Source: Oscillospiraceae bacterium (GTDB lineage Bacteria > Bacillota > Clostridia > Oscillospirales > Oscillospiraceae). Taken from it: a DNA stretch of 64,000 bases. The notes under the pieces are model-generated. The model was not told where the DNA came from. It saw nothing but the letters and a program-made list of their open reading frames with translations, and ran no database searches. Shown here one piece after another: positions 1 through 64,000 of this stretch. Position 1 is the stretch's first letter; the number at the start of each line of letters is the position of its first letter. Where the stretch lies: assembly GCA_009787625.1 (NCBI GenBank), contig WQSX01000001.1, positions 186,001 to 250,000 of the forward strand, read 5' to 3'. The position numbers were made by a program, and so were the translations under genes.

Positions 1-472
1 TCCATGCGGGAACATCTTTGTTGACAAGACTCATAGTGCCGATGGAAGCACCTTCGCCTATAGTGATATCAGGTAGCACTGTGGAGGCTGAACCTATAAT
101 TGCATGTTGTTTTAAAATCACGTCGCCACCATAAGTAGTGCGGCATTCTTCGGGCACCATAGGATTTGTCATGCATTCACCTGAGTAATCATCGCTTTCT
201 GCATAAATTGCACAGCGTGAAGAAACAGTACAAAAATCGCCTAATTGAATCTTGTATGAACCTGCATAGAGTGAGGTGTATGCTGAGATGTGGATATAGC
301 TTCCTATTTCAATATTGCCAGACAAAATACAGAAATCATCTATCCGAACATGACTTCCAACAGATACTTTCCCTGCAGCATAAATAGAGCATTTTCTCGA
401 AATCAGTACATTTTCCCCAAAGGTTTTGAGACCAAGTGCTGAAAGTTCGTCACTAGTGTAAAAACTATTCAT
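1..472 (-). CDS. Hexapeptide-repeat acetyltransferase, 3' end cut by window edge
   Basis: This is a left-handed beta-helix (LbetaH) acyltransferase of the WbbJ/galactoside-acetyltransferase type, probably O-acetylating a sugar of the surface glycan. The start is the ATG at 472, preceded by a GGAGAG ribosome binding site, and 157 codons lie inside the window before the edge. The imperfect hexapeptides are visible (GENVLIS, GKVSVGSHVRID, GNIEIGSYIHIS), followed by an Asp/Ser/Gly loop and the active-site-like region HAIIGSASTVLPDITIGEG and IGTMSLVNKDVPAW near the cut. It lies 27 bases downstream of the methyltransferase gene and looks co-transcribed. The exact substrate cannot be read from the sequence. 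Confidence 0.85.
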   Translation of the reverse strand, partial: MNSFYTSDELSALGLKTFGENVLISRKCSIYAAGKVSVGSHVRIDDFCILSGNIEIGSYIHISAYTSLYAGSYKIQLGDFCTVSSRCAIYAESDDYSGECMTNPMVPEECRTTYGGDVILKQHAIIGSASTVLPDITIGEGASIGTMSLVNKDVPAW

Positions 473-499
473 AATCTGCTCTCCATTTCAATTGGATTA

Positions 500-1408
500 T
501 CATTTTTTCAGAAGAGTAACACAATCAGAATTCGGCACAGCCCAATCAAAAATATTTTGCTCAACTACACTGAATCCGTGCTTTTCAGAAATGAACCTAA
601 TATCTTCTGCTGAGTTGGGGCTTCTTCCGCCCGGATTTTCATAATAAATCTCACTTTTCCTATTGTCAGTTACGACATCAGGTGATCCTAGGTTAGAATG
701 ATGAATGAATAAATACCCGCCATTATCAAGGATTCTGTAAAATTCACTCATATAAAAATCAATCCACTTATATGAAAAATGTACCATTGAATCAAATGAA
801 TAAACAAATGTAAAGCTTTCATTGCTGAACTCAAATGGGATGCATTGATACTCATGTGTTTTATTTACCATATAATCAAACACATCGTTACCTGCAAATC
901 TCTCCCGGCAATTATCAATCGCATTGCTGTTTGCATCACAGCATACAAAATATTCAATATTTTCAGCATACACCTTATAAAAAGCTTCTGCTATTCTTCC
1001 ACGCCCACTGGGAAAATCTAAAACACGATTGAAAGGAATCGTATGTTTTGAAAGCAGTGGGATTATGTAGTGTTCAACCTGCAGTGTTTCGGCACCCTCT
1101 GCATTATCGTAATATTCATCCCAACCATCACCGGCATCGGGCGTTATAGGCCCTCTACCAGGGGCTCTGGTCAAAGCAAGACGTAGCATCATTTCACGGT
1201 ATTGCTGACTGAGAAGATCCAACCTAGACATTACTTCATTGTAGCGTTGACCTAAACTACTTTCAATTTCATTGTAGCGTTGACCTAAATTACTCTCAAT
1301 TTCACTGTATTGCTGACCAAGAAGATCCAACCTAGACACTATCTCATTGTGATAAGCTACTGACCTTTTTGCGGGTAGAGGTAAAACATTTTTAAGAAAA
1401 TTCTTCAT
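500..1408 (-). CDS. SAM-dependent methyltransferase with N-terminal coiled coil
   Basis: A class I SAM-dependent methyltransferase of about 302 residues. The SAM site appears as VLDFPSGRGRIAEAFY (motif I, with FPSGRGR in place of the usual DxGxGxG) followed by FVCCDANSNAID; later segments IPFEFSNESFTFVYSFDSMVHF and YRILDNGGYLFIHH fit motifs III/IV. Before it, roughly residues 20-80, is a heptad-like coiled coil built from repeats of an 11-residue unit (LGQRYNEIESS). The ATG at 1408 is chosen because the residues upstream of it look non-coding. A glycan methyltransferase role is inferred from context. The coiled coil recalls methyltransferases that cap and measure glycan chains, but there is no kinase domain here. 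Confidence 0.85.
   Translation of the reverse strand: MKNFLKNVLPLPAKRSVAYHNEIVSRLDLLGQQYSEIESNLGQRYNEIESSLGQRYNEVMSRLDLLSQQYREMMLRLALTRAPGRGPITPDAGDGWDEYYDNAEGAETLQVEHYIIPLLSKHTIPFNRVLDFPSGRGRIAEAFYKVYAENIEYFVCCDANSNAIDNCRERFAGNDVFDYMVNKTHEYQCIPFEFSNESFTFVYSFDSMVHFSYKWIDFYMSEFYRILDNGGYLFIHHSNLGSPDVVTDNRKSEIYYENPGGRSPNSAEDIRFISEKHGFSVVEQNIFDWAVPNSDCVTLLKK
1228..1299 (-). repeat. In-frame tandem repeat of about 33 bp
   Basis: Within the methyltransferase coiled coil, two nearly identical units (core TTTCATTGTAGCGTTGACCT on the plus strand) follow each other, with more diverged units on both sides. They encode the repeated LGQRYNEIES segment, so unit number could vary between strains and would change the coil length. 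Confidence 0.85.
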
Positions 1409-1491
1409 ATTCTGTCTCTTTCTGGTTGTAAAATAAACCATTAAGCGTTTAATTAATATTGTGAAATATAACACATACCGTCATTCAATAA

Positions 1492-3078
1492 TTATGGATC
1501 AGATAAAATATAGTAATTATCACCTACAAACCGATTAACTAACTCACGGGATATGTTTAGCGGTGCGATAGGAGCATCCAAACCGCCGTACTCAGGAGGT
1601 ATTCGTACCGCGCTGAACACTGAATAAACCAACTCCAGTACTTGCTCAGTACTATAGCCATCAGAAAGCAATTGTCCCAATGTAGTGCGATAATGAAAAC
1701 CATGGTCGGCTTGCAAAACTATTACAGCATTAGGGTTATTTCTAAGGATTTCATCAATAGCATACAGCATCTCATCAATAGCCTCTGCAAAAGCTAGGGG
1801 ATATAAGTCATACCTTAAAGTTCCCTCAAGATTTGGGTACGCTTCTATAGTATGGTAAAACCTGAATAACCCTGATGTGTGAGCCAGAAAACAAGTTCTC
1901 CAAACAAATTGAGGTGAGTACGATGTTAAAGCGTTGCCATCATTATGACTATCATCGTAAAAGCGTTCGGGACTCCATTGGATGTTTAGCGGGGTTGTTT
2001 CATTTAATAATCGCGGAAAATCACTAGATAAAAATCGGTTTATTATATTATTCTCTAGCAGTCCTCCTGCTAAAGAATATAGGTTTACATTGAGAAATGC
2101 GGGCAAATTGTTTAACTCATATCCAACAGCAGAAAGAGCACTTAATAACTCAGGATAAGGTGCAAAGTCTGTCCACATATCAAGCCCATCTTGTTGCAGC
2201 AGTTCATCAAGAATATGAATTATCCATCTGTCACCAAGTGTACCATCTGGTTGGGATAGGATATACTCCAAATCATCAAAGAGAAAGGTCAGGTAACTGC
2301 TATATAGAGATGGAGACAATAATGCTAATACGCTTGGCTCTGTCTTCGCACCACGTAATAATCCATTCTGATAAATCTGAAAACCGCGAGCAATTAGGTC
2401 TTCTCGCACACGCTCTTGAGATTCACCCCAGAAACGCTCAACAACTTCGAGACTCATCACGCCATCCATATGAAACCAATAAATATTCGGACTCGGCAAA
2501 TGATGGTCAACAAAGAAAGTTCGCTTTATATAGATAGAGTCATAGTTATCTATCGCTAAAACACCTTCAGCTCTTGCTCTGCGAAATGTAATCTCGTGAT
2601 ATGCAGCCGGCGAGAAGTTGAAACCAAATAATAAAATAAGGCAAGCAGCTAACACAAGAAAAGCAGATTTTATCTTGGGAAATTGTGGTTTATGCTTCCA
2701 GAAAATAATAATTAAACTAAGAAATATCACAATAAGCACTACAAAAAAATGCCGCCTCCATAGTGAAGGAATAATCAGTGAAGCTATGCTATAAAGTGAT
2801 TCGAACAGCCAAAAACCACCCCATGCGATAATGCATAGAAGAAGTGCATTTTCATTACTTTTTGTTGTAAACCTGATTAAGGTGTATAGAAAAGTGCTAA
2901 TTACAGCAAGTATGCCGCCAACGATGAGTACATGAGTAAAAACAATATGACTAACTGCTCGGTTTTGATTATATAGATAGAATAATATTATACTAGGCAT
3001 TAAGAAAGTCGCAATGTAGTATATTAAACTAACAATCAGATGTTTATATGATATAGACTCTGTTTCAGTAGAAATCAT
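1492..3078 (-). CDS. LTA-synthase/sulfatase-like membrane enzyme (paralogue 1)
   Basis: A 528-residue membrane protein with about five N-terminal transmembrane segments (residues 10-165) and an extracellular alkaline-phosphatase-superfamily domain. Signature pieces are NIYWFHMDGVMSLE (first metal Asp), a Thr in AKTEPSVLALLSPS that could be the nucleophile, and VIVLQADHGFHY (metal Asp/His). By family it may transfer a phosphoglycerol-type or phosphoethanolamine group to a glycan, or hydrolyse such a group. The ATG at 3078 has a good AAGGAG site. Its closest relative in the window is the protein at 18527-20296; both end with a similar RELVNRFVG segment. Substrate is unknown. Confidence 0.8.
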   Translation of the reverse strand: MISTETESISYKHLIVSLIYYIATFLMPSIILFYLYNQNRAVSHIVFTHVLIVGGILAVISTFLYTLIRFTTKSNENALLLCIIAWGGFWLFESLYSIASLIIPSLWRRHFFVVLIVIFLSLIIIFWKHKPQFPKIKSAFLVLAACLILLFGFNFSPAAYHEITFRRARAEGVLAIDNYDSIYIKRTFFVDHHLPSPNIYWFHMDGVMSLEVVERFWGESQERVREDLIARGFQIYQNGLLRGAKTEPSVLALLSPSLYSSYLTFLFDDLEYILSQPDGTLGDRWIIHILDELLQQDGLDMWTDFAPYPELLSALSAVGYELNNLPAFLNVNLYSLAGGLLENNIINRFLSSDFPRLLNETTPLNIQWSPERFYDDSHNDGNALTSYSPQFVWRTCFLAHTSGLFRFYHTIEAYPNLEGTLRYDLYPLAFAEAIDEMLYAIDEILRNNPNAVIVLQADHGFHYRTTLGQLLSDGYSTEQVLELVYSVFSAVRIPPEYGGLDAPIAPLNISRELVNRFVGDNYYILSDP

Positions 3079-3125
3079 TTATTACTCCTTTAAAAATATT
3101 GCGTCAAGAAGCCAAGGAAAATCCC

Positions 3126-6100
3126 TCAAATTGATTTTAAGTAAGCGACTATGCTTTCGTCAAAATTAAACCTGAGATACTGATTAACCTCACGTATTAT
3201 CATTTGTGTTTCCTTTGCCATTGTTTTTTCATTTGAACGGAATAGACCACCTTCACTTGAATTATACTGTGCTAGAACATCATCGTTAAGCACAAATATT
3301 CCTCCGAAAGCCGAATGAATAAGTGTAAGCTGAAAATCAATGATACTATAGTTTTTGATAAACTCCGGAACACGATTATGCAACTTCCAGCGCATCATGA
3401 CTGTACAAGAGGCAATAAAGCGACAATACAGCAAGTCTCTAAACTCGTACTTTTCTTTTAGGTTCCAAGCACCTTCTATATGGGCGTCAACATAGAAGAT
3501 TTCATCGTCTTTATTCAAACCAACATAATGTTTATTAAATGACGAGCAGACAATACTAAAGTCAGAGTATTTCTCCAGAAAATCAACTTGCATCTGCAAT
3601 TTGTTAGGGTGTATCCAGTAGTCATCTCCATCGCATATTGCAAGGTATTTTCCTTCTGCCAACTGAAGTGCTTCATAGTAGTTTTGCCCGATTCCCACAT
3701 TTTCGTCACGTAATAAACATTTCTTAAATAAGTGTGGGTATTTCGATATATATTCCTTAATCACCTGTTGTGTCCCATCAAAAGATGCATCGTCTGCTAC
3801 AATAATCTCAAAGGTATAATCTGTTTTCTGATTAACTATATATTTCAAAGTATTTTCTATAAACTTGATATGATTATATGTGCAACATAAAACACTGACC
3901 ATAACAGGGAACTCAGGCTCGCTATAATCGGGCCAAATAAATGCAGGCTCTAAGGGAAAACCTCCGGAGCTTTGCTTTTTCAGGATAAAATCATCATAAA
4001 AACGCGTCTGCTTTAGTGCAGAGTACCATTTATCTGCTTTAGTTGAATTAGGATCATCCCATGGCTTCGGGCTGGAGGCATAGTGAAGTTGAATCGGATT
4101 TTGCAACGAATTCCTGATTTCATCAGATGTATAATGCCTATCTGAGTTATATGACGCAGTAGTTGGGAATAAGTCGTAAGCATAGCTGCAGAGGACGTAA
4201 TTAAGCGGTAGGTTTAGAATGTTTCTGCTATCTAAGCAGTAGTTAAACACATCCTGTTCTGCTTGCAGTAGCTTATGTGCGTTCATATCTAAGAAATCAA
4301 GGAAAATATTCTCCATATTATCTTCCCTAAGTTTATGTAAATTTAACACAAGGTATCCACCGCATATTTTCAACTCGCTTTGCATGCCGGGTCCAAATGT
4401 TTTATCATAATTGTCATAGTAACCATCTAGCCACGAGCCGACAGGTTGAATATGCTTTACACCTGCAAGATATATGTTGTCTGATGTGCTAAACTCAAAG
4501 AAGCTAGGGGAGATGTCTCTTTCAAAAATAACATCGACATCTGTCACAATTAACTTATCATAATTATTGAAAATCGTAGGAGTTATGAGCTTATATAACA
4601 CTTCCTTTGCGAGATGTCCGACATTGACAAAATTTTTCCAAACATCATCAAAACGATGACTCATATCTATGAATTCGAGTGATGCATTTGGAAATCTTTC
4701 GACTAACTCTGTTAGTTTTTTCTGATTTTGCCATGTTATGTCGGAGTGCAGTACATATAGCTTGTAAACAAATGAAGGGTTTGCATGAGTGAGCATTGAA
4801 TGGAATGAAGCCGCTGCCGGGATAACATAGTTGTTGTCAAAGCAGTGCATAATCGGGATTATTTGCCCCGGTGTTATCTTTGCCTTTTTTGCCCTAGCCT
4901 TTTTTTTTGCCGGCTTTACTGCCCTATATGCTTTTTTCACTAAAGAGAAAAGTGCCCTGAAAAGCCTATTTGCCATAAGCCTTTGAGTAATCCTGTATGA
5001 TACAGTATGCATTAGGTTATGGTTGTGCTGCTCGAGGCTTCTAACATGTTGGGATAAGTTGTGGACATGCTGAGTTAGGTTGAAGATCTGCTGCGCTAGA
5101 TCATCCCTGTGAAGTTCCAGATTGCCACAATGCTGCATTAGGTCATCATATTGGAACTCCAGATTGTTACAATGTTGCTGAAGTACTGCATGATTACTGA
5201 CTTGCATTGTCAGATCTGTTATTTGCTGCTCTTGCTCATCGCATTGGCTCTTCAGACGATCTCGCAACTCTAATGTTTGCAAATAATGAATAACCACAAG
5301 CTGCTTATAATCTGCGAGGACAGAATCAAGTTGTTCAGTAGCCCTTGCGCTTCGCAATGAATCCACCAACGAATCCCACGAAACACCTGCTTCCCTGTAG
5401 GGCTTTCCATGTAGTTCCGACGTCAAAATTTTAAGTCGCGGTTCTATCTGACTTTCATAGCTATAAACATCTCTTGCCTTTTTCTGCCCCTCTTCACCAA
5501 TGCTCTTTAACTCGCTAGGGTGGTTAAAATAATATTCGATTTTATGGACAATACTTTCAACATCACAGTCTATGAATACGAAATCCTCGCCATCCGAAAA
5601 TAGCCCATTACTGCTACTGAGCACATCAGAGCCAAATGCAGCCACTTTCCTGAGCATTGCATCGGTTGTGGCTCCGGTTGGGAAACCATCGCAAGCCCCC
5701 TTGTAGTGACCGGTTGTGAGCATTCTGTTGGGCGACAATATGATATCTTTATCAGAGTAGAACTTGTCAAACCAATCTTGCGATCTAGTTCCATAAAAGT
5801 GGATATTCTTGACGCCGCTTATATCAATTGTATCCTCTGTCCATGCACCTACTATGTGAAAGTGTAAATTGTCATATGCGGCACTTAATTTTTTCGCAGT
5901 TTCTATGAACAAGTCATAGCCCTTTTCATAGCCAACATCTGAGTACTTATGTGCTACAAAGCAGATGTCAAGAGTGTCCTTATCGTAGCCATAATGCTTT
6001 TTGTTGTTAGCTTCTACCAGTAACTTTTCCGGAGGCGTAACAACGCCAAAGATATATTCTATATGCTCTTCTTCACAAAATCCCTTTTCCAACAAGTAAT

Positions 6101-6605
6101 TGTATATAGCTCTTTGTGTTACTATAACTTTTCTGAAATATTTAGATTTGCACACACTGCTCAGCATGTTGTCCGAGTCCTCACGGTTAAACTTGAACTC
6201 ACCGCCCGGATAAAGTGTAAATACAAATGGGATTTTGTATTTTTCAGCCATAGGCAAAAGGAAATTATACGCTTCAGATAAAAAAATACAATACAGAAGT
6301 TTTGCATTTGCTGTTAAAATTTCGCTAAATCGCCATAGTTTATCGGCATTGTTAGGATGCTCTCTAAAAAAATCTAAAATTAATTTATCGATAGAATCAG
6401 TACCTATTAAGTGAAGTGATTTTCCTGTTGCTATTACGTGTGAGTTCGGAATTTTATCAAGTATTGCTAAGTTTTCGGCATAGGAAAAGCCGGACATGGG
6501 GTGCGGGAAAACATTGCCTATAACAATGAGGTCACAATCTCCAAGAGAAGTTATACCCTGGCTATAGTGATGAATACCTTTTTTGTTGTCATTGTTGCTT
6601 TTCAC
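3126..6605 (-). CDS. Trimodular glycosyltransferase: GT4 - coiled coil - GT8 - GT2
   Basis: A 1159-residue protein with three transferase modules. Residues about 20-400 are GT4-like (FHIVGAWTED, a donor-site region with SDKDIILSPNR). Residues 450-535 form a Gln/His/Leu-rich coiled coil, followed by a Lys/Ala-rich linker (560-577). Residues 582-870 are GT8-like, with the DVD metal-binding motif at 689-691 and downstream HYASSPKPWDD. Residues 900-1159 are GT2-like (VSVLCCTYNHIKFIENTL, VADDASFDGT, CDGDDYW). The start is GTG at 6605 with a GAGGGG site. One chain could add several sugars in order, at the cytoplasmic face. It sits between the LTA-synthase-like gene and a DegT aminotransferase. Confidence 0.85.
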   Translation of the reverse strand: MKSNNDNKKGIHHYSQGITSLGDCDLIVIGNVFPHPMSGFSYAENLAILDKIPNSHVIATGKSLHLIGTDSIDKLILDFFREHPNNADKLWRFSEILTANAKLLYCIFLSEAYNFLLPMAEKYKIPFVFTLYPGGEFKFNREDSDNMLSSVCKSKYFRKVIVTQRAIYNYLLEKGFCEEEHIEYIFGVVTPPEKLLVEANNKKHYGYDKDTLDICFVAHKYSDVGYEKGYDLFIETAKKLSAAYDNLHFHIVGAWTEDTIDISGVKNIHFYGTRSQDWFDKFYSDKDIILSPNRMLTTGHYKGACDGFPTGATTDAMLRKVAAFGSDVLSSSNGLFSDGEDFVFIDCDVESIVHKIEYYFNHPSELKSIGEEGQKKARDVYSYESQIEPRLKILTSELHGKPYREAGVSWDSLVDSLRSARATEQLDSVLADYKQLVVIHYLQTLELRDRLKSQCDEQEQQITDLTMQVSNHAVLQQHCNNLEFQYDDLMQHCGNLELHRDDLAQQIFNLTQHVHNLSQHVRSLEQHNHNLMHTVSYRITQRLMANRLFRALFSLVKKAYRAVKPAKKKARAKKAKITPGQIIPIMHCFDNNYVIPAAASFHSMLTHANPSFVYKLYVLHSDITWQNQKKLTELVERFPNASLEFIDMSHRFDDVWKNFVNVGHLAKEVLYKLITPTIFNNYDKLIVTDVDVIFERDISPSFFEFSTSDNIYLAGVKHIQPVGSWLDGYYDNYDKTFGPGMQSELKICGGYLVLNLHKLREDNMENIFLDFLDMNAHKLLQAEQDVFNYCLDSRNILNLPLNYVLCSYAYDLFPTTASYNSDRHYTSDEIRNSLQNPIQLHYASSPKPWDDPNSTKADKWYSALKQTRFYDDFILKKQSSGGFPLEPAFIWPDYSEPEFPVMVSVLCCTYNHIKFIENTLKYIVNQKTDYTFEIIVADDASFDGTQQVIKEYISKYPHLFKKCLLRDENVGIGQNYYEALQLAEGKYLAICDGDDYWIHPNKLQMQVDFLEKYSDFSIVCSSFNKHYVGLNKDDEIFYVDAHIEGAWNLKEKYEFRDLLYCRFIASCTVMMRWKLHNRVPEFIKNYSIIDFQLTLIHSAFGGIFVLNDDVLAQYNSSEGGLFRSNEKTMAKETQMIIREVNQYLRFNFDESIVAYLKSI

Positions 6606-6617
6606 TCCGGTTCCCCC

Positions 6618-7712
6618 TCAAATGGCTTCTTGAATAGTCCGACAAACTCTATCTACCTGCTCAAAAGTCAAAGATGGATATATCGGCAAAGCAAGTACTT
6701 GCTCTGTGATAGTTTCAGCTTTCCGGGTAGAATTATTGCGCATATACTGCCGATAACATTCTACTTTTGTCAAACTTGGGTAAAAATATTTACGTGCATG
6801 TATGTTATTCGCTGCCAGCACGTCGAAAACCTCGTTTCGTTTTGTAGTGATTAAAATCGGCACATAGGCATAGTTATAGTCGATGTTTTTATCTTGGCAT
6901 GGAAATATACTAACGCCTTGTATATTATCAAGGTTTTGCATATATCGCTCGAAAATTGTTTTTCTTTGTTCAATGATTTCATCTAAGTAGGGCAAGACCG
7001 TTAATCCCATAGCGGCTTGAAATTCATTCATTTTTGCATTCAATCCAACAAGCTCTATGGTTTCCGGTCCGGAAATACCAAAGTTTTTATATAAGTCAAT
7101 GTTTGTCTTCAGTGCGCTATCGGCAAAAATAAGAGCACCACCTTCAATGGTGTGGAATAGTTTTGTTGCATGAAAGGAAAACATGGAAATATCCCCAAAT
7201 TGCGAAATATCTTTCCCATTAACGCGAACTCCAAAAGCGTGAGCGGCATCATACAACACTTTTAAGCGATGCTTGCGCGCAATCTCATCAATGCGCTCCA
7301 CATCGCAAGGGAAACCATAGACATGCACAGGTAAAATAGCTGCCGTTTTAGGAGTAATTAGCGCTTCGATTTGATCTACATCGATAGTGCAATCATCGTC
7401 AATGTCACAGAAAACCGGTATGTGTCCCTGGTTTACTATGGAGGATATAGTGGATACAAAAGTAAATGGGGTTGTAATGATCTCACTTCCGGGTTCCAAA
7501 TTAAGTGCCTTCAAAGCGATTTCTAATGCAAGGTGCCCATTTGTAAACAAAGCGACATTTTCACATCCAAATCTTGAACACAGCTCCCGTTCAAGGTCAA
7601 CGTGCAAGGGCCCCATATTTGTCAAAATGTTACTTTCCCAGATTTTTTCCAAATTATATAAATACTCGTTGATAGGAGGAAGGAAGGGCTTTGTCACATG
7701 AATTGGCTCCAA
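6618..7712 (-). CDS. DegT/DnrJ/EryC1/StrS aminotransferase
   Basis: A PLP-dependent sugar aminotransferase of 364 residues that would convert a keto sugar nucleotide to an amino sugar nucleotide using an amino-acid donor. Family features: NVALFTNGHLALEIALKAL (cofactor phosphate region), PVHVYGFPCDVERID, DAAHAFG, and the PLP lysine in FSFHATKLFHTIEGG. The start is a TTG at 7712 with an AGAGGA site eight bases upstream; no ATG fits the family N-terminus. Its own near-consensus promoter lies at 7763-7791, overlapping the end of the upstream gene, so it may be expressed separately from the block above. The sugar substrate is unknown; the SDRs at 11.7-14.3 kb could supply it. Confidence 0.88.
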   Translation of the reverse strand: MEPIHVTKPFLPPINEYLYNLEKIWESNILTNMGPLHVDLERELCSRFGCENVALFTNGHLALEIALKALNLEPGSEIITTPFTFVSTISSIVNQGHIPVFCDIDDDCTIDVDQIEALITPKTAAILPVHVYGFPCDVERIDEIARKHRLKVLYDAAHAFGVRVNGKDISQFGDISMFSFHATKLFHTIEGGALIFADSALKTNIDLYKNFGISGPETIELVGLNAKMNEFQAAMGLTVLPYLDEIIEQRKTIFERYMQNLDNIQGVSIFPCQDKNIDYNYAYVPILITTKRNEVFDVLAANNIHARKYFYPSLTKVECYRQYMRNNSTRKAETITEQVLALPIYPSLTFEQVDRVCRTIQEAI

Positions 7713-7762
7713 ATGTGTGTCCTCTTTTTTATTTTTACAAGATATTGAACAAGTTGTCCATT

Positions 7763-7791
7763 ATTCTAAGCTACCACCACTTGATTGTCAA
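7763..7791 (-). promoter_or_regulatory. Sigma-70 type promoter upstream of the aminotransferase
   Basis: On the minus strand TTGACA (7786-7791), a 17-base spacer and TAGAAT (7763-7768). The -35 box overlaps the stop codon of the glycosyltransferase at 7788-9278. It would give a leader of about 45 bases before the TTG start at 7712. Confidence 0.7.
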
Positions 7792-9278
7792 GGAATTATT
7801 TTTAGTGAATGTAGGACCTTTCCAACTGCACGTAACGGTCTCGTAATTCTCCAAGAGAGAGTTCTTTTGAGATTAACGCATTCTTGACACACTGAAATTT
7901 GCTCCACATAAGTATTTGTACAAAAAATATCTATTACCTTATTTAACTCAAAACATAGATTCTTGCTATTTTGCTCACTTGCAATGGCGCTCTTATTAAG
8001 CTTATTACGTAGCTTAGAGCTAATTTCATCATTTGACCTGTCGGATGTGATTGTCTCGAGTAAGAACTCCCACTGTGCACCTACTTTTTCAGCACTAAAT
8101 CGCTCTGCTAAAGCCGCAGCATTTTTTGAAAGGCGAATTCTCAGTTCATTGTCAGTAAGTATATTACACACATGCTCAGCCATTGAATCTATATCGTCTT
8201 GTAGGGGGAGATAACCATTCTCACCTTCTGTTATTATGTCTTCAAGTCCCGGAATATAATTGCATACAGCTGGCACACCAAAACATGCAGCTTCATTTAT
8301 AACCATTGGAAAGCCCTCAGAATTTGAGGCTTTTATCAAAACGCTTGCTTTTTTGTAGTAAACACTTACACTTTCTACTGAATCTGCAAAACGCAAGTTT
8401 TTTTCAGGAATACCGAGCTTGTTGAGAAATTGTAAAATCGTAAGTTCTTCGCTTCCTATAAATGGCAAGTTCATATCGCACTTGCCTATGAGAATAAGTA
8501 TTGCATCCGGAACTTTAGTCAGAACTTTACTGAAGCATAGAAGCACTCTGTCTATTCTTTTAACATTGATATGGTCGTTAAACCTGCCAATGCATAAAAC
8601 AATTTTTTCTTTTTTGCTTTCTATATGTCCGGCGTTGATCTCATATGTGTTTGGGTTAGGTATTACGTACCCGTTTGAATTGTAGTTGTTGTAGACATAT
8701 GCGCTAAAGTTGGTTTCCCAAACCGCCGCATCTATATTTTTGTATACTTCAACTCTCTTATTTACATATGGATAGAAATGGTGGTTTTCATATGCATAGA
8801 AGTAATATTCATGATTTGAAGCTATGGTTTTAATATTTAAGTGTCGTGCTAGACTATAGAAGTCTAAGACTTTATTAAACAGATTGATGCAGCCAATAGC
8901 AACGTCAATTTCATACACATATGCCAAAGCCAGAAGAGCATAATCATACTTATCATAAAAGACTTTTTCAGAGACCTTAATGCTAGAGACAGCTTCAGGG
9001 ATTTTGATTGCACTTTCAAATTCTGTCTCTACAGTTACGAGGTATATATCATATTTTAAACATAGGGTGGGGAGCAGGTTTGAGAGAAATCTTTCTACAC
9101 CACCGGTAAACCAGTGAGCAGAAAAAAACATCAATCTTTTTTTATCTTTTTTCAAAGGGAAGAAAGCCTTTTTTATTTCGCCGAGTTCATTATCGAACCC
9201 TATACAAAACTCTTCAAAGGACATATTATTATAAGTTCTTTTCTGAATCATGTTGTCGTTAAAGGTTTCAATGGACAC
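7788..9278 (-). CDS. GT4 family glycosyltransferase
   Basis: A 496-residue GT-B fold glycosyltransferase (glycosyltransferases group 1). The N-terminal acceptor domain has FSAHWFTGGVERFLSNLL; the donor domain has IVLCIGRFNDHINVKRID and the GT4 signature SNSEGFPMVINEAACFGVPAVC. A C-terminal tail of about 100 residues is not recognised. Start is GTG at 9278 with GAGGGG upstream; the previous gene ends only three bases before it, so the two are translated from one message. It is clearly paralogous to the C-terminal GT4 half of that neighbour (shared ASNHEYYF/AANHMYYF and VIPNPN/VMPNPN segments). Linkage and sugar are unknown. Confidence 0.88.
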   Translation of the reverse strand: MSIETFNDNMIQKRTYNNMSFEEFCIGFDNELGEIKKAFFPLKKDKKRLMFFSAHWFTGGVERFLSNLLPTLCLKYDIYLVTVETEFESAIKIPEAVSSIKVSEKVFYDKYDYALLALAYVYEIDVAIGCINLFNKVLDFYSLARHLNIKTIASNHEYYFYAYENHHFYPYVNKRVEVYKNIDAAVWETNFSAYVYNNYNSNGYVIPNPNTYEINAGHIESKKEKIVLCIGRFNDHINVKRIDRVLLCFSKVLTKVPDAILILIGKCDMNLPFIGSEELTILQFLNKLGIPEKNLRFADSVESVSVYYKKASVLIKASNSEGFPMVINEAACFGVPAVCNYIPGLEDIITEGENGYLPLQDDIDSMAEHVCNILTDNELRIRLSKNAAALAERFSAEKVGAQWEFLLETITSDRSNDEISSKLRNKLNKSAIASEQNSKNLCFELNKVIDIFCTNTYVEQISVCQECVNLKRTLSWRITRPLRAVGKVLHSLKIIP

Positions 9279-9281
9279 TAG

Positions 9282-11702
9282 CTAACCCCCTCTACCAAGT
9301 TTTTCAATAATGCCTTTGTTATGTAGTAGTTCATATATTTTTAGGCGCTTCAGTGCATTTTTTATTTTCAGTATATCAGCGACCCTTCTAAGACATCTAA
9401 AAGTAAAGCGTATACATTTCTTAATAGGCGTTTTCCACGCTGATTCTATATATATATATTCAGGAACGTACTCGGCACGATGTTCAATTATTGTCTCAAC
9501 TTTGTCGGCATACTCAGAATAGTATATATGCAACATGCCATCATACTCATGTGCTAACTCGCGAGAAAAATTCCTTTCATCTCTCACAGGAATCATAAAG
9601 TCTTGTGAGAGTTTTTTGTTTAGCTCATTCCGATTGTTTGATAGAAGTAAAGCAAACAGCGAGTCCCATCTGTTGCAGATTATGTCTTTGCTAAATCTCT
9701 CGGAGCCATTAATGGCGCTTACGCTCATTTCGCTTAAGAGCGCATCATCTCTAAGGAGCGACACCAGTTTGTCTGCCATTGCCTGTAAATCATCTTGTGG
9801 AACTATATAACCATTTTCCCCGTGAGTTATTATATCCTCTAGACCGGGTATCTTGAAAATGACGCTCGGAACACCGTGCTGTGCAGCTTCGTTTAACACT
9901 AACGGAAAGCCCTCTGCCTCAGACGTTAATACGAGCACTTTTGCTTGATTATAGTAAGTCGACATACATTCAACCGCATCAACGAACCTGATATTGTCAG
10001 CAATTCCGAGCTCGTCTATGAGTTCTTCCAGTGTTGGGTCATCAGCTTTAGGCATACGTTCGTTTGGGTTATACACCCCACGCAACATTAGCTCCGCATC
10101 GGGCTCTTCGTCGAGGACTAACTTAAAAACTCTAAACAGTCGATCGGCGCGTTTAAGCTGATCATCTAAGCGAGCTACACATAATATAACATTACTCTTT
10201 GAACTATTTAAAGTTTTTATCGGCTCGTCAAAATGATTTGGATTTGGCATAACTGCTGCGTTGTCTGCAAAAAGTGAGTATGTGTTGGCAGAAAAGGATG
10301 TTGACCAGGTAGCTACACTTGCATCACTCAGCCATTCGTTCATTTTGATTAGTAAAGAATAGAGGTCCGGTAGCGCTTTAGATAAGAAGTAATACATGTG
10401 ATTAGCTGCAATTGTTTTGGTTTTGGTACCACGAAACATTGAATAAATCGGCAGGAATTCTTCCCAATAATTTTGATTGCCAATAAAAATATCTGCACTC
10501 AGAAGATATGTCGCTCGATGCAAAAGTGGTCTTGCAATATCATCGGGAGTTATAAAAAATGTTTTAGCCGCTGATGGAAAAGGTAGTTCATCAGGTGAAA
10601 ATCCATATTTGCCTACGAGAATAATAAACTCATACTTATTATGTAACTTGCTTATTATTGTCGAATAAACACGCTCCACACCTCCGCCAATCCAAGCGTG
10701 GCAATAAATGACAATACGTGGTTTTTGAGAGACTGAGAGCATTAACTCGAGAAATCTGTTTGCAGATTCAATATCACTATTTAGAAAATCATCGCTGATG
10801 AGCTTTATTGCTGATTGTCTATTATCGGACTGTGCGTATGTGAGAACCAAAATCCTAAGCATTGCGGCTGCTGTTCTAAAATATCCGTTTGTTTTATATA
10901 TGTCAAAGGTTTTGAGAAGATACTCATAATTACTGCTGCTGAATATCAACATCTCGTCAATGCTTATCGTTTCAATCATTTCGGCATGTAATTTATCACT
11001 TACTTCCAGGGCTATATCAGCATATTGTTTTACTCCGCCTTGCTCTTCGTGAATGCGTTGAGATAACAACTTATCAGAAACAAATACAAAGTTTGCAGTA
11101 GATGCCATTCTAAACCACATGTCATTATCCTGTGTGACTTTTAACTGCGGATTAAAGACTCCGTGCGTTTGGAAGAGTTTTTTGGGAATAAGTAGGGCGC
11201 AGCCGTTTATTCCTGTGTCTGCATCAAAAGCAAGAAAGCATCTCATAGATAATGCGGCATGTGGGTGAATATTCATGTCACGCACATGATTTCCATTTTT
11301 GTCGATCTGTGACCAGTTGCATATTGAAATTGTGTCTTCGCCTGCTGCAGTTTCGTATAAGGACGATAGTTGCTTTTCGATTTTCTCCGGGTGATATATG
11401 TCATCATGGCTAAGCCATGAAAAATACTCGCCCTGCATATTTTCAATGCCCGTGTTAAGTGCTGTTGCAACACCGCCATTCGGTTTTGAGAAATATCTTA
11501 TTTTGTCGCCATATGATAGGGCTATTTTTTCGGTCTCACCGTTGTCTGCAGAACCGTCATTTATCACCAGAATTTCGCAATTCTCATATGTTTGTTCGAG
11601 AGAACTGTTAATGGCTTCTCGGATGTAATTTGAGCCATTATACACGGGGATTATGATTGATACGAGCGGGTTCCATTCTATTGATGGCATAAGTTGGGAC
11701 AT
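9282..11702 (-). CDS. Bifunctional GT2-GT4 glycosyltransferase fusion
   Basis: An 806-residue protein joining two glycosyltransferases. The first 250 residues are GT2 (VSIIIPVYNGSNYIREAI, VINDGS, SWLSHDDIYHPEK). From about residue 350 on there is a GT4 domain (YCHAWIGGGVERVYSTI, SNVILCVARLDDQLKRADRL, SEAEGFPLVLNEAAQHGVPS). The ATG at 11702 with GAGGAG upstream is chosen over an earlier in-frame codon inside the previous gene. The GT2 half is strongly similar to the stand-alone GT2 at 15216-16136, and the GT4 half to the stand-alone GT4 at 7788-9278, so this gene looks like a fusion of two local genes or their ancestor. It probably adds two successive sugars. Confidence 0.88.
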   Translation of the reverse strand: MSQLMPSIEWNPLVSIIIPVYNGSNYIREAINSSLEQTYENCEILVINDGSADNGETEKIALSYGDKIRYFSKPNGGVATALNTGIENMQGEYFSWLSHDDIYHPEKIEKQLSSLYETAAGEDTISICNWSQIDKNGNHVRDMNIHPHAALSMRCFLAFDADTGINGCALLIPKKLFQTHGVFNPQLKVTQDNDMWFRMASTANFVFVSDKLLSQRIHEEQGGVKQYADIALEVSDKLHAEMIETISIDEMLIFSSSNYEYLLKTFDIYKTNGYFRTAAAMLRILVLTYAQSDNRQSAIKLISDDFLNSDIESANRFLELMLSVSQKPRIVIYCHAWIGGGVERVYSTIISKLHNKYEFIILVGKYGFSPDELPFPSAAKTFFITPDDIARPLLHRATYLLSADIFIGNQNYWEEFLPIYSMFRGTKTKTIAANHMYYFLSKALPDLYSLLIKMNEWLSDASVATWSTSFSANTYSLFADNAAVMPNPNHFDEPIKTLNSSKSNVILCVARLDDQLKRADRLFRVFKLVLDEEPDAELMLRGVYNPNERMPKADDPTLEELIDELGIADNIRFVDAVECMSTYYNQAKVLVLTSEAEGFPLVLNEAAQHGVPSVIFKIPGLEDIITHGENGYIVPQDDLQAMADKLVSLLRDDALLSEMSVSAINGSERFSKDIICNRWDSLFALLLSNNRNELNKKLSQDFMIPVRDERNFSRELAHEYDGMLHIYYSEYADKVETIIEHRAEYVPEYIYIESAWKTPIKKCIRFTFRCLRRVADILKIKNALKRLKIYELLHNKGIIEKLGRGG

Positions 11703-11713
11703 TAAAAATCTCC

Positions 11714-12586
11714 TCAAACACACTTAATTGTTTTAATAATTTCCCTCAAACCGGCTTCGAGTGTAGTGGCGGGTTCGAATCCCAGGTCTTTCTTTGCTTT
11801 AGAAATGTCGGCATAAACATCCATAACCTCATTTTTTCGCACTTGATTTGTAGAAATTATCGGTTTGTTTGTCTCTGCGATTGACTGGACAATCTCTATA
11901 ATATCATTGACGCTATAAGACTTTCCGGTGCCGATATTGTACACATTGAACTTATCTCCACTCCCTATTGTCAGAGCTATCGCTTTAACAAGGTCGTCAA
12001 TATAAATATAGTCTCTTTTTGGTGCGAGATTCTTCACTTCTATCTTGCTTTTATTTGAATCTAATACATCAGCAATGATTTGCGGAATTAAAAATCTACG
12101 ACCTTGTCCCACTCCGAACACGTTGAATACACGAAGCACCGTTACGTCTAATCCCATATATTGGCAATAAAACTCACAAGCTTCTTCAGCAAGCACCTTG
12201 CTGTGGTTATATGGGGTGTTGGGGGCTATGTTATGTTTTTCATCTATTGGCAAGTATTCAGGGTCGCCATAGACATAGGTGTTAACGTATGTCATGGAGC
12301 ATTCGTGTTTTTTGCAAAACTCTAAAATATTTATTGTCCCCATGAAATTAGTTTTGTAAAAACTAAAAGGGTCTTCCCAACTTTCAGGCACAAATGTTTT
12401 TGCTGCCAAGTGTATGACGTGGTCGATACGAATATCTTCATTGAAAATTGCGCTTATGTCATCACATGAAATGTCGCCGTCGCTAATGTCGCATGTGAAA
12501 ATCTTGAATTTTTGATTTTCAAGATATGACAGAAGATGTCTGCCAACAAAACCATCTCCACCTGTGATTAGGATGTTTTTACTCAT
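11714..12586 (-). CDS. NAD-dependent sugar epimerase/dehydratase (extended SDR)
   Basis: An extended short-chain dehydrogenase/reductase of about 290 residues acting on a nucleotide sugar. Rossmann motif ILITGGDGFVGRHLL, NAD-side VIHLAAKTF, catalytic YNHSKVLAE, then IRF-type VLRVFNVFG and the nucleotide-sugar loop RDYIYIDDLVKA. The start is taken as ATG 12586, which overlaps the upstream nucleotidyltransferase stop by eight bases (ATGAGTAA), a translational-coupling arrangement. Together with the nucleotidyltransferase and the SDR at 13282 it forms a tightly packed three-gene unit that could make and modify one NDP-sugar. Product not assignable; a reductase/epimerase such as a GDP- or CDP-deoxysugar enzyme is possible. 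Confidence 0.87.
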   Translation of the reverse strand: MSKNILITGGDGFVGRHLLSYLENQKFKIFTCDISDGDISCDDISAIFNEDIRIDHVIHLAAKTFVPESWEDPFSFYKTNFMGTINILEFCKKHECSMTYVNTYVYGDPEYLPIDEKHNIAPNTPYNHSKVLAEEACEFYCQYMGLDVTVLRVFNVFGVGQGRRFLIPQIIADVLDSNKSKIEVKNLAPKRDYIYIDDLVKAIALTIGSGDKFNVYNIGTGKSYSVNDIIEIVQSIAETNKPIISTNQVRKNEVMDVYADISKAKKDLGFEPATTLEAGLREIIKTIKCV

Positions 12587-13289
12587 AAAGATACAGCGCC
12601 TCGTTTTGTTCAAACTCGTCTATAGCTTGCATGTAATCATCGGCCCTGCCGATATCCAGCCACTTTCCATCGAAACTAAAGACATTTACCGGAATATCTA
12701 ATGATAACAGTTTATCCATTAGATGATTAAAGCCAAAGGCAGTGTCCTTTGGGATATAGTTAAGTATCTTTTTGTTGACGGCATAAATACCCATACTTAC
12801 TTCATAGTGCAGTGATGGTTTTTCTTCAAAACCGACAAGCACTTCGTTAACAACTTTCAGCACACCGTAGTCTATGCTCGCCTCGCGCTTGCTCGCTGCA
12901 ATGGTGAATATAGCCTCTTTTTCGCGATGATAGGTTAGTAAATCTTTAAAGTTTATATCTGAAAGGATGTCCCCATTCATCACCAGAAAATCTTCAGGCA
13001 AATCATCTATCATAGAGAGAGGTCCCATAGTGCTGAGCGGTTTTGTCTCCAGTGAGTAAGATATGTCAACCCCCAGTCTGCTTCCATCGTTAAAAAAAGC
13101 GCGTATGAGCTCAGCCTGATGGTTAACAGCGAGAGTTATGTCGGTAACTCCAAAGTGCTTAAGTTGCCTGATAAGTACCTCTAGTATGGGGTATTCTCCG
13201 ACCGGCATTAGTGGTTTTGGCAATACGGCGGTATAAGGTTTTAGTCGAGTGCCTTTTCCTCCCGCGAGAATCACTGCTTTTTTAGACAT
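12579..13289 (-). CDS. Sugar-1-phosphate nucleotidyltransferase
   Basis: A 236-residue NTP-transferase-fold enzyme activating a sugar 1-phosphate. Signature GGKGTRLKPYTAVLPKPLMP gives the nucleotide-binding loop and the conserved lysine; VMNGDILSDINF holds the metal-binding Asp, and FEEKPSLHYEVSMGIYAV the sugar-binding part. It lacks the C-terminal beta-helix of GlmU-type enzymes and looks like the HddC/RmlA-related group. It overlaps the next gene by eight bases on each side (ATGTCTAA with the upstream SDR), so the three genes form one translational unit. Nucleotide (CTP, GTP, dTTP) and sugar cannot be decided here. Confidence 0.87.
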   Translation of the reverse strand: MSKKAVILAGGKGTRLKPYTAVLPKPLMPVGEYPILEVLIRQLKHFGVTDITLAVNHQAELIRAFFNDGSRLGVDISYSLETKPLSTMGPLSMIDDLPEDFLVMNGDILSDINFKDLLTYHREKEAIFTIAASKREASIDYGVLKVVNEVLVGFEEKPSLHYEVSMGIYAVNKKILNYIPKDTAFGFNHLMDKLLSLDIPVNVFSFDGKWLDIGRADDYMQAIDEFEQNEALYLYE

Positions 13290-14277
13290 TGTACAAATCC
13301 ACCTTATATTTTTCGATGTTTTTAGGGTTTGAAAACCAATCTATTGTCTTTGCAAGCCCCTCTTCAATTGAGATTTCAGGAACAAAGCCGGTTAATTCAT
13401 TGATTTTTGCGTTGTCACACCAAAGCCTATGGACTTCACTGTTTGCAGGTCTGATACGCTGATTATCGACCTTAAATTCGACATCACTTTTCATAAGCTT
13501 TTTTATAAGCTCTAATGTATCTTTAACACTGATCTCATAATTCGAGCCGATATTGATAACCTGCCCGGCACTTTGCTCACATTCTGCAATGCAGACCATT
13601 CCGCGGCATGTGTCGGTTACGTAATTAAAATCGCGTGTTGGGGTCACGTCGCCAACATGAATCTCATTTTTTTTCGCTAAAATCTGTGATATGATGGTGG
13701 GTATCACAGCTCTGGCAGACTGCCGCGGGCCATACGTGTTAAAAGGTCTTGCGATCACAACAGGAAGTTCGAAGGCGTTGTAATAACTTAGCGCGATATT
13801 GTCAGCGCCTATTTTCGAGGCGCTATAAGGCGATTGAGGTTGCAAGGGGTGTTTTTCATCAATAGGCACATATTTTGCTGTGCCATAGACTTCGCTTGTT
13901 GATGTGACGACTATTTTTGATACATTTTCATCTAAAGATGCTTGAAGTATGTTCAGGGTGCCCTTTATGTTTGTGTCTATGTAGCTCTCGGGTGCAACAT
14001 ACGAGTAAGGTATAGCAATAAGTGCAGCAAGATGAAAGACAATGTCTATGTCTTTCATTATAGATTTACAATAGTGAGAGTCCCTGATATCCCCACAGCG
14101 TATATCAATATCATTGAGACAACTGACACTTTCGAGCCATCCCCAATTGTTAAACGAATTATACTGTGAAAGTGCGCGGATTTTAGAAGCCCCACGAGCA
14201 TATAGATATTCCGTAAGATGCGAACCAATAAAACCGTCTGCACCTGTAATTAATATGTTTTTTCCTGCAATCTTCAT
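13282..14277 (-). CDS. NDP-sugar 4,6-dehydratase/epimerase, extended SDR
   Basis: A 331-residue extended SDR. ILITGADGFIGSHLTEYL binds NAD(P); IVFHLAALIAIPYSY, the Ser/Tyr/Lys set in TSTSEVYG and YSASKIGAD, and ARPFNTYGPRQSARAVIP follow in the usual order. The TSxSEVYG segment with Glu after Ser-type residues is common in 4,6-dehydratases. The start ATG 14277 has GGGAGAG upstream. It is first in a three-gene coupled unit with the nucleotidyltransferase and the SDR at 11714. A role in making a deoxy or amino sugar nucleotide for the neighbouring transferases is inferred; the amino group could come from the DegT enzyme at 6618. Confidence 0.87.
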   Translation of the reverse strand: MKIAGKNILITGADGFIGSHLTEYLYARGASKIRALSQYNSFNNWGWLESVSCLNDIDIRCGDIRDSHYCKSIMKDIDIVFHLAALIAIPYSYVAPESYIDTNIKGTLNILQASLDENVSKIVVTSTSEVYGTAKYVPIDEKHPLQPQSPYSASKIGADNIALSYYNAFELPVVIARPFNTYGPRQSARAVIPTIISQILAKKNEIHVGDVTPTRDFNYVTDTCRGMVCIAECEQSAGQVINIGSNYEISVKDTLELIKKLMKSDVEFKVDNQRIRPANSEVHRLWCDNAKINELTGFVPEISIEEGLAKTIDWFSNPKNIEKYKVDLYNV

Positions 14278-14295
14278 TTATTCAACTCTCCCGTC

Positions 14296-15111
14296 TCATA
14301 AATCCATGACCATCTGCCTCACGGTCGGAACTTCTAACTTCTCGCATAGTTGTTTAGTAGTCCTTAAAGTGCGGTCGATAGACTCAGGAGTTGTTTCCCG
14401 TATGTCCAAATCAAGCTTGAACTTCTCGTCAAAATGTCTAAGCATCTGATACTTTGAAACATCATCTTTTGCTGTAACGTGGAAGAGCCCTTTTTCATAC
14501 CAACTGTTTTTAATGATTTTTGCGCATATCGCTGCATACTGCTTTGTGGTGACACCGTTCCATAAATGTGTGACATATCCATCAACCGCCTTGCCTTTTT
14601 GGCTTTTTGCCCATTCTATAAGACTGGCGTTTTTGTGGAGTTCTTCACCGATGATACTGGTGCGGATAACCATGGCATCGGTGATGGGTTCTCCTAAGGA
14701 TTTGCTCTTTCCATAAGCATCCAGAGCGTCATGTTCATCATCCTCTTTGTATTTGCCCCTTTTGCCGGAGAAAACACAGTCCGAAGTAATGTGAATCAAT
14801 TTCATGCCATTATCATTACACCACTGAGCAATTTGCCACGGAAACAGCGCATTAATTTTAATGGCAGCAGCGGGGTCTTGCTTCATGAAAGGCTTTATGA
14901 CACCTATACAGTTAAGAACATAATCATAATTTGTCGGCAAAATTTCAAGTGAATCCACGAGAGCATCAAAAAGCAACGCGTTCTCATCAATGCTAATGCT
15001 TTTGTCACGGCAAGTTGTGTTGATTTCAAACTCATCATCGTTTAAAAAATATTTAGTGACAGCGCTTCCAAGCAATCCTGTTCCGCCCAAAACTAATATA
15101 CGTGTTTTCAA
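14296..15111 (-). CDS. RmlD-like NDP-4-keto-sugar reductase
   Basis: A 271-residue SDR of the RmlD superfamily that would reduce a 4-keto-6-deoxy sugar nucleotide. Visible: ILVLGGTGLLGSAVTKYF (NAD(P) site), LNCIGVIKPFM, HITSDCVFSGKRGKY, and catalytic YGKSKSLGE. The start is TTG at 15111 with AAGGAG eight bases upstream; a promoter lies just upstream (15149-15177). It is separate from the true rmlD at 53225. Because a UDP-GlcNAc 4,6-dehydratase/5-epimerase-type gene lies nearby (16140), it may act on UDP-4-keto-6-deoxy-HexNAc, as WbvR-type reductases do. It lacks the C-terminal cupin of CapF/WbjC. Confidence 0.83.
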   Translation of the reverse strand: MKTRILVLGGTGLLGSAVTKYFLNDDEFEINTTCRDKSISIDENALLFDALVDSLEILPTNYDYVLNCIGVIKPFMKQDPAAAIKINALFPWQIAQWCNDNGMKLIHITSDCVFSGKRGKYKEDDEHDALDAYGKSKSLGEPITDAMVIRTSIIGEELHKNASLIEWAKSQKGKAVDGYVTHLWNGVTTKQYAAICAKIIKNSWYEKGLFHVTAKDDVSKYQMLRHFDEKFKLDLDIRETTPESIDRTLRTTKQLCEKLEVPTVRQMVMDL

Positions 15112-15148
15112 ACTAATATCTCCTTAGAGCCACAAATACTGATGTGGT

Positions 15149-15177
15149 ATGATATCACAAATCTTTGACAATATCAA
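15149..15177 (-). promoter_or_regulatory. Sigma-70 type promoter for the RmlD-like reductase
   Basis: Minus-strand TTGATA (15172-15177), 17-base spacer, TATCAT (15149-15154), about 30 bases upstream of the ribosome binding site in a 104-base gap between genes. Nothing else is recognised in that gap. Confidence 0.55.
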
Positions 15178-15215
15178 TAATTTTCACCTTCATAACTTAC
15201 TAAGTCAACCTTTTA

Positions 15216-16136
15216 TCATCTCGCAAATAGCTTTCGCAAAATGGCTTTTAAAGTACCGATCACTCCATGGAGTTTTAGTGCAAGGCGAAAACGACGAATA
15301 AATGAGCCTCTGCACTTATTCAGGCGATATTTCGCATATTTTATTGAATTTTTGTTATTTGTGTTAACTTCAAGAAACGGAACTTGAAAGCTCCAAAAAT
15401 TAAGTTCAGAGCCACTGAGTTTTATTATATCCTCTTCGGTTAAAGCTGTCAGCATTTTGACCCAGAGGATATCACTTTCCTTTGTGTTTTTTTCTGAAGT
15501 GACGCTGGTTTGACCTTCGTGTTGCCTACCTTTGACCAGGACTTCATCTAAGTAAATCAACTTTTGGTTACGAAACATCCTAAACCATAGATCAAAGTCC
15601 TGCGTGCATTTTAAGTGCTCGTCAAATACTCCGTGTTCCTGAAAATGTTTTCTATGGAGCAATAGAGAGCAGCCGTGAATAAGTCCAAATATGATAGGAA
15701 ATAACCAGTATTCATAATCTGCCGTGGGATGCAAATTTTTTGCGCTAATGATTCCAATGAAATTCCCGTCCTTATCAATATGAGAGAAGTCAGAGTATAC
15801 AATTCGGTACCTGTCATTTTTTAATGCTTCAATATTTTTTTCAACTTTATCAGGAGTGTACAAATCATCGTGTGAAAGCCACGAAAAATACTCACCGTGC
15901 ATTTCCTTGATGCCCAGATTGAGTGCTGAGGCGACTCCGCCATTTTCTTTTGAAAAGTATCTTATCTTATCCCCATAAGATTTTGCTATTTCACCGGTAT
16001 TATCTGTTGAGCCGTCGTTTATAACAAGAACTTCAACATTGCTGTAAGTCTGTGCCAGAGCACTTTCGATAGCCTCGCACATGTACTTTGCTCCGTTATA
16101 TACAGGTATAATTATGGAGACTAATGGATTTGACAT
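15216..16136 (-). CDS. GT2 family glycosyltransferase
   Basis: A 306-residue GT-A fold glycosyltransferase. VSIIIPVYNGAKYMCEAIES, VINDGSTDNTGEIA and SWLSHDDLYTPDKVE give the nucleotide and metal binding segments; FDLWFRMFRNQKLIYLDE is the usual acceptor-side stretch. A basic C-terminus follows (residues 270-306). It is a close paralogue of the GT2 half of the fusion protein at 9282-11702. The ATG at 16136 follows the dehydratase stop by three bases, so it is co-translated with the 4,6-dehydratase gene upstream. Transferred sugar unknown. Confidence 0.88.
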   Translation of the reverse strand: MSNPLVSIIIPVYNGAKYMCEAIESALAQTYSNVEVLVINDGSTDNTGEIAKSYGDKIRYFSKENGGVASALNLGIKEMHGEYFSWLSHDDLYTPDKVEKNIEALKNDRYRIVYSDFSHIDKDGNFIGIISAKNLHPTADYEYWLFPIIFGLIHGCSLLLHRKHFQEHGVFDEHLKCTQDFDLWFRMFRNQKLIYLDEVLVKGRQHEGQTSVTSEKNTKESDILWVKMLTALTEEDIIKLSGSELNFWSFQVPFLEVNTNNKNSIKYAKYRLNKCRGSFIRRFRLALKLHGVIGTLKAILRKLFAR

Positions 16137-16139
16137 CTA

Positions 16140-17165
16140 TTAATACCCTTCCGAAGAGGAATCTCCTACGAGTTGGTTTTGCACATAATCCAGAGATAGG
16201 AGCAAGTCTTTCAATTCTTGTTTTGCCAGTCGCTTTGTGTTGTGAGATGTGTAATCTTCAGCCGTAGAAATTGCATCTTTACCGGAGCTGAAGAAATTTC
16301 CATAGTTTAAATCACGGCTGTCAATAGGGATTTTGTAGTAGTCTCCCAAATCGTTTGACATAGCCATTTCTTCACGTGTCAAGAGAGACTCAAAAAGTTT
16401 CTCCCCATGCCGTGTGCCTATTTCCTTTACAGGTTGTTTTGAGCCAAATATCTCACATAAAACTTCAGCCAGCTCGAGTATTGTGCTTGCAGGTGCTTTT
16501 TGAACGAAGATTTCACCATTTGTACTATTTTCATACGCAAACAAAACAAGCTCAACAGCATCTTCAAGGCTCATCATAAAACGTGTCATGTTGGGGTCAG
16601 TGATTGTAATGGGCTGGTTGTCTTTTATCTGATTAATAAATAAAGGAATAACAGATCCGCGAGAACACATGACATTACCATAGCGAGTGACACAAATAGT
16701 CGTATTTCCGGAATTTCTGGATCTGGCAAGTGCTGTTTTTTCCATAAGTGCCTTGGACATGCCCATCGCATTTATTGGGTAGACCGCCTTATCGGTAGAG
16801 AGGCATATGACGCTCTTGACACCCGCATCAACTGCGGCATTTAGAACATTTTCCGTGCCTAAAATATTGGTGCGCACCGCCTCGCCGGGGAAGAATTCAC
16901 AGGAAGGAACCTGTTTCAGCGCAGCTGCTTGAAAAACATAGTCGACACCCTCCATCGCGGCACGGATGCTGTCATAACCGCGCACATCCCCGATGTGAAA
17001 CTTGAGTTTGGGATTTTGGTACACCCTGCGCATATCGTCCTGTTTCTTTTCATCACGACTGAAAATGCGTATTTCTCCAATATCTGTGTCCAAAAAGCGC
17101 CTGACAACCGCGTTGCCAAACGAGCCTGTGCCACCTGTAACCATTATGGTTTTGTCTTTGAACAT
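16140..17165 (-). CDS. UDP-GlcNAc 4,6-dehydratase (CapE/FnlA/WbjB type)
   Basis: A 341-residue SDR that oxidises C4 and dehydrates C6 of UDP-GlcNAc, in CapE/FnlA/WbjB members with inversion at C5, giving UDP-2-acetamido-2,6-dideoxy-4-hexulose. Motifs: IMVTGGTGSFGNAVVRRFL, VFQAAALKQVPSCEFFP and the subfamily signature STDKAVYPINAMGMSK, where Met replaces the classic Tyr of YxxxK. Later MTRFMMSLEDAVEL and VQKAPASTILELAEV match the family. It has its own strong promoter (17229-17256) and leads a short unit with the GT2 gene. A UDP-HexNAc 2-epimerase, needed for L-FucNAc or L-QuiNAc, is not seen in the window. Confidence 0.87.
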   Translation of the reverse strand: MFKDKTIMVTGGTGSFGNAVVRRFLDTDIGEIRIFSRDEKKQDDMRRVYQNPKLKFHIGDVRGYDSIRAAMEGVDYVFQAAALKQVPSCEFFPGEAVRTNILGTENVLNAAVDAGVKSVICLSTDKAVYPINAMGMSKALMEKTALARSRNSGNTTICVTRYGNVMCSRGSVIPLFINQIKDNQPITITDPNMTRFMMSLEDAVELVLFAYENSTNGEIFVQKAPASTILELAEVLCEIFGSKQPVKEIGTRHGEKLFESLLTREEMAMSNDLGDYYKIPIDSRDLNYGNFFSSGKDAISTAEDYTSHNTKRLAKQELKDLLLSLDYVQNQLVGDSSSEGY

Positions 17166-17205
17166 TATTTTGGGTAACCTCCATATTTAAACTTCACGAA
17201 ATCTC

Positions 17206-17236
17206 AGTATAATAATCCTTGCTGTACTATTATACT
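17206..17236. promoter_or_regulatory. Inverted repeat overlapping the -10 box (possible operator)
   Basis: Perfect 9-bp arms AGTATAATA (17206-17214) and TATTATACT (17228-17236) flank a 13-base centre. The right arm covers the -10 box of the promoter at 17229-17256, so it could be a repressor site or a 5'-leader hairpin. Confidence 0.45.
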
Positions 17237-17256
17237 TCCTCATTTAGTGCTGTCAA
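17229..17256 (-). promoter_or_regulatory. Strong sigma-70 type promoter for the 4,6-dehydratase
   Basis: Minus-strand TTGACA (17251-17256), 16-base spacer, TATAAT (17229-17234): both hexamers match consensus exactly. It drives a leader of about 55 bases before the ATG at 17165. Confidence 0.75.
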
Positions 17257-17273
17257 CTACAATATTGAGAAAA

Positions 17274-18530
17274 TTAGTTGCGAAGATGCATGGCAATCCG
17301 CTCGAAAGTATTCCTTAGACCGTTAGTGCGCAAGCTGTGCAGCCCCTTGCGAATGAGTCCGGCTTTTGCACCCATTGTATCGGCATCTTGCAAATACTCA
17401 GTGATTGCATTAAGCGCATATTTAGCATCTATCTTATCAATAAGCAAGCCCTTTTCATAGTTGCCGACTCTATCAGACGGAGCGCCGATGTTAAAACACG
17501 CCACAGGCATACCCATCTTAATAATCTCCTCGGTCGTATATGAAAATGTCTCCGGACATATCGACGGAACAAAAAACATATCAATATCGTTGCTGACAGT
17601 TAGGTGCGGTATATCGGATTTCTCATATTTTCCCGTGGTGAGAATGTGCTTGTTTTCAGCAATGATTCCATAGTGGTCACCGAGCAGAATGACTTTGATA
17701 TTTAATCCTTGCGCCTCGATAATGTCGATGATCTCTTGAATAATAAAGACGCCCTTTGGCTCATTGATTGCGCCTAATACTCCGATATTCAGTGTGTTCG
17801 TGGTCTTGAGTAACTTCGATACTTTAGTGATATAATCAACACGATGGGGCTTTACAGAAATTTTAAGATTCGCCCCATACACCTTTTCCAGTATAGCCTC
17901 AGAGCTGTTTGAAAAGACAACAACCTCGTCACATTGGTCAAAAAATGCTTTCCAATTTTGCCTGTAAGTGATTATATTGTCATACTCATCAGAGAACGTT
18001 AATTTTTCAAAACATTTTTCGCAGATGTCGCTATCAGGCACATCGCAAAACTTTTTTTCGGAGTTGAGCAGAAAAAAGGAAGGGCAAACAGAAAAGTAAT
18101 CATGTATATGTATGGAAAGTTCGGCGCCGTGCTTGTTTTTTACTCCGCTTATGAAATCTAATGTGGCATATAGATTGGGATAAGACACTAGCTCATTGAT
18201 TATTATTTCCGAGCAGGGATACTTGTCGAGAACCTGAAGTAAGCAAGAAAGACTGTTTAAACTAATCAAACGATTAACTTCAAGGCTCTGAAATTGCAGC
18301 GAATAGTTATCAAGATGACCCTGTAGGGGATGGCGTCCTCGACATCCCGCCGTCCCAAACCGAACAGTCATGAATAAACTGCCGCTGTTTAATTCACTTG
18401 AAATGAGATTGTTTATATAGTCTGTGGCACCGCCACCCCACTGATGGTCGAAAACAAGAATATGTTTTTTAAACTCATGCATTCCCAAAAAGTCCATACC
18501 ACTGACCATACTAACACCCTCACTCATCAT
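17274..18530 (-). CDS. GT4-like glycosyltransferase
   Basis: A GT-B fold glycosyltransferase of up to 418 residues. The N-terminal domain contains LVFDHQWGGGATDYINNLI; the C-terminal domain has NIGVLGAINEPKGVFIIQEI and, in place of the full GT4 EGFPxxxxEA signature, FVPSICPETFSYTTEEIIKMGMPVACF. A Cys-containing stretch (FCDVPDSDICEKCFEKL) sits mid-protein, as in several GT4 enzymes with a CPSFF motif. The longest start, ATG 18530, overlaps the upstream stop as ATGA; an ATG at 18509 with GAGGGT upstream is also possible. The preceding gene is an LTA-synthase-like enzyme. Substrate unknown. Confidence 0.82.
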   Translation of the reverse strand: MMSEGVSMVSGMDFLGMHEFKKHILVFDHQWGGGATDYINNLISSELNSGSLFMTVRFGTAGCRGRHPLQGHLDNYSLQFQSLEVNRLISLNSLSCLLQVLDKYPCSEIIINELVSYPNLYATLDFISGVKNKHGAELSIHIHDYFSVCPSFFLLNSEKKFCDVPDSDICEKCFEKLTFSDEYDNIITYRQNWKAFFDQCDEVVVFSNSSEAILEKVYGANLKISVKPHRVDYITKVSKLLKTTNTLNIGVLGAINEPKGVFIIQEIIDIIEAQGLNIKVILLGDHYGIIAENKHILTTGKYEKSDIPHLTVSNDIDMFFVPSICPETFSYTTEEIIKMGMPVACFNIGAPSDRVGNYEKGLLIDKIDAKYALNAITEYLQDADTMGAKAGLIRKGLHSLRTNGLRNTFERIAMHLRN

Positions 18531-20296
18531 GGCAATAGCTCATAATTCTCGCCGACGAAGCGGTTGACCAGTTCGCGTGCAATGTTTTTCGGTGCAAGAG
18601 GTGCATTTAGTCCTCCATATTCATCGGGTATAAGCACCGCGCTGAGTACCGTGCGTTGTAAAGCTGCAATGGTTTCGAGGTCATGCCCCAGCTCCAAAAC
18701 AACAGCTTGAGTGAAGTGTGAGTGGAATCCGTGGTCAGATTGAAGCACAATTACTGCATTTGGGTTATTCTCTAAAATCATATCAACCAGATTAAACATA
18801 ACATTTATAGAGTTTTCATGAGCTTCAGGATATGTGCGATAGTCATGCACTATCGACCACCAACCGGGGTGGGAAAATTCAAGGGCAATATACGTGAATC
18901 TCGGTTCGTCTATGCTAAAGGTGTCTATGAGTGCCCTATATGTGTTTAGTTCGTAGTGCTGATTAAAGCTCAAAACAAGTTCGTCAGGTAAAAGTGCGGA
19001 ATATGGGGGAAGTAGAGCTGCTACAGGAGCCTCCGGTATAGAAGTGGAGTCAAATACCCAATATAAAGGAGTGGCACCTGTGAGCATTTTGCCAATATCT
19101 CCTCTTGTTACTACATTCCAAAAACTAGGGACATAGTATTCATAAGGGATCGCGAGTATATAGTCGTCAAGTGCATTTATGCTGTAAAACAGATGATGAG
19201 GCATCCAATCCATTATAGTTGGGTCGCCGACTGCGGAAATTTGATATCCTGCTTCGATAAATGCTCTGAACAGCTCATTATTTGCGGCTGCGCTGTAAAT
19301 GGAGAGTCCGTTCCGGAGAAGTAAATCATTTATTACGCCACTCATTGCGTAGTCGATGTTTGTTTTTTCTGCCAGTGGATCCATGATGCTGTATAGAAAT
19401 GAATCAAAGAAATCGGGTGAAAATAAGATGGACATAGCATTTGCAGTGTTTGCGGCGTTCAAAAATGCATTTTCATATATGACAAAACCAAGATCTTGCA
19501 TCCTCTCTCTATGTGCCTGTTGTGAAATACCGTAAAAACTCTCGAACTTTTCAAGGCTGAACGTGGCGTCCACCCAAATCCAGTAAATATCCGGAGAGGG
19601 GAGACTCTCATCAACAACAAAAGATTGCCTGAACAGAGGATGTACTTCCTCGTCTGCATGCTCAGCACGCGCGGTGCGATAAGTTATTTCGGCAGACATT
19701 ACAGGTATAAAATTGAGTAAAAACATAACACAAATAGTCACTGCGAATAAATCAAACAGCGCAGACACTTTAATAATTCGATGCCTTGCTTTTAGGAGCA
19801 AAAAGGCACCGGCAGAAAGAATGGCGAAAACAGCCAGCAGTGTAATAGTCCCTGCCATGGTTGTAACGAAGCGCATTACAACTTGTCTCAGTGGTTCATA
19901 TTGCCAAAAACCAAGCCATCCGATTGTGAGAAGAATTAAGACCTCATAAAACTGAAATTTCAAAACTAAGCGCAGAAAATAATAAATGCCGACACTAAGT
20001 AAAGAAAATATCGCTCCCCAAAAAAGTGCATGAGAAAAAATAAGATTGTTAAACGAGGTGTTTATATTATATGCAATAAATAAAAAAACATTGGGCAAAA
20101 GAGCAATTGCAACTACTTGAAGAACTTGCAGCAGTGCAGAGGTCTTAGAAACAGGCTCCGCTTGCTTGCTTTTTTGTTCGCGCCAAATTTTGGAAATTTG
20201 TTTAAATAGAAGCAAAAGTGATGCAACAATAATTACACCAAGAACTGCTATTATTGCGAGAGACAGCCAGGATCTCTCTAAATCTACTGTTTCCAT
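18527..20296 (-). CDS. LTA-synthase/sulfatase-like membrane enzyme (paralogue 2)
   Basis: A 589-residue protein with about six N-terminal transmembrane segments and an extracellular alkaline-phosphatase-superfamily domain. DIYWIWVDATFSLEKFESFYG gives the first metal-binding part, the Thr in NAANTANAMSILFSP could be the nucleophile, and VIVLQSDHGFHSHF the second metal site. The ATG at 20296 with GGAGG is chosen; the frame is open further upstream but that part overlaps the previous gene. It resembles the protein at 1492-3078 throughout, including the C-terminal NIARELVNRFVGENYELLP. A role in adding or removing a phospho-substituent on the exported glycan is inferred from the fold and location. 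Confidence 0.8.
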   Translation of the reverse strand: METVDLERSWLSLAIIAVLGVIIVASLLLLFKQISKIWREQKSKQAEPVSKTSALLQVLQVVAIALLPNVFLFIAYNINTSFNNLIFSHALFWGAIFSLLSVGIYYFLRLVLKFQFYEVLILLTIGWLGFWQYEPLRQVVMRFVTTMAGTITLLAVFAILSAGAFLLLKARHRIIKVSALFDLFAVTICVMFLLNFIPVMSAEITYRTARAEHADEEVHPLFRQSFVVDESLPSPDIYWIWVDATFSLEKFESFYGISQQAHRERMQDLGFVIYENAFLNAANTANAMSILFSPDFFDSFLYSIMDPLAEKTNIDYAMSGVINDLLLRNGLSIYSAAANNELFRAFIEAGYQISAVGDPTIMDWMPHHLFYSINALDDYILAIPYEYYVPSFWNVVTRGDIGKMLTGATPLYWVFDSTSIPEAPVAALLPPYSALLPDELVLSFNQHYELNTYRALIDTFSIDEPRFTYIALEFSHPGWWSIVHDYRTYPEAHENSINVMFNLVDMILENNPNAVIVLQSDHGFHSHFTQAVVLELGHDLETIAALQRTVLSAVLIPDEYGGLNAPLAPKNIARELVNRFVGENYELLP

Positions 20297-20312
20297 GGGG
20301 TAATCCTCCGTA

Positions 20313-23300
20313 TTAGTTAAACAAATAATCTCTAATGTATTTTCTATATGCCAGAGCAACTTCCGGCAAATTTCCGCCAAAATACAAATCAGCCACATAC
20401 TGTTGACACTCACAAATCTCATCATAATGCCTCTGTGCGTCCAGTTCATTAGTCACACTTGATGTGTGGCGTCTGTGATAGTTGAGACTTTCGGCAATGT
20501 AGAGTAGTTTACCACCATCTCTTAAAATGTCAATGTAAAACCGCAAATCGCCTGCGACTTTGTACTTTTTTGCATCAGCGATCAACTCAGCGAGATTTAC
20601 TGAATTTTTAAAAACAACGGCAGAGACATTGGGAATTGTATTTTTCACAGCAAGGTGATTTTTTATTTCATCATGTCCGTCTACAATATAATCTGCCTTG
20701 TATTTTTCGCTGTCTATATCATCTGTGTAGGAGAGATAATTTTCCGCAGTTACCATACTGCTCTCGTCCATAGTTTTCGACTGTGTGTAACCGAGGGATA
20801 TCTGCTTATCTGCGCTCATCACATCCATCAGGGTTTGCAAAAAGGCAGGGTCGGACTTATCATCAGCCTCAGCTATCCAAACGTATGCACCTTTTGCAGC
20901 TTTTAGTCCTCGCTCCCACTGGAAAAACACATTTCCGCTGTTTTCGCTATTTGGAATTGCTTTTATCCGAAGCGGATAATTTTTTTCGTACTGTCGGATA
21001 ATATCTAAACTCTCATCGGTTGAGGCGTCGTCTAATATTATGATTTCGCTGACCGGATAGGTTTGCACCAGTACGCTATCTATGCGTTCACGCAGATGGT
21101 TTGCATAATTATAATTTGGAATTATTACACTTACAGATTCATGTTTTTCATCAAGAAGAGCCAAGAGTTTTCCGACATAGCTGTTAAAATGTGAAATACC
21201 TGAAACTCGCTTTCCGCCGAGTTCGCCGGCAGAAACCCGCAAGTTCGTGTCGCTCAAAAGCCGTTTAACAAAATCCGACATTTGCCCGACATCTTCCATT
21301 GGAGCTAAGAAACCGGTCTCTCCATGAGCTAAAAGCTCTACATATCCGCCGCCGCCATCAAATGCAACCACGGGTTTCAAGTAGGACATTGCTTCCATCA
21401 CAACGGAAGGAAACGGGTCTTCTCTAGATGTGAGTAAAAACACATCACAGGCGAGATAAAACGGGTACATCTCATCTTGCAAACCTGCAAATACTAATCG
21501 TCCCTCGGCGGCAGTCCCTTTGACTAGCTCAAACGTGGATTCTACAGCTCCTCCTGCTGCCGCACCTACCCATAGGAATACGCAATTATCAAACTCACTG
21601 CACACGTTTATGGCGCACTTTGCAAACAAATCCACCCCTTTTCGATGGTCTGCAAAACCCACATTTAAAACAATAGAGCAGTTATCAGGCAAGTTAAATC
21701 GAGCTATAATCTCTTTTCGGCACTCTTCCGGAGATTTTGAAACCACTTCCATTTTATAGATGCCCTGCGGAAAAATCTCGACCTTTTCATCAGGCAATGG
21801 CTCGATATTCGACAAGCTGTTTAGCACATACTTAGATGGCAACACGATGCTTTTTGCATGAGAGCTTATAAGGGAGAGGTTCTCTTCACACTTATACTCG
21901 TGTACCGCATTTTCCATCTCATGGATCATAGATATACAAGTCACTCCCAAATCAGACAGCCTTTTTAAAACATCTCCTGTTACCACGGTATTGCACATGG
22001 CGATGACCGCTCCGGTTTGCACCACCCAAGCTTTTAAGTTTTCTCTGCTGTTTCCATCTGCATCAAGGTTAATTAGCGAAGTAGCGTACTTAAACATATC
22101 ACTCAAAAGTGCGCCACCGGACTTGACTATAACATGGACATTATACTTAAAAACCTCGCTGAGTTGCCTGATAATATTCACAGAGAGCATCTGCGCACCG
22201 TGCGGGTGAGCATCATGGCTGACATATATTATGCTCCGCTTTGAGCTGCTAATTAAGCCGGAATTATTTCTTGTCATAGTAGTTGCATCGGCAGTGGCCT
22301 GAAGATAGGCATAACCAAATTTGCGGTCGGGCTCAAGATGTGCGCCCTCCGCCCACTCATTCCACGAGTTGATAAAAACAAGGCGGTCTCCCGGCTCACG
22401 GTTTTGCTTGGTATAGCTCATTACATCAAGAAGCCATTTCTTGTAAAACTCAGGAGTCATTTGATAGACAACTCCGCTCGCACCACGCCTTGCCGTATTA
22501 TCCCAGCCGGGAAAAACAGTTCTGTACATTCTCTCAGGCGATTCTAGGAGATAGCGCTTATTTATAATATAGTCCTCAGCATCATAAATTTGCATCTCAT
22601 GCTTGCCTGAAGTCTCCTGTATATCGTCGAGCGGCAGACGCTTGGCGTGAACATTAGAAAAATGCGGCGGAAACTCTACAACATCGTCAAAATCATAAAT
22701 AAGCGGATTATCGTTTGGATAGGTCTGTGCCGAGATGAGATGAATTTCGCCAATCCCGGTATTTCTGCAATAATCCCGCCAGATACCGATAGTTTTGTTG
22801 ACATCGGGGTAGACAGAGGCGTTATAAATAATAATAAGGGGTTTGCCGTTTATTTTGACATAACGCTCATCTCTGACATACCTACAAATATCAGTAATAC
22901 AAGCGAGATCATCTTCATCAGAATGTTCTTGTTTGATTAAGATATGGTCATCAGAACCATCCCAACGCCGGCACCAATTCTCGTTTGCATAGTTAATACA
23001 AAACGGAAAATCAAGCCCCTCTTTTGTGCTGAGAAAATTATCAAGAGGCTTATCCAAAAGCCGTTTACCGCCAAACCAGTAGTAGTGAAAGCAAAAAGCA
23101 AAAATGCCGTAATTTTTGGCAAGAGCCACCTGCGAGCGCATAACATCAATGCTCAGGAGGTCATAAAACGTGCCATCATATGGCAAATGCGGTTGATAAT
23201 GCCCCGGAAACTGAGGCACAGCACGCGTGACATTAGTCCACTCAGTGAACCCTTTACCCCACCACTCATCATTTTCAGCAAACGTATAAAACTGCGGCAG

Positions 23301-23573
23301 ATAAAAGGCAATAGGCAAGACATCATCATCTTTAAGTTCTAGGGAATACTTCTTAAACTCCGCAAAATAATCGCTCCTTTTCCCCGCATCAAACACAGTA
23401 TCGGCATATGCTTTATACTTATCATTATCAATAATATTTCGAAGCCGGGCAACAGTTTCACGCTCAAAGTTCAGCATATCATCATAATGCTGATAACGGT
23501 GCAACACATCAGGATCCTGATGCCCCATCATCTTCTGAAGTTTAAGTCCGATACGTCCTAGCAATTTTTTCAT
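20313..23573 (-). CDS. Trimodular WbsX (GH99-like) - GT4 - GT2 protein
   Basis: A 1086-residue protein. Residues 86-430 are a WbsX/GH99-like domain (AFYLPQFYTFAENDEWWGKG, FTEWTNVTRAVPQFPGHYQP, INSWNEWAEGAHLEPD) found in many polysaccharide loci; its activity is uncertain and may be hydrolase, transferase or lyase-like. Residues 447-800 are GT4 (VSHDAHPHGAQMLSVNII, LNVGFADHRKGVDLF, SREDPFPSVVMEAMSYLKPV). Residues 814-1086 are GT2 (VSVIIPNYNYANHLRERID, LDDASTDESLDII, WIAEADDKSDP). The ATG at 23573 has GAGG eight bases upstream. A family B hairpin lies in front of it. It sits between a double-GT2 protein and an LTA-synthase-like enzyme. Confidence 0.85.
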   Translation of the reverse strand: MKKLLGRIGLKLQKMMGHQDPDVLHRYQHYDDMLNFERETVARLRNIIDNDKYKAYADTVFDAGKRSDYFAEFKKYSLELKDDDVLPIAFYLPQFYTFAENDEWWGKGFTEWTNVTRAVPQFPGHYQPHLPYDGTFYDLLSIDVMRSQVALAKNYGIFAFCFHYYWFGGKRLLDKPLDNFLSTKEGLDFPFCINYANENWCRRWDGSDDHILIKQEHSDEDDLACITDICRYVRDERYVKINGKPLIIIYNASVYPDVNKTIGIWRDYCRNTGIGEIHLISAQTYPNDNPLIYDFDDVVEFPPHFSNVHAKRLPLDDIQETSGKHEMQIYDAEDYIINKRYLLESPERMYRTVFPGWDNTARRGASGVVYQMTPEFYKKWLLDVMSYTKQNREPGDRLVFINSWNEWAEGAHLEPDRKFGYAYLQATADATTMTRNNSGLISSSKRSIIYVSHDAHPHGAQMLSVNIIRQLSEVFKYNVHVIVKSGGALLSDMFKYATSLINLDADGNSRENLKAWVVQTGAVIAMCNTVVTGDVLKRLSDLGVTCISMIHEMENAVHEYKCEENLSLISSHAKSIVLPSKYVLNSLSNIEPLPDEKVEIFPQGIYKMEVVSKSPEECRKEIIARFNLPDNCSIVLNVGFADHRKGVDLFAKCAINVCSEFDNCVFLWVGAAAGGAVESTFELVKGTAAEGRLVFAGLQDEMYPFYLACDVFLLTSREDPFPSVVMEAMSYLKPVVAFDGGGGYVELLAHGETGFLAPMEDVGQMSDFVKRLLSDTNLRVSAGELGGKRVSGISHFNSYVGKLLALLDEKHESVSVIIPNYNYANHLRERIDSVLVQTYPVSEIIILDDASTDESLDIIRQYEKNYPLRIKAIPNSENSGNVFFQWERGLKAAKGAYVWIAEADDKSDPAFLQTLMDVMSADKQISLGYTQSKTMDESSMVTAENYLSYTDDIDSEKYKADYIVDGHDEIKNHLAVKNTIPNVSAVVFKNSVNLAELIADAKKYKVAGDLRFYIDILRDGGKLLYIAESLNYHRRHTSSVTNELDAQRHYDEICECQQYVADLYFGGNLPEVALAYRKYIRDYLFN

Positions 23574-23610
23574 GTAGATACCTCAAAACAATAAGCTGTT
23601 GCTTCGTAGC

Positions 23611-23688
23611 GAGGTGTGTAAAATATTTTTTTCGACGGCCGGCGTGTCGTAGCCCCCGTTCCGCCGAAAAAAATATTTCACACACCTC
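23611..23688. repeat. Family B hairpin, copy 1
   Basis: Arms at 23611-23634 and 23665-23688 pair over 23 of 24 positions (GAGGTGTGTAAAATATTTTT on the left). The 30-base loop 23635-23664 is identical, in reverse complement, to the loop of the copy at 44627-44714. The right arm overlaps the stop codon of the gene at 23687-25564. No T-run follows outside the stem, so it is not a normal terminator. Confidence 0.85.
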
Positions 23689-25564
23689 ACCACTCCGCAG
23701 AGTAGTGCTGTGCGATACGCCATGGTGCAGGATGCCATTCCCAGCCGCGCCAGCCTTTAGTGTGCTTTACGACAACATCAATCGAAAAGTCTTCTCGTGC
23801 AGTGGTTAGGTTAGGGTTGTAATAGGGGTCTCCTGCCGTAAGTTCTTTGTGCCATTTCTTTTGGAAACGCAGTTTTTCGCCCTCAAAACGCTCTTCTTTC
23901 TCAGGCGTGTCTTCAGATCCGCGTGACTTAGACTCATAGTGATACGCCTCGGCAAAAGGAGTGAAAACAATTAAGTAACCCGCACGGCGTATTCGCATAC
24001 AGAGGTCAACATCATTAAAAGCAACACGGTATTCAGGGTCAAAACCACCAACCTCGTCAAATATAGCTCTACTCATCATCATACAAGCCGCAGTGACAGC
24101 CGTGAGGTTCTGAGCAAAAGAGAGCCTATTCATATATCCGGGCGAACCACGCTCAAAGTGCTTATGAGAATGAGCGGCAACACCACCAAGACCAAGGATA
24201 ACCCCCGCATGTTGAATAGTCTCGTCAGGATAGTACAGCATTGCCCCAACAGCCCCAACATCTTTGCGCTGGGCAAATCCCAACATCTCCTCAAGCCACT
24301 GCGGTGAAATAATCTCAATATCATTGTTTAAAAACAAAAGATAATCACCATGAGAATGTGTAACGCCAAAATTATTTATAGCAGAGAAGTTAAAAACACC
24401 ATCCCACTTAATAACTCGCACCTTTTCATTTGTTCCAATCGACTCGTAATATGAGAAAGTCTCATCAAGTTCGCTATTATTTTCGATAATGATAATCTCA
24501 AAATTTCTATAAGTGCTGAGTGATAAGATTGAAGAGACACACTTCTCTAAATCGTTAATATAATCCTTATTAGGAATCAAAATTGAAATGAGGGGTTCAC
24601 CCGAAATGTCGTACTTAATGCGGTAGAGATTGGGAATTTCGGTTTTCATAATTTCATCGCGCAAACCGATTTGGTCAATGTGGTTTGTTAGAATGCGAGG
24701 AATAACACCGGCAGAGTTACTTGAACTTGGTTCTTGCGGCATAATAGCACGCCTGTAATACAACACTTTCGGAATGTGTGAAAATGAGCTAACCACTTCG
24801 GTCAAGCGCAAGATCATATCATAATCATGAACCCCATCAAACTCACTACGAAAATATCCAACTTCGTCCAAAAGCGAAGCCTTAAAAACACACAGCCCAC
24901 CAATATAATTACAAGCACGCAAGTTATCAGGCGAAAAGTCAGGCTTGTAGAGCGGGTCAAAGGCATCAAAGGGAGTAGTATGAAAAGAACACTCATCAGT
25001 GTAAATAAACTCAGGACTATCTGATTCAATACGCCGAGCAATCTCGTACAGTGCAGAAGGGTGCAATAAATCATTTTGAGGGAGCAAAGCGTAATAATCG
25101 CCACTTGCCATTTCAGTAGCTACATTGAGAGCCTGGGAAACGCCACTTTTCCCTGAAAATGCTTTATATACTATACGCTTATTGCTCTTTGCATACTTCT
25201 CCAAAATGCTCTTTTCAGAACCGTCGCGGTCAGTGACGGCGTCAACAAGACAAAGTTCCCAATTTTCATAAGATTGACAAAGCAACGAACGAATGGTTTC
25301 TTCAAGAAAAACAAATGAAGTCCCGCCACAGAGCGGCAAAAGAACGCTAATCTTAAAACTACGGCCAAACTGATATCTGTGCTCAGCCCTTATCTGCCGA
25401 CGAGGAACAAGAGGTCTCATAACAAATTTCTTAGAAAGATACCCCTTATCAAGCAAAAAGTAGATACCCCATTCACGAGCGCATTTATACCCAAACAGAC
25501 GCCACGTATTGAGCCCCTTCATGAAAAAAAACAAAGGCCAAATTTTCCTCAAAAGCGTTTTCAA
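23687..25564 (-). CDS. Tandem GT2-GT2 glycosyltransferase
   Basis: A 625-residue protein with two GT-A modules. The first, residues about 65-290, has SVLLPLCGGTSFVFLEETI and ALLPQNDLLHPSALYEIA; the second, about 325-570, has LISILIPNKDYINDLEKCV, IIIENNSELDETFSYYES and LLFLNNDIEIISPQWLEEML with GGFDPEYRVAFNDVDLCMRI. The second resembles rhamnan-type and O-antigen chain glycosyltransferases. The start is TTG at 25564, five bases after a strong GGAGAG site; the first in-frame ATG is 14 codons later without a good site. It follows the RgpF-like gene by 15 bases and is co-transcribed with it. Confidence 0.86.
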   Translation of the reverse strand: MKTLLRKIWPLFFFMKGLNTWRLFGYKCAREWGIYFLLDKGYLSKKFVMRPLVPRRQIRAEHRYQFGRSFKISVLLPLCGGTSFVFLEETIRSLLCQSYENWELCLVDAVTDRDGSEKSILEKYAKSNKRIVYKAFSGKSGVSQALNVATEMASGDYYALLPQNDLLHPSALYEIARRIESDSPEFIYTDECSFHTTPFDAFDPLYKPDFSPDNLRACNYIGGLCVFKASLLDEVGYFRSEFDGVHDYDMILRLTEVVSSFSHIPKVLYYRRAIMPQEPSSSNSAGVIPRILTNHIDQIGLRDEIMKTEIPNLYRIKYDISGEPLISILIPNKDYINDLEKCVSSILSLSTYRNFEIIIIENNSELDETFSYYESIGTNEKVRVIKWDGVFNFSAINNFGVTHSHGDYLLFLNNDIEIISPQWLEEMLGFAQRKDVGAVGAMLYYPDETIQHAGVILGLGGVAAHSHKHFERGSPGYMNRLSFAQNLTAVTAACMMMSRAIFDEVGGFDPEYRVAFNDVDLCMRIRRAGYLIVFTPFAEAYHYESKSRGSEDTPEKEERFEGEKLRFQKKWHKELTAGDPYYNPNLTTAREDFSIDVVVKHTKGWRGWEWHPAPWRIAQHYSAEW

Positions 25565-25579
25565 AAAATCTCTCCTGTA

Positions 25580-27436
25580 TTATTTAGACCGAAATAACCC
25601 AACAATCCCCTTGGGAATGCGATAGAAAAACCTTGCAACGACATAAAGACCGGGATAACGCCGGAGCCTTTTTACAATAGCCCCGGTGAAACGCTTCCAA
25701 AGTGTAAGACTCATAAAAGTCTGCAAATGCGAGTAGAGATAACTGAGTGAAGTAATCTCGGAGCTAGTAAAATCATCAGTCATCACCCAACCGGAATAAA
25801 AACCCTCGCTCTGTGCAGCAAACGAATAAATCCGCTCAAAAGCATGGCCAAGCGACCCATCCACAGGCAGAGGCTCATCGGGGAAATCACAGTACGACCA
25901 CTCATGATCGATTAGTTTCCTAAAAGCCCGAGTCCTAAGCCAGAACATACCCCCGGTGGGGAAAATAGGATCCGCCCAATCGGTGATAGGTACATCAATG
26001 CCCAGAGACTTAGCAAGTTCAAGAGTAATCTGATAATTCAGCCCCCACATATTGGTGATGTTGTACCGATACAGCCCATGCATGACAGGCGGAGGAAAGA
26101 GCATGCCCAGCCGTGGATTCTTTTCAAAAAGTGAAATTAAGTTAGAGACATACTCACGACTGGCAAGAATATTTTCAAAGCATCTCTGAGCAAAACCTCT
26201 GCCGATAGTGAGTGGCTTATCTTGGGTGGACTTTTTGTTGTGAACGAAACAGATATAATCATAATTATCCATGTAAGGCTTCAAAACAACCCACAAAGCC
26301 GCAACATCGCGCCCCTTATGCGAATCAGGCAGAGCGATAACAGTAAGCTCGCGACAAGTCAAACCCTTAAATGCCACCAAAATTCGCTCTCGCATACTCT
26401 CAGAAAGCGTAGTAATGAAAATATCAATATCAGGAGTTGCCGCAGAAAGATATTGACCGCAGAAGTCAATCTGGTCATCGTATGTGACATGAGCAAAAAA
26501 AGCTACCTTTGAAGAAACAGAAGAGTTGACCTCCGAGCTTACAGGAAGCAAATAATCCTTAGGTAAAACGTAATTGAGATGCAAAGTATCCTTTATAGAG
26601 CGCATACTGACAGTCCGAAGCAAATTATCCCAAATCAAATTTTCATCGTAGCCCGTATGTCGACAGATATAATCAAAAGCTTTCTTAGTACCATCACCAA
26701 GAGTAGCGCTGTGCAGAACACCAAAATCCTCAGAAAAACACTTACGCTTGATAATAGGGCAACGATGGTCACGAATAAGCTCAAGCGGCATCATCAAAAC
26801 AAGCGAAGTATCAGCAAAATCACGTAAATCAGTGTCGGTGCTGACATACACATCCCAAGAAAAACCAAGGTCGGCATAATACTTCGTGAGCCGTGTCTCG
26901 TGCAAAGAAACAGTTTCATCCCAAGAACGGAAAACCTTCAGATTATCCCAAAAATCCCGAAAACCGGGGTGAGAAACCAAATTCTGAGAATGAACATAAA
27001 AATAGGACTGGATATGCTCATAGTAGATTTTATTTTTAGTAATACCACTCTCGTCGGCAGTCTCAGCATGTTTGGTGATACCCCAAAAATCAACGTTTCG
27101 ACTATCCATAGAATCAAACATCTCGGTAAAAGGATAAATCGGACCATAGACAGAATCATTAGCCAAAATGAGCTCATCATATTTGGTGAGCTGCTCCCAA
27201 CCAATATATTCCATGCCCGCTTGAAAAGCCCAAGCATCAAATCCCTTATTCTCACGCACAATAATATCCGAGGTAAGTTCAGAAAGCTTGATGCGTCCCT
27301 CATCACTCAAAACACCGTTACAAACAACAACAATCCGCTCAGATACCAAAAGTAATCCACGGAGCAAATTCAGTACATACCCATCAACAATGCCATTTTT
27401 ATCATAAAAGACAAAAATTGTAATTCTTTTTTTCAT
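25580..27436 (-). CDS. RgpF-like rhamnan synthesis protein F
   Basis: A 618-residue protein of the rhamnan synthesis F family, linked to synthesis of rhamnose-containing wall polysaccharides. Characteristic: ITIFVFYDKNGIVDGYVLNL at the N-terminus, then IVRENKGFDAWAFQAG, ELILANDSVYGPIYPFTEMF, and later IDIFITTLSESM, DVAALWVVLKPYMDNYDYIC and FPTGGMFWLRTRAF. The C-terminal half looks like a second glycosyltransferase-type domain. The ATG at 27436 (GAGG 12 bases upstream) is used because upstream codons overlap the promoter. It is the first gene of the leftward block and has a good promoter at 27459-27487. The rml genes in the same window could supply dTDP-rhamnose. Confidence 0.83.
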   Translation of the reverse strand: MKKRITIFVFYDKNGIVDGYVLNLLRGLLLVSERIVVVCNGVLSDEGRIKLSELTSDIIVRENKGFDAWAFQAGMEYIGWEQLTKYDELILANDSVYGPIYPFTEMFDSMDSRNVDFWGITKHAETADESGITKNKIYYEHIQSYFYVHSQNLVSHPGFRDFWDNLKVFRSWDETVSLHETRLTKYYADLGFSWDVYVSTDTDLRDFADTSLVLMMPLELIRDHRCPIIKRKCFSEDFGVLHSATLGDGTKKAFDYICRHTGYDENLIWDNLLRTVSMRSIKDTLHLNYVLPKDYLLPVSSEVNSSVSSKVAFFAHVTYDDQIDFCGQYLSAATPDIDIFITTLSESMRERILVAFKGLTCRELTVIALPDSHKGRDVAALWVVLKPYMDNYDYICFVHNKKSTQDKPLTIGRGFAQRCFENILASREYVSNLISLFEKNPRLGMLFPPPVMHGLYRYNITNMWGLNYQITLELAKSLGIDVPITDWADPIFPTGGMFWLRTRAFRKLIDHEWSYCDFPDEPLPVDGSLGHAFERIYSFAAQSEGFYSGWVMTDDFTSSEITSLSYLYSHLQTFMSLTLWKRFTGAIVKRLRRYPGLYVVARFFYRIPKGIVGLFRSK

Positions 27437-27458
27437 AAACCAATAAACCTCGATACAT

Positions 27459-27487
27459 ATTCTATACAATAATGTGTGTTTTGTCAA
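27459..27487 (-). promoter_or_regulatory. Leftward promoter of the divergent pair
   Basis: Minus-strand TTGACA (27482-27487), 17-base spacer, TAGAAT (27459-27464), in front of the RgpF-like gene. Its -35 box is only 14 bases from the -35 of the rightward promoter, so the two are back to back and the centre (TTGTCAA...TTGACAA) is itself an inverted repeat. Confidence 0.75.
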
Positions 27488-27501
27488 AACGAAAAAAGTT
27501 C

Positions 27502-27530
27502 TTGACAATGTTCAAAAAATGGTTTATAGT
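27502..27530 (+). promoter_or_regulatory. Rightward promoter of the choline operon
   Basis: TTGACA (27502-27507), 17-base spacer, TATAGT (27525-27530). An inverted repeat GTTCAA (27510-27515) and TTGAAC (27538-27543) brackets the -10 box and could be an operator, possibly for the winged-helix domain encoded just downstream. Confidence 0.75.
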
Positions 27531-27568
27531 CATATAAATTGAACAAACGAAAGGAAAGCATAAAATAA

Positions 27569-29362
27569 ATGAAAGCTGAAAACTTCCTATTAATCGCCAG
27601 ATACCTGTTAGAAAAGCCGGATGCAACCCAAAGAGAATTGGCAGGAATAACAGCGCTCAGCCTTGGTCTGGTAAACAGCACAATAAAAGAAGCGATAGCA
27701 TCAGGGCATTTAGACCAAAGAGGCAGCCGTGAACTGGTGCTGACAGAAAAAGGACAAAATAAGCTGGACGAATACAAAGTTAAAAACGCAATAATCCTAG
27801 CGGCAGGCTTTGGTTCACGCTGTGTACCACTGACATACGAAACCCCAAAAGGCCTATTGGAAGTCTTTGGACAGCCCATGATAGAACGCCAAATAGAGCA
27901 GTTAAACGAAAAAGGCATAACAGAAATAATAATAGTAGTGGGCTACAAAAAAGAGAGTTTTGACTATCTGATAGACAAATACGGAGTAAAGTTGGTCTAC
28001 AACCCTGAGTACGCCACAAAAAACAACCTGAGCAGTCTATATTGCGCAAGGAAATGGCTGGGCAGCTCATACGTGCTGATGAGCGACTTCTGGATTGAAA
28101 AAAACATATTTAACACCTACGAACCAAGGAGTTGGTACTCAGCAACATACAGCGAAGAAAAAACATCTGAATGGTGCATAACAACATCCCCATCTGACAA
28201 AATAGAAAAAATAGAAGTCGGCGGGCAAGACTCATGGATACTGATAGGCCCGGCATATTTCAGCGGAAGCTTCGGAGAAACGTATAAAGAGTATCTGATG
28301 GATTATTACAACACCCCCGGTACAGAGGACTACTACTGGGAGCATATATTAAAAGAAAAACTAAGCAGCCTGCCAATGTACTCAAACAGACAGGCGGGAA
28401 ACGTACATGAGTTTGAAAATTTAGAAGAATTGAGACAATTTGACCCATCATACATACAAGCATCAAACAGCAGCATAATGCAAGAAATAGCAAAAATCTT
28501 AAACTGTTCAGAGAGCGAAATACAGAGCATAAAACCCCTAAAAGTAGGCATGACAAATCACAGCTTCACATTCACTCACGACGGCACAAAATACATCATG
28601 CGTGTACCCGGCGAAGGAACAGACATGATGATAAACAGAGATCAAGAATACGCCATATATCAAATAATAATGCCTCTGGGGGTGAGTGACGACATAGTAC
28701 ACATAGACCCAAAAACAGGCTACAAAATAACAAAGCTGATAGAAAATGTGAGAGTGTGCGACCCGCTAAACCAATCAGAAGTTGCCATGTGTATGCAAAA
28801 ACTAAAAGAATTTCACGCACTGAAACTAAAATGCGACCACGTATTTGACATATTCGAGCGTATAGAATATTACGAATCCCTATGGCACACACCGAAGTCT
28901 TACTTCAAAGACCATCAGCAGACAACAGCAAACGTAATGAGCCTAAAACCTTTCGTAGATAAAGCACCCAAAGAATGGATACTGACCCACATAGACGCTG
29001 TACCAGACAACTTTTTGTTTGAAGAGACAAGAGATGGCACAAAAATCCGCCTGATAGACTGGGAATATGCGGGAATGCAAGATCCACACTTAGATATAGC
29101 AATGTTTATTGTGTATGCCATGTACGATAGGGAGCAAGCCGAAAATCTCATTGATACCTATTTTAAGACGGAGGAACCGTCCCCCTGCCCCCACGAGATC
29201 AGAAAAAAAATATATGCCTACATAGCAATGTGCGGACTTCTCTGGAGCAATTGGTGTGAATATAAAAGCCACATGGGCGTAGAATTCGGAGAATATTCCC
29301 TACGACAATACAGATTCGCAAAGGACTATTACAAAATATTTAGAGAAGAGGAAAGAAAATGA
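27569..29362 (+). CDS. Winged-helix / LicC-like cytidylyltransferase / LicA-like choline kinase fusion
   Basis: A 597-residue, three-part protein. Residues 1-68 form a winged helix-turn-helix (DATQRELAGITALSLGLVN, wing near SRELVLTEKGQNKL). Residues 73-300 are a LicC-type CTP:phosphocholine cytidylyltransferase (AIILAAGFGSRCVPLT, TPKGLLEVFGQPMIERQIE, LMSDFWIEKN). Residues about 310-590 are a LicA-like choline kinase with the Brenner-type HIDAVPDNF (H474, D476) and metal Asp in DWEYAG (D497). It would phosphorylate choline and make CDP-choline in the cytoplasm, and may regulate its own operon. The BCCT transporter follows with an ATGA overlap. No LicD transferase is seen in the window. Confidence 0.87.
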   Translation: MKAENFLLIARYLLEKPDATQRELAGITALSLGLVNSTIKEAIASGHLDQRGSRELVLTEKGQNKLDEYKVKNAIILAAGFGSRCVPLTYETPKGLLEVFGQPMIERQIEQLNEKGITEIIIVVGYKKESFDYLIDKYGVKLVYNPEYATKNNLSSLYCARKWLGSSYVLMSDFWIEKNIFNTYEPRSWYSATYSEEKTSEWCITTSPSDKIEKIEVGGQDSWILIGPAYFSGSFGETYKEYLMDYYNTPGTEDYYWEHILKEKLSSLPMYSNRQAGNVHEFENLEELRQFDPSYIQASNSSIMQEIAKILNCSESEIQSIKPLKVGMTNHSFTFTHDGTKYIMRVPGEGTDMMINRDQEYAIYQIIMPLGVSDDIVHIDPKTGYKITKLIENVRVCDPLNQSEVAMCMQKLKEFHALKLKCDHVFDIFERIEYYESLWHTPKSYFKDHQQTTANVMSLKPFVDKAPKEWILTHIDAVPDNFLFEETRDGTKIRLIDWEYAGMQDPHLDIAMFIVYAMYDREQAENLIDTYFKTEEPSPCPHEIRKKIYAYIAMCGLLWSNWCEYKSHMGVEFGEYSLRQYRFAKDYYKIFREEERK

Positions 29363-30882
29363 GCAAAGAGACGAAAAAAGTAAAAGGAAACATAGATTGG
29401 ATAGCAATGATAGTGCCATTGGCAGGAGTGCTGACTCTGCTGGTGTTGTTTCTGACAATGCCCGACCAATCACTGCTGGTACTGGAATCCATCAGAGGGT
29501 TTCTGGGCAACGACATTGGTTTGTATTACATCTTGCTGGGACTGTTCACCCTAGGTGCAACAATGTACATGGCGTTTTCAAGATTCGGCAAAATCAAGCT
29601 GGGAAATCTTGATAAACCGCAATACAGCTCATTTGCATGGGGCTCAATGATTTTCACAGGCACAATGGCGGCAGATATAATCTTCTTCTCACTGAGTGAA
29701 TGGGCGATGTATGCCGCAGAACCACATGTTCAAGAGATGGGCAGTATGCAAGTATGGGCGCCGACATTCCCACTATTCCACTGGGGTCCGATAGCGTGGA
29801 GTATCTACATAGTGCTCGCCGTGGCATTCGGATTTATGCTACACATCAGAGGGGAGACAAAGCAAAAGTTCTCACAAGCATGCCGCCCGCTACTTGGCAA
29901 TAAAGTAGACGGTCCACTCGGAAAACTAATCGACGTAATAGCAATATTCGCGCTAATAGCAGGTACAGCAACAACATTCTCTCTGGCAACACCGCTCATA
30001 TCAGCGGCGGCGGCGGATATTTTCAACATAAGCGTCACAACGACCATGACAATCCTAATACTCGTGATGGTAGCGGCAATATACACCATAACAGTGCTGT
30101 TTGGGATAAAAGGAATCAAAAGACTTGCCAGCATATGCGTCTACTTCTTCTTTGCTCTACTATTCTACTTCCTGTTCTTGGGCGGCGAAACAATGTACAT
30201 ACTGGAAACGGGAGTCAGCTCAATAGGTAACTTGGCGCAGAACTTTATCGGTATGGCAACTTGGACAGATCCACTGCGTGAAAATTCATTTGCACAAGAC
30301 TGGACAGTATTCTACTGGGCATACTGGATGGCATGGTGCGTAGCGACCCCGTTCTTCATAGGCATGATAAGCAAAGGCAGAACAATCAGAAATACAGTAG
30401 TGGGAGCCTATGGCTGGGGGCTTGCAGGGACATTTACGTCATTCATAATCCTAGGAAACTACGGTCTGGCACAACAAATGCGCCACGGCTTAGACTCAGC
30501 AGGAGCAATAGCAGGCGGCGCAGACATCTCACAGACAATAATAGAAATTTTCCACACACTGCCTCTACCCACAATTGCCCTTATACTACTGGCAATAAAT
30601 ATGATAATGTTCTACTCAACAACGTTTGACGTGCTGACAATAATAGTAGCAGGTTACTCACACAAAGAACTAAAAACAGACGAAGAACCCGACAAAAGAA
30701 TCAGGGCATTCTGGGCAATACTATTAATACTACTGCCAATAGGCCTACTATTCGCAGAAGGCACACTGGCAAACCTACAGAGCGTAGCAATAATAGCCGC
30801 GTTCCCCATAGGGATAGTAATTATAATGATTGTAGCAAGCTTCTTTAAAGATGCTAAGAAGTACTTGGACAAGGGTAAATAG
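29359..30882 (+). CDS. BCCT-family choline/betaine/carnitine transporter
   Basis: A 507-residue inner-membrane carrier of the betaine-choline-carnitine transporter family, about 12 transmembrane helices. The family signature is seen as DWTVFYWAYWMAWC followed by GMISKGRTIRNTVVGAYGWG; FSSFAWGSMI-type N-terminal Gly/Ser segments and FHWGPIAWSIYI also fit. It overlaps the choline-kinase fusion by four bases, so its likely substrate is choline, supplying the upstream enzymes. In other lic operons this role is played by LicB, an unrelated carrier; here a BCCT protein appears to replace it. The gene is convergent with the diguanylate cyclase, 25 bases away, and no clear terminator is visible between them. 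Confidence 0.88.
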   Translation: MSKETKKVKGNIDWIAMIVPLAGVLTLLVLFLTMPDQSLLVLESIRGFLGNDIGLYYILLGLFTLGATMYMAFSRFGKIKLGNLDKPQYSSFAWGSMIFTGTMAADIIFFSLSEWAMYAAEPHVQEMGSMQVWAPTFPLFHWGPIAWSIYIVLAVAFGFMLHIRGETKQKFSQACRPLLGNKVDGPLGKLIDVIAIFALIAGTATTFSLATPLISAAAADIFNISVTTTMTILILVMVAAIYTITVLFGIKGIKRLASICVYFFFALLFYFLFLGGETMYILETGVSSIGNLAQNFIGMATWTDPLRENSFAQDWTVFYWAYWMAWCVATPFFIGMISKGRTIRNTVVGAYGWGLAGTFTSFIILGNYGLAQQMRHGLDSAGAIAGGADISQTIIEIFHTLPLPTIALILLAINMIMFYSTTFDVLTIIVAGYSHKELKTDEEPDKRIRAFWAILLILLPIGLLFAEGTLANLQSVAIIAAFPIGIVIIMIVASFFKDAKKYLDKGK

Positions 30883-30907
30883 AAATTTTTGCTCCATAGC
30901 TCCGGTT

Positions 30908-32632
30908 TTAATTTTCTTTAAGTATTACCATATTGCGACCGGCATTTTTGGCTTCATAAACAGCCGCGTCAGCTGCATCGATGATGCTCTGCATGGTTTT
31001 TGAAACCTCTGATTTGCTTGCCACGCCTATAGAAGCTGTGACAGGTATTGAAAGACCATCCATAATAAAAGGCAACTTGCGAATATTGTCTTGTATACGA
31101 TTTGCGGTTGCCAATGCATCCTCTTTACTTGTTTTTGGCAGAGCCACGATAAATTCTTCGCCACCGTATCGGGCGGCTATCTCACCGTCACGCAAAACGT
31201 GCCTGATGCGCATTGCAAATATTTTCAGCACATCGTCTCCTACACTGTGTCCGTATGTGTCATTTATCTTTTTGAAATAGTCTATATCCATCATGACAAT
31301 AGAGAAATCATGATTACTCTTTATACTTTCTTGCAGGGCCAATTCAGAATTATCCATAAAGTAACGGCGATTGAACATGTCTGTAAGTGGGTCGGTGTAA
31401 GCTCGTTTTTTCATTTGCTCTGCTTCACTCATTGTGGCTACAAACACCGCCATAGCCATTAAAAACACAAAAATAAGCATCGGAACACCTGTCGGGTCAA
31501 ACGTAAACGCAGGAAAAATGTCAGGCAGCGCAAGCTGCAAGGTATATACGGCAACGAATATAACAGCAATTATAACACCTGCCATAAACAGCCTTTGCCC
31601 TAAGCTGATTTTTCGTACTTTAATTGTAAAGCAGATAATTATAAACGCAAACACCGCACCATAAGCCGGATACATAAAGCTGTTGATTTGGGCTACTGTT
31701 TGTGTGCCTGCAAACATATAAAGCAAGGCAAGCGTGGCACAAAAAACATAAATTGCCCGTAAAAATATCTTGTTTAAAACGTTAGGAAAAAGCTCGTTGA
31801 CGGTGGCGAGTGCGGTAATAAACGCAAGCGGAATTGTCACATATTCCATGCGAAATAAAATTGAACCTCCAAGCCGGTTTGCAAAGGGGGCAAGAGTTCG
31901 GCTACCTGCTGCACCCAAGCGCATATACCAAATCATGCAGAATAAAGAGGAAAACAACATGCCCCTGCTTTTGATAAGCAGAAAATGCAAAAGCAACGAC
32001 AAAACAGACATTATCAAAAACGCCCCCATAATCATTGCATTTTGTGAATCTGCCACACGCGCCTCGTTAATAAGAGAGTCACCCACACCCATAGACCATG
32101 TATGGTGATGGCTACCTCGTGTTCCCACAAAGTTAGAGACCTGTTGCACAATCTCAATGACTCCGTTTTCGGCTTGTGCCGTTATGGTGATACGTCCATA
32201 GCCTTGTACATTTGTTTCTGCCGAATCACCGGGTAAACCTACAGAGGTCACTAACTGACCATTCACATACACTCGGTGGGCATATCTTGCAGCAGTTCGT
32301 GTGAAGGTATACCAACCATCATCAGATGTCAAAAAAGTCTGTCGGCTTGTGGCATGAGAAAAATACCGTGCATCACCAACAATTGCATCATTCGCCCATG
32401 CTTCAAACTCATTGGGTGAAAATAGGACATTAGGGATAAATTCCGCATAGCCACTGAGCGTGGCATTGTATTGCTCAAAGTCAAAGTCTCTCATATCCCA
32501 AAGCGCATCATCGCTATATGAAATTTTGCGCGGCATTGCAGATGTATTACTTAGCAGAAAAAATCCAGCCGAAATAATGAGCAGGATTACGATAGTCGAT
32601 AATAGCCTTGTAGTAAAAATTTTTCTTATCAA
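30908..32632 (-). CDS. Membrane diguanylate cyclase with 7TM sensor (7TMR-DISM type)
   Basis: A 574-residue c-di-GMP synthase. An N-terminal membrane segment (LLSTIVILLIISAGFFLL) is followed by an extracellular beta-rich region, about seven transmembrane helices (residues 200-395), and a C-terminal GGDEF domain: DPLTDMFNRRYFM, MMDIDYFKKINDTYGHSVGD, and active-site RYGGEEFIVALP. The layout fits 7TMR-DISM sensors. An RxxD inhibitory site is not obvious before GGEEF. The start is TTG at 32632 with a strong CGGAGG site; the nearby ATG at 32636 is out of frame. Its own promoter is likely at 32731-32759. It may link surface glycan or motility control to an extracellular signal. Confidence 0.87.
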   Translation of the reverse strand: MIRKIFTTRLLSTIVILLIISAGFFLLSNTSAMPRKISYSDDALWDMRDFDFEQYNATLSGYAEFIPNVLFSPNEFEAWANDAIVGDARYFSHATSRQTFLTSDDGWYTFTRTAARYAHRVYVNGQLVTSVGLPGDSAETNVQGYGRITITAQAENGVIEIVQQVSNFVGTRGSHHHTWSMGVGDSLINEARVADSQNAMIMGAFLIMSVLSLLLHFLLIKSRGMLFSSLFCMIWYMRLGAAGSRTLAPFANRLGGSILFRMEYVTIPLAFITALATVNELFPNVLNKIFLRAIYVFCATLALLYMFAGTQTVAQINSFMYPAYGAVFAFIIICFTIKVRKISLGQRLFMAGVIIAVIFVAVYTLQLALPDIFPAFTFDPTGVPMLIFVFLMAMAVFVATMSEAEQMKKRAYTDPLTDMFNRRYFMDNSELALQESIKSNHDFSIVMMDIDYFKKINDTYGHSVGDDVLKIFAMRIRHVLRDGEIAARYGGEEFIVALPKTSKEDALATANRIQDNIRKLPFIMDGLSIPVTASIGVASKSEVSKTMQSIIDAADAAVYEAKNAGRNMVILKEN

Positions 32633-32730
32633 ACATGAACCTCCGGTTATCGCCGCTCATTTTTACAGCTTAGTGCCGGTATCACAAGAAAATCGACACG
32701 TACTGTTTTGCGCCATGACCACTTATTGGC

Positions 32731-32759
32731 ATGATAACATGTTTTCCCTTTGTTTACAA
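32731..32759 (-). promoter_or_regulatory. Possible promoter for the diguanylate cyclase
   Basis: Minus-strand TTGTAA (32754-32759), 17-base spacer, TATCAT (32731-32736), about 100 bases before the TTG start. The -35 lies inside the inverted repeat at 32742-32766. Confidence 0.45.
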
Positions 32760-32766
32760 GGGAAAA
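32742..32766. terminator. AT-rich inverted repeat after the LTA-synthase-like gene
   Basis: Arms TTTTCCCTT (32742-32750) and AAGGGAAAA (32758-32766) with a 7-base loop, 30 bases past the stop codon at 32796. The A/T ends of the stem give a short U-run in both directions, so weak bidirectional termination is possible; it could instead be an operator of the overlapping promoter. Confidence 0.4.
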
Positions 32767-32795
32767 AGGGAGTGCCGGGACAAATTACGGCAAAC

Positions 32796-34679
32796 CTAAT
32801 CATTAGGTAAAAACGTCCAATTAGAGTAATCTCCGGCATATCCGGTAATCTCATAAATTCCGGTAAGATTCATATACCCCAAGCCGCCAAGTGCCGCCCA
32901 AGCTTCTGCCCAAGTTGGTAAGAGCATATACATAGTTCGAGGCGGGGCGACAGCTCCGTCGAGAATGTCAAAATATGAAAGCCCAAAAGACTCGTGTGAA
33001 ATCCCTGCGGCTTGCAAAACAGTGCCGGGGAAGAAAGCGTGAGACATCTCGGTGACAGAATCAATAACAAGCGGGCCGGTGCTGTATGCGGGCTTGATAA
33101 AAAGACTGGTGGTGACAGGAGTAACACGCCCAAAGCCGTGGTCGCTGATAATAATAATCGTACTGGAATCAAAAACATCAAGCTCTCTCATGGCTGAGAA
33201 GTAACGCTCAAGAATCTCAAAATTTTGCACAATACCATCAATGCTTACATCATAACCACCATGCGCACCGTTGATATGGAAAAAGTTAAACACACCCTGC
33301 TCCAAATCAGCCGTAAACTCATTATTTTGCAGAAACTCAAGAAGTCGCATATCGTGGTAAGGACCGACCATGAACGGCTGAGCTTCGGGAACACTGCGCG
33401 AAAATGAAAAGAAATGACTGCCAAAATCAAAATCAATAGGCTCAAGGAACATATTTTTGAGCAAATAGGGCATAACTCTACCGAAAGACACACGGGTTAT
33501 AATACTGGAAAAACTCTGAAAATTTAAATATGCCTCAAGGCCTCCATAGACCTCCACGATATTATCCGTCCTGTTTTCGATATGGCTGAGATTGCCGATA
33601 GTGCTGGTCTGGTCAAGATACAGGTTGGTAGTGAACCCGTGCTCTCGCAAAATATCAATGATATTGTGGTTTGCCCAAGCCTCATCCCAATATTCCTCAA
33701 AAGTCTGCCCATCGCTATACTTTACCTGCGTAAGCATCGTGACCATCGATGGCAAAGTATCAAAAAATTCGGAAACACTATTTTCAAAATGTGTAAACCC
33801 ATCGAGAACATCAGCAAGATAGGGATGCTCCTCAAAAGCATCTCTCATATGCCGTACATCCACCCTGTCAGGAACAAAAACAACAATATTTTTATTCTCA
33901 CTGAGATGCAGAGCATTTTCAAACGAAGTAAAAATATTCGGCTGCTCATCAAGTCCCTCCGGAAGATCCGCCTGCAAAGCAGTTGCCGAAAGCCCAACAA
34001 CCTGCATACCGACCATGATGACAGCAGAAAAAACAATAACCTTATCAAATTTAAACTGAGCCTTGCGCAACCTGGAAATCAATAGAAGCCCGGCAGGCAA
34101 AATGGCAACAAAAACCCAAATAAGCAAATTAAAAATATTCGCAAAAGTAAGCTCGCTATACCGAACAGACGAACCAACATCAACTACCATTCTCCCATTG
34201 AGAAAAAGAGTCTGCACATAAGAGCTAAGTAGCACACCAAGCACTAAAAGTAGGAAAAGCTCCGAAGCAGACTCTTTCAAAAACTTACCCAGCAAAAAGT
34301 ACAAAACAGCCACCAAAACAATTGCCGCAATTAAAAAAAGATAGAGGGTAGCAAACATATTAAAAGTAAATCTAATCAAAAGCACAAACAAAATGCCAAG
34401 AGCAAAAAAGGAAAGTCCAAGCTTTAGATTTCTATGGCATAAAACCAAAAGAGTAACAGCCATTAAAACAAACCCAATAGAGAAAAATAAAAAAAGATTA
34501 GGCACAAGCAATCTCCAACTAACAATAAACGAAGACGGATTGTGCAAAAAAATGTCAAACGGAGAATAAAACAAAAGCATAAAAGGCGCAGAAAAAGAAA
34601 GCGTCAAAACAGCAAAAAGTTTCCACCCATCTATACCACCATCAAAGAAAAACCGTCGCACACGTTCAAAAGCATTCAT
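32796..34679 (-). CDS. LTA-synthase-like membrane enzyme (paralogue 3)
   Basis: A 627-residue protein: about seven N-terminal transmembrane helices (residues 10-240) and an extracellular alkaline-phosphatase-superfamily domain. Key pieces are NIVVFVPDRVDVRHMRDAF (metal Asp), Thr in FFDTLPSMVTMLTQ (likely nucleophile) and IIIISDHGFGRV (metal site). The ATG at 34679 with AGGAG is chosen over an earlier ATG at 34706. It is very similar to the next gene upstream (34825-36762), so the two are a tandem duplication separated by a family A hairpin. By fold they may transfer phosphoglycerol-type groups onto a glycan outside the membrane; the adjacent YidC/TagF-like fusion supports a teichoic-type pathway. 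Confidence 0.82.
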   Translation of the reverse strand: MNAFERVRRFFFDGGIDGWKLFAVLTLSFSAPFMLLFYSPFDIFLHNPSSFIVSWRLLVPNLFLFFSIGFVLMAVTLLVLCHRNLKLGLSFFALGILFVLLIRFTFNMFATLYLFLIAAIVLVAVLYFLLGKFLKESASELFLLLVLGVLLSSYVQTLFLNGRMVVDVGSSVRYSELTFANIFNLLIWVFVAILPAGLLLISRLRKAQFKFDKVIVFSAVIMVGMQVVGLSATALQADLPEGLDEQPNIFTSFENALHLSENKNIVVFVPDRVDVRHMRDAFEEHPYLADVLDGFTHFENSVSEFFDTLPSMVTMLTQVKYSDGQTFEEYWDEAWANHNIIDILREHGFTTNLYLDQTSTIGNLSHIENRTDNIVEVYGGLEAYLNFQSFSSIITRVSFGRVMPYLLKNMFLEPIDFDFGSHFFSFSRSVPEAQPFMVGPYHDMRLLEFLQNNEFTADLEQGVFNFFHINGAHGGYDVSIDGIVQNFEILERYFSAMRELDVFDSSTIIIISDHGFGRVTPVTTSLFIKPAYSTGPLVIDSVTEMSHAFFPGTVLQAAGISHESFGLSYFDILDGAVAPPRTMYMLLPTWAEAWAALGGLGYMNLTGIYEITGYAGDYSNWTFLPND

Positions 34680-34726
34680 AATTATATATTCTCCTATCGC
34701 ACACATTGCACAGATTGCTCAAAGGT

Positions 34727-34823
34727 AGCAGGTGAAATGCTGTTTGCTCCGGTTTTTGCGAGAACAGCGGTGTAGATCCCGATGGCTCGCAAAAACCGGA
34801 GCAAACAGCATTTCACCTGCGGG
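34727..34823. repeat. Family A hairpin, copy 1
   Basis: A perfect 35-bp inverted repeat: arms 34728-34762 and 34786-34820, loop 34763-34785 (23 bases, AACAGCGGTG...CCCGATGG). It starts five bases after the stop codon at 34825 and lies between the two tandem LTA-synthase-like genes. Conserved ends are AGCAG on the left and CTGCGGG on the right, as in other copies. Confidence 0.92.
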
Positions 34824-34824
34824 T

Positions 34825-36762
34825 CTAAGGCACGGCATGACTTGGCACAAATGTCCAGTTGTTTTCATCTGCGGCATAACCCCTGATTTCGTAGAAACCA
34901 AACACCCGAAGAATGCCATCTTCACCATAGTCGGCATAGGGTAACCACCAAGGCGTGAGGTTATATAATCTTCTTGTCTCAGGAGCATAACCTGCTAAAA
35001 TATCAAAATACGACAAACCGACCTGCTCATGCGGAAGTCCCGCAAATTGCAAGAGACTAGCCGCAAAATATCTGTTGGACATCTCTGATAAAGTGTCTGT
35101 AACAAGCGGTCCCGTCGAATAAGCCGGCTTAATAAAAAGGCTGGTGGTGACAGGAGTTATCCAACCAATGCCATTTTCTAAATCAAAATCAATGGAAATG
35201 TCCCAGTGCCGCCCGTGGTCGCCAAGAATAAGAATTGTACTGCTGTCATAAACTCCGAGAGCCCTCATATTATCTAAAAAATGCTCAATAATCTCAAAAT
35301 TTTGGAGTACGCTCGGAATGTTTCCATATGCGCCCCCGCCCGCATGGGCACCGTTGAGATGTAATAGTGTGAACACAGGATTTTGAGCATTTAAGGTAAA
35401 CTCATTTTGCTGAATGTATTCAAGCAGGCGCTCATCATGGAACATTGCAGCCATAAGCGGTTGGGCGTCGGGCATATCATGTGAAAACGCAAACAGGTGG
35501 TTGCCAAACTCCAGAGAAATTGGAGAGAGAAAAATATTTTTCAGAAGATATGGCGAAACCCTACCAAACGACATACGTGCGGCAATAGTGATGAGGTTTC
35601 TGGTGTGTATGCTGATCTCGACACCTTCATAGGATTCACGAATATTGTCTGTCCTATTTTCGATGTCACTTAAATCATTGACAGTACTCCAATGGTCGAG
35701 ATAGAGATGTGTTGTGAAACCATGTTCCCTCAGTGTGTCGATGACATTATGCTGCGCCCAAGCCTCTGCGCGAAAATCGCCGATAGTTTGCCCCGCCGAA
35801 TAGTAATGCTGAGTGAGCATTGAAATCATTGAAGGTAGAGTGTCAAAAAACTCAGACGTATTATTTTCAAAGTGTGTAAACCCGTAGAGCATTTCTGCTA
35901 TACGTGGGTTTTCGGCGAATGCCGTGTTCATAAATCGGACATCAAGCCTGTCGAGGATAAACACGATAATGTTCTTGTCTTCATTAAAGTGCATCGAATA
36001 ATCAAAACTCACATATCGCTCAGGCACATTCTCAATGCCTATGGGGAGATCGGTAGTGGCAGCAGTAGCCCCGAGCCCCACCATCTGCATACCTGAGATA
36101 ATCACGGAAGAAAAAATCAGAGCCTTATAAAATTTAAACTCTTTTTTCGTAACTCTAAAACATACCCAAGCGGCTATCGGAAGTAAAGCAACAGCCACCC
36201 ATAGAATAAGATTTAATATGTTTGCGGAAGACAGAGCGTCGTATATCGGAGCCGCTCCTGCCTCGGCTACCATGTTGCCGTTTAAGAAAAGCGTCTGAAC
36301 ATATGAACTGAGTATCAACCCGAAAATACCGAGTAAAATAATATCTGAAGCTCTATCTCCCAGAAAAATCCTCAGTAATACATAAAAAACTGCTACGGCG
36401 GCAATCGCGGCGATAATAAACAGGTATATGTAAGTAAACATGCCGAGAAGAAATCTGGCAATTAGTGTGAGTAAAATGCCCAAAACAAAAAAGGAAATGC
36501 CAACCGCACGTTTTTTATGGCAAAGCAGAAAAAGTGTGAAACCCACGAGAACAAAACCCACAAGAAATAAGACAGAGAGCTGTGGCAGCAATAGCCTCCA
36601 ACCCACAACAAAAGGCGTAGGGTTATTTAAATAAATGTCAAACGGGGTATAAAACAGGAGCATAAACGACCCGGAAAAAGCCAGAGCAAAAACAGCCGCA
36701 AGCTTTTGGGTGCTCAGTCCGGTATCGGCTACATAGCTGAAAAATTGCCTAAACTTGATCAT
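34825..36762 (-). CDS. LTA-synthase-like membrane enzyme (paralogue 4)
   Basis: A 645-residue tandem paralogue of the preceding entry: about seven transmembrane helices, then the extracellular catalytic domain with NIIVFILDRLDVRFMNTAF, Thr in FFDTLPSMISMLTQ, and TILILGDHGRHW. Sequence is conserved along the whole length (for example YDSSTILI/FDSSTIII and VTTSLFIKPAYSTGPLV in both), but this copy has an insertion after DHGRHW. The ATG at 36762 with GGAGAG is chosen; it overlaps the stop of the YidC/TagF-like gene by 14 bases, indicating coupled translation. Substrate undecided; phosphoglycerol or phosphocholine-type transfer would fit the neighbourhood. Confidence 0.82.
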   Translation of the reverse strand: MIKFRQFFSYVADTGLSTQKLAAVFALAFSGSFMLLFYTPFDIYLNNPTPFVVGWRLLLPQLSVLFLVGFVLVGFTLFLLCHKKRAVGISFFVLGILLTLIARFLLGMFTYIYLFIIAAIAAVAVFYVLLRIFLGDRASDIILLGIFGLILSSYVQTLFLNGNMVAEAGAAPIYDALSSANILNLILWVAVALLPIAAWVCFRVTKKEFKFYKALIFSSVIISGMQMVGLGATAATTDLPIGIENVPERYVSFDYSMHFNEDKNIIVFILDRLDVRFMNTAFAENPRIAEMLYGFTHFENNTSEFFDTLPSMISMLTQHYYSAGQTIGDFRAEAWAQHNVIDTLREHGFTTHLYLDHWSTVNDLSDIENRTDNIRESYEGVEISIHTRNLITIAARMSFGRVSPYLLKNIFLSPISLEFGNHLFAFSHDMPDAQPLMAAMFHDERLLEYIQQNEFTLNAQNPVFTLLHLNGAHAGGGAYGNIPSVLQNFEIIEHFLDNMRALGVYDSSTILILGDHGRHWDISIDFDLENGIGWITPVTTSLFIKPAYSTGPLVTDTLSEMSNRYFAASLLQFAGLPHEQVGLSYFDILAGYAPETRRLYNLTPWWLPYADYGEDGILRVFGFYEIRGYAADENNWTFVPSHAVP

Positions 36763-38647
36763 TGACCCGTCTCTCCTCGACTCTACCGATGATGTACTTG
36801 CCACCAACCTCAGCGGTGTTACCTATATTATACAGATGCTCGCGCATCATATCCTCTATAACAGTCTTATATTCATCGCCGCTATCAAGCAGGTGGGTGA
36901 CGACAGCTTCAATCTCCTCGAATTTATCAACGTCAAGCGACTTCCCAATGCGGTCGCGAAGCCAGATATCCATAGGCTGAACATCAATTTTTTGCCACTC
37001 CGGATTCATGACCTTCATGGGAGTATTGATGAAAAGTGTCGGCCGCTTGGTAGTTAAGCTGTATTCAAGACCAATGCTCGACCAGTCTGTAACTACGAGG
37101 TCAGAATTATACACAGTGGAGTTTGAAGAAAAATCAGTCTGAATTTCAAGCTGCCCACCACTGATATTGCCGCTATACTTTTCAAAAATAACTTTCATTT
37201 TTGCAGGAAAACGCTTGATAAACTCAGGGTGCGGGCGAATGATGATATACGCATCGAGCTTAAAAAGACCTTCGAGGAGCGGAGCAAGGCAATATTCTAA
37301 AAGATTGTCCCTTTGCCAAGAGGGGGCGATAAGAATTTGCGGCTTATCCCTCTTAGGACGCTCCTGCTTAGAATAATTCTCGATAAGCATATCCAAAAGC
37401 CCAAAACCAACATCCACAAGATTTTTATCGTTTAGTTCATAGACACGCTCCGTAGCGCGGATTTCCTCGTTATAATCCTTGCTGTTGCAGAAAATAGTGT
37501 CATAGTGATTGAGCGCACCTTGGCGCAACGTGAGATTACCACTCCCCAGCCCATGGTCGATATAGATATACTCAATATTTTTGTTTACGATAGAACGCTT
37601 AAAATGATAGACATGGAAGTCAGCCATAGTCATAGCCAGCACCTTACAGTCCATTTCCATAAAAGTAGTGATAAGCCCCTGAAACCCACTGTCACTGCAA
37701 AAATACGCCTCAAATTGTGGTTTATCGAACTTGAAAACTTGGTCATTGATATCCGCAGTGAGGTAATGGACAGTTATATCAGAATTTTCGATGATATAGT
37801 TGATAAAGTGCTCAAAATACTTATAAAAACCACTCTGCTCAGAAAAAAACACAAGCTCCTTTTTTACCGAGTAAAATCGCTCCATATCCACCTTTTCGCG
37901 AGCCTTCTCAAGCTCCCTGCGCTCGCGGATTGCCGCCTTTTCCTCTTTGGTAGGCTTGAGCTTTACAGAACGATTTTCATAATCGATATGCTTCTTAGGG
38001 TTATAAATCAGATTGCAAATTGCAAGAGACAAAACAGCAAGAAGATTGCTATATGTCCAGAAAAGCCCAACACCCGTCGGGACAACAAAAACAAACCACC
38101 CGGTAAAAACAGTGAGAAAGATCATCACGCCCCACTTAGCAAAGAAACCCTGCTCACGGGAAATGACATTAAAAACATTCTGCATCACACATAGAAAAAT
38201 AGTAGAAACTATAGCAAGAGCAGGAACAAACAAGTTCTCAGGCAAACTGAGCAAATCCATTCCGAAAAAGTAAGGATAAACCGTTTCGCCCAAGTGGCGC
38301 ACCGGATTATTGACAACGCTTATAACCCCGATAATCAGCGGTATTTGAACAAGCAAAGGTAAAATAGCCTTGATAGCACTGTACTTTTCTTTTTTATATA
38401 GAGCCTTTTGTTCTTTGAGCAGTGCATTAGGCTCACCCGCATAACGTGCCTGCAAATCATCAAGTGCAGGCTTGATTTTTACCATGATAATCGAATTTTT
38501 CTGAGAGATAAGCGAAATCGGAAACAAAATAAGACGGGCTAAGACCGTAAAAAGTACAATAGCCCATCCAAAATTACCCGTAGCCGTATAGCACAGGTTC
38601 ATTATAAAACCAAATAAATTGCCAAAAGTTAAATCAATTATATTCAC
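36749..38647 (-). CDS. YidC/Oxa1-like insertase fused to CDP-glycerol glycerophosphotransferase domain
   Basis: A 632-residue fusion. Residues 1-215 are YidC/Oxa1-like: about five hydrophobic segments, the cytoplasmic hairpin MVKIKPALDDLQARYAG, and the groove arginine in VLARLILFPIS (R38). A charged linker (226-255) leads to a TagB/TagF-like domain (256-632) with YIDHGLGSG and IIIRPHPEF carrying the two histidines expected for catalysis, and VVTDWSSIGLEYSL. It would move glycerol phosphate, or a related polyol phosphate, from the CDP-linked donor to a membrane-bound acceptor. Start is GTG at 38647, overlapping the upstream small gene as GTGA. The insertase part may be only a membrane anchor. 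Confidence 0.85.
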   Translation of the reverse strand: MNIIDLTFGNLFGFIMNLCYTATGNFGWAIVLFTVLARLILFPISLISQKNSIIMVKIKPALDDLQARYAGEPNALLKEQKALYKKEKYSAIKAILPLLVQIPLIIGVISVVNNPVRHLGETVYPYFFGMDLLSLPENLFVPALAIVSTIFLCVMQNVFNVISREQGFFAKWGVMIFLTVFTGWFVFVVPTGVGLFWTYSNLLAVLSLAICNLIYNPKKHIDYENRSVKLKPTKEEKAAIRERRELEKAREKVDMERFYSVKKELVFFSEQSGFYKYFEHFINYIIENSDITVHYLTADINDQVFKFDKPQFEAYFCSDSGFQGLITTFMEMDCKVLAMTMADFHVYHFKRSIVNKNIEYIYIDHGLGSGNLTLRQGALNHYDTIFCNSKDYNEEIRATERVYELNDKNLVDVGFGLLDMLIENYSKQERPKRDKPQILIAPSWQRDNLLEYCLAPLLEGLFKLDAYIIIRPHPEFIKRFPAKMKVIFEKYSGNISGGQLEIQTDFSSNSTVYNSDLVVTDWSSIGLEYSLTTKRPTLFINTPMKVMNPEWQKIDVQPMDIWLRDRIGKSLDVDKFEEIEAVVTHLLDSGDEYKTVIEDMMREHLYNIGNTAEVGGKYIIGRVEERRVNDQV

Positions 38648-38937
38648 GAGCCGGAAACTTCTCCATTTTGCTTAGCCGCTTGTTTCTCAATTTTACGCTG
38701 TGTACGCTTAATGCTGATATTCTTAAAAAACATTATAATCTTTTGACGAAACACACCAAAAGCTACACCCAGTGTAATGAAAATACCGGCGAAAACTTGT
38801 ATAAGCATAGCAGTAGTAGCAGGGTCAACATAAGCAGAAGCGGTGACTGTAAAAAGCCGGGAGAAGAAAAACATAAAATAAGCAGTAGCAAAAACAGATC
38901 CAAGCACTTTACCTATTTTCTTTTTGTTGTTAGTCAT
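38644..38937 (-). CDS. Small two-helix membrane protein
   Basis: A 97-residue membrane protein with two hydrophobic segments: VLGSVFATAYFMFFFSRLFTV and ATTAMLIQVFAGIFITLGVA, joined by ASAYVDPATT, and a basic Lys/Arg-rich tail. The YVDPxT turn is found in small proteins next to glycan genes in Clostridia, but their function is not known to me. It starts with ATG 38937 after AAAGGAA and overlaps the YidC/TagF-like fusion by four bases, so a partnership with that enzyme is likely. An upstream ATG at 38964 is less likely. Confidence 0.75.
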   Translation of the reverse strand: MTNNKKKIGKVLGSVFATAYFMFFFSRLFTVTASAYVDPATTAMLIQVFAGIFITLGVAFGVFRQKIIMFFKNISIKRTQRKIEKQAAKQNGEVSGS

Positions 38938-39004
38938 GAAAAAATTCCTTTCAATGTGTAACACATATAAAGTACGCTACACCAGTAGTGTTTGCTTGAA
39001 GGTG

Positions 39005-39102
39005 AGCAGATGATGGGCAGTTTGTGGAGTCTTTTTTCGAGAACAGCGGTGTAGATCCCGATGGCTCGAAAAAAGCGGAACAAATTGTCCATTATCTGCG
39101 GG
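39005..39102. repeat. Family A hairpin, copy 2
   Basis: Imperfect arms 39006-39041 and 39065-39099 around the same 23-base loop as copy 1, in the same orientation. Inner stem TTTTTTCGAG/CTCGAAAAAA, ends AGCAG and CTGCGGG. It lies 53 bases after the LuxC-like stop codon. Confidence 0.9.
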
Positions 39103-39152
39103 ATGTTCGGGTGCAACCAGCCCCCCCAGTATAACCCCACAAGCCACAAAAA

Positions 39153-40325
39153 TCAAGATATTTTTACAACACGCGTCATAGCACGTATGAGGTCGTGACC
39201 ATCCCAAGTGAGCGAAAAGTCCATTGTAGAGCCAATTGGCACAACCCTATCTATCCCGCGAGGACGACTTTCCATAACAAATCGCTCAATATCAGACCGA
39301 GCGACACCAAAGTAAGCTAAAGTCTGTAAGCGCTCACCACAAACAGGCAAGATATCGTGTAGACTATCAATATCGCATTCAAGGAAAAACCCGCTATGTG
39401 ACCGAAAATCCATGGTATCATCAGTGAGCTTTGAAATGCAAGCACGAGTGACAAATGAGTTGATTGAGTTGCCGCAGTCAGCTAAACGTGCAGATAAACC
39501 CGCAGAAGCTCTATAAAAAGCACCAAGTTTCCCGACAGACTGAACAGGAGCAAGAGAGTATTTCTCCTCAGCGAGAGCCTGCACACTCTCCCAAAAAACA
39601 GCCTTCGCCCGCTCTGTCTCACTGCCGAGCCAAAACAAAATCTTAGGAGCAGTACAAGCGTTTTGGTCGTTAAAATAAGTATCGTTGTAAAAATCTTGAG
39701 CGATTTTAGCCTTATCGGCAGATACTAAATACCCATCAGCATTGATAACAGCGGCTGAATACCTGTCGGCAAAAGTGAGCTCAATAGCCCTAGGCTTGAG
39801 AGAAGACTCTCGCAGTTCCCGGATAGTGCCGTCGCCGCCCCAAATGACCCGCACATCGCAGATTGAAGAAAACCTATCATGCAGAGACCTATCCGGTGGA
39901 TACTTCACAAAGCAGACATACGGAGCCAAGTTATTGTGCTTATCCGCGAGAAGCTCCGCCACCGCATCAGTAATAATCGAAACCTGCTCAAAATCTTTAC
40001 CCGGCAGACGGACTATATTTGCATTGCCCGAAAGAAGCCCTGCGGCAAAACTAAAAGCAAAATTCACAGGCACATTAGAAGGAGTCGAATGAAACACAAC
40101 ACCTCTACCGAGTCGAGAATCTAAATCATCATACTTAGCCTTCTCAGCGAGAAGAGCCGCCTTCCTGCACCAAAAACCAAACGTGGCGACATCAGAATAT
40201 TCTCGAACTTTAGTCAAGCTCCTTGACAAATCGGAGAAAAACTCCAAAACACCCTCATCAAATGGAGGCAAAGCAGGAACACTGCCTATATTATCTAAGT
40301 TACCGAGTACCATCATAAGTATCAC
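39153..40325 (-). CDS. LuxC-like acyl reductase
   Basis: A 390-residue member of the LuxC family, aldehyde-dehydrogenase-fold enzymes that reduce an acyl-thioester to an aldehyde with NADPH. Visible: VVFHSTPSNVPVNFAFSFAAG (cofactor region), GNANIVRLPGKDFEQ and the catalytic Cys in FNDQNACTAPKILFW. It overlaps the LuxE-like gene. The frame's GTG at 40325 has AGGGGG close by; ATG at 40316 or 40313 is possible. It ends an acyl cassette (LuxE-like, AMP-ligase, FabG-like, ACP). No luciferase genes are present, so the aldehyde is inferred to serve glycan or lipid modification, not light. Confidence 0.85.
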   Translation of the reverse strand: MILMMVLGNLDNIGSVPALPPFDEGVLEFFSDLSRSLTKVREYSDVATFGFWCRKAALLAEKAKYDDLDSRLGRGVVFHSTPSNVPVNFAFSFAAGLLSGNANIVRLPGKDFEQVSIITDAVAELLADKHNNLAPYVCFVKYPPDRSLHDRFSSICDVRVIWGGDGTIRELRESSLKPRAIELTFADRYSAAVINADGYLVSADKAKIAQDFYNDTYFNDQNACTAPKILFWLGSETERAKAVFWESVQALAEEKYSLAPVQSVGKLGAFYRASAGLSARLADCGNSINSFVTRACISKLTDDTMDFRSHSGFFLECDIDSLHDILPVCGERLQTLAYFGVARSDIERFVMESRPRGIDRVVPIGSTMDFSLTWDGHDLIRAMTRVVKIS

Positions 40326-41382
40326 TGCACCCCCTTATCTCTGCTTGTTTCAGCCGCCCGCTAATCTCGAAATATTTACCGAGCCTGCCGCAAGGGCAGT
40401 CGTCCTCACCTAAAATAACACCCTCATCCTCCGTGAGTAAAGAGTGACCGGGATAAGATTCGGGTAGAGAAGAGACAACCTGAATTATGCCGGACTCACC
40501 AATATCGCATGGCGAAAAATCAATAAACCTGCGTGTAATTACATCAGAAAAAATAGAAGCATGAAGATGCCCAAACTCGCACTCCACATAAATACACCCT
40601 GTCTGCTCGACCATTCCATAGAAGTTGTGAATCCGTGAAAGCCCGCTTAACTCACAAAGTCGCTCCTTAAATTCACCCTTTGAAACCGACTGGCTAATGA
40701 GCTTTTTCCAACCGCCGCCGTGAATCAAAATACCACGACTCAAATCGAGATTTATATTATGGCGTTTCAGCTCCAAATAAAAATGTTGCCACACCATAAA
40801 AGTAAAACCAAAGAGGAAGATATTTTTGCCACTATGTTTTTCAAGAAAAGCCTCCAGAGCAGGTATATCAAGCTCCATGTTTTCATCGAGAGCATAAATT
40901 CTATCAGTTCCAAAAATAGAAAAGCCCAAAATACCCGCACCTCTCGCCGAGAACAAATTCCTGTCCTTTAGAGTGGACGCACTGTCAATAATAATCATAG
41001 GCATACGCGAAGCTCCGGTAAAATCCGAGACAATCTTTGCAAGAGTTTTCTGTTGATTTGTGGCAGTATCCTTGTCGAGATATATCTTTGAAACAGCTTG
41101 ACCGGTTGTGCCGGAAGAAGTCATAGTTTTGACGACATCCGCCCTGTCAATACTGAGTAGCTCAAGTTCTTTAAAGAGACTAACGGGCAAAAAAGGTATG
41201 TCATAGTAACTTCTGCAATCCGAAGGGTTAAAGCCAATGCCACGCATCATTAAGGCATAGTCAGGACACTCCTGAATATGCCGCTCTGTCAGGCTTAAAA
41301 GCCGCTCTGTCAGGAGCTCTTCTTTATCCGGCTTGTCGAGACTATATGGAGTAATCGAGTAGAAATGCTCAAGAGTTTTCAT
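40300..41382 (-). CDS. LuxE-like acyl-protein synthetase
   Basis: A 360-residue member of the LuxE family (ANL-superfamily fold), which activates an acyl group as acyl-AMP and hands it to a partner reductase. FLPVSLFKELELLSI and KTMTSSGTTGQAVSKIYLD (phosphate loop) are family features, as are GFTFMVWQHFYLEL, GGGWKKL and NFYGMVEQTGCIYVEC. The ATG at 41382 overlaps the AMP-ligase stop by 14 bases. Its stop overlaps the start of the LuxC-like reductase, so the pair is expected to work together. Whether it takes a free acid or an acyl-ACP is unknown; a Gly/Cys-containing tail (GEDDCPCGRLGKYF) resembles CoA-ligase ends. Confidence 0.85.
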   Translation of the reverse strand: MKTLEHFYSITPYSLDKPDKEELLTERLLSLTERHIQECPDYALMMRGIGFNPSDCRSYYDIPFLPVSLFKELELLSIDRADVVKTMTSSGTTGQAVSKIYLDKDTATNQQKTLAKIVSDFTGASRMPMIIIDSASTLKDRNLFSARGAGILGFSIFGTDRIYALDENMELDIPALEAFLEKHSGKNIFLFGFTFMVWQHFYLELKRHNINLDLSRGILIHGGGWKKLISQSVSKGEFKERLCELSGLSRIHNFYGMVEQTGCIYVECEFGHLHASIFSDVITRRFIDFSPCDIGESGIIQVVSSLPESYPGHSLLTEDEGVILGEDDCPCGRLGKYFEISGRLKQAEIRGCSDTYDGTR

Positions 41383-42778
41383 AGTGTTCTTCCAACTTTG
41401 AATACAGCGTTTTCCCCGCTGTGTTTTTTGGTATCTCATCCACAATTTTTATAGTAAAAGCAAGCGGATGAAGTGATGTGAGACGAGTGATGTGCTGCAA
41501 AATGCTCTCTTCAAAAGCTTGGTCTGTGATAAAAATATACATCTTATCATCAACCCCTGCGCAGGCACACTCAAGATTAGGAAAAGACGATTTTATAAGA
41601 AGTTCAGTCTCATCTAGGCTAACCCTGTTTCCGAAAATCTTCAAAAACCGAGCTTTCCTGCCAACAATTGTGTAGAAACCATCTTCATCACAAGTGGCAT
41701 AGTCTCCGGTCTCAAGCCGCCCGAAACGCTCGTCGCCCTTAGCTAAATCCTCGCCGCACTCGGCGTATCCAAGTGTCACGTTATCGCCGTAGTACACAAG
41801 CTCTCCCATGGTGTTTGGGTCAAGTAATACATTTCCCGATTCATCGACAAGCTCAAACCGCCCATTCGGTATTGCGATTCCGATAGAGCCGTACTTGCCC
41901 TGCGAATTTTCAGGCGGCAGGTAGCTCATACGAGACGTAGCCTCGGCGGCACCATACATGGCAACAAAATGTTTGCCGCTATTGCCTGCATATTCGGCAA
42001 AAAATCTATGGAGCCCAGGGTCTAATTTTCCGCCGGACTGAGTCATGGTTTTAAGTGAAGGTAACTGCATTGTAGTAAAACGGAGCTTTTTTAGCATTTC
42101 GTAGGTGTAAGGAACTCCGGCAATCGAGGTAGCCTTTCGCTCTTTGAAAAAATCCCAAAACTCCTTTTGTAAAATTCCCTTAGTCGTGAGGAGTATAGCT
42201 GCACCTGAGAAAAGATGACTGTTTATAACAGAAGTCCCGTACACGTATTGCATAGGCAAAGTGGTGATAGGTCGCTCGGAGCTGTTTAGACCCAGGTATT
42301 CGCTGATATTCATTGCATTACTCATTATATTCGCATAACTCTGACGAACCAGCTTTGGACTGCCGGTGGAGCCGGAAGTTGTGGCAAGTAGGGCGAGCTT
42401 TTCGTTGAGTGGGAAAGGGTCAAGCTTCGTGTTGTAGAGCGTATATCCGAATGCGCTATAAATTTTACTAAAATTCTTAAAAGAATGCCTGTCAGGTGTC
42501 CAGATAAATGATGGGTTGTACTTACTAATCAAAGCATCAATCAGTTCCATCGGTATCTCGCTATCCAGCAAGAGAGGGACTACATCATTTGACAAAAAAG
42601 ACACATATCCAACCAGAGAACCAATAACATTTTCACAAAGAGCAAACACTAAAGTGCGTCCTCTGAGCGAAAATGACATTTGCCGAGAAGCCTCTACAAG
42701 CTCACCATAAGTGAGTTCTGTGTCCTCATATATGGCGGAAATACTATTTGGGTTGTGCTTATCTATGTTTAGAAACAT
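41369..42778 (-). CDS. AMP-binding acyl/aminoacyl ligase (ANL superfamily)
   Basis: A 469-residue ATP-dependent ligase that adenylates a carboxylic acid and probably loads it onto the neighbouring acyl carrier protein. The A3 phosphate loop is LLATTSGSTGSPKLV; MYGAAEATSRMSYLP, GRLETGDYATCDEDGFYTI and VGRKARFLKIFGNRVS follow in the ANL order, with a C-terminal lysine region KNTAGKTLYSKLEE. Start ATG 42778 shares one base with the stop of the FabG-like gene (TAATG). The acid (fatty, hydroxy or amino acid) cannot be read from the sequence; no peptidyl condensation domain is present. Confidence 0.87.
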   Translation of the reverse strand: MFLNIDKHNPNSISAIYEDTELTYGELVEASRQMSFSLRGRTLVFALCENVIGSLVGYVSFLSNDVVPLLLDSEIPMELIDALISKYNPSFIWTPDRHSFKNFSKIYSAFGYTLYNTKLDPFPLNEKLALLATTSGSTGSPKLVRQSYANIMSNAMNISEYLGLNSSERPITTLPMQYVYGTSVINSHLFSGAAILLTTKGILQKEFWDFFKERKATSIAGVPYTYEMLKKLRFTTMQLPSLKTMTQSGGKLDPGLHRFFAEYAGNSGKHFVAMYGAAEATSRMSYLPPENSQGKYGSIGIAIPNGRFELVDESGNVLLDPNTMGELVYYGDNVTLGYAECGEDLAKGDERFGRLETGDYATCDEDGFYTIVGRKARFLKIFGNRVSLDETELLIKSSFPNLECACAGVDDKMYIFITDQAFEESILQHITRLTSLHPLAFTIKIVDEIPKNTAGKTLYSKLEEHYENS

Positions 42779-43500
42779 TATAAAGTCATGCTCCCATCAA
42801 CACCGAGAACTTGTCCGGTGACATATTCCGATAAATCCGAAGCGAAAAACAAGCACGCTTTGGCAATATCATCAGGAGTTCCGAGCCTGCCCATGCCAAT
42901 CTGAGACTTACTGAGTTCAGCACTTTCAGCACTGAGAACACTGAGTAAGTCAGTGTCAATCATGCCCGGAGCAATAGCATTCACACGAACATTTGAAGGA
43001 GAAAGCTCCTTGGCTGCAGACTTCGTAAGAGCAATAACAGCACCCTTAGTAGCAGAATAAGCTAGCTGGCCACTCTGCCCGTTGACACCAACAATACTGG
43101 ACAAATTAATAATAGAACCGGACTTCTGTCTTGTCATCAAACGAGCGGCAAGCTGTACAAGCTCCAAAACCGCAAGTACATTGACATCAAACATTTTGTG
43201 GGTGGTAGCAGTGTCCGCCATACCGATAAGCGCAGTGTGCATAATACCTGCATTGTTGACAAGCGAATCAAGCCGTCCCTGCTCCTTTTTTATACGCATA
43301 ATTGCAGCCTTAGTCGCAGAAGTATCAGTGACATCAAAGTAAATAGGAAAAATATTATCGCAAGCGAAGTCGTCAAGACTACCCTCACTGACGGCATTTG
43401 CATAAACAATAGCACCATTTTCAGCAAAAAGCCGAGCGATGGCACGGCCAATTCCACGCCGAGCACCTGTAATAAGAGTTACCTTATCTTTGAGTAGCAT
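42778..43500 (-). CDS. FabG-like 3-oxoacyl reductase (classic SDR)
   Basis: A 240-residue classic short-chain dehydrogenase. TLITGARRGIGRAIARLF binds NAD(P), LVNNAGIMHTA supports the fold, and catalytic Ser-Tyr-Lys are visible in INLSSIVGVNGQSGQLAYSATKGAV; the C-terminus APGMIDTD...YVTGQVLGVDGSM is typical of FabG. It would reduce a beta-keto acyl chain on the carrier protein encoded just upstream. The ATG at 43500 is preceded by the recurrent 19-base leader. In the acyl cassette it suggests a 3-hydroxyacyl product, though some SDRs here act on sugars instead. Confidence 0.86.
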   Translation of the reverse strand: MLLKDKVTLITGARRGIGRAIARLFAENGAIVYANAVSEGSLDDFACDNIFPIYFDVTDTSATKAAIMRIKKEQGRLDSLVNNAGIMHTALIGMADTATTHKMFDVNVLAVLELVQLAARLMTRQKSGSIINLSSIVGVNGQSGQLAYSATKGAVIALTKSAAKELSPSNVRVNAIAPGMIDTDLLSVLSAESAELSKSQIGMGRLGTPDDIAKACLFFASDLSEYVTGQVLGVDGSMTL

Positions 43501-43519
43501 AAAAATGACAACTCCTTTC
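43501..43519 (-). promoter_or_regulatory. Recurrent 19-nt start leader (FabG-like gene)
   Basis: Reads GAAAGGAGTTGTCATTTTT directly before the ATG on the minus strand. It is one of six leaders with the same length and layout (Shine-Dalgarno, NTGGTCAT, four bases, ATG). Confidence 0.7.
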
Positions 43520-43538
43520 AAGCATTTTCAGTTATGAA

Positions 43539-43775
43539 TTAAATTTCAACATCGTATTTACGCAAGATTTCCTTGCCCTTTTCATATGAGGACAAAACAA
43601 TGATGTCCTCAGTGTCCATCATAATATCAAAAGCATCCTCAAGCTCTGCAATCAAAGACATATGTCCAACAGAATCCCACTCAGGGATAGACTGATATTC
43701 AAGTTTTTCACCAAGCTGTGCCTCAGACAGCTTAAAAGCAGTAAAAAACGCTCCGTTGTATTTTTCTAAGTTCAT
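43539..43775 (-). CDS. Acyl carrier protein
   Basis: A 78-residue acidic acyl carrier protein. The phosphopantetheine serine lies in PEWDSVGHMSLI, with the usual helix II acidic stretch AELEDAFDIMMDTEDII. It would carry the acyl group made by the AMP-ligase while it is reduced by FabG-like and LuxE/LuxC-like enzymes or transferred by the GNAT protein. It lies between the GNAT and FabG-like genes; a dedicated carrier protein here argues for a specialised acyl chain, separate from general fatty acid synthesis. ATG at 43775. Confidence 0.88.
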   Translation of the reverse strand: MNLEKYNGAFFTAFKLSEAQLGEKLEYQSIPEWDSVGHMSLIAELEDAFDIMMDTEDIIVLSSYEKGKEILRKYDVEI

Positions 43776-43813
43776 TTTAAAACGCTCCTCGTATTATATT
43801 TTTACTAGATTGC

Positions 43814-43835
43814 GGGCGACCGGGGACGGTCGCCC
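43814..43835. repeat. GC-rich hairpin after the GNAT gene
   Basis: Arms GGGCGACC (43814-43821) and GGTCGCCC (43828-43835) with loop GGGGAC, between the GNAT stop and the ACP gene. No U-run follows directly. It may belong to a dispersed palindrome family but no second copy is seen here. Confidence 0.55.
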
Positions 43836-43863
43836 CTACGTGGGTTAGTGCAAACAATAACCC

Positions 43864-44595
43864 CTAGGTGGTGCGGTGCCACACATAGATGTAATCGATG
43901 CCGATAATCTGGAAACCTGCTGCAACTTGAGATTTCAGGGAAGGCAAATTATTTGCAGACATGCCCCCAATGAGCTTTTTTGCCCCGGACTCAGACGAAT
44001 GACGAATAATCGTGTTGATAAGCGCCATTCCAAGACCTGCATTTTCATACTTCTTATAGATACCAATATTATTTACAACATTGAAGTTATCTGCATTAAT
44101 AATGCTGGTAAAATAACCAAAAATATCATCCTTGAGAGAACACTTAAAAACCTTACCGCCGCGCTCCAGCAAATCACCAATCCACCCAACATATCGATTA
44201 GCCGCCAACTCAGGAGAAAAAGCAGGGTCAAGCGAAATTCGATCTGTGAAAAAAATCCCTCCACGAATCTCACCCCAAAGCTCTTCAAGCTCGTTTTCAT
44301 TCATCTCAGCATACGTTACACTATCAGAAATCCTCTTGGCGACGGAATTGAGCGAAGAACCAATATTCTTATGGTCATGCTCAACATGTAAAATAGTCTC
44401 AATAAAGCGAAACCCCATATCCTCAAGCTTAAACATAAGCGGAACCAGTCCCGCAGGAACACGCGCAACAGCATAATCACAATCCAAATCGGAAAGACAA
44501 TCCAAGTCAGAAGGAGTGTCGCCTATTTCAAGATTTATTTCTTGAGAAACAACGCCAAGATTACGCTTCTCCCAAGGTGCATCAAAGATTTTCAT
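43864..44595 (-). CDS. GNAT-family N-acyltransferase
   Basis: A 243-residue GNAT enzyme, probably N-acylating an amino sugar nucleotide, as in WecD-type proteins. The acyl-CoA binding loop is GIYKKYENAGLGMALINTII and the C-terminal part NNLPSLKSQVAAGFQIIGIDYIY is typical. The N-terminal half (residues 1-100) has the two-domain look of WecD relatives. The ATG at 44595 with GGAGGA is used. Directly followed by the acyl carrier protein gene, so the donor could be acyl-ACP as well as acyl-CoA; that is inference. The upstream gene encodes a second, hexapeptide-type acetyltransferase. Confidence 0.83.
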   Translation of the reverse strand: MKIFDAPWEKRNLGVVSQEINLEIGDTPSDLDCLSDLDCDYAVARVPAGLVPLMFKLEDMGFRFIETILHVEHDHKNIGSSLNSVAKRISDSVTYAEMNENELEELWGEIRGGIFFTDRISLDPAFSPELAANRYVGWIGDLLERGGKVFKCSLKDDIFGYFTSIINADNFNVVNNIGIYKKYENAGLGMALINTIIRHSSESGAKKLIGGMSANNLPSLKSQVAAGFQIIGIDYIYVWHRTT

Positions 44596-44626
44596 AAAAG
44601 ATATTTTCCTCCACACGACGCACAGC

Positions 44627-44714
44627 GAGCGGGACGGTGTGTGAAATATTTTTTGGCGGAACGGGGGCTACGACACGCCGGCCGTCAAAAAATATTTCAC
44701 ATACCGTCCCGCTC
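44627..44714. repeat. Family B hairpin, copy 2
   Basis: Arms 44627-44655 and 44686-44714 pair over 28 of 29 positions (GAGCGGGACGGT...). The 30-base loop 44656-44685 is identical to the reverse complement of the loop at 23635-23664, 21 kb away. It lies 48 bases past the stop of the hexapeptide acetyltransferase. Confidence 0.88.
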
Positions 44715-44762
44715 ACGTCCAAGTTCGCTTATAAAATAGTTTACAGTTTTTAACGAAGTTTG

Positions 44763-45284
44763 TCAAATATCGCAATCAGAGCAGACAGTTGTTTCATCTG
44801 CGACCCGAGCACCGCATCGGCAAACATTCCCAATTCTACGTGCAGGGTTCCCAACGACAAGCGTATGAGCAGGTACATCACGGGTGACAACAGCACCGGC
44901 ACCAACCATGGCGAACTCCCCAATAGTGACACCGCAGACAATGGTGGCGTTAGCCCCAATGGAAGCTCCGCGCCGAACAAGAGTAGGAGTGATCTCCCAG
45001 TTTGGACTCATAGCCCGAGGGTTCTTATCGTTAGTAAAAGTCATGGAAGGCCCTAGAAACACATCATCCTCAATAGTGACCCCATTATAGACATTGACAT
45101 TATTTTGAATCTTGACATTGTCGCCGATTATAACACCGGTATCAATATAAACATTCTTGCTGACAATGCAGTTTTCTCCAAGAGTGGCATTTTCACGCAC
45201 CTGCGCAAGATTCCAAATTTTAGAGCCCGCACCAATTGAAGCATCAGAGCTGACATCAGCAGTAGCATGAATAAACACAGACAT
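44763..45284 (-). CDS. WlbB/WbpD-like sugar N-acetyltransferase
   Basis: A 173-residue left-handed beta-helix enzyme. [33 protein letters not shown] and [18 protein letters not shown] are close to the WlbB/WbpD family, which acetylates the 3-amino group of UDP-2-acetamido-3-amino-2,3-dideoxyglucuronate. The family's Cys-rich tail is present as VCRCGARV...CSDC, a likely zinc knuckle. The DegT aminotransferase (45313) and Gfo/Idh oxidoreductase (46668) just upstream complete a WlbA/WlbC/WlbB-type set. Related enzymes act on dTDP-3-amino sugars, so the exact substrate is open. The recurrent leader precedes the ATG at 45284. Confidence 0.87.
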
Positions 45285-45303
45285 TTAAATGACCATTCCC
45301 TCT
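45285..45303 (-). promoter_or_regulatory. Recurrent 19-nt start leader (WlbB-like gene)
   Basis: Reads AGAGGGAATGGTCATTTAA before the ATG. Here the internal ATG GTC ATT is followed by TAA overlapping the true start (TAAATG), so only in this copy is there a tiny upstream ORF. Confidence 0.65.
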
Positions 45304-45312
45304 ATTTAGAAT

Positions 45313-46494
45313 CTACGCAAACTCGCGTATACATTGTACCACATACTCAGCCTCTTCGGCGTCTAGCTCAGGGAAGATAGGGAGACAGACAGACCTCTTA
45401 GCAAGTCCCTCGGCAACAGGCAAATCGCCCTCCTTGTAACCAAGGTTGATAAAAGCCTTTTGGAGATGCAGGGGCACAGGATAAAAAGCTCCGGTGCCAA
45501 CACCTTTTTCACCTAAAAAAGCCCCAAGTCCCTCTTTGTCCTCAGTTAAAACAGCATATTGATGAAAACAACTCTTACCATTTTTAGGAGCCACAGGAGT
45601 CCGAACAACATCACAAAGTCCTTTTTCATAAATGGAAGCAATATCACTGCGCTTTTTATTATACTCGTCGAGATGCTTTAGCTTTATGCTCAAAATCGCA
45701 GCTTGCATAGCGTCAAGCCGTGAGTTGTAACCAACAATGTAGTTGTAGTATTTGTAAGGGTTGTAGAGAGAATCTGTGACAGAATCCATGGCAAACTCAT
45801 CTTTTATACCATACAAAATCTCTTGAGCCATCGCACCGTTCTTTGCCATACCATGTTCACGCAAAGCCCTTAGCACAATAGCCAAATCATCGTCATCGGT
45901 AGTGACCATACCCGCATCACCGAAAGCACCTAGGTTTTTGGTCGGGTAGAACGAAAAAGTGACGATATTATCCGAAGCGCCTATTTTACGCCCATTATAC
46001 TCACAACCAATAGCCTGCGCCGCATCTTCAACAACCTTTAAATTATGTTTGCGTGCAATATCGTTTATAGCCTCCATATCGCAAGACCACCCAAAAATGT
46101 GCACAGGCATAATAGCTTTGGTCTTAGGAGTTATTGCAGCCTCAATTTTACTTGGGTCAATATTAAAATCACTCTCATTCACATCGACAAAAACAGGAAC
46201 AGCACCGACAGCGGCAATAGCCTCAGCCGTCGCATAAAAAGTAAACGGAGTTGTAATAACCTCGTCACCGACGCCGACATCAAAAGCACGAAGAGCAATC
46301 ATAAGAGCATCTGTGCCGTTTGCACACGAGATAACATGTTTTACACCTAGATATTCACGCATTTCAGCTTCAAAAGTCTCGACATACTTACCACCAATAT
46401 AAGCGCCGCTCCGCGCCACCTCGATAATTTTAGGTTCAATATCAACCTTAATCTGCTCATATTGTCGTTTCAAATCCAAAAAAGGTACCTTCAT
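45313..46494 (-). CDS. DegT/DnrJ/EryC1/StrS aminotransferase (WlbC/WbpE-like)
   Basis: A 393-residue PLP-dependent sugar aminotransferase. KVPFLDLKRQYEQIK at the N-terminus, VISCANGTDALMIALRA, MPVHIFGWSCDMEAIN, EDAAQAIG and the PLP lysine in FSFYPTKNLGAFGDAG match the WlbC/WbpE group, which amidates C3 of an oxidised UDP-sugar. The start is ATG 46494 behind the recurrent leader; an ATG at 46515 in the same frame has no good ribosome site. It lies between the Gfo/Idh oxidoreductase that would supply its keto substrate and the acetyltransferase that would use its product. Confidence 0.88.
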   Translation of the reverse strand: MKVPFLDLKRQYEQIKVDIEPKIIEVARSGAYIGGKYVETFEAEMREYLGVKHVISCANGTDALMIALRAFDVGVGDEVITTPFTFYATAEAIAAVGAVPVFVDVNESDFNIDPSKIEAAITPKTKAIMPVHIFGWSCDMEAINDIARKHNLKVVEDAAQAIGCEYNGRKIGASDNIVTFSFYPTKNLGAFGDAGMVTTDDDDLAIVLRALREHGMAKNGAMAQEILYGIKDEFAMDSVTDSLYNPYKYYNYIVGYNSRLDAMQAAILSIKLKHLDEYNKKRSDIASIYEKGLCDVVRTPVAPKNGKSCFHQYAVLTEDKEGLGAFLGEKGVGTGAFYPVPLHLQKAFINLGYKEGDLPVAEGLAKRSVCLPIFPELDAEEAEYVVQCIREFA

Positions 46495-46513
46495 TATAAT
46501 GACCACATCTTTC
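46495..46513 (-). promoter_or_regulatory. Recurrent 19-nt start leader (aminotransferase)
   Basis: Reads GAAAGATGTGGTCATTATA before the ATG. The Shine-Dalgarno part is weaker than in the other copies (GAAAGAT). Confidence 0.6.
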
Positions 46514-46557
46514 ATAAAATTCTAAGTTATAACTTGTTTCCGTTTTTGTACAGACTA

Positions 46558-46654
46558 GGCTGAAAAGGGATGGTTTGTGGAGTCTTTTTTCGAGAACAGC
46601 GGTGTAGATCCCGATGGCTCGAAAAAAAGCGGAACAAATTATCTGTTTTCAGCC
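46558..46654. repeat. Family A hairpin, copy 3
   Basis: Arms 46558-46594 and 46618-46654 around the conserved 23-base loop, same orientation as copies 1 and 2. Inner stem as in copy 2, but outer ends are GGCTGAAAA/TTTTCAGCC instead of the GCAG/CTGC type. It begins 13 bases after the Gfo/Idh stop codon. Confidence 0.9.
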
Positions 46655-46667
46655 GACCACCGAAGCA

Positions 46668-47654
46668 TCAGAACCCACGCATGCTCTCATGCGCCTTATC
46701 TAAGATTTTCATGACCTTAACACTCTGTTCGCCGTTTGAAATAGACTGAGTGCCGGACTTTACACAGTCGGCAAAATGCTCAATGCTGTTTAAAAGCGCA
46801 TCTTCTTGCGGAATGTAGGGGGATAAAATATCGCCCGTGCGAGCCTTAAATTCGTACAGCCCATACTCGTCATGCTCATCACGCTTTACAATGCCGCAGT
46901 CAAAAATCGATAGCTTATCCATGCCGCGCATATCATCGAAAATGACCATTTTCTTAGTACCGCATACCAGCGTAGTCCGCTCTTTTACGGGGGAAATCCA
47001 ACTGGACTTTATATGGGCAATGAATCCGTCATATTTCATCGTAAGAAATGTGAGCGTCTCCTGCTCACCATAGAGCTTTTCACCGACAGCATGAACAGAG
47101 AGAGGGATTTTACCATCCGTCAAGTAATCAACAACAGCAATGTCGTGTACTGCAAGATCCATCATGGCAGTGACATCCATGCGCACAGGACCGAGATTTG
47201 CACGAGACACCTCAATGCTGGTGATATCTCCAAGCTCACCTGACTGAACCATCTTTTTAATGTAACGAATAATCGGGTGGAAAATCATGATATGGTCGCA
47301 GTGCAAAATGAGATTTTTTTCTCTAGCCATATCTGTGAGAATTTGAGCACGCTCGGCATTGGTGGCAATGGGTTTTTCTATAAACAAATGCTTGCCCGCA
47401 CTTAAAATATCCTTTGCAATCTCAAAACTGGGCTCAGTTTGCACGGCAAGAACAAAAGCATCGACATCAGGATTATCTATGAAAGATTTATAGCTTTTCT
47501 CATAGCGAACATTGTCGCCATACAGAGCCTTTGCTCTGGCTAAATTCTCAGGGTTCATATCGCAAACAGCAAAGAGACCTACTTTCTTAGACCTCGCGAG
47601 ATTCTTAGCCACATTGGCACCCCAGTAGCCATAACCTACGTGTACAACATTCAT
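46668..47654 (-). CDS. Gfo/Idh/MocA oxidoreductase (WlbA-like)
   Basis: A 328-residue NAD(P)-dependent sugar oxidoreductase. NVVHVGYGYWGANVAKNLAR is the dinucleotide site, AGKHLFIEKPIATNAERA holds the family EKP motif, and RANLGPVRMDVTAMMDLAVHD contains the catalytic Asp/His region. By comparison with WlbA/WbpB it would oxidise C3 of a UDP-sugar, feeding the aminotransferase at 45313. The 6-dehydrogenase (WbpA-type) that usually precedes it is not in the window, so the substrate may be made elsewhere or differ. Start ATG 47654 with GGAGG upstream. Confidence 0.87.
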   Translation of the reverse strand: MNVVHVGYGYWGANVAKNLARSKKVGLFAVCDMNPENLARAKALYGDNVRYEKSYKSFIDNPDVDAFVLAVQTEPSFEIAKDILSAGKHLFIEKPIATNAERAQILTDMAREKNLILHCDHIMIFHPIIRYIKKMVQSGELGDITSIEVSRANLGPVRMDVTAMMDLAVHDIAVVDYLTDGKIPLSVHAVGEKLYGEQETLTFLTMKYDGFIAHIKSSWISPVKERTTLVCGTKKMVIFDDMRGMDKLSIFDCGIVKRDEHDEYGLYEFKARTGDILSPYIPQEDALLNSIEHFADCVKSGTQSISNGEQSVKVMKILDKAHESMRGF

Positions 47655-47669
47655 ATCCTTTTCCTCCAA

Positions 47670-48644
47670 TTATTCTGAGTATCGTCCCTCATACCAATTA
47701 AGGGTGGACTTGAGTCCCTCTTCAAATGAGACCTCGGATGTAAAGCCTAAAATCTCTTTGGCGAGTTCGGAAGCCGCACAGAGCCGCTTGACATCGGCGG
47801 GTCGTGCAGGCTGTTTATCAATTTTACCACGATAACCATAGTGTTTGCAAATCCCGCCGATTAAGTCATTTATGGGAAGCTCAATACCGGTGCCGAGGTT
47901 TATGACCTTACGGCGGCTCTGCTCCTTTTCATACGCAAGAAGTAGTCCGCGAACAGTGTCGCTCACATAAATAAAATCACGTGTTTGCAGACCGTCGCCC
48001 TCAATAATGGGCATTTCCCTGTTTTGTAAGCGTCTCGCGGTGGCAGGGATAATAGCCGCCAAATTACCCGAAATGTTCTGTCGAGGACCATAGTTGTTAA
48101 AGGGGCGAATTATGGAGATATCGAGCGGCTCCATATTGTAAAATGACTGAATCATTAAATCAGCCGCAGCCTTACCCGCCGCATACGGAGTGGTTGGGTT
48201 TAGCGGGTGTCCCTCATCCATTGGTGAATAGAGAGCAGTGCCATATGCTTCAGAAGAACTGACATGTATAAGGGTTTCGTACATGTTTTCTTTTAGCAAT
48301 CTGAGCATTGTATCGGCAAGGTTGACGTTGACCATATATGCGGTGTATGGGTTAAAAAACGAGTAGTTCAGTGCGATTGTGGCAAGATTAAAAATGACAT
48401 CTATTTTCTCTGTCTTGATTATCGCACTCATTGTGCCCCAGTCGCTTGCGTCATCACGATAGAGTTTTATGCGGCCTTTTGCCAAAGCGAGATTTTCCTC
48501 TTTACCCAAAAAGAAGTTGTCCACAACAACGACATGCCTAACGCCTTCACTTACAAGGCTGTCAACAAGATGGCTGCCAATAAAACCCGCTCCACCCGTA
48601 ACTAAAACTCGTTTATTTCGTATATTCTTCAAACCGCTATTCAT
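47670..48644 (-). CDS. NAD-dependent epimerase/dehydratase (extended SDR)
   Basis: A 324-residue extended SDR acting on a nucleotide sugar. VLVTGGAGFIGSHLVDSL, FNLATIALNYSFFNPYTAYM, catalytic VSSSEAYG and YAAGKAAAD, then IIRPFNNYGPRQNISG and RDFIYVSDTVRGLLL. The Ser-Ser-Ser-Glu active site fits a 4,6-dehydratase or decarboxylase-like group, so a 4-keto-sugar for the DegT enzyme at 48774 is a plausible product. The ATG at 48644 lies directly after GAAAGGA; the TTG four codons later has better spacing, so the start is uncertain. The stop is 15 bases before the Gfo/Idh start. Confidence 0.83.
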   Translation of the reverse strand: MNSGLKNIRNKRVLVTGGAGFIGSHLVDSLVSEGVRHVVVVDNFFLGKEENLALAKGRIKLYRDDASDWGTMSAIIKTEKIDVIFNLATIALNYSFFNPYTAYMVNVNLADTMLRLLKENMYETLIHVSSSEAYGTALYSPMDEGHPLNPTTPYAAGKAAADLMIQSFYNMEPLDISIIRPFNNYGPRQNISGNLAAIIPATARRLQNREMPIIEGDGLQTRDFIYVSDTVRGLLLAYEKEQSRRKVINLGTGIELPINDLIGGICKHYGYRGKIDKQPARPADVKRLCAASELAKEILGFTSEVSFEEGLKSTLNWYEGRYSE

Positions 48645-48675
48645 TCCTTTCAGAAACTGTTCAAACTGCATCGTT

Positions 48676-48775
48676 CCCGCAGATAATATGTAATTTGCTA
48701 CGCTTTTTTGCGAGCCATCGGGATCTACACCGCTGTTCTCGCAAAAAAGACTACGCAAACAACATATTATCTGCT
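48676..48775. repeat. Family A hairpin, copy 4 (inverted)
   Basis: Arms 48679-48714 and 48738-48774 with the conserved loop in the opposite orientation to copies 1-3. The right arm touches the stop codon of the DegT gene (48774). Flanks keep the CTGCGGG (as CCCGCAG) and AGCAG (as CTGCT) ends. Confidence 0.9.
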
Positions 48776-49997
48776 AGTTTTTGCACAGAACTAAAACCTC
48801 TTTTAACTGCAGAGTAACATAATCTTGCTCCGCTTCTGTCATTTGCACATAGAGCGGCAATGTCAGTGATAATCTGTCGCAAGCCCATGAGTTGGGGATA
48901 GCTTCGGGCTTTAATCCATAGAGTTTTTTATAGCATTCAAGTGTGTGTGATGCGTGTGTGCCTTGCCTTGTGGCTACGCCCCGTTTCTCTAACTCGGAAA
49001 GTAAGTTGTCTCTTTTCTCTCCGCCTTGTTCGGTGGTCAAACCGTCAAAATTTAGCATACAGACATAACTTTGGTATGTGTGGTAATAACCGTCAGGTTC
49101 TGTTGGAGTTGTAAGAATATCTAATCCTGCGAGCAATTCATTATATCTTGCAGCTTTTTCGCGGCGAGTTTTGAGTATAAAATCAAACTTTTCCATCTGC
49201 GCCAACCCCATTGCGGCTTGAATATCGGTCATGCGGTAGTTATAGCCAATATCGTCAAATGCCGGAAGAAGAAAACCACCTGAGTTGTGTCTGGCTACTT
49301 CACTTGTAGATGCGCCGTGGCTACGCAGTCCACGCAGACGTTTGGCGAACTGCTCATTATCAGTCAAAATCATTCCGCCCTCGCCGGTGGTAATGCTTTT
49401 GCGGGGGTGAAAACTGATGCACGATGGATTGCCGAAACTTCCCTGGTTTTTCCCGGAAGCCTTTGCGCCCAAGGCACAGGCAGAATCTTCTATAATGAGT
49501 AACCCATATTCATCGGCAATCTCAGTCAGCGCAGGTATATCGGCACAGAGTCCAAATTGATGCACAGCCAAGATGGCGGTCAGAGTCGTGCCGTCTGTTT
49601 TGTGAACGAGACTATCACCTCGCTGTGAATAATTCATCTCGATAAACTGCTTTACAGAATTAGGGTCAATGCAAAAAGTTTCCCTAAAAATGTCAACAAA
49701 GCGTGGATTCGCGCCTGTGTGGGCAATTGAATTCGCACTTGCCACAAATGTAAATGATGGAACAATCACATCCTGTCCGGAACTGATTCCAAGGGCAAAC
49801 AATGTGAGGTGCAGTGCAGTTGTACAAGATGTTGTGGCGATGCCGTGAGCTATGCCCTCATGTTTTGCAACAGCACTTTCAAATTCAGCGACCTTGGGAC
49901 CCTGCGCAACCCAACCACTTGCCACAACCTTAGCCATCTCCTCAGCTTCGCGGTGGTCGGTGTATGGAATTATAACAGGAATATTCATTTCACTCAC
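48774..49997 (-). CDS. DegT/DnrJ/EryC1/StrS aminotransferase
   Basis: A 407-residue PLP-dependent sugar aminotransferase. GIATTSCTTALHLTLFALG, AVHQFGLCADIPALTEI, IEDSACALGAKASG and the PLP lysine in SFHPRKSITTGEGG are typical; GYNYRMTDIQAAMG and AWACDRLSLTLPLYVQMTEAEQDYV (in part) close the domain. The GTG at 49997 has AAAGGAG eight bases upstream and overlaps the GT2 stop as GTGA; the ATG at 49988 has poorer spacing. It is unlike the WlbC-type enzyme at 45313 and probably makes a 4-amino sugar with the SDR that follows. Substrate unproven. Confidence 0.87.
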   Translation of the reverse strand: MSEMNIPVIIPYTDHREAEEMAKVVASGWVAQGPKVAEFESAVAKHEGIAHGIATTSCTTALHLTLFALGISSGQDVIVPSFTFVASANSIAHTGANPRFVDIFRETFCIDPNSVKQFIEMNYSQRGDSLVHKTDGTTLTAILAVHQFGLCADIPALTEIADEYGLLIIEDSACALGAKASGKNQGSFGNPSCISFHPRKSITTGEGGMILTDNEQFAKRLRGLRSHGASTSEVARHNSGGFLLPAFDDIGYNYRMTDIQAAMGLAQMEKFDFILKTRREKAARYNELLAGLDILTTPTEPDGYYHTYQSYVCMLNFDGLTTEQGGEKRDNLLSELEKRGVATRQGTHASHTLECYKKLYGLKPEAIPNSWACDRLSLTLPLYVQMTEAEQDYVTLQLKEVLVLCKN

Positions 49998-50938
49998 GCC
50001 GTATCTCCTTTAGGAAGTTCTTCGACAGTATCAATGATAAAAACAGGGCGGTTACGCGATGCATCCAGAGTACGCCAAATATACTCGGCAACAACACTGA
50101 GAGAAAAGTTCGTAAGTCCAAATCCAACCAACAGAACACTGACAAGCGTGGGGAAACCTGCGTCAAAATCAACAAACCCCGTGAGCCGAGCGATCACAAT
50201 CCAAAGCGCATATATTACCCCGGCAAGAAAGAGTAAAATACCCATCAAACTTATAACCCTGATAGGCGTGTAAGAAAAGGCGACAAATGAATCTATAAAA
50301 AGCTTGACACGCTTGGAAAAAGTCCACTTAGATTGCCCTTTATGGCGCTGATTTAAAGAGACATCAATACTGGTGCGTTTAAAGCCAAAGCTGCAAATTT
50401 GCAAGAAAATCGATGAGTTGTTTTCAGCGTTATTGCAAATTTGCTCTTTCACTTTTTTGCTGAACAAAATATTGTTCGCACCACCTGCGGGATAATCTTT
50501 TATGGCGTATTTGCGTATGAGTGAGGTGTACAAATTAGAAAAAAGTCTCTCAAAAAAAGGAATTTGCACAGACGCTTTACGCGCCATGACAATATCGTAA
50601 CCCTCTAAAGATTTGCTAAACATCTCATCAATCATTGAAAACGGCTCCTGCAAATCCGCAGAAAAAAACATGGTGTACTTGCCGCTTGCCTGAGTGATTC
50701 CCGCTCTGATTGCTGCGTGGGAACCGAAATTCTTAGACAGGCGAATGAGTCTGACTTTAACATTTTGTGGATTCATTTTTCTGAGAATCTCCACAGAGGA
50801 GTCAGTAGAGCCATCATCGACAAAAACAGCTTCGATGGCGAAGCTTTGGGTATGGGCATATTCATCCAGTTGCGACATAAGCTCGCCCAGATTTTCTTCT
50901 TCATTTAAAAACGGAATAACTAAAGATACATCTATCAT
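49994..50938 (-). CDS. GtrB-like polyprenyl-phosphate glycosyltransferase
   Basis: A 314-residue GT2 enzyme with two C-terminal membrane helices. VSLVIPFLNEEENLGELM, VFVDDGSTDSSVEIL, FSADLQEPFSMIDEM and NQRHKGQSKWTFSKRVKLF are those of the GtrB/dolichyl-phosphate-mannose-synthase-like family. Helices follow at about residues 230-255 and 262-290. It would load a hexose onto undecaprenyl phosphate at the inner face of the membrane. The neighbouring GtrII-type membrane protein could then use that lipid-linked sugar outside. The GtrA flippase usual for such systems is not seen. ATG 50938 with GGGGAG. Confidence 0.87.
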   Translation of the reverse strand: MIDVSLVIPFLNEEENLGELMSQLDEYAHTQSFAIEAVFVDDGSTDSSVEILRKMNPQNVKVRLIRLSKNFGSHAAIRAGITQASGKYTMFFSADLQEPFSMIDEMFSKSLEGYDIVMARKASVQIPFFERLFSNLYTSLIRKYAIKDYPAGGANNILFSKKVKEQICNNAENNSSIFLQICSFGFKRTSIDVSLNQRHKGQSKWTFSKRVKLFIDSFVAFSYTPIRVISLMGILLFLAGVIYALWIVIARLTGFVDFDAGFPTLVSVLLVGFGLTNFSLSVVAEYIWRTLDASRNRPVFIIDTVEELPKGDTA

Positions 50939-50958
50939 TAAGCATTACTCCCCAGCAT

Positions 50959-53178
50959 CTAATCCCACGCAGACGGGCCGAGCCTTACTATGATATATTC
51001 GTCAAACTCTCTGACAAAACCGTAATGAGGCCAATTTGGCATACCTAACATTCTAAACTGGAGTTCAGCCGTATCAACATGTACAGGACGAGTTATCGGG
51101 AAATGATGTGCTTCAAAAAAGGCGTGAATCCAACTCGTGTAAAGCTCATGATATGGTGTGTCGCGTGAAACATCAAATATCGAAAGCCCTGCAAACTCCA
51201 TAGCAATCAATGGATTTGGCGCATGACCGATAAAGAGTATAGGTCTTTCCTCGCCTATTCCTATCTCTTGGACAATAGAGTGCATTATCATAACATCTCG
51301 CTGATAACGCTGATAATCCAAGTTAAAAGTATTATTCATTTCCCTTGACTGGAAGAAAACAACCCAGACAACCAATAAGATTGCTAAATATTTGAACTTA
51401 AAATTAAACCTGCCCTTTGAAATCTCTATGTTTTTTATCACCAAGTATAATAGCGACGACACAAAAGCAATTAAGAAGAAGAACGTTAAAATCATTCTGT
51501 AAGGAGGGAAAAGACTACCGATTATAAAGTGCATACTAAACGCAGACAACGCAATTGCAAGGGAGAGTAGCAGTAGCGTAGGCTTTTTCTTAGCTAGTGT
51601 AAAGATAAGCCCAATAATGATTAAAACTACAGTGGCAATCCAAATTATAGTGTCAATTTCACTACCTGCCATTGGCCTGAGAATACGTTGGTTAAAGAAC
51701 AGCAGCGTAAAACTGACAATTGACCTGATAAGCGAGAATACGGTGGTTCTGTTGTGGGTGACGAAACCATCGACATAATATAAATGCTCAATGTCAAAAA
51801 TATATTGGAAAAAGACGACACCGCCCCACCAAAACAGAAGTCCCATGCCGACAATAACCAAGAGTTTGAGCGACCGTACTACAAGCCCTGTGAATTCTTT
51901 ATCCTCTTTAGTGACAAGGTAGTGGATAAACAAAAGCGAAAAACCACTCATCAAAAATAACATGATAGTTATTTCATAAAAAGCAGTTGAATATCCTAAA
52001 ATTAATAAAGCAGGAATGGAGTATAGAAAACTCCTTTTCTCAATAAACCACTTTGCAGCGAAGTAAATACTGAGAGAAGTTAAGAGGAAAATCAACCCGA
52101 CTTCCACTGTTGCGACGGTGAAGATGAATAGATTGGCAATCCACGGGAAAGAAATTGCCGTACTTGCAAAAATTGCAGACGCCTTATCATCAAATCTTCC
52201 ACCGGAATATCTTCTTAGCAAGCCACAAATCAGCGTTATGCCTATCACCATAAAAATCAGACCGATAAAAGCACGCCAGAAAGGCAACAGCGAATATGTA
52301 TTGAAAATATTGAGGAGTGGTACATATCCCCACCGTCCGGCGGCGATTAAAACACCGTGCTCCATGAAAGTAGATTCAAAAAGAGCATCATCAATGACAA
52401 TTGTGCGGTTTGTGAGCATAAAACCGTAGCACAGAGTCACAACCGTAGTAACGCATATCCAATAGAATCGGCTATGCCTAAAAAGCCCCACGAAACCTGC
52501 GTACTCAGGGTTATTCTTGTCGGCTACCACACCACCGACAATATCGTTTACAACGTAATCATTCAAAATCATCCGTGCATGTTTGACGATATGCCGCTTG
52601 AAAAAGTAAAGATAGAGCAAGACAGAGCCCATTATTGTGAGTGCGGAGAATGTAACCCAAAACATCCAAGATAAGACGGCGTAGTTTGCAAGTGAAACCT
52701 CGTTGACAATCATAGAAACATCTCGTTGGTCGGTTAAATCCAACCTAAGGGTGGAATAGGTTGTATTTGGCAGGGAAACTAAGTTAGCGCCGTTTGTGAG
52801 TACAAATCGTACCGAATTCGCCTCAGTAAAATAATCATTTCCGTATGCAAAAAAAATCTGAGCCATTGCCCCATCAATGCTGAGTCCGCTGACATCAATG
52901 GTTATCATATCTCCCGCAAACAGTGGGTTAGTCCGCAGCACAATCCACGGGTCGGTTGATGTGGAACGAATAACACCATTTTCAAGCAGTTCAAAGTCTT
53001 TTAGTTCTCGATATAACTCATCTTGGGAAAATGTATGTGACACCCTATTGCCGGGTGTAAGTCCTGGGGTGAAAGTGCCTGTAAAAATGAAAGAAAGTAT
53101 CGAAAAAAGAGCTAATATAGCAAGAATAAGGCATATTACGAATACTATTACTTTGCCTAAGCCGGAAATCTTAATCAT
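50959..53178 (-). CDS. GtrII-type multi-spanning membrane glycosyltransferase
   Basis: A 739-residue polytopic protein. One N-terminal helix, an extracellular region (about residues 30-170), then some dozen transmembrane segments. The GtrII-like part shows TIVIDDALFESTF, a probable catalytic acidic loop after the first core helix, and GRWGYVPLLNIFNTYSLLPFW. Members of this group (with GtrB-type partners) transfer a sugar from undecaprenyl phosphate to a glycan on the outer face. The partner GT2 gene follows 20 bases downstream, supporting this role. The ATG at 53178 with AGGTGAG is chosen; a GTG two codons earlier is possible. The C-terminal extracellular tail contains RPILFIGHAPNPLIAME, function unknown. 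Confidence 0.78.
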   Translation of the reverse strand: MIKISGLGKVIVFVICLILAILALFSILSFIFTGTFTPGLTPGNRVSHTFSQDELYRELKDFELLENGVIRSTSTDPWIVLRTNPLFAGDMITIDVSGLSIDGAMAQIFFAYGNDYFTEANSVRFVLTNGANLVSLPNTTYSTLRLDLTDQRDVSMIVNEVSLANYAVLSWMFWVTFSALTIMGSVLLYLYFFKRHIVKHARMILNDYVVNDIVGGVVADKNNPEYAGFVGLFRHSRFYWICVTTVVTLCYGFMLTNRTIVIDDALFESTFMEHGVLIAAGRWGYVPLLNIFNTYSLLPFWRAFIGLIFMVIGITLICGLLRRYSGGRFDDKASAIFASTAISFPWIANLFIFTVATVEVGLIFLLTSLSIYFAAKWFIEKRSFLYSIPALLILGYSTAFYEITIMLFLMSGFSLLFIHYLVTKEDKEFTGLVVRSLKLLVIVGMGLLFWWGGVVFFQYIFDIEHLYYVDGFVTHNRTTVFSLIRSIVSFTLLFFNQRILRPMAGSEIDTIIWIATVVLIIIGLIFTLAKKKPTLLLLSLAIALSAFSMHFIIGSLFPPYRMILTFFFLIAFVSSLLYLVIKNIEISKGRFNFKFKYLAILLVVWVVFFQSREMNNTFNLDYQRYQRDVMIMHSIVQEIGIGEERPILFIGHAPNPLIAMEFAGLSIFDVSRDTPYHELYTSWIHAFFEAHHFPITRPVHVDTAELQFRMLGMPNWPHYGFVREFDEYIIVRLGPSAWD

Positions 53179-53224
53179 ACCCACTCACCTAAATATTTCA
53201 TAACGTGATTTCTAATCAGTAATT

Positions 53225-54094
53225 CTACCTTACTTCCCCCAAAAAGTCAATTAAAAACCGTTTTGTCGCATCGCCGAAGTCGGGTAGTCGGTTAAACCCG
53301 CCATTATCCAAACAGAGCTTGGAAAGCCTGGAGTTTTGCGGTCTGACCGCCTTGGTGGGATACTCAGCTGTAGTAATGTGGTTTATTTTGCAATTATTGC
53401 CGCTCAGCTCCATAATTAGCTCGGCAAATTCTGCCCAAGAGCAAAAGCCCTCGTTTGTTGCGTGATACACCCCGTACTTACCCGAAAGAGCCATGTCACA
53501 CAGCAAAGTTGCGAGGTCGGGAGTGTAGGTAGGGCTACCAACTTGGTCGCTTACGACACTCAGCTCATCGCGAGTTTCAGCGAGCTTTAGCATGGTCTTG
53601 ACAAAGTTATTACCTGTTTTGCCAAACACCCAAGAAATACGCACAATGTAGAGCTTTTCTAAAATTTTATGTGCAGACTCTTCACCCGCAAGCTTACTTT
53701 TACCATAGATAGAAACAGCTTCGGTGGGGGAATCTGTCTCATAAGGCTCATCCCCATCGCCTTTAAAAACGTAATCAGTGCTGATATAAATCATCTCAGC
53801 GTCAATTTCACGAGCGGCAAGAGCAAGGTGCTCAGTGCCGCTGACATTAACCTTAAAGCACAACTCGCTCTCATCTTCGGCTTTGTCAACAGCAGTATAA
53901 GCCGCACAATGAATAATGCTCTTAGGCTGTTTTAAGCGTATATACTCAAAAACAGCCTCTTTATTTGTAATATCAAGCACGTCAACACCGGGTGCAGACA
54001 CCATATCAACACCCATGCAACGGAGCTTGCGCCTATTAAGTTCAGCGACAACATCAGACCCAAGTTGCCCAACAGCACCTGTAACTAAAATCAT
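53225..54094 (-). CDS. rmlD: dTDP-4-dehydrorhamnose reductase
   Basis: A 289-residue SDR catalysing the last step to dTDP-L-rhamnose. ILVTGAVGQLGSDVVAEL, SIIHCAAYTAVDKAEDESEL, YISTDYVFKGDGDEPYE and catalytic SIYGKSKLAGEE are characteristic of RmlD, as is RPQNSRLSKLCLDNGGF near the end. It is fourth in rmlACBD and 23 bases after rmlB. A second, more distant RmlD-like protein exists at 14296. Confidence in this one is high because the other three enzymes are directly next to it. Confidence 0.95.
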   Translation of the reverse strand: MILVTGAVGQLGSDVVAELNRRKLRCMGVDMVSAPGVDVLDITNKEAVFEYIRLKQPKSIIHCAAYTAVDKAEDESELCFKVNVSGTEHLALAAREIDAEMIYISTDYVFKGDGDEPYETDSPTEAVSIYGKSKLAGEESAHKILEKLYIVRISWVFGKTGNNFVKTMLKLAETRDELSVVSDQVGSPTYTPDLATLLCDMALSGKYGVYHATNEGFCSWAEFAELIMELSGNNCKINHITTAEYPTKAVRPQNSRLSKLCLDNGGFNRLPDFGDATKRFLIDFLGEVR

Positions 54095-54117
54095 GTTTCC
54101 CCCAATATAACTTGAGT

Positions 54118-55137
54118 CTACCGGTCCCCGTACATTTTGTCATAGTAATTTTGATATTCGCCATCGAGAACATTTTGCCACCAGCTCTCGTTATTTTGGT
54201 ACCACTCTATTGTAAGGCTAAGCCCGTCCTCAAAGTTGGTCTCAGGGAGCCACCCAAGCTCATTATTCATTTTTGCAGGGTCAATGCCGTAACGCATATC
54301 ATGCCCCGGACGGTCTGTGACATAGTTAATCAGAGACTCAGATTTATCCAGTTGCTTTAAAATTGCCTTGACGACGTCAATATTGGTGCGCTCGTTGTGC
54401 CCGCCGATGTTGTACACTTCACCCGGTGTGCCGTTTCTTACAATCAAGTTAATGGCGCGACAGTGGTCGATAACATAGAGCCAGTCGCGCACATTTTCGC
54501 CCTTGCCATAGACCGGCAAACTCTTATCCTGCATGGCATTGATAAGCATGAGTGGAATTAGTTTTTCGGGGAAATGGTAGGGGCCGTAGTTATTACTGCA
54601 ACGAGAAATGGTTATAGGCATTTTATAGGTGCGAGCGTAGGCTTGACAGAGCAAATCCGCTCCCGCCTTAGAAGCGGAGTACGGGCTGGATGTGTGTATT
54701 GGGGTCTCCTCGGTGAATAGTAAATCAGGTCTGTCGAGTGGTAAATCACCATAGACTTCATCTGTGGAAACTTGATGATACCTCTTTACACCAAATTCAC
54801 GAGCGGCATCTAAGAGTACCTGTGTACCGAGAATATTCGTTCTCAGGAAAATGCCGGGATCTTCAATACTTCTGTCAACATGGCTCTCAGCAGCAAAGTT
54901 TATGACAACATCAGGCTTGTGCTTTTCAAAAATTGCCTTAATAGCTGGAGCATCGGCAATATCAGCCCTCTCGAAATGAAAGTTTTCATGGTCAAAAATC
55001 GGAAAAAGAGTCTCCATGTTTCCTGCATAAGTGAGTTTATCCACGCAAATTATTATGTCCTCGGGGTGTCTATCTAATGTATCGTGAATAAAATTCCCAC
55101 CAATAAATCCTGCACCACCTGTAGCAAGTATTCTCAT
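54118..55137 (-). CDS. rmlB: dTDP-glucose 4,6-dehydratase
   Basis: A 339-residue extended SDR converting dTDP-glucose to dTDP-4-keto-6-deoxyglucose. ILATGGAGFIGGNFIHDTL, NFAAESHVDRSIEDPGIFL, VSTDEVYGDLPLDRPDLLF (Thr-Asp-Glu catalytic set) and YSASKAGADLLCQAY, then SNNYGPYHFPEKLIPLM, are RmlB hallmarks. The start ATG 55137 overlaps the rmlC stop as ATGA and has GAAAGGA upstream. Its product is used by RmlC, and could also be shared with aminotransferases in the same window. Confidence 0.96.
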   Translation of the reverse strand: MRILATGGAGFIGGNFIHDTLDRHPEDIIICVDKLTYAGNMETLFPIFDHENFHFERADIADAPAIKAIFEKHKPDVVINFAAESHVDRSIEDPGIFLRTNILGTQVLLDAAREFGVKRYHQVSTDEVYGDLPLDRPDLLFTEETPIHTSSPYSASKAGADLLCQAYARTYKMPITISRCSNNYGPYHFPEKLIPLMLINAMQDKSLPVYGKGENVRDWLYVIDHCRAINLIVRNGTPGEVYNIGGHNERTNIDVVKAILKQLDKSESLINYVTDRPGHDMRYGIDPAKMNNELGWLPETNFEDGLSLTIEWYQNNESWWQNVLDGEYQNYYDKMYGDR

Positions 55138-55667
55138 AATGTAATTCCTTTCAGTAATGGTAACGTCTTATCTTTCTCTGATAAAATAGGCTGCTCCGCT
55201 CCCCAATCTATCCCAATCTCAGGATCAGACCATAAAATCCCGGAGTCGTGCTCAGGGCTGTAATAATTATCCGCTTTATATATTATCTCAGAATTATCCG
55301 TGAGTGTAATAAAGCCGTGTCCAAAACCGCGCGGCACAAAAAGTTGCTTGTTGTTTTCGGCCGACAATTCGACGCCAACCCACTGTTTAAAAGTGTTGCT
55401 GTTTGGGCGCAAATCCACGGCGAAATCCATAATCGCTCCACGGCTGCAACGCAGAAGTTTAGCTTGTGCCATCGGTGGATTTTGGAAATGGATACCTCGG
55501 AGAGTGCCTTTAAGGGCGGAAAAGCTGTGGTTGTCCTGCACAAAATCGGCTTCAATCTCAGGAGTTTTTATTTTGCTGTAGGTCTCCATAAACCATCCGC
55601 GCGCATCACCAAAAACTTTTGGCTCAATAATAAAAACGCCGCTCAGTTTAGTTTCTGTAACTGTCAT
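55134..55667 (-). CDS. rmlC: dTDP-4-dehydrorhamnose 3,5-epimerase
   Basis: A 177-residue cupin epimerase. [19 protein letters not shown] at the N-terminus, [20 protein letters not shown] (catalytic His), [18 protein letters not shown] and [19 protein letters not shown] are conserved RmlC pieces; the length is usual for the family. It overlaps both neighbours by four bases (ATGA), placing it second in a translationally coupled rmlACB run. Confidence 0.96.
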
Positions 55668-56539
55668 TTAATTTTACCGCTCAAAACTTTCTTTAAATAT
55701 TCGCCGTATGGAGATTTGCCGTAACCCACTGCCAGCTTTTCAAGCTGTGCGGAATCAATAAAGCCCATACGAAAGGCAATCTCTTCCATAGCAGAAATTT
55801 TAATGCTCTGCCTTTTTTCAACAGCCATTATGAAGTTGGAGGCATCCACAAGGCTGTCTATTGTTCCCGTATCGAGCCACGCATAACCGCGCCCAAGAAG
55901 CCTTACTTCCAGTTCATCGTTTTCGAGGTAAATGCGGTTTAAATCGGTGATTTCAAGCTCTCCGCGGGCACTGGGCTTTAAACTCTTTGCATACTCAACA
56001 CATTTATTATCATAGAAGTATAGCCCCGTGACGGCGTAGTTTGATTTGGGTTCTTTTGGTTTCTCTTCAAGGCTGATTGCTTTATTATTTTCGTCAAACT
56101 CGACAACCCCAAACCTCTCAGGGTCGTCGACATAATATCCGAATACGGTAGCACCTTTTGATTTTGCCGCTGACACTTGGAGCATACTGGAAAAACCGTT
56201 GCCGTAAAAGATGTTGTCGCCCAAAATCATGGCGCACTTATCAGAGCCTATAAATTCTTCCCCAAGGATAAAAGCCTGAGCAAGCCCATCGGGTGAGGGC
56301 TGGACTTTGTAAGACAGGTTAATCCCCATTCCGTTTCCATCTCCGAGAAGCCTCTCAAAATTCGGCAAATCTTCAGGAGTTGAAATAATCAAAATATCAC
56401 GAATCCCCGCAAGCATAAGAGTGGAGAGCGGGTAATAAATCATAGGCTTGTCATAAACCGCAAGAAGCTGTTTGCTGGTGACCTGCGTTAGTGGATAGAG
56501 CCGTGTTCCGGCACCCCCCGCAAGAACAATACCTTTCAT
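55664..56539 (-). CDS. rmlA: Glucose-1-phosphate thymidylyltransferase
   Basis: A 291-residue nucleotidyltransferase making dTDP-glucose. [54 protein letters not shown] and [20 protein letters not shown] are the classic RmlA segments. The ATG at 56539 directly follows the recurrent 19-base leader; codons further upstream would include a non-RmlA extension that overlaps the leader. It is the first gene of rmlACBD. A family A hairpin lies about 45 bases upstream, after the preceding glycosyltransferase gene. Confidence 0.96.
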
Positions 56540-56558
56540 ATAAATGACCAATCCTTTC
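56540..56558 (-). promoter_or_regulatory. Recurrent 19-nt start leader (rmlA)
   Basis: Reads GAAAGGATTGGTCATTTAT before the ATG of rmlA. CAT, four bases, ATG could pair as a very small start-codon hairpin, as in the other copies. Confidence 0.7.
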
Positions 56559-56580
56559 AGTTTTTTAATATTCAATACCC

Positions 56581-56679
56581 CCCGCATATGACGGGCGATT
56601 TACCCTGATTTTTCGGGAGCCACCGGGATCTACACCGCTGTTCTCCCGAAAAACCAGTGCAAACTGCCCGTCATCTGCT
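56581..56679. repeat. Family A hairpin, copy 5 (inverted)
   Basis: Imperfect arms from 56584 and to 56678 around the conserved loop, inverted like copy 4, with one loop base changed (CCACCGGGATC). Inner stem here is TTTTTCGGGAG/CTCCCGAAAAA, so both arms changed together relative to the other copies. It starts 24 bases past the stop at 56703. Confidence 0.88.
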
Positions 56680-56702
56680 AGATGGTGAATAGATACATTG
56701 TG

Positions 56703-57554
56703 TTATAAAAATGACTTGCCCATTCCGTCAACGTAGCCTTTACAAAATGCTCTGAGTCGAGCAAATCGTCTTGGTTCATAGATAAATTTTGCGATAAACG
56801 AAAAAATCAAGTAAAAATAGAAGTAACGGGGTCTATTGTCAAATTTGCCGCCATATTTACGAACCATAAACAGCGAATTTCTTGTCTGATAATAGACACG
56901 GACAGGGGAATATCCTCTCTGAGTGTAGACTTTCCATAAAAAACGCCTGCGTGACGACTCGGCACCAAATTCCTGAAAAATCTCAGCAGAGCCGGCTTTT
57001 ATTATTTTATAGCCAAAATCTTTGAGGCGGAGGCACATCTCGTGGTCAACATGGTCGATAAAGAGTTTTTCGGTGAAACCACCGTGTTCCAAGACAGCTT
57101 TCACATTGGTCAAACTGCCTGCCGTAATGCACATATTAATCTCTCTAAAACCATTAAAAGGCTCGTCATCCGAGGTGTTTGCTTTATGAGTTCTCCTATC
57201 CACTACACGGGGTGCAACCACAGCTATATTATCGTAATGCTCTTCGGCTGTCAATAGCTGAGCGACCATTTCATCGTTACACACAGAATCGTCATCAAGT
57301 GTCAAAATCCACTCAAATCCATGAATTTCAGCTTGCGAGAGGAGTTGATTTAAAGCTCCTGCCATTCCTATATTTTCAGAGTTTAGAGTCCAAATAACAG
57401 GCAAGTCGGAAAAAGCGTCTTTAAGCTCCAAAATATTTGATGAGGCATTATCAGCAATGAAAATTTGTCCAACCTGACTCAAAACAGACTCAACATTTTT
57501 TTTAAGACCGGAAATATCAGGATTATATGAAACTATCCCCGCACAAACACTCAT
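56703..57554 (-). CDS. GT2 rhamnosyltransferase-like protein
   Basis: A 283-residue GT-A enzyme. VCAGIVSYNPDISGLKKNVE, IFIADNASSNI, WILTLDDDSVCNDEMVAQLL and LFIDHVDHEMCLRLKDFGYK are typical of bacterial rhamnosyltransferases of the GT2 family; the tail VRVYYQTRNSLFMVRKYGGK is also seen in them. The rmlACBD operon immediately downstream makes dTDP-L-rhamnose its most likely donor. The ATG at 57554 follows the recurrent leader; a decayed second leader-like copy (GAGGAATGGTCG) lies in the same 50-base gap. Confidence 0.86.
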   Translation of the reverse strand: MSVCAGIVSYNPDISGLKKNVESVLSQVGQIFIADNASSNILELKDAFSDLPVIWTLNSENIGMAGALNQLLSQAEIHGFEWILTLDDDSVCNDEMVAQLLTAEEHYDNIAVVAPRVVDRRTHKANTSDDEPFNGFREINMCITAGSLTNVKAVLEHGGFTEKLFIDHVDHEMCLRLKDFGYKIIKAGSAEIFQEFGAESSRRRFLWKVYTQRGYSPVRVYYQTRNSLFMVRKYGGKFDNRPRYFYFYLIFSFIAKFIYEPRRFARLRAFCKGYVDGMGKSFL

Positions 57555-57573
57555 GCAGATGACCAGTCCTTTC
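57555..57573 (-). promoter_or_regulatory. Recurrent 19-nt start leader (GT2 gene)
   Basis: Reads GAAAGGACTGGTCATCTGC before the ATG. A partial second copy (GAGGAATGGTCG) lies about 20 bases further upstream. Confidence 0.68.
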
Positions 57574-57604
57574 CTAAGTTCTTAAGGCACAAAACGACCA
57601 TTCC

Positions 57605-58540
57605 TCATCCGAACAAAATGACAATAATCTGTGCAACTTTGCGGGCAAATCCGCACAAAAACGTATTGTATTTGATAAGTGAAACAATTTTACCGAATCT
57701 CGACCGCCTTGACATAAACGCATGGGCTGATAAAAGCTCAAGCTGAACACCGTTTAATTGGTCTGAGTATATCTTTAAAAAACTTCTTGTCTGCCTGTAA
57801 GAATCGTTGAGTTTGCCCGACATAATGCCGATATTCGACAAAACATACCTGATGTATCGGGGTGAGAGAACGTTTTTTGCGCCAACGCTGTTGAGTTCGT
57901 GTTGGCGGTACAGCACAGTTTGACCTTCAATACTGCCGATTTCACCGAAAGTGGCGGCGACAAGCGATATCCACCAGTCATGCATGACCATAAAATCAGG
58001 TGCGGCAGTAAAGTGTTCAGCTAACGCACGATTATACATGATAGTGCAACCCGTGGCGACATTCATTGCCACTAAATTGTTAAGCCTGTTAAACTTGTAG
58101 TCGAGGTTAGCCATGGTTTTGTACGATTCGGAAACAATATGCAAATTTTCGTTTGTCACAGCCAAATCGGTGTGAACCATTAAAGGAGTATCTCTGCCGT
58201 GAAGTTGCTCCATTTCAAGCATTCGTTCATAGGTGAGTTCTATCTTATCATCCATCCAAACGTCGTCTTGGTCGCAGAGCATTATATAATCGTTACGAAC
58301 TCGCACAATTTGGCTGATAAAGTTGTGGTGAGCTCCGCCTGTATTTACAGCATTTTGTTCAATAAAAACAGTCTCAGGGTAACGCCTTGCATAGTCAGAG
58401 ATAATAGCAAAAGTGTTGTCGGTGGACAAATCGTCGAATATAAACAGCCTAAAATCTTTGTAGGACTGCGATAATATGGAATCTATCTGTTCGGCGATGA
58501 ATCTTTCACCGTTGTATGTAGTGAGAATAATGGAAATCAT
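57605..58540 (-). CDS. GT2 glycosyltransferase (rhamnosyltransferase-like, RgpB-type)
   Basis: A 311-residue GT2 enzyme. ISIILTTYNGERFIAEQID, FIFDDLSTDNTFAIISDYA, IMLCDQDDVWMDDKIELTYE and VMHDWWISLVAATFG fit alpha-L-rhamnosyltransferase families of wall rhamnan synthesis. It overlaps the initiating sugar transferase gene by four bases (ATGA), so it probably adds an early sugar to the lipid-linked glycan. Start ATG 58540 with GAGGACGA. The donor is inferred from the nearby rml genes. Confidence 0.86.
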   Translation of the reverse strand: MISIILTTYNGERFIAEQIDSILSQSYKDFRLFIFDDLSTDNTFAIISDYARRYPETVFIEQNAVNTGGAHHNFISQIVRVRNDYIMLCDQDDVWMDDKIELTYERMLEMEQLHGRDTPLMVHTDLAVTNENLHIVSESYKTMANLDYKFNRLNNLVAMNVATGCTIMYNRALAEHFTAAPDFMVMHDWWISLVAATFGEIGSIEGQTVLYRQHELNSVGAKNVLSPRYIRYVLSNIGIMSGKLNDSYRQTRSFLKIYSDQLNGVQLELLSAHAFMSRRSRFGKIVSLIKYNTFLCGFARKVAQIIVILFG

Positions 58541-59895
58541 TCGTCCTCACCTCGCCAAAGTGCTGTTGTGAGATCGCGCTCAACACCTTCTGTGCTGGAC
58601 GACTTAAATAATACACGCACAGTTTGCAACATTAATTTAGTGTCCTGTAAAATTGAGAAAGTTTCAATGTACATGATATCCAAAAACAGTTTTTCTTCAG
58701 GAGCGGTATTATATCGACCGTGAATTTGAGCAAATCCGGTAATGCCCGCTTTGACCTTGGTTCTAAAAGAAAAGTTAGGGTAGATTTCCTCGTACTGTCG
58801 AGCAATTTCAGGTCTCTCAGGCCGGGGCCCGACTACGGACATAGAGCCTTTTAACACATTAAAAAGTTGAGGAAGTTCATCAATTCTTGTACGCCTGATA
58901 AAGTGACCAATGGGTGTGATTCTGTTATCGTCGGCTGTAGTCAAGCGAGCTACACCATCGCCTTCAGAATCAGGGCGCATACTGCGAAATTTGTAGAGGG
59001 TAAACCGCCTACCGCCGCGTGTTATTCTGGTTTGTTTGTAGATTGCAGGGTGGTTATCCGAAAAGCGCACAATAAACCAAACAGCTATCATAAGCCAACT
59101 TGTCAAAATAATTCCAACCAGTGAAACAAAAATATCCATCAGCCGCTTTATAAACAATGTTCCGATGTCAGGGACAGGGGTTTTGAGAGAAAAAACAGGG
59201 GTGTTGGAGAGCCAAAAAGTGCCGGCAGTATTGATGAGTATTTTTGAAAAAGTGGGCTGGACATAGGTGTGTTTATTATGAAGATAACAATACTCTAAGA
59301 GCATGTCCTGCTTCCCTTCGTCAACATCGAGAAAAAATACAGACTCAGCAGAATCGAGTTTTTCAAACAGCGCCGAAGTTTCAGTATCTTGAGAGACTAT
59401 ATGGCTCACACGAAACTTAATGCGCTGCATGGTGACAATGGAGCAAAACTCGTCGAGTTTGTCCTTTTTGCCATATACGATAACCGCTTTGAGCGCAGGG
59501 TTCTGCCGATAGTAGAGCTTATTGATAAGAAATGCCAGAGGGAGAATAAGGACGACCTGAGCGACGAAAATAATTGAAAAGCCATATAGTGAGAGCATCC
59601 TATCTTCAAGCAAGCTAAGTATAAGATACAGAAAAGCATTTGCAACCAACAGGCATAAAATCCAGGAGAGAAATATTTCAGAAAGAGCAGCATTGCCAAA
59701 TAGAAAACCATTATAGACCCTGCTTACAATGTACAGGCTTGCAGTATAGAGCAACAAAACAATAACATTACCCCAAAAATAGAAGAGAGTTTCTGCATAG
59801 AAAAGTCTCTGTCCAATGGAGAACAATGCCAAAATCACTGCTATGAGCAGTATTTTAGTTAAAAAGATTAAAAAACCACCGAATGCATTTTTCAT
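58537..59895 (-). CDS. Initiating undecaprenyl-phosphate sugar-phosphate transferase
   Basis: A 452-residue polyprenyl glycosylphosphotransferase of the WbaP/RfbP type. Four to five N-terminal helices, a middle CoA-binding-like cytoplasmic domain (AVIVYGKKDKLDEFCS), then the catalytic bacterial-sugar-transferase domain from about residue 255: FIKRLMDIFVSLVGIILTS, YKFRSMRPDSEGDGVA, RRTRIDELPQLFNVLKGSMS and VVGPRPERPEIARQYEEIYP. It starts a glycan on undecaprenyl phosphate at the inner membrane face, so this locus makes a lipid-linked polysaccharide. No flippase or polymerase partner is seen in the window. The first sugar is probably a hexose or a diamino sugar. Confidence 0.92.
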   Translation of the reverse strand: MKNAFGGFLIFLTKILLIAVILALFSIGQRLFYAETLFYFWGNVIVLLLYTASLYIVSRVYNGFLFGNAALSEIFLSWILCLLVANAFLYLILSLLEDRMLSLYGFSIIFVAQVVLILPLAFLINKLYYRQNPALKAVIVYGKKDKLDEFCSIVTMQRIKFRVSHIVSQDTETSALFEKLDSAESVFFLDVDEGKQDMLLEYCYLHNKHTYVQPTFSKILINTAGTFWLSNTPVFSLKTPVPDIGTLFIKRLMDIFVSLVGIILTSWLMIAVWFIVRFSDNHPAIYKQTRITRGGRRFTLYKFRSMRPDSEGDGVARLTTADDNRITPIGHFIRRTRIDELPQLFNVLKGSMSVVGPRPERPEIARQYEEIYPNFSFRTKVKAGITGFAQIHGRYNTAPEEKLFLDIMYIETFSILQDTKLMLQTVRVLFKSSSTEGVERDLTTALWRGEDE

Positions 59896-59954
59896 AATGT
59901 TATGATCATTCCTTTACGCGATGCCATAAACTTCAAGATAACCATAAGAGGTAA

Positions 59955-60713
59955 TTATTCTTCTTGCTGACGAAGTTGCCGCTCCATCTCATTGTCTATA
60001 TCTTCGAGTAGCCTATCCCATGCCTCAGGATTATTAACAAAATATCTGGGGCAATCTGTCACAATGCCCGGAATATCGGCGTGGCGTATGACATCATCTG
60101 ATGTGAGTCCAAATTTGATATTCAGCCATGCTGTGAGCCTAACCAAAGTGACATATGATTCGTGTGTAAACCTGCCTGTAGCATCAGGATGAGTGACCTC
60201 AATGGAAATGGTATCATAATTTCTTATGTTTGATGCAAAGGCAAGCTCATCAATGGGGACACACTGCAGGACAGCACCGTCAAGGCAAATAATAAAGTGT
60301 GCGCTGGCAAATCGATATTGCCGATGTTGAAGATTGTTAAAATAATTTCTGTTTTGCAGGGCTGTTGTACCCGGATTACCGATGTTGTGAATAACTATGC
60401 CGTTGACTTGTTCAATATATTCGCCGGGTCTGGAGAATGGATTTATGTCAAGAAAATACTGCTCGACCCAATTGAGTTCCATCAGTTCGTGCTGAACAGG
60501 GGAGACAGGGATGTAAACGTCCGGAGTTGGAGCGTAATCGCTTGCGGAGTTTCTTGCCTCAATGACAAATGCACCTATGATGACACTGAGTGCTATAAAG
60601 CCTAAAAATCCGGCGAGCCAAAGCGGAACTCGGGGTGACTGTGGTACTAAGTCCGGGTCATTTTCAGAGTTTTCGTCAGGCTCATTATTTTTCTTGCCGT
60701 TAAAACTAATCAT
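59955..60713 (-). CDS. N-acetylmuramoyl-L-alanine amidase (Amidase_2), membrane-anchored
   Basis: A 252-residue peptidoglycan amidase. An N-terminal membrane helix (VPLWLAGFLGFIALSVIIGA) anchors an extracellular Amidase_2 domain: GIVIHNIGNPGTT (first zinc His), ASAHFIICLDGAVLQCVP, DTISIEVTHPDATGRF and VIRHADIPGIVTDCPRYF (second His and Cys). It would cut the bond between muramic acid and L-alanine in wall peptidoglycan. Start ATG 60713 is the next base after the pgsA stop (TAAATG). Its place between pgsA and the initiating transferase suggests cell-wall coupling rather than phage lysis. Confidence 0.88.
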   Translation of the reverse strand: MISFNGKKNNEPDENSENDPDLVPQSPRVPLWLAGFLGFIALSVIIGAFVIEARNSASDYAPTPDVYIPVSPVQHELMELNWVEQYFLDINPFSRPGEYIEQVNGIVIHNIGNPGTTALQNRNYFNNLQHRQYRFASAHFIICLDGAVLQCVPIDELAFASNIRNYDTISIEVTHPDATGRFTHESYVTLVRLTAWLNIKFGLTSDDVIRHADIPGIVTDCPRYFVNNPEAWDRLLEDIDNEMERQLRQQEE

Positions 60714-61241
60714 TTATTTCATATCCAGTTTCATAACATCTTTATTTTTATAGAAATATTCGACACCTGAAAAAACAGTAGTCGCTCCGATTAAAGCCCA
60801 ACATACAAAGAGCATCCATGTTGTGAGCGGCAAAAACATGGCAATCAGGCAGATCATGGTGACGACTGTTTTGATTTTGCCTGACATTGATGCATCAATA
60901 ACCCTACCTTTTGCAACAGCGACAAGACGTATTCCCGTGACAAAAAATTCACGCATAATTACAATAAGTACGAGCCATGCAGGCATAAGCCCCGCTTCAA
61001 CAAACCAAATCATAGCGGCAAAGGTCAAAATCTTATCGGCAAGCGGATCCATAAACTTGCCAAAATCAGTTATTTGGTTGCGCCTGCGAGCAATAAACCC
61101 ATCTAAACCATCGGTTATGGAGGCAATTATAAAAATTCCCAGTGCAAAGTAATTATTGTAAGGAAAGTCAAGATAGAGTAAAATAAGGAAAACCGGAATT
61201 AGCAAAACCCTGAGCATTGTGAGCTTATTTGCAGTATTCAT
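60714..61241 (-). CDS. pgsA: CDP-diacylglycerol-glycerol-3-phosphate 3-phosphatidyltransferase
   Basis: A 175-residue membrane enzyme making phosphatidylglycerol phosphate. The CDP-alcohol phosphotransferase signature DGLDGFIARRRNQITDFGKF with MDPLADK (D..DG..AR........G...D...D) is intact, and several hydrophobic helices follow. Phosphatidylglycerol is the usual phosphoglycerol donor for LTA-synthase-like enzymes, four of which are in this window. The ATG at 61241 follows the recurrent 19-base leader. In related Firmicutes pgsA lies near rimO and recA, as here. Confidence 0.93.
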   Translation of the reverse strand: MNTANKLTMLRVLLIPVFLILLYLDFPYNNYFALGIFIIASITDGLDGFIARRRNQITDFGKFMDPLADKILTFAAMIWFVEAGLMPAWLVLIVIMREFFVTGIRLVAVAKGRVIDASMSGKIKTVVTMICLIAMFLPLTTWMLFVCWALIGATTVFSGVEYFYKNKDVMKLDMK

Positions 61242-61260
61242 AATAATGACCATTCCTTTC
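61242..61260 (-). promoter_or_regulatory. Recurrent 19-nt start leader (pgsA)
   Basis: Reads GAAAGGAATGGTCATTATT before the ATG; the copy nearest the consensus. The internal ATG is in frame four codons before the true start, so a short extended form (MVII-M) could also be made. Confidence 0.7.
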
Positions 61261-61289
61261 AAAAATGTTAAGCGAAAAAGACTCCTCGT

Positions 61290-62609
61290 TTACGACATTT
61301 CGGCTATCAATTCTCCATTTTCCATTCCCGCAATCCGAACATCTATAAACGCATTAATCGGAATATTTGACCCTATAACTGCGATATAACCGTCAACGTC
61401 GGGAGTTTCAGCAAAACTGCGTGCCATCACAACATTATCATCATTAAAACCCTCTGTCAGCACAGTCAAAGTTTCACCGATTCTGCTTTTACTGAAGTTT
61501 TTCATAATTTCTGAACCGAGCTGATAAATGAGTTCTGAGCGTTCATTTGCAATATTTTCGTCAGGTCGCTCCATTTGTGCCGCAGGAGTTCCATCTTCAG
61601 GAGAGTAAGGGAAAACTCCGATTCGTTCGATTTTTGTCTCTTTTAAGAAATCATAGAGTTCATTGAATTCCTTATCACCTTCACCCGGAAGTCCGGTGAT
61701 AACACTTGTCCTGAGAACGAGATTATCTAAGCGTTTCCTGAGTTTTTTGATAAGTTCTCTATAGCTGTCACCGGTGCCGCGCCTATTCATTGCGCTTATA
61801 ACGGCATCACTGATATGCTGAAATGGAATATCAAGATACTTTACTATTTTATCATTTTTTGCGATTTCGTCAATAAGTTCATCATCAATATCATCCGGAT
61901 ATAAATAATGAAGGCGAATCCATCTGAGATTTTCTATAGTTCCAAGCTCTCTTAAAAGTGCTGTGAGCCTAAGTTCGCCATACAGATCAAGCCCATACAT
62001 GGTGGTATCTTGCGCCACTATAATCAATTCTTGAACTCCGCCGGATACAAGCTTTCTAGCCTCATCGAGAATATTCTCCATCTTGCGACTGCGATAACGA
62101 CCTCGGATTTGGGGAATACAGCAGTAAGAACATAAGTTATTGCATCCCTCTGCGATTTTCAGATAAGCCCAGACAGGTGAAGATGAAAGAATACGCCCAG
62201 TTTCGCTGACAGGCGCACTTATATCACCAAAATAGGATAGTCCGCCCCCTTGCTTAAACAAAGTTTCAACAACTGAAACAATATCATCAAAACTGCCGGT
62301 GCCTACAGCGGCATCAATCTCCGGCATCTTGCTCAAAATATCATCTTTACAACGCTCGGGAAAACAGCCCGCAACAATGAGTTTGCTAAAGTCGCCATTT
62401 TTCTTAAGCTCGGCAAGTTCTAAGATAGTGTCAATAGCTTCAGATTTGGCAGAATTTACAAACCCGCAAGTATTGAGCACCACTGCATCAACACCCTGAG
62501 TATCACCACAAACTGCATAACCCGCTTCGCGCAGTAAAAACATCATCTGCTCAGTATTAACACGATTTTTTGCACATCCAAGCGAAATAAAACCAATTAA
62601 TTTATTCAT
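61290..62609 (-). CDS. rimO: Ribosomal protein S12 methylthiotransferase
   Basis: A 439-residue radical-SAM methylthiotransferase acting on an aspartate of ribosomal protein S12. The N-terminal UPF0004 domain begins KLIGFISLGCAKNRVNTEQM, and the radical-SAM Cys motif CxxxCxxC is EGCNNLCSYCCIPQIRG. Central AQDTTMYGLDLYGE and the C-terminal TRAM-like region (ETLTVLTEGFNDD...) follow. Start ATG 62609 with GAGGGT; a longer open frame upstream has no family support. Likely housekeeping, placed between recX and pgsA. Confidence 0.93.
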   Translation of the reverse strand: MNKLIGFISLGCAKNRVNTEQMMFLLREAGYAVCGDTQGVDAVVLNTCGFVNSAKSEAIDTILELAELKKNGDFSKLIVAGCFPERCKDDILSKMPEIDAAVGTGSFDDIVSVVETLFKQGGGLSYFGDISAPVSETGRILSSSPVWAYLKIAEGCNNLCSYCCIPQIRGRYRSRKMENILDEARKLVSGGVQELIIVAQDTTMYGLDLYGELRLTALLRELGTIENLRWIRLHYLYPDDIDDELIDEIAKNDKIVKYLDIPFQHISDAVISAMNRRGTGDSYRELIKKLRKRLDNLVLRTSVITGLPGEGDKEFNELYDFLKETKIERIGVFPYSPEDGTPAAQMERPDENIANERSELIYQLGSEIMKNFSKSRIGETLTVLTEGFNDDNVVMARSFAETPDVDGYIAVIGSNIPINAFIDVRIAGMENGELIAEMS

Positions 62610-62753
62610 AACTACCCTCTGATCACTGTCGTCAACTTGAAAGGAATTCCATGTCTCCACGTCATTGCGGCACTGAATAAAGTTCAGTACAGCAATCCCT
62701 TATTTAGTGCGTTATTCAGGGGATTCCGGGTCAAGCCCGGAATGACCATGACT
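62610..62753. repeat. Gap with palindromes between recX and rimO
   Basis: ATTCCGGG (62723-62730) and CCCGGAAT (62736-62743) with a 5-base loop form a strong hairpin; a weaker ACTGAA/TTCAGT pair lies near 62670-62690. No T-run follows the strong hairpin. It resembles dispersed palindromes known from many genomes and may be such a repeat; no second copy is in the window. Confidence 0.5.
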
Positions 62754-63215
62754 TTAGTGCTCTTTTGATTCCAAATACTTAGTTACCGCTAACTTTGCAT
62801 CTTCATAACTAAAACCTCGCCTTATCAGCGCATCTCGTGCCTTGCGAATGTCATTTTCATCGAAGCTACCCCTGAGTTTCTTGCTCAGAAACGCCACAGC
62901 GGCGTCTGAGGCACCGTCATTGTCGATAGCAGTGAGTACAGAGTCCCACAAGTCACGAGGAATCCCACGTTTGTAGAGCTCATCTCTGACACGAGCAAGA
63001 CCATAACCCTTGTAGCTGTAGTGCTCCACAATTTGCAGTGCATAGGTCTCGTCATTAATATATCCGAGCGAGACAAGCCATGCGACAGTCTCTTCGGAGT
63101 TCTCCTGTGACTCACCTTTATTTACGAGGCGGTCATACATCTCTTTTTCAGAAAAACTCCGATTTCCCAGAATCTTTAGAGCACGTTTTTTTGTGCTTTC
63201 GAGATTATCTATCAT
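62754..63215 (-). CDS. recX: Regulatory protein RecX
   Basis: A 153-residue, mostly helical RecX. KRALKILGNRSFSEKEMYDRL, YINDETYALQIVEHYSYKGYG, RGIPRDLWDSVLTAIDN and DALIRRGFSYEDAKLAV represent the three three-helix repeats of the family. It modulates RecA filament assembly. Start ATG 63215 shares a base with the recA stop (TAATG), so it is translationally coupled to recA. Confidence 0.92.
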   Translation of the reverse strand: MIDNLESTKKRALKILGNRSFSEKEMYDRLVNKGESQENSEETVAWLVSLGYINDETYALQIVEHYSYKGYGLARVRDELYKRGIPRDLWDSVLTAIDNDGASDAAVAFLSKKLRGSFDENDIRKARDALIRRGFSYEDAKLAVTKYLESKEH

Positions 63216-64000
63216 TATCCGTCAAAATCTTCTGCGTCGATGTCAATTGCACGACCTGCCGCTTTTGCGGCCGCTTTTTCCTGCGGAGACATGAGCTTCA
63301 TTGTATCACGGCGAATTTTAGCTTCAAGGTCGTCAGCGACATCTTGATGTTCTTTCAAAAATTCCTTTACGTTGTCACGTCCTTGCAGACGAGTCTCGCC
63401 AACGGTGTACCAAGCACCGCCTTTTTCAATAAGCTCTAGTTTTACACCGAGGTCAACAAGCTCACCAACCTTAGAGATACCCTCACCAAACATTATGTCA
63501 AACTCACCCTCACGAAACGGCGGAGCGACCTTGTTTTTGACAATCTTAGCACGTGTGCGGTTTCCAATATGTTCGGCACCGTTTTTTATGAACTCACTGC
63601 GGCGCACATCTATACGTACACTGGAAAAATATTTCAGAGCACGTCCGCCCGGAGTAGTTTCAGGATTGCCGTATGTGACACCAATTTTTTCGCGGAGCTG
63701 ATTTATAAAGATTACAACGCAGTTTGTCTTTGAAATTGACCCTGCGAGTTTGCGAAGAGCCTGTGACATGAGCCTTGCCACCACGCCAACACTGGCATCG
63801 CCAATATCGCCCTCGACTTCACTGCGTGGGACAAGTGCGGCAACAGAGTCAACAACAACAACATCCACAGCTCCTGAGCGCACCAAAACCTCAGTGATAG
63901 CAAGCGCATCATCGCCCATATCGGGTTGAGAAATGAGCAGGTTATCAATATCTACACCCAAGGCACGGGCATAGGCAGGCTCTAAAGCATGTTCGGCATC
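63215..64000 (-). CDS. recA: Recombinase RecA, N-terminus beyond window edge
   Basis: About 261 C-terminal residues of RecA. The frame is open from the window edge ([20 protein letters not shown]), so the methionine-like codon at 63961 is internal. Visible: Walker [15 protein letters not shown], the L1/L2 DNA-binding parts ([20 protein letters not shown] and [20 protein letters not shown]), and [19 protein letters not shown]. The acidic C-terminal tail ends IDAEDFDG. It catalyses homologous recombination and SOS coprotease activity. recX follows with overlapping codons. Confidence 0.96.

Follow-up and report, generated by a model that had tools for sequence, protein, structure and literature searches.

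Six adjacent genes on the reverse strand of the 64-kb window (the whole stretch of Oscillospiraceae bacterium DNA analysed here) formed a conserved cassette, and its products probably supply a short hydroxylated acyl group and attach it to an amino sugar of a surface glycan. The acyl product in the window is tentatively assigned as C4H6O3. Cassettes of this kind are already known from other bacteria. A preliminary description of the same DNA had proposed that a special acid is loaded on a dedicated carrier protein and transferred to an amino sugar. This general reading was largely right, being supported by the WecD-like fold, the adjoining amino-sugar genes, the conserved residues and the co-conservation of the genes, and the overall interpretation is partly supported. 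In records, and in the available excerpts of papers, these genes carry names taken from fatty acid synthesis or bioluminescence. Should the products of the cassette prove to be short hydroxylated acyl groups, this naming would be corrected, two odd Aeromonas flagellin masses would gain a testable identity, and one group of surface-glycan decorations could be predicted from gene content in many anaerobes.

Organization of the cassette

The order and families of the six genes agreed with the preliminary description:

43864..44616, reverse strand: GNAT N-acyltransferase with a WecD-like fold in the predicted structure; likely start ATG 44595
43539..43775, reverse strand: acyl carrier protein (ACP); Ser35 in WDSVGH
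42778..43521, reverse strand: SDR/FabG-like reductase (Pfam adh_short_C2, 2.7e-57); proposed aldehyde-to-alcohol reductase
41369..42778, reverse strand: AMP-forming acyl ligase (Pfam AMP-binding, 6.2e-42); proposed ACP loader
40300..41445, reverse strand: LuxE-like acyl-protein synthetase (Pfam LuxE, 1.1e-48); acyl Cys373; likely start ATG 41382
39153..40325, reverse strand: LuxC-like acyl reductase (Pfam LuxC, 8.2e-25); Cys224

The genes had been described as mostly overlapping and, as called, three of the five junctions overlap (26, 77 and 1 bases) while the other two leave 17 and 88 bases between genes. With LuxE beginning at ATG 41382, close to the LuxE starts of two related loci (L041 and L050), the overlap of 77 bases would be reduced to 14. 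The window thus holds, on one strand, the order ACP-SDR-ligase-LuxE-LuxC, as also described in PMC7874193. Scans of the 64-kb window for tRNAs and, at the gathering threshold, for Rfam families returned no matches. The promoter-like (30) and terminator-like (11) sites in the window were near the level of shuffled sequence (20.7, sd 4.6, and 11.6, respectively) and were left unused.

Protein families and catalytic residues

ACP and GNAT had no Pfam match at E 0.001, and their NCBIfam matches were weak and far below cut-off (7.9e-4 for ACP; 7.7e-4 to RimI for GNAT). The SDR scored highest among the FabG and dehydrogenase models of NCBIfam, a type that would suit 3-oxoacyl-ACP equally. Across the aligned rows of cassette relatives, the catalytic residues appeared intact. 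The Ser of the DS motif of the ACP and the catalytic Cys of LuxC, both pointed out earlier, were kept throughout (Ser in 66/66 rows and Cys in 78/78, respectively), as was Lys456 of the ligase (75/75). Tyr155 and Lys159 of the SDR were each present in 76 of 77 rows, and the acyl Cys of LuxE in 82 of 83, the remaining row being a gap. Cys224 of LuxC and Cys373 of LuxE aligned with the corresponding chains (7xc6_A and 7xc6_E) of the solved LuxC-LuxE complex 7xc6.

A PDB sequence search with the GNAT gave weak generic matches only; WecD, the dTDP-fucosamine acetyltransferase, was instead found by a fold search with the predicted model, as its top match (17-18% identity). WecD uses acetyl-CoA. GNATs in general transfer acyl groups, so the aldehyde that the preliminary description had also considered as a final decoration is without support here.

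Distribution and co-conservation

Another genome of the same genus (locus L042, on the same contig as L058) carried GNAT-ACP-SDR-(extra gene)-ligase-LuxE-LuxC at 62-78% identity, and the six-gene set is therefore not a chance arrangement. The extra gene between SDR and ligase looked methyltransferase-like by eye. The cassette was nevertheless patchy in its own genus, with a LuxC-family match in 2 of 18 other genomes and the cassette in G005 only.

A search of genome contigs with a profile built from seven cassette LuxE sequences gave at least 595 matching stretches and at least 523 confirmed relatives, of which the best-scoring 80 were analysed as loci. This selection by score makes the sample a biased one (59 of 80 Clostridia by title, many MAGs). 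By record title the 80 loci span eight phyla. Gene labels came from BLAST clustering of our own ORF calls, so the counts are sensitive to frameshifts, to truncation at contig ends and to the merging of SDR and of DegT clusters, and one unlabelled locus (L137) is included in the denominators. Among these best 80 of at least 523 loci, 70 had LuxE and LuxC side by side on the same strand or as a single fused protein, and 10 did not show this arrangement; five encoded LuxE-LuxC fusions of 774-785 residues. The ligase was found no more than two genes before LuxE or three behind it in 67 of the same 80, and an ACP no more than four genes from the ligase in 52; anywhere in the locus, a ligase was found in 73, an ACP in 65 and an SDR in 58. 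In this best-scoring set the cassette is thus a conserved unit, in line with the co-occurrence of LuxC/LuxE and ACP that the preliminary description had suggested as a check.

In a sample of 369 genomes from the class of locus L129, six had a LuxE profile match at E 1e-15, four of them strong, which makes the cassette uncommon in that class. A plasmid search for LuxE returned 43 records, and two regions were examined: a Ponticoccus plasmid carrying ACP-SDR-ligase-LuxE, with a LuxC close by on the opposite strand, and a Rhizobium plasmid with a transketolase.

Neighbouring glycan genes and the acceptor sugar

The cassette is embedded in a glycan locus and was associated with amino-sugar and glycan genes, which lie upstream of it:

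44763..45284, reverse strand: hexapeptide transferase; best PDB match 3mqg (LPS biosynthesis acetyltransferase), E 4.3e-48
45313..46515, reverse strand: DegT aminotransferase, WbpE/QdtB-like; 3-amino type, judging by these relatives
46668..47669, reverse strand: Gfo/Idh oxidoreductase, like UDP-GlcNAc 3-dehydrogenase (142.6 bits, cut-off 450)
47670..48758, reverse strand: SDR-type sugar dehydratase/epimerase, LegB-like by our own label; a 64% identical gene occurs in cassette locus L063
48774..49997, reverse strand: DegT aminotransferase, ArnB/perosamine-synthetase/LegC-like; candidate enzyme for introducing the 4-amino group
49994..50938, reverse strand: GT2 glycosyltransferase (Pfam Glycos_transf_2, 8.9e-23), GtrB/ArnC-like by eye
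50959..53184, reverse strand: GtrII-type membrane glycosyltransferase (Pfam Glucos_trans_II, 4.3e-18, 66 bits, cut-off 30)

Genes of dTDP-rhamnose type were also seen by eye upstream. The GT2 cluster of the window recurred in 19 cassette loci besides the window (best 80 of at least 523). The ArnB/perosamine/LegC-like DegT scored below the NCBIfam cut-offs listed, and its assignment to a particular sugar is therefore provisional. Elsewhere, GNATs of this kind sit in loci with 4-amino (WecE) genes. No WecE was found in this genome, which is 95% complete (best match 218.6 bits, cut-off 375), so the acceptor of the GNAT here would differ from that in the loci of its relatives.

Which amine serves as acceptor is uncertain, as a second DegT gene in the window is accompanied by a hexapeptide transferase. 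The same acyl supply could serve the amine of the WbpE/QdtB-like branch, whose aminotransferase and Gfo/Idh genes lie just upstream of the GNAT, or a flagellin sugar, the genome having eight flagellin-domain matches. Either acceptor appears unlikely: the WbpE/QdtB-like branch has a hexapeptide transferase of its own, the GNATs of this kind keep company with 4-amino genes in other genomes, and no flagellar genes were recognised by eye within the 64-kb window.

Proposed route to the acyl sugar

The genes, their order, the conserved catalytic residues, the predicted GNAT fold and the co-occurrence are observations, whereas the substrate, direction, step order, acceptor sugar and role for the glycosyltransferases in the route proposed here are inferences from them. 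The route would begin with LuxE, which may adenylate a small dicarboxylic acid, with malate as the preferred candidate, at one of its carboxyls and hold the acyl group on Cys373. Transfer to Cys224 of LuxC would allow reduction to the semialdehyde, and the SDR would convert the aldehyde into a primary alcohol. The ligase would then activate the remaining carboxyl and load the acyl group on Ser35 of the ACP. A small diacid would be the simplest substrate, because the reduction by LuxC consumes one carboxyl and the ligase needs another; a pathway of this logic has been assigned to the Vibrio cholerae O1 antigen. The WecD-like GNAT would pass the acyl group to the amine of a 4-amino sugar that the adjoining dehydratase and DegT make in nucleotide-activated form, and GT2 and GtrII would put the acylated sugar on the outer glycan. 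The predicted product is a 2,4-dihydroxybutyryl (C4H6O3) or close acyl amide; 2,3-dihydroxybutyryl and O-methylglyceroyl are isomers of the same composition.

Related cassettes in other bacteria

The preliminary description took a hydroxyacyl-modified surface sugar to be undescribed, which does not hold: in the O1 antigen of Vibrio cholerae, perosamine bears 3-deoxy-L-glycero-tetronate, for which the excerpts available assign an ACP, a ligase, an alcohol dehydrogenase and an acyl protein synthase/reductase (PMC3441752, PMC9201469, PMC12208996). According to the same sources, RfbL activates 2,4-dihydroxybutanoate and putatively links this acid to either CoA or RfbK; they list RfbN as acyl protein synthase/acyl-CoA reductase, together with an alcohol dehydrogenase that contains iron. 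Compared by described functions only, RfbK, RfbL, VC0250 and RfbN match the ACP, ligase, alcohol dehydrogenase and LuxE/LuxC functions of the window, with an N-acyl 4-amino sugar as outcome; the dehydrogenase is of the iron type in V. cholerae and an SDR in the window.

The five-gene order of the window is that of group II of the Aeromonas flagellin islands (FGIs), described as acp, 3-oxoacyl-ACP reductase, AMP synthetase, luxE and luxC (PMC7874193), and enterobacterial FGIs are reported to hold the same families (PMC4875605). In these islands, the cassette stands amid pseudaminic acid, maf and flagellin genes, whereas in the window it stands with other glycan genes and a WecD-like GNAT. Two proteobacterial loci with the cassette layout of these islands (L169 and L170) had LuxE proteins 47% and 44% identical to the nearest labelled cassette relative. 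A form with a transketolase is in print for Dickeya zeae, where the excerpts read it as fatty acid synthesis (PMC7575072, PMC4522980); it has the same core with an aminotransferase and a maltose-O-acetyltransferase-like gene, and differs from the window cassette by its transketolase pair. The sfmABCDE genes of Shewanella, which share NeuB-like, TPP and SDR functions with one variant module, were dropped from the comparison since the five genes described in the excerpts of PMC3765264 include no LuxE or LuxC.

Flagellin of A. piscicola AH-3 (group II) was reported with a linker sugar of 376.14 Da and a terminal 102 Da piece of unknown identity (PMC7874193). A. caviae Sch3N, which is presumed to have no cassette, was reported with plain Pse5Ac7Ac (PMC3958885), and glycosyltransferase genes are absent from among the pse genes of this strain. 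The computed mass of Pse5Ac7Ac is 316.127; with one acetyl swapped for a C4H6O3 acyl group it becomes 376.148, and C4H6O3 itself is 102.032, so a single acyl group would fit both the linker sugar and the terminal piece. For the latter, the rounded m/z values of the paper give 102.94 and the stated 1491.5 Da gives 102.05, and the masses are suggestive only. The fgi-1 mutant retains the 376 Da sugar alone (PMC7874193); as fgi-1 is not in the cassette, this agrees with the C4H6O3 assignment and proves nothing. The excerpts of the cited Aeromonas flagellin literature report no cassette mutants, and that of PMC9290775 held no usable masses.

The FabG-like SDR might alternatively be a true 3-oxoacyl-ACP reductase of a fatty-acid system, with a 3-hydroxy fatty acid as the acyl group or a lipid on the glycan. 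The two flagellin papers suggested such a 'liposugar' (PMC7874193, PMC4875605), a 3-hydroxybutanamido sugar is known in the flagellin of P. syringae (PMC3958885), and FabA-like dehydratase and KASIII genes occurred in 18 and 13 loci, respectively (best 80 of at least 523). No ketosynthase or dehydratase was recognised in the window cassette, however, which leaves a FabG without an evident substrate, and such a system would give LuxC and LuxE no obvious function. Moreover, among the 66 full-core loci within the best 80 of at least 523, 15 had neither transketolase, NeuB, IlvB-like nor KASIII genes, and 14 of these kept the SDR. A fatty-acid origin is thus quite improbable.

Variant modules

The best 80 of at least 523 loci added several modules to the core, namely a split transketolase (34-35 loci), a thioesterase (19), FabA-like (18), NeuB-like (17) and KASIII (13) proteins, an LDH/MDH (12), an IlvB-like TPP enzyme (11) and a metallo-beta-lactamase fold (9), each family being named from one representative. 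Co-occurrence was tested in the 66 full-core loci, and the trees held 57 rows including the window, the other loci being without the genes needed. Among these 66 (from the best 80 of at least 523), transketolase and IlvB-like genes never occurred together (0/66, p 9e-4, Fisher), transketolase and NeuB-like genes did so in two (p 0.001), and IlvB-like, NeuB-like and FabA-like genes co-occurred (odds ratios 10-24); these tests ignore shared ancestry, and many gene pairs were tested, with p < 0.02 given uncorrected. Two LuxE-LuxC sets were present in five of the best 80 of at least 523 loci, four of them with transketolase.

The window SDR was of a type found mostly in loci without transketolase. 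It grouped (support 99) in a set of 27 rows with the proteobacterial L150, L168, L169 and L170 and with L049, a set that also includes five transketolase loci; the trees were quick, with some long branches. This grouping favours, and does not show, the same chemistry in the window and proteobacterial cassettes.

Transketolase, IlvB-like and NeuB-like enzymes are all able to use an aldehyde acceptor. The LuxC aldehyde could accordingly be the electrophile for C-C bond formation, with the window cassette as a pared-down version relying on such an enzyme encoded at another place in the genome. The frequency of these modules, the mutual absence of transketolase and IlvB-like genes and the doubled LuxE-LuxC sets are in its favour. 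This is very unlikely for the window, where no transketolase, IlvB-like or NeuB-like gene was recognised and the SDR is of the type mostly without transketolase; the two loci shared by transketolase and NeuB-like genes also show that the modules are not strictly exclusive.

Gene content also suggests the broader hypothesis, doubtful at present, that a large modular system, not of PKS type, builds acyl groups for amino sugars, with the window cassette as its minimal form. LuxE-LuxC would turn small acids into aldehydes, swap-in enzymes (split transketolase, IlvB-like TPP with NeuB-like PEP-condensing enzymes, KASIII, FabA-like, and LDH-like and SDR reductases) would extend or trim them, and the carrier-protein ligase with a GNAT or hexapeptide transferase would attach them, the simplest product being the C4H6O3 acyl group found in V. 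cholerae O1 and proposed for the 376 and 102 Da Aeromonas pieces. If so, many undescribed polyhydroxyacyl sugars would occur on bacterial surfaces and flagella.

Relation to luminous LuxC and LuxE

A bioluminescence relative or leftover making a long-chain fatty aldehyde for light or signalling, as the Pfam LuxC and LuxE matches could indicate, was rejected as extremely improbable on NCBIfam scores far under the family cut-offs (LuxC 32.3 bits, cut-off 750; LuxE 65.8, cut-off 550) and on the lack of any luciferase-family (PF00296) match in the whole genome, in line with the preliminary description, and the dedicated ACP, ligase, GNAT and amino-sugar genes also stand against it. The likeness to the luminous proteins lies in the Pfam families and in both acyl-Cys positions. 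The LuxC of the window is 390 residues long, compared with 477 in luminous bacteria.

Repeats in the window

Three kinds of repeat were found in the window:

34753-34823, 39032-39102, 46585-46655, 48676-48748 and 56581-56653: long hairpin repeat, five copies
23625-23683 and 44627-44714: second hairpin-like repeat, two copies
1191-1350: direct repeats of 33 and 52 bases, within the coding region of a protein judged methyltransferase-like by eye

The long hairpin repeat possessed a constant 27-base tip, while its stems differed among copies in a paired manner. Allowing up to three mismatches, the tip had 134 matches in the genome carrying the window (66 + 68) and none in the 19 other genomes searched, including 12 from the same genus. 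Of these 134 copies, 25 were inspected: every one had arms 9 or more bases long that were at least 85% complementary, and the tip was unaltered in 24. One long-hairpin copy lies directly downstream of the LuxC-like gene, and one copy of the second repeat immediately upstream of the GNAT gene.

Other genes in the window

27569-30882: gene for a nucleotidyltransferase/choline kinase fusion and, after it, one for a BCCT transporter
36749-38647: fusion of a YidC/Oxa1-type domain with a domain resembling CDP-glycerol glycerophosphotransferase

The former pair looks like a system for phosphocholine decoration of the glycan. The latter fusion adjoins two sulfatase-fold proteins.

Plasmid-borne relative

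The related locus L151, a cassette of the transketolase type, is located on the Rhizobium beringeri plasmid CP140837.1. As this plasmid was typed as conjugative, the cassette system may be mobile. The L151 cassette also includes a gene named acyl-ACP--UDP-GlcNAc O-acyltransferase.
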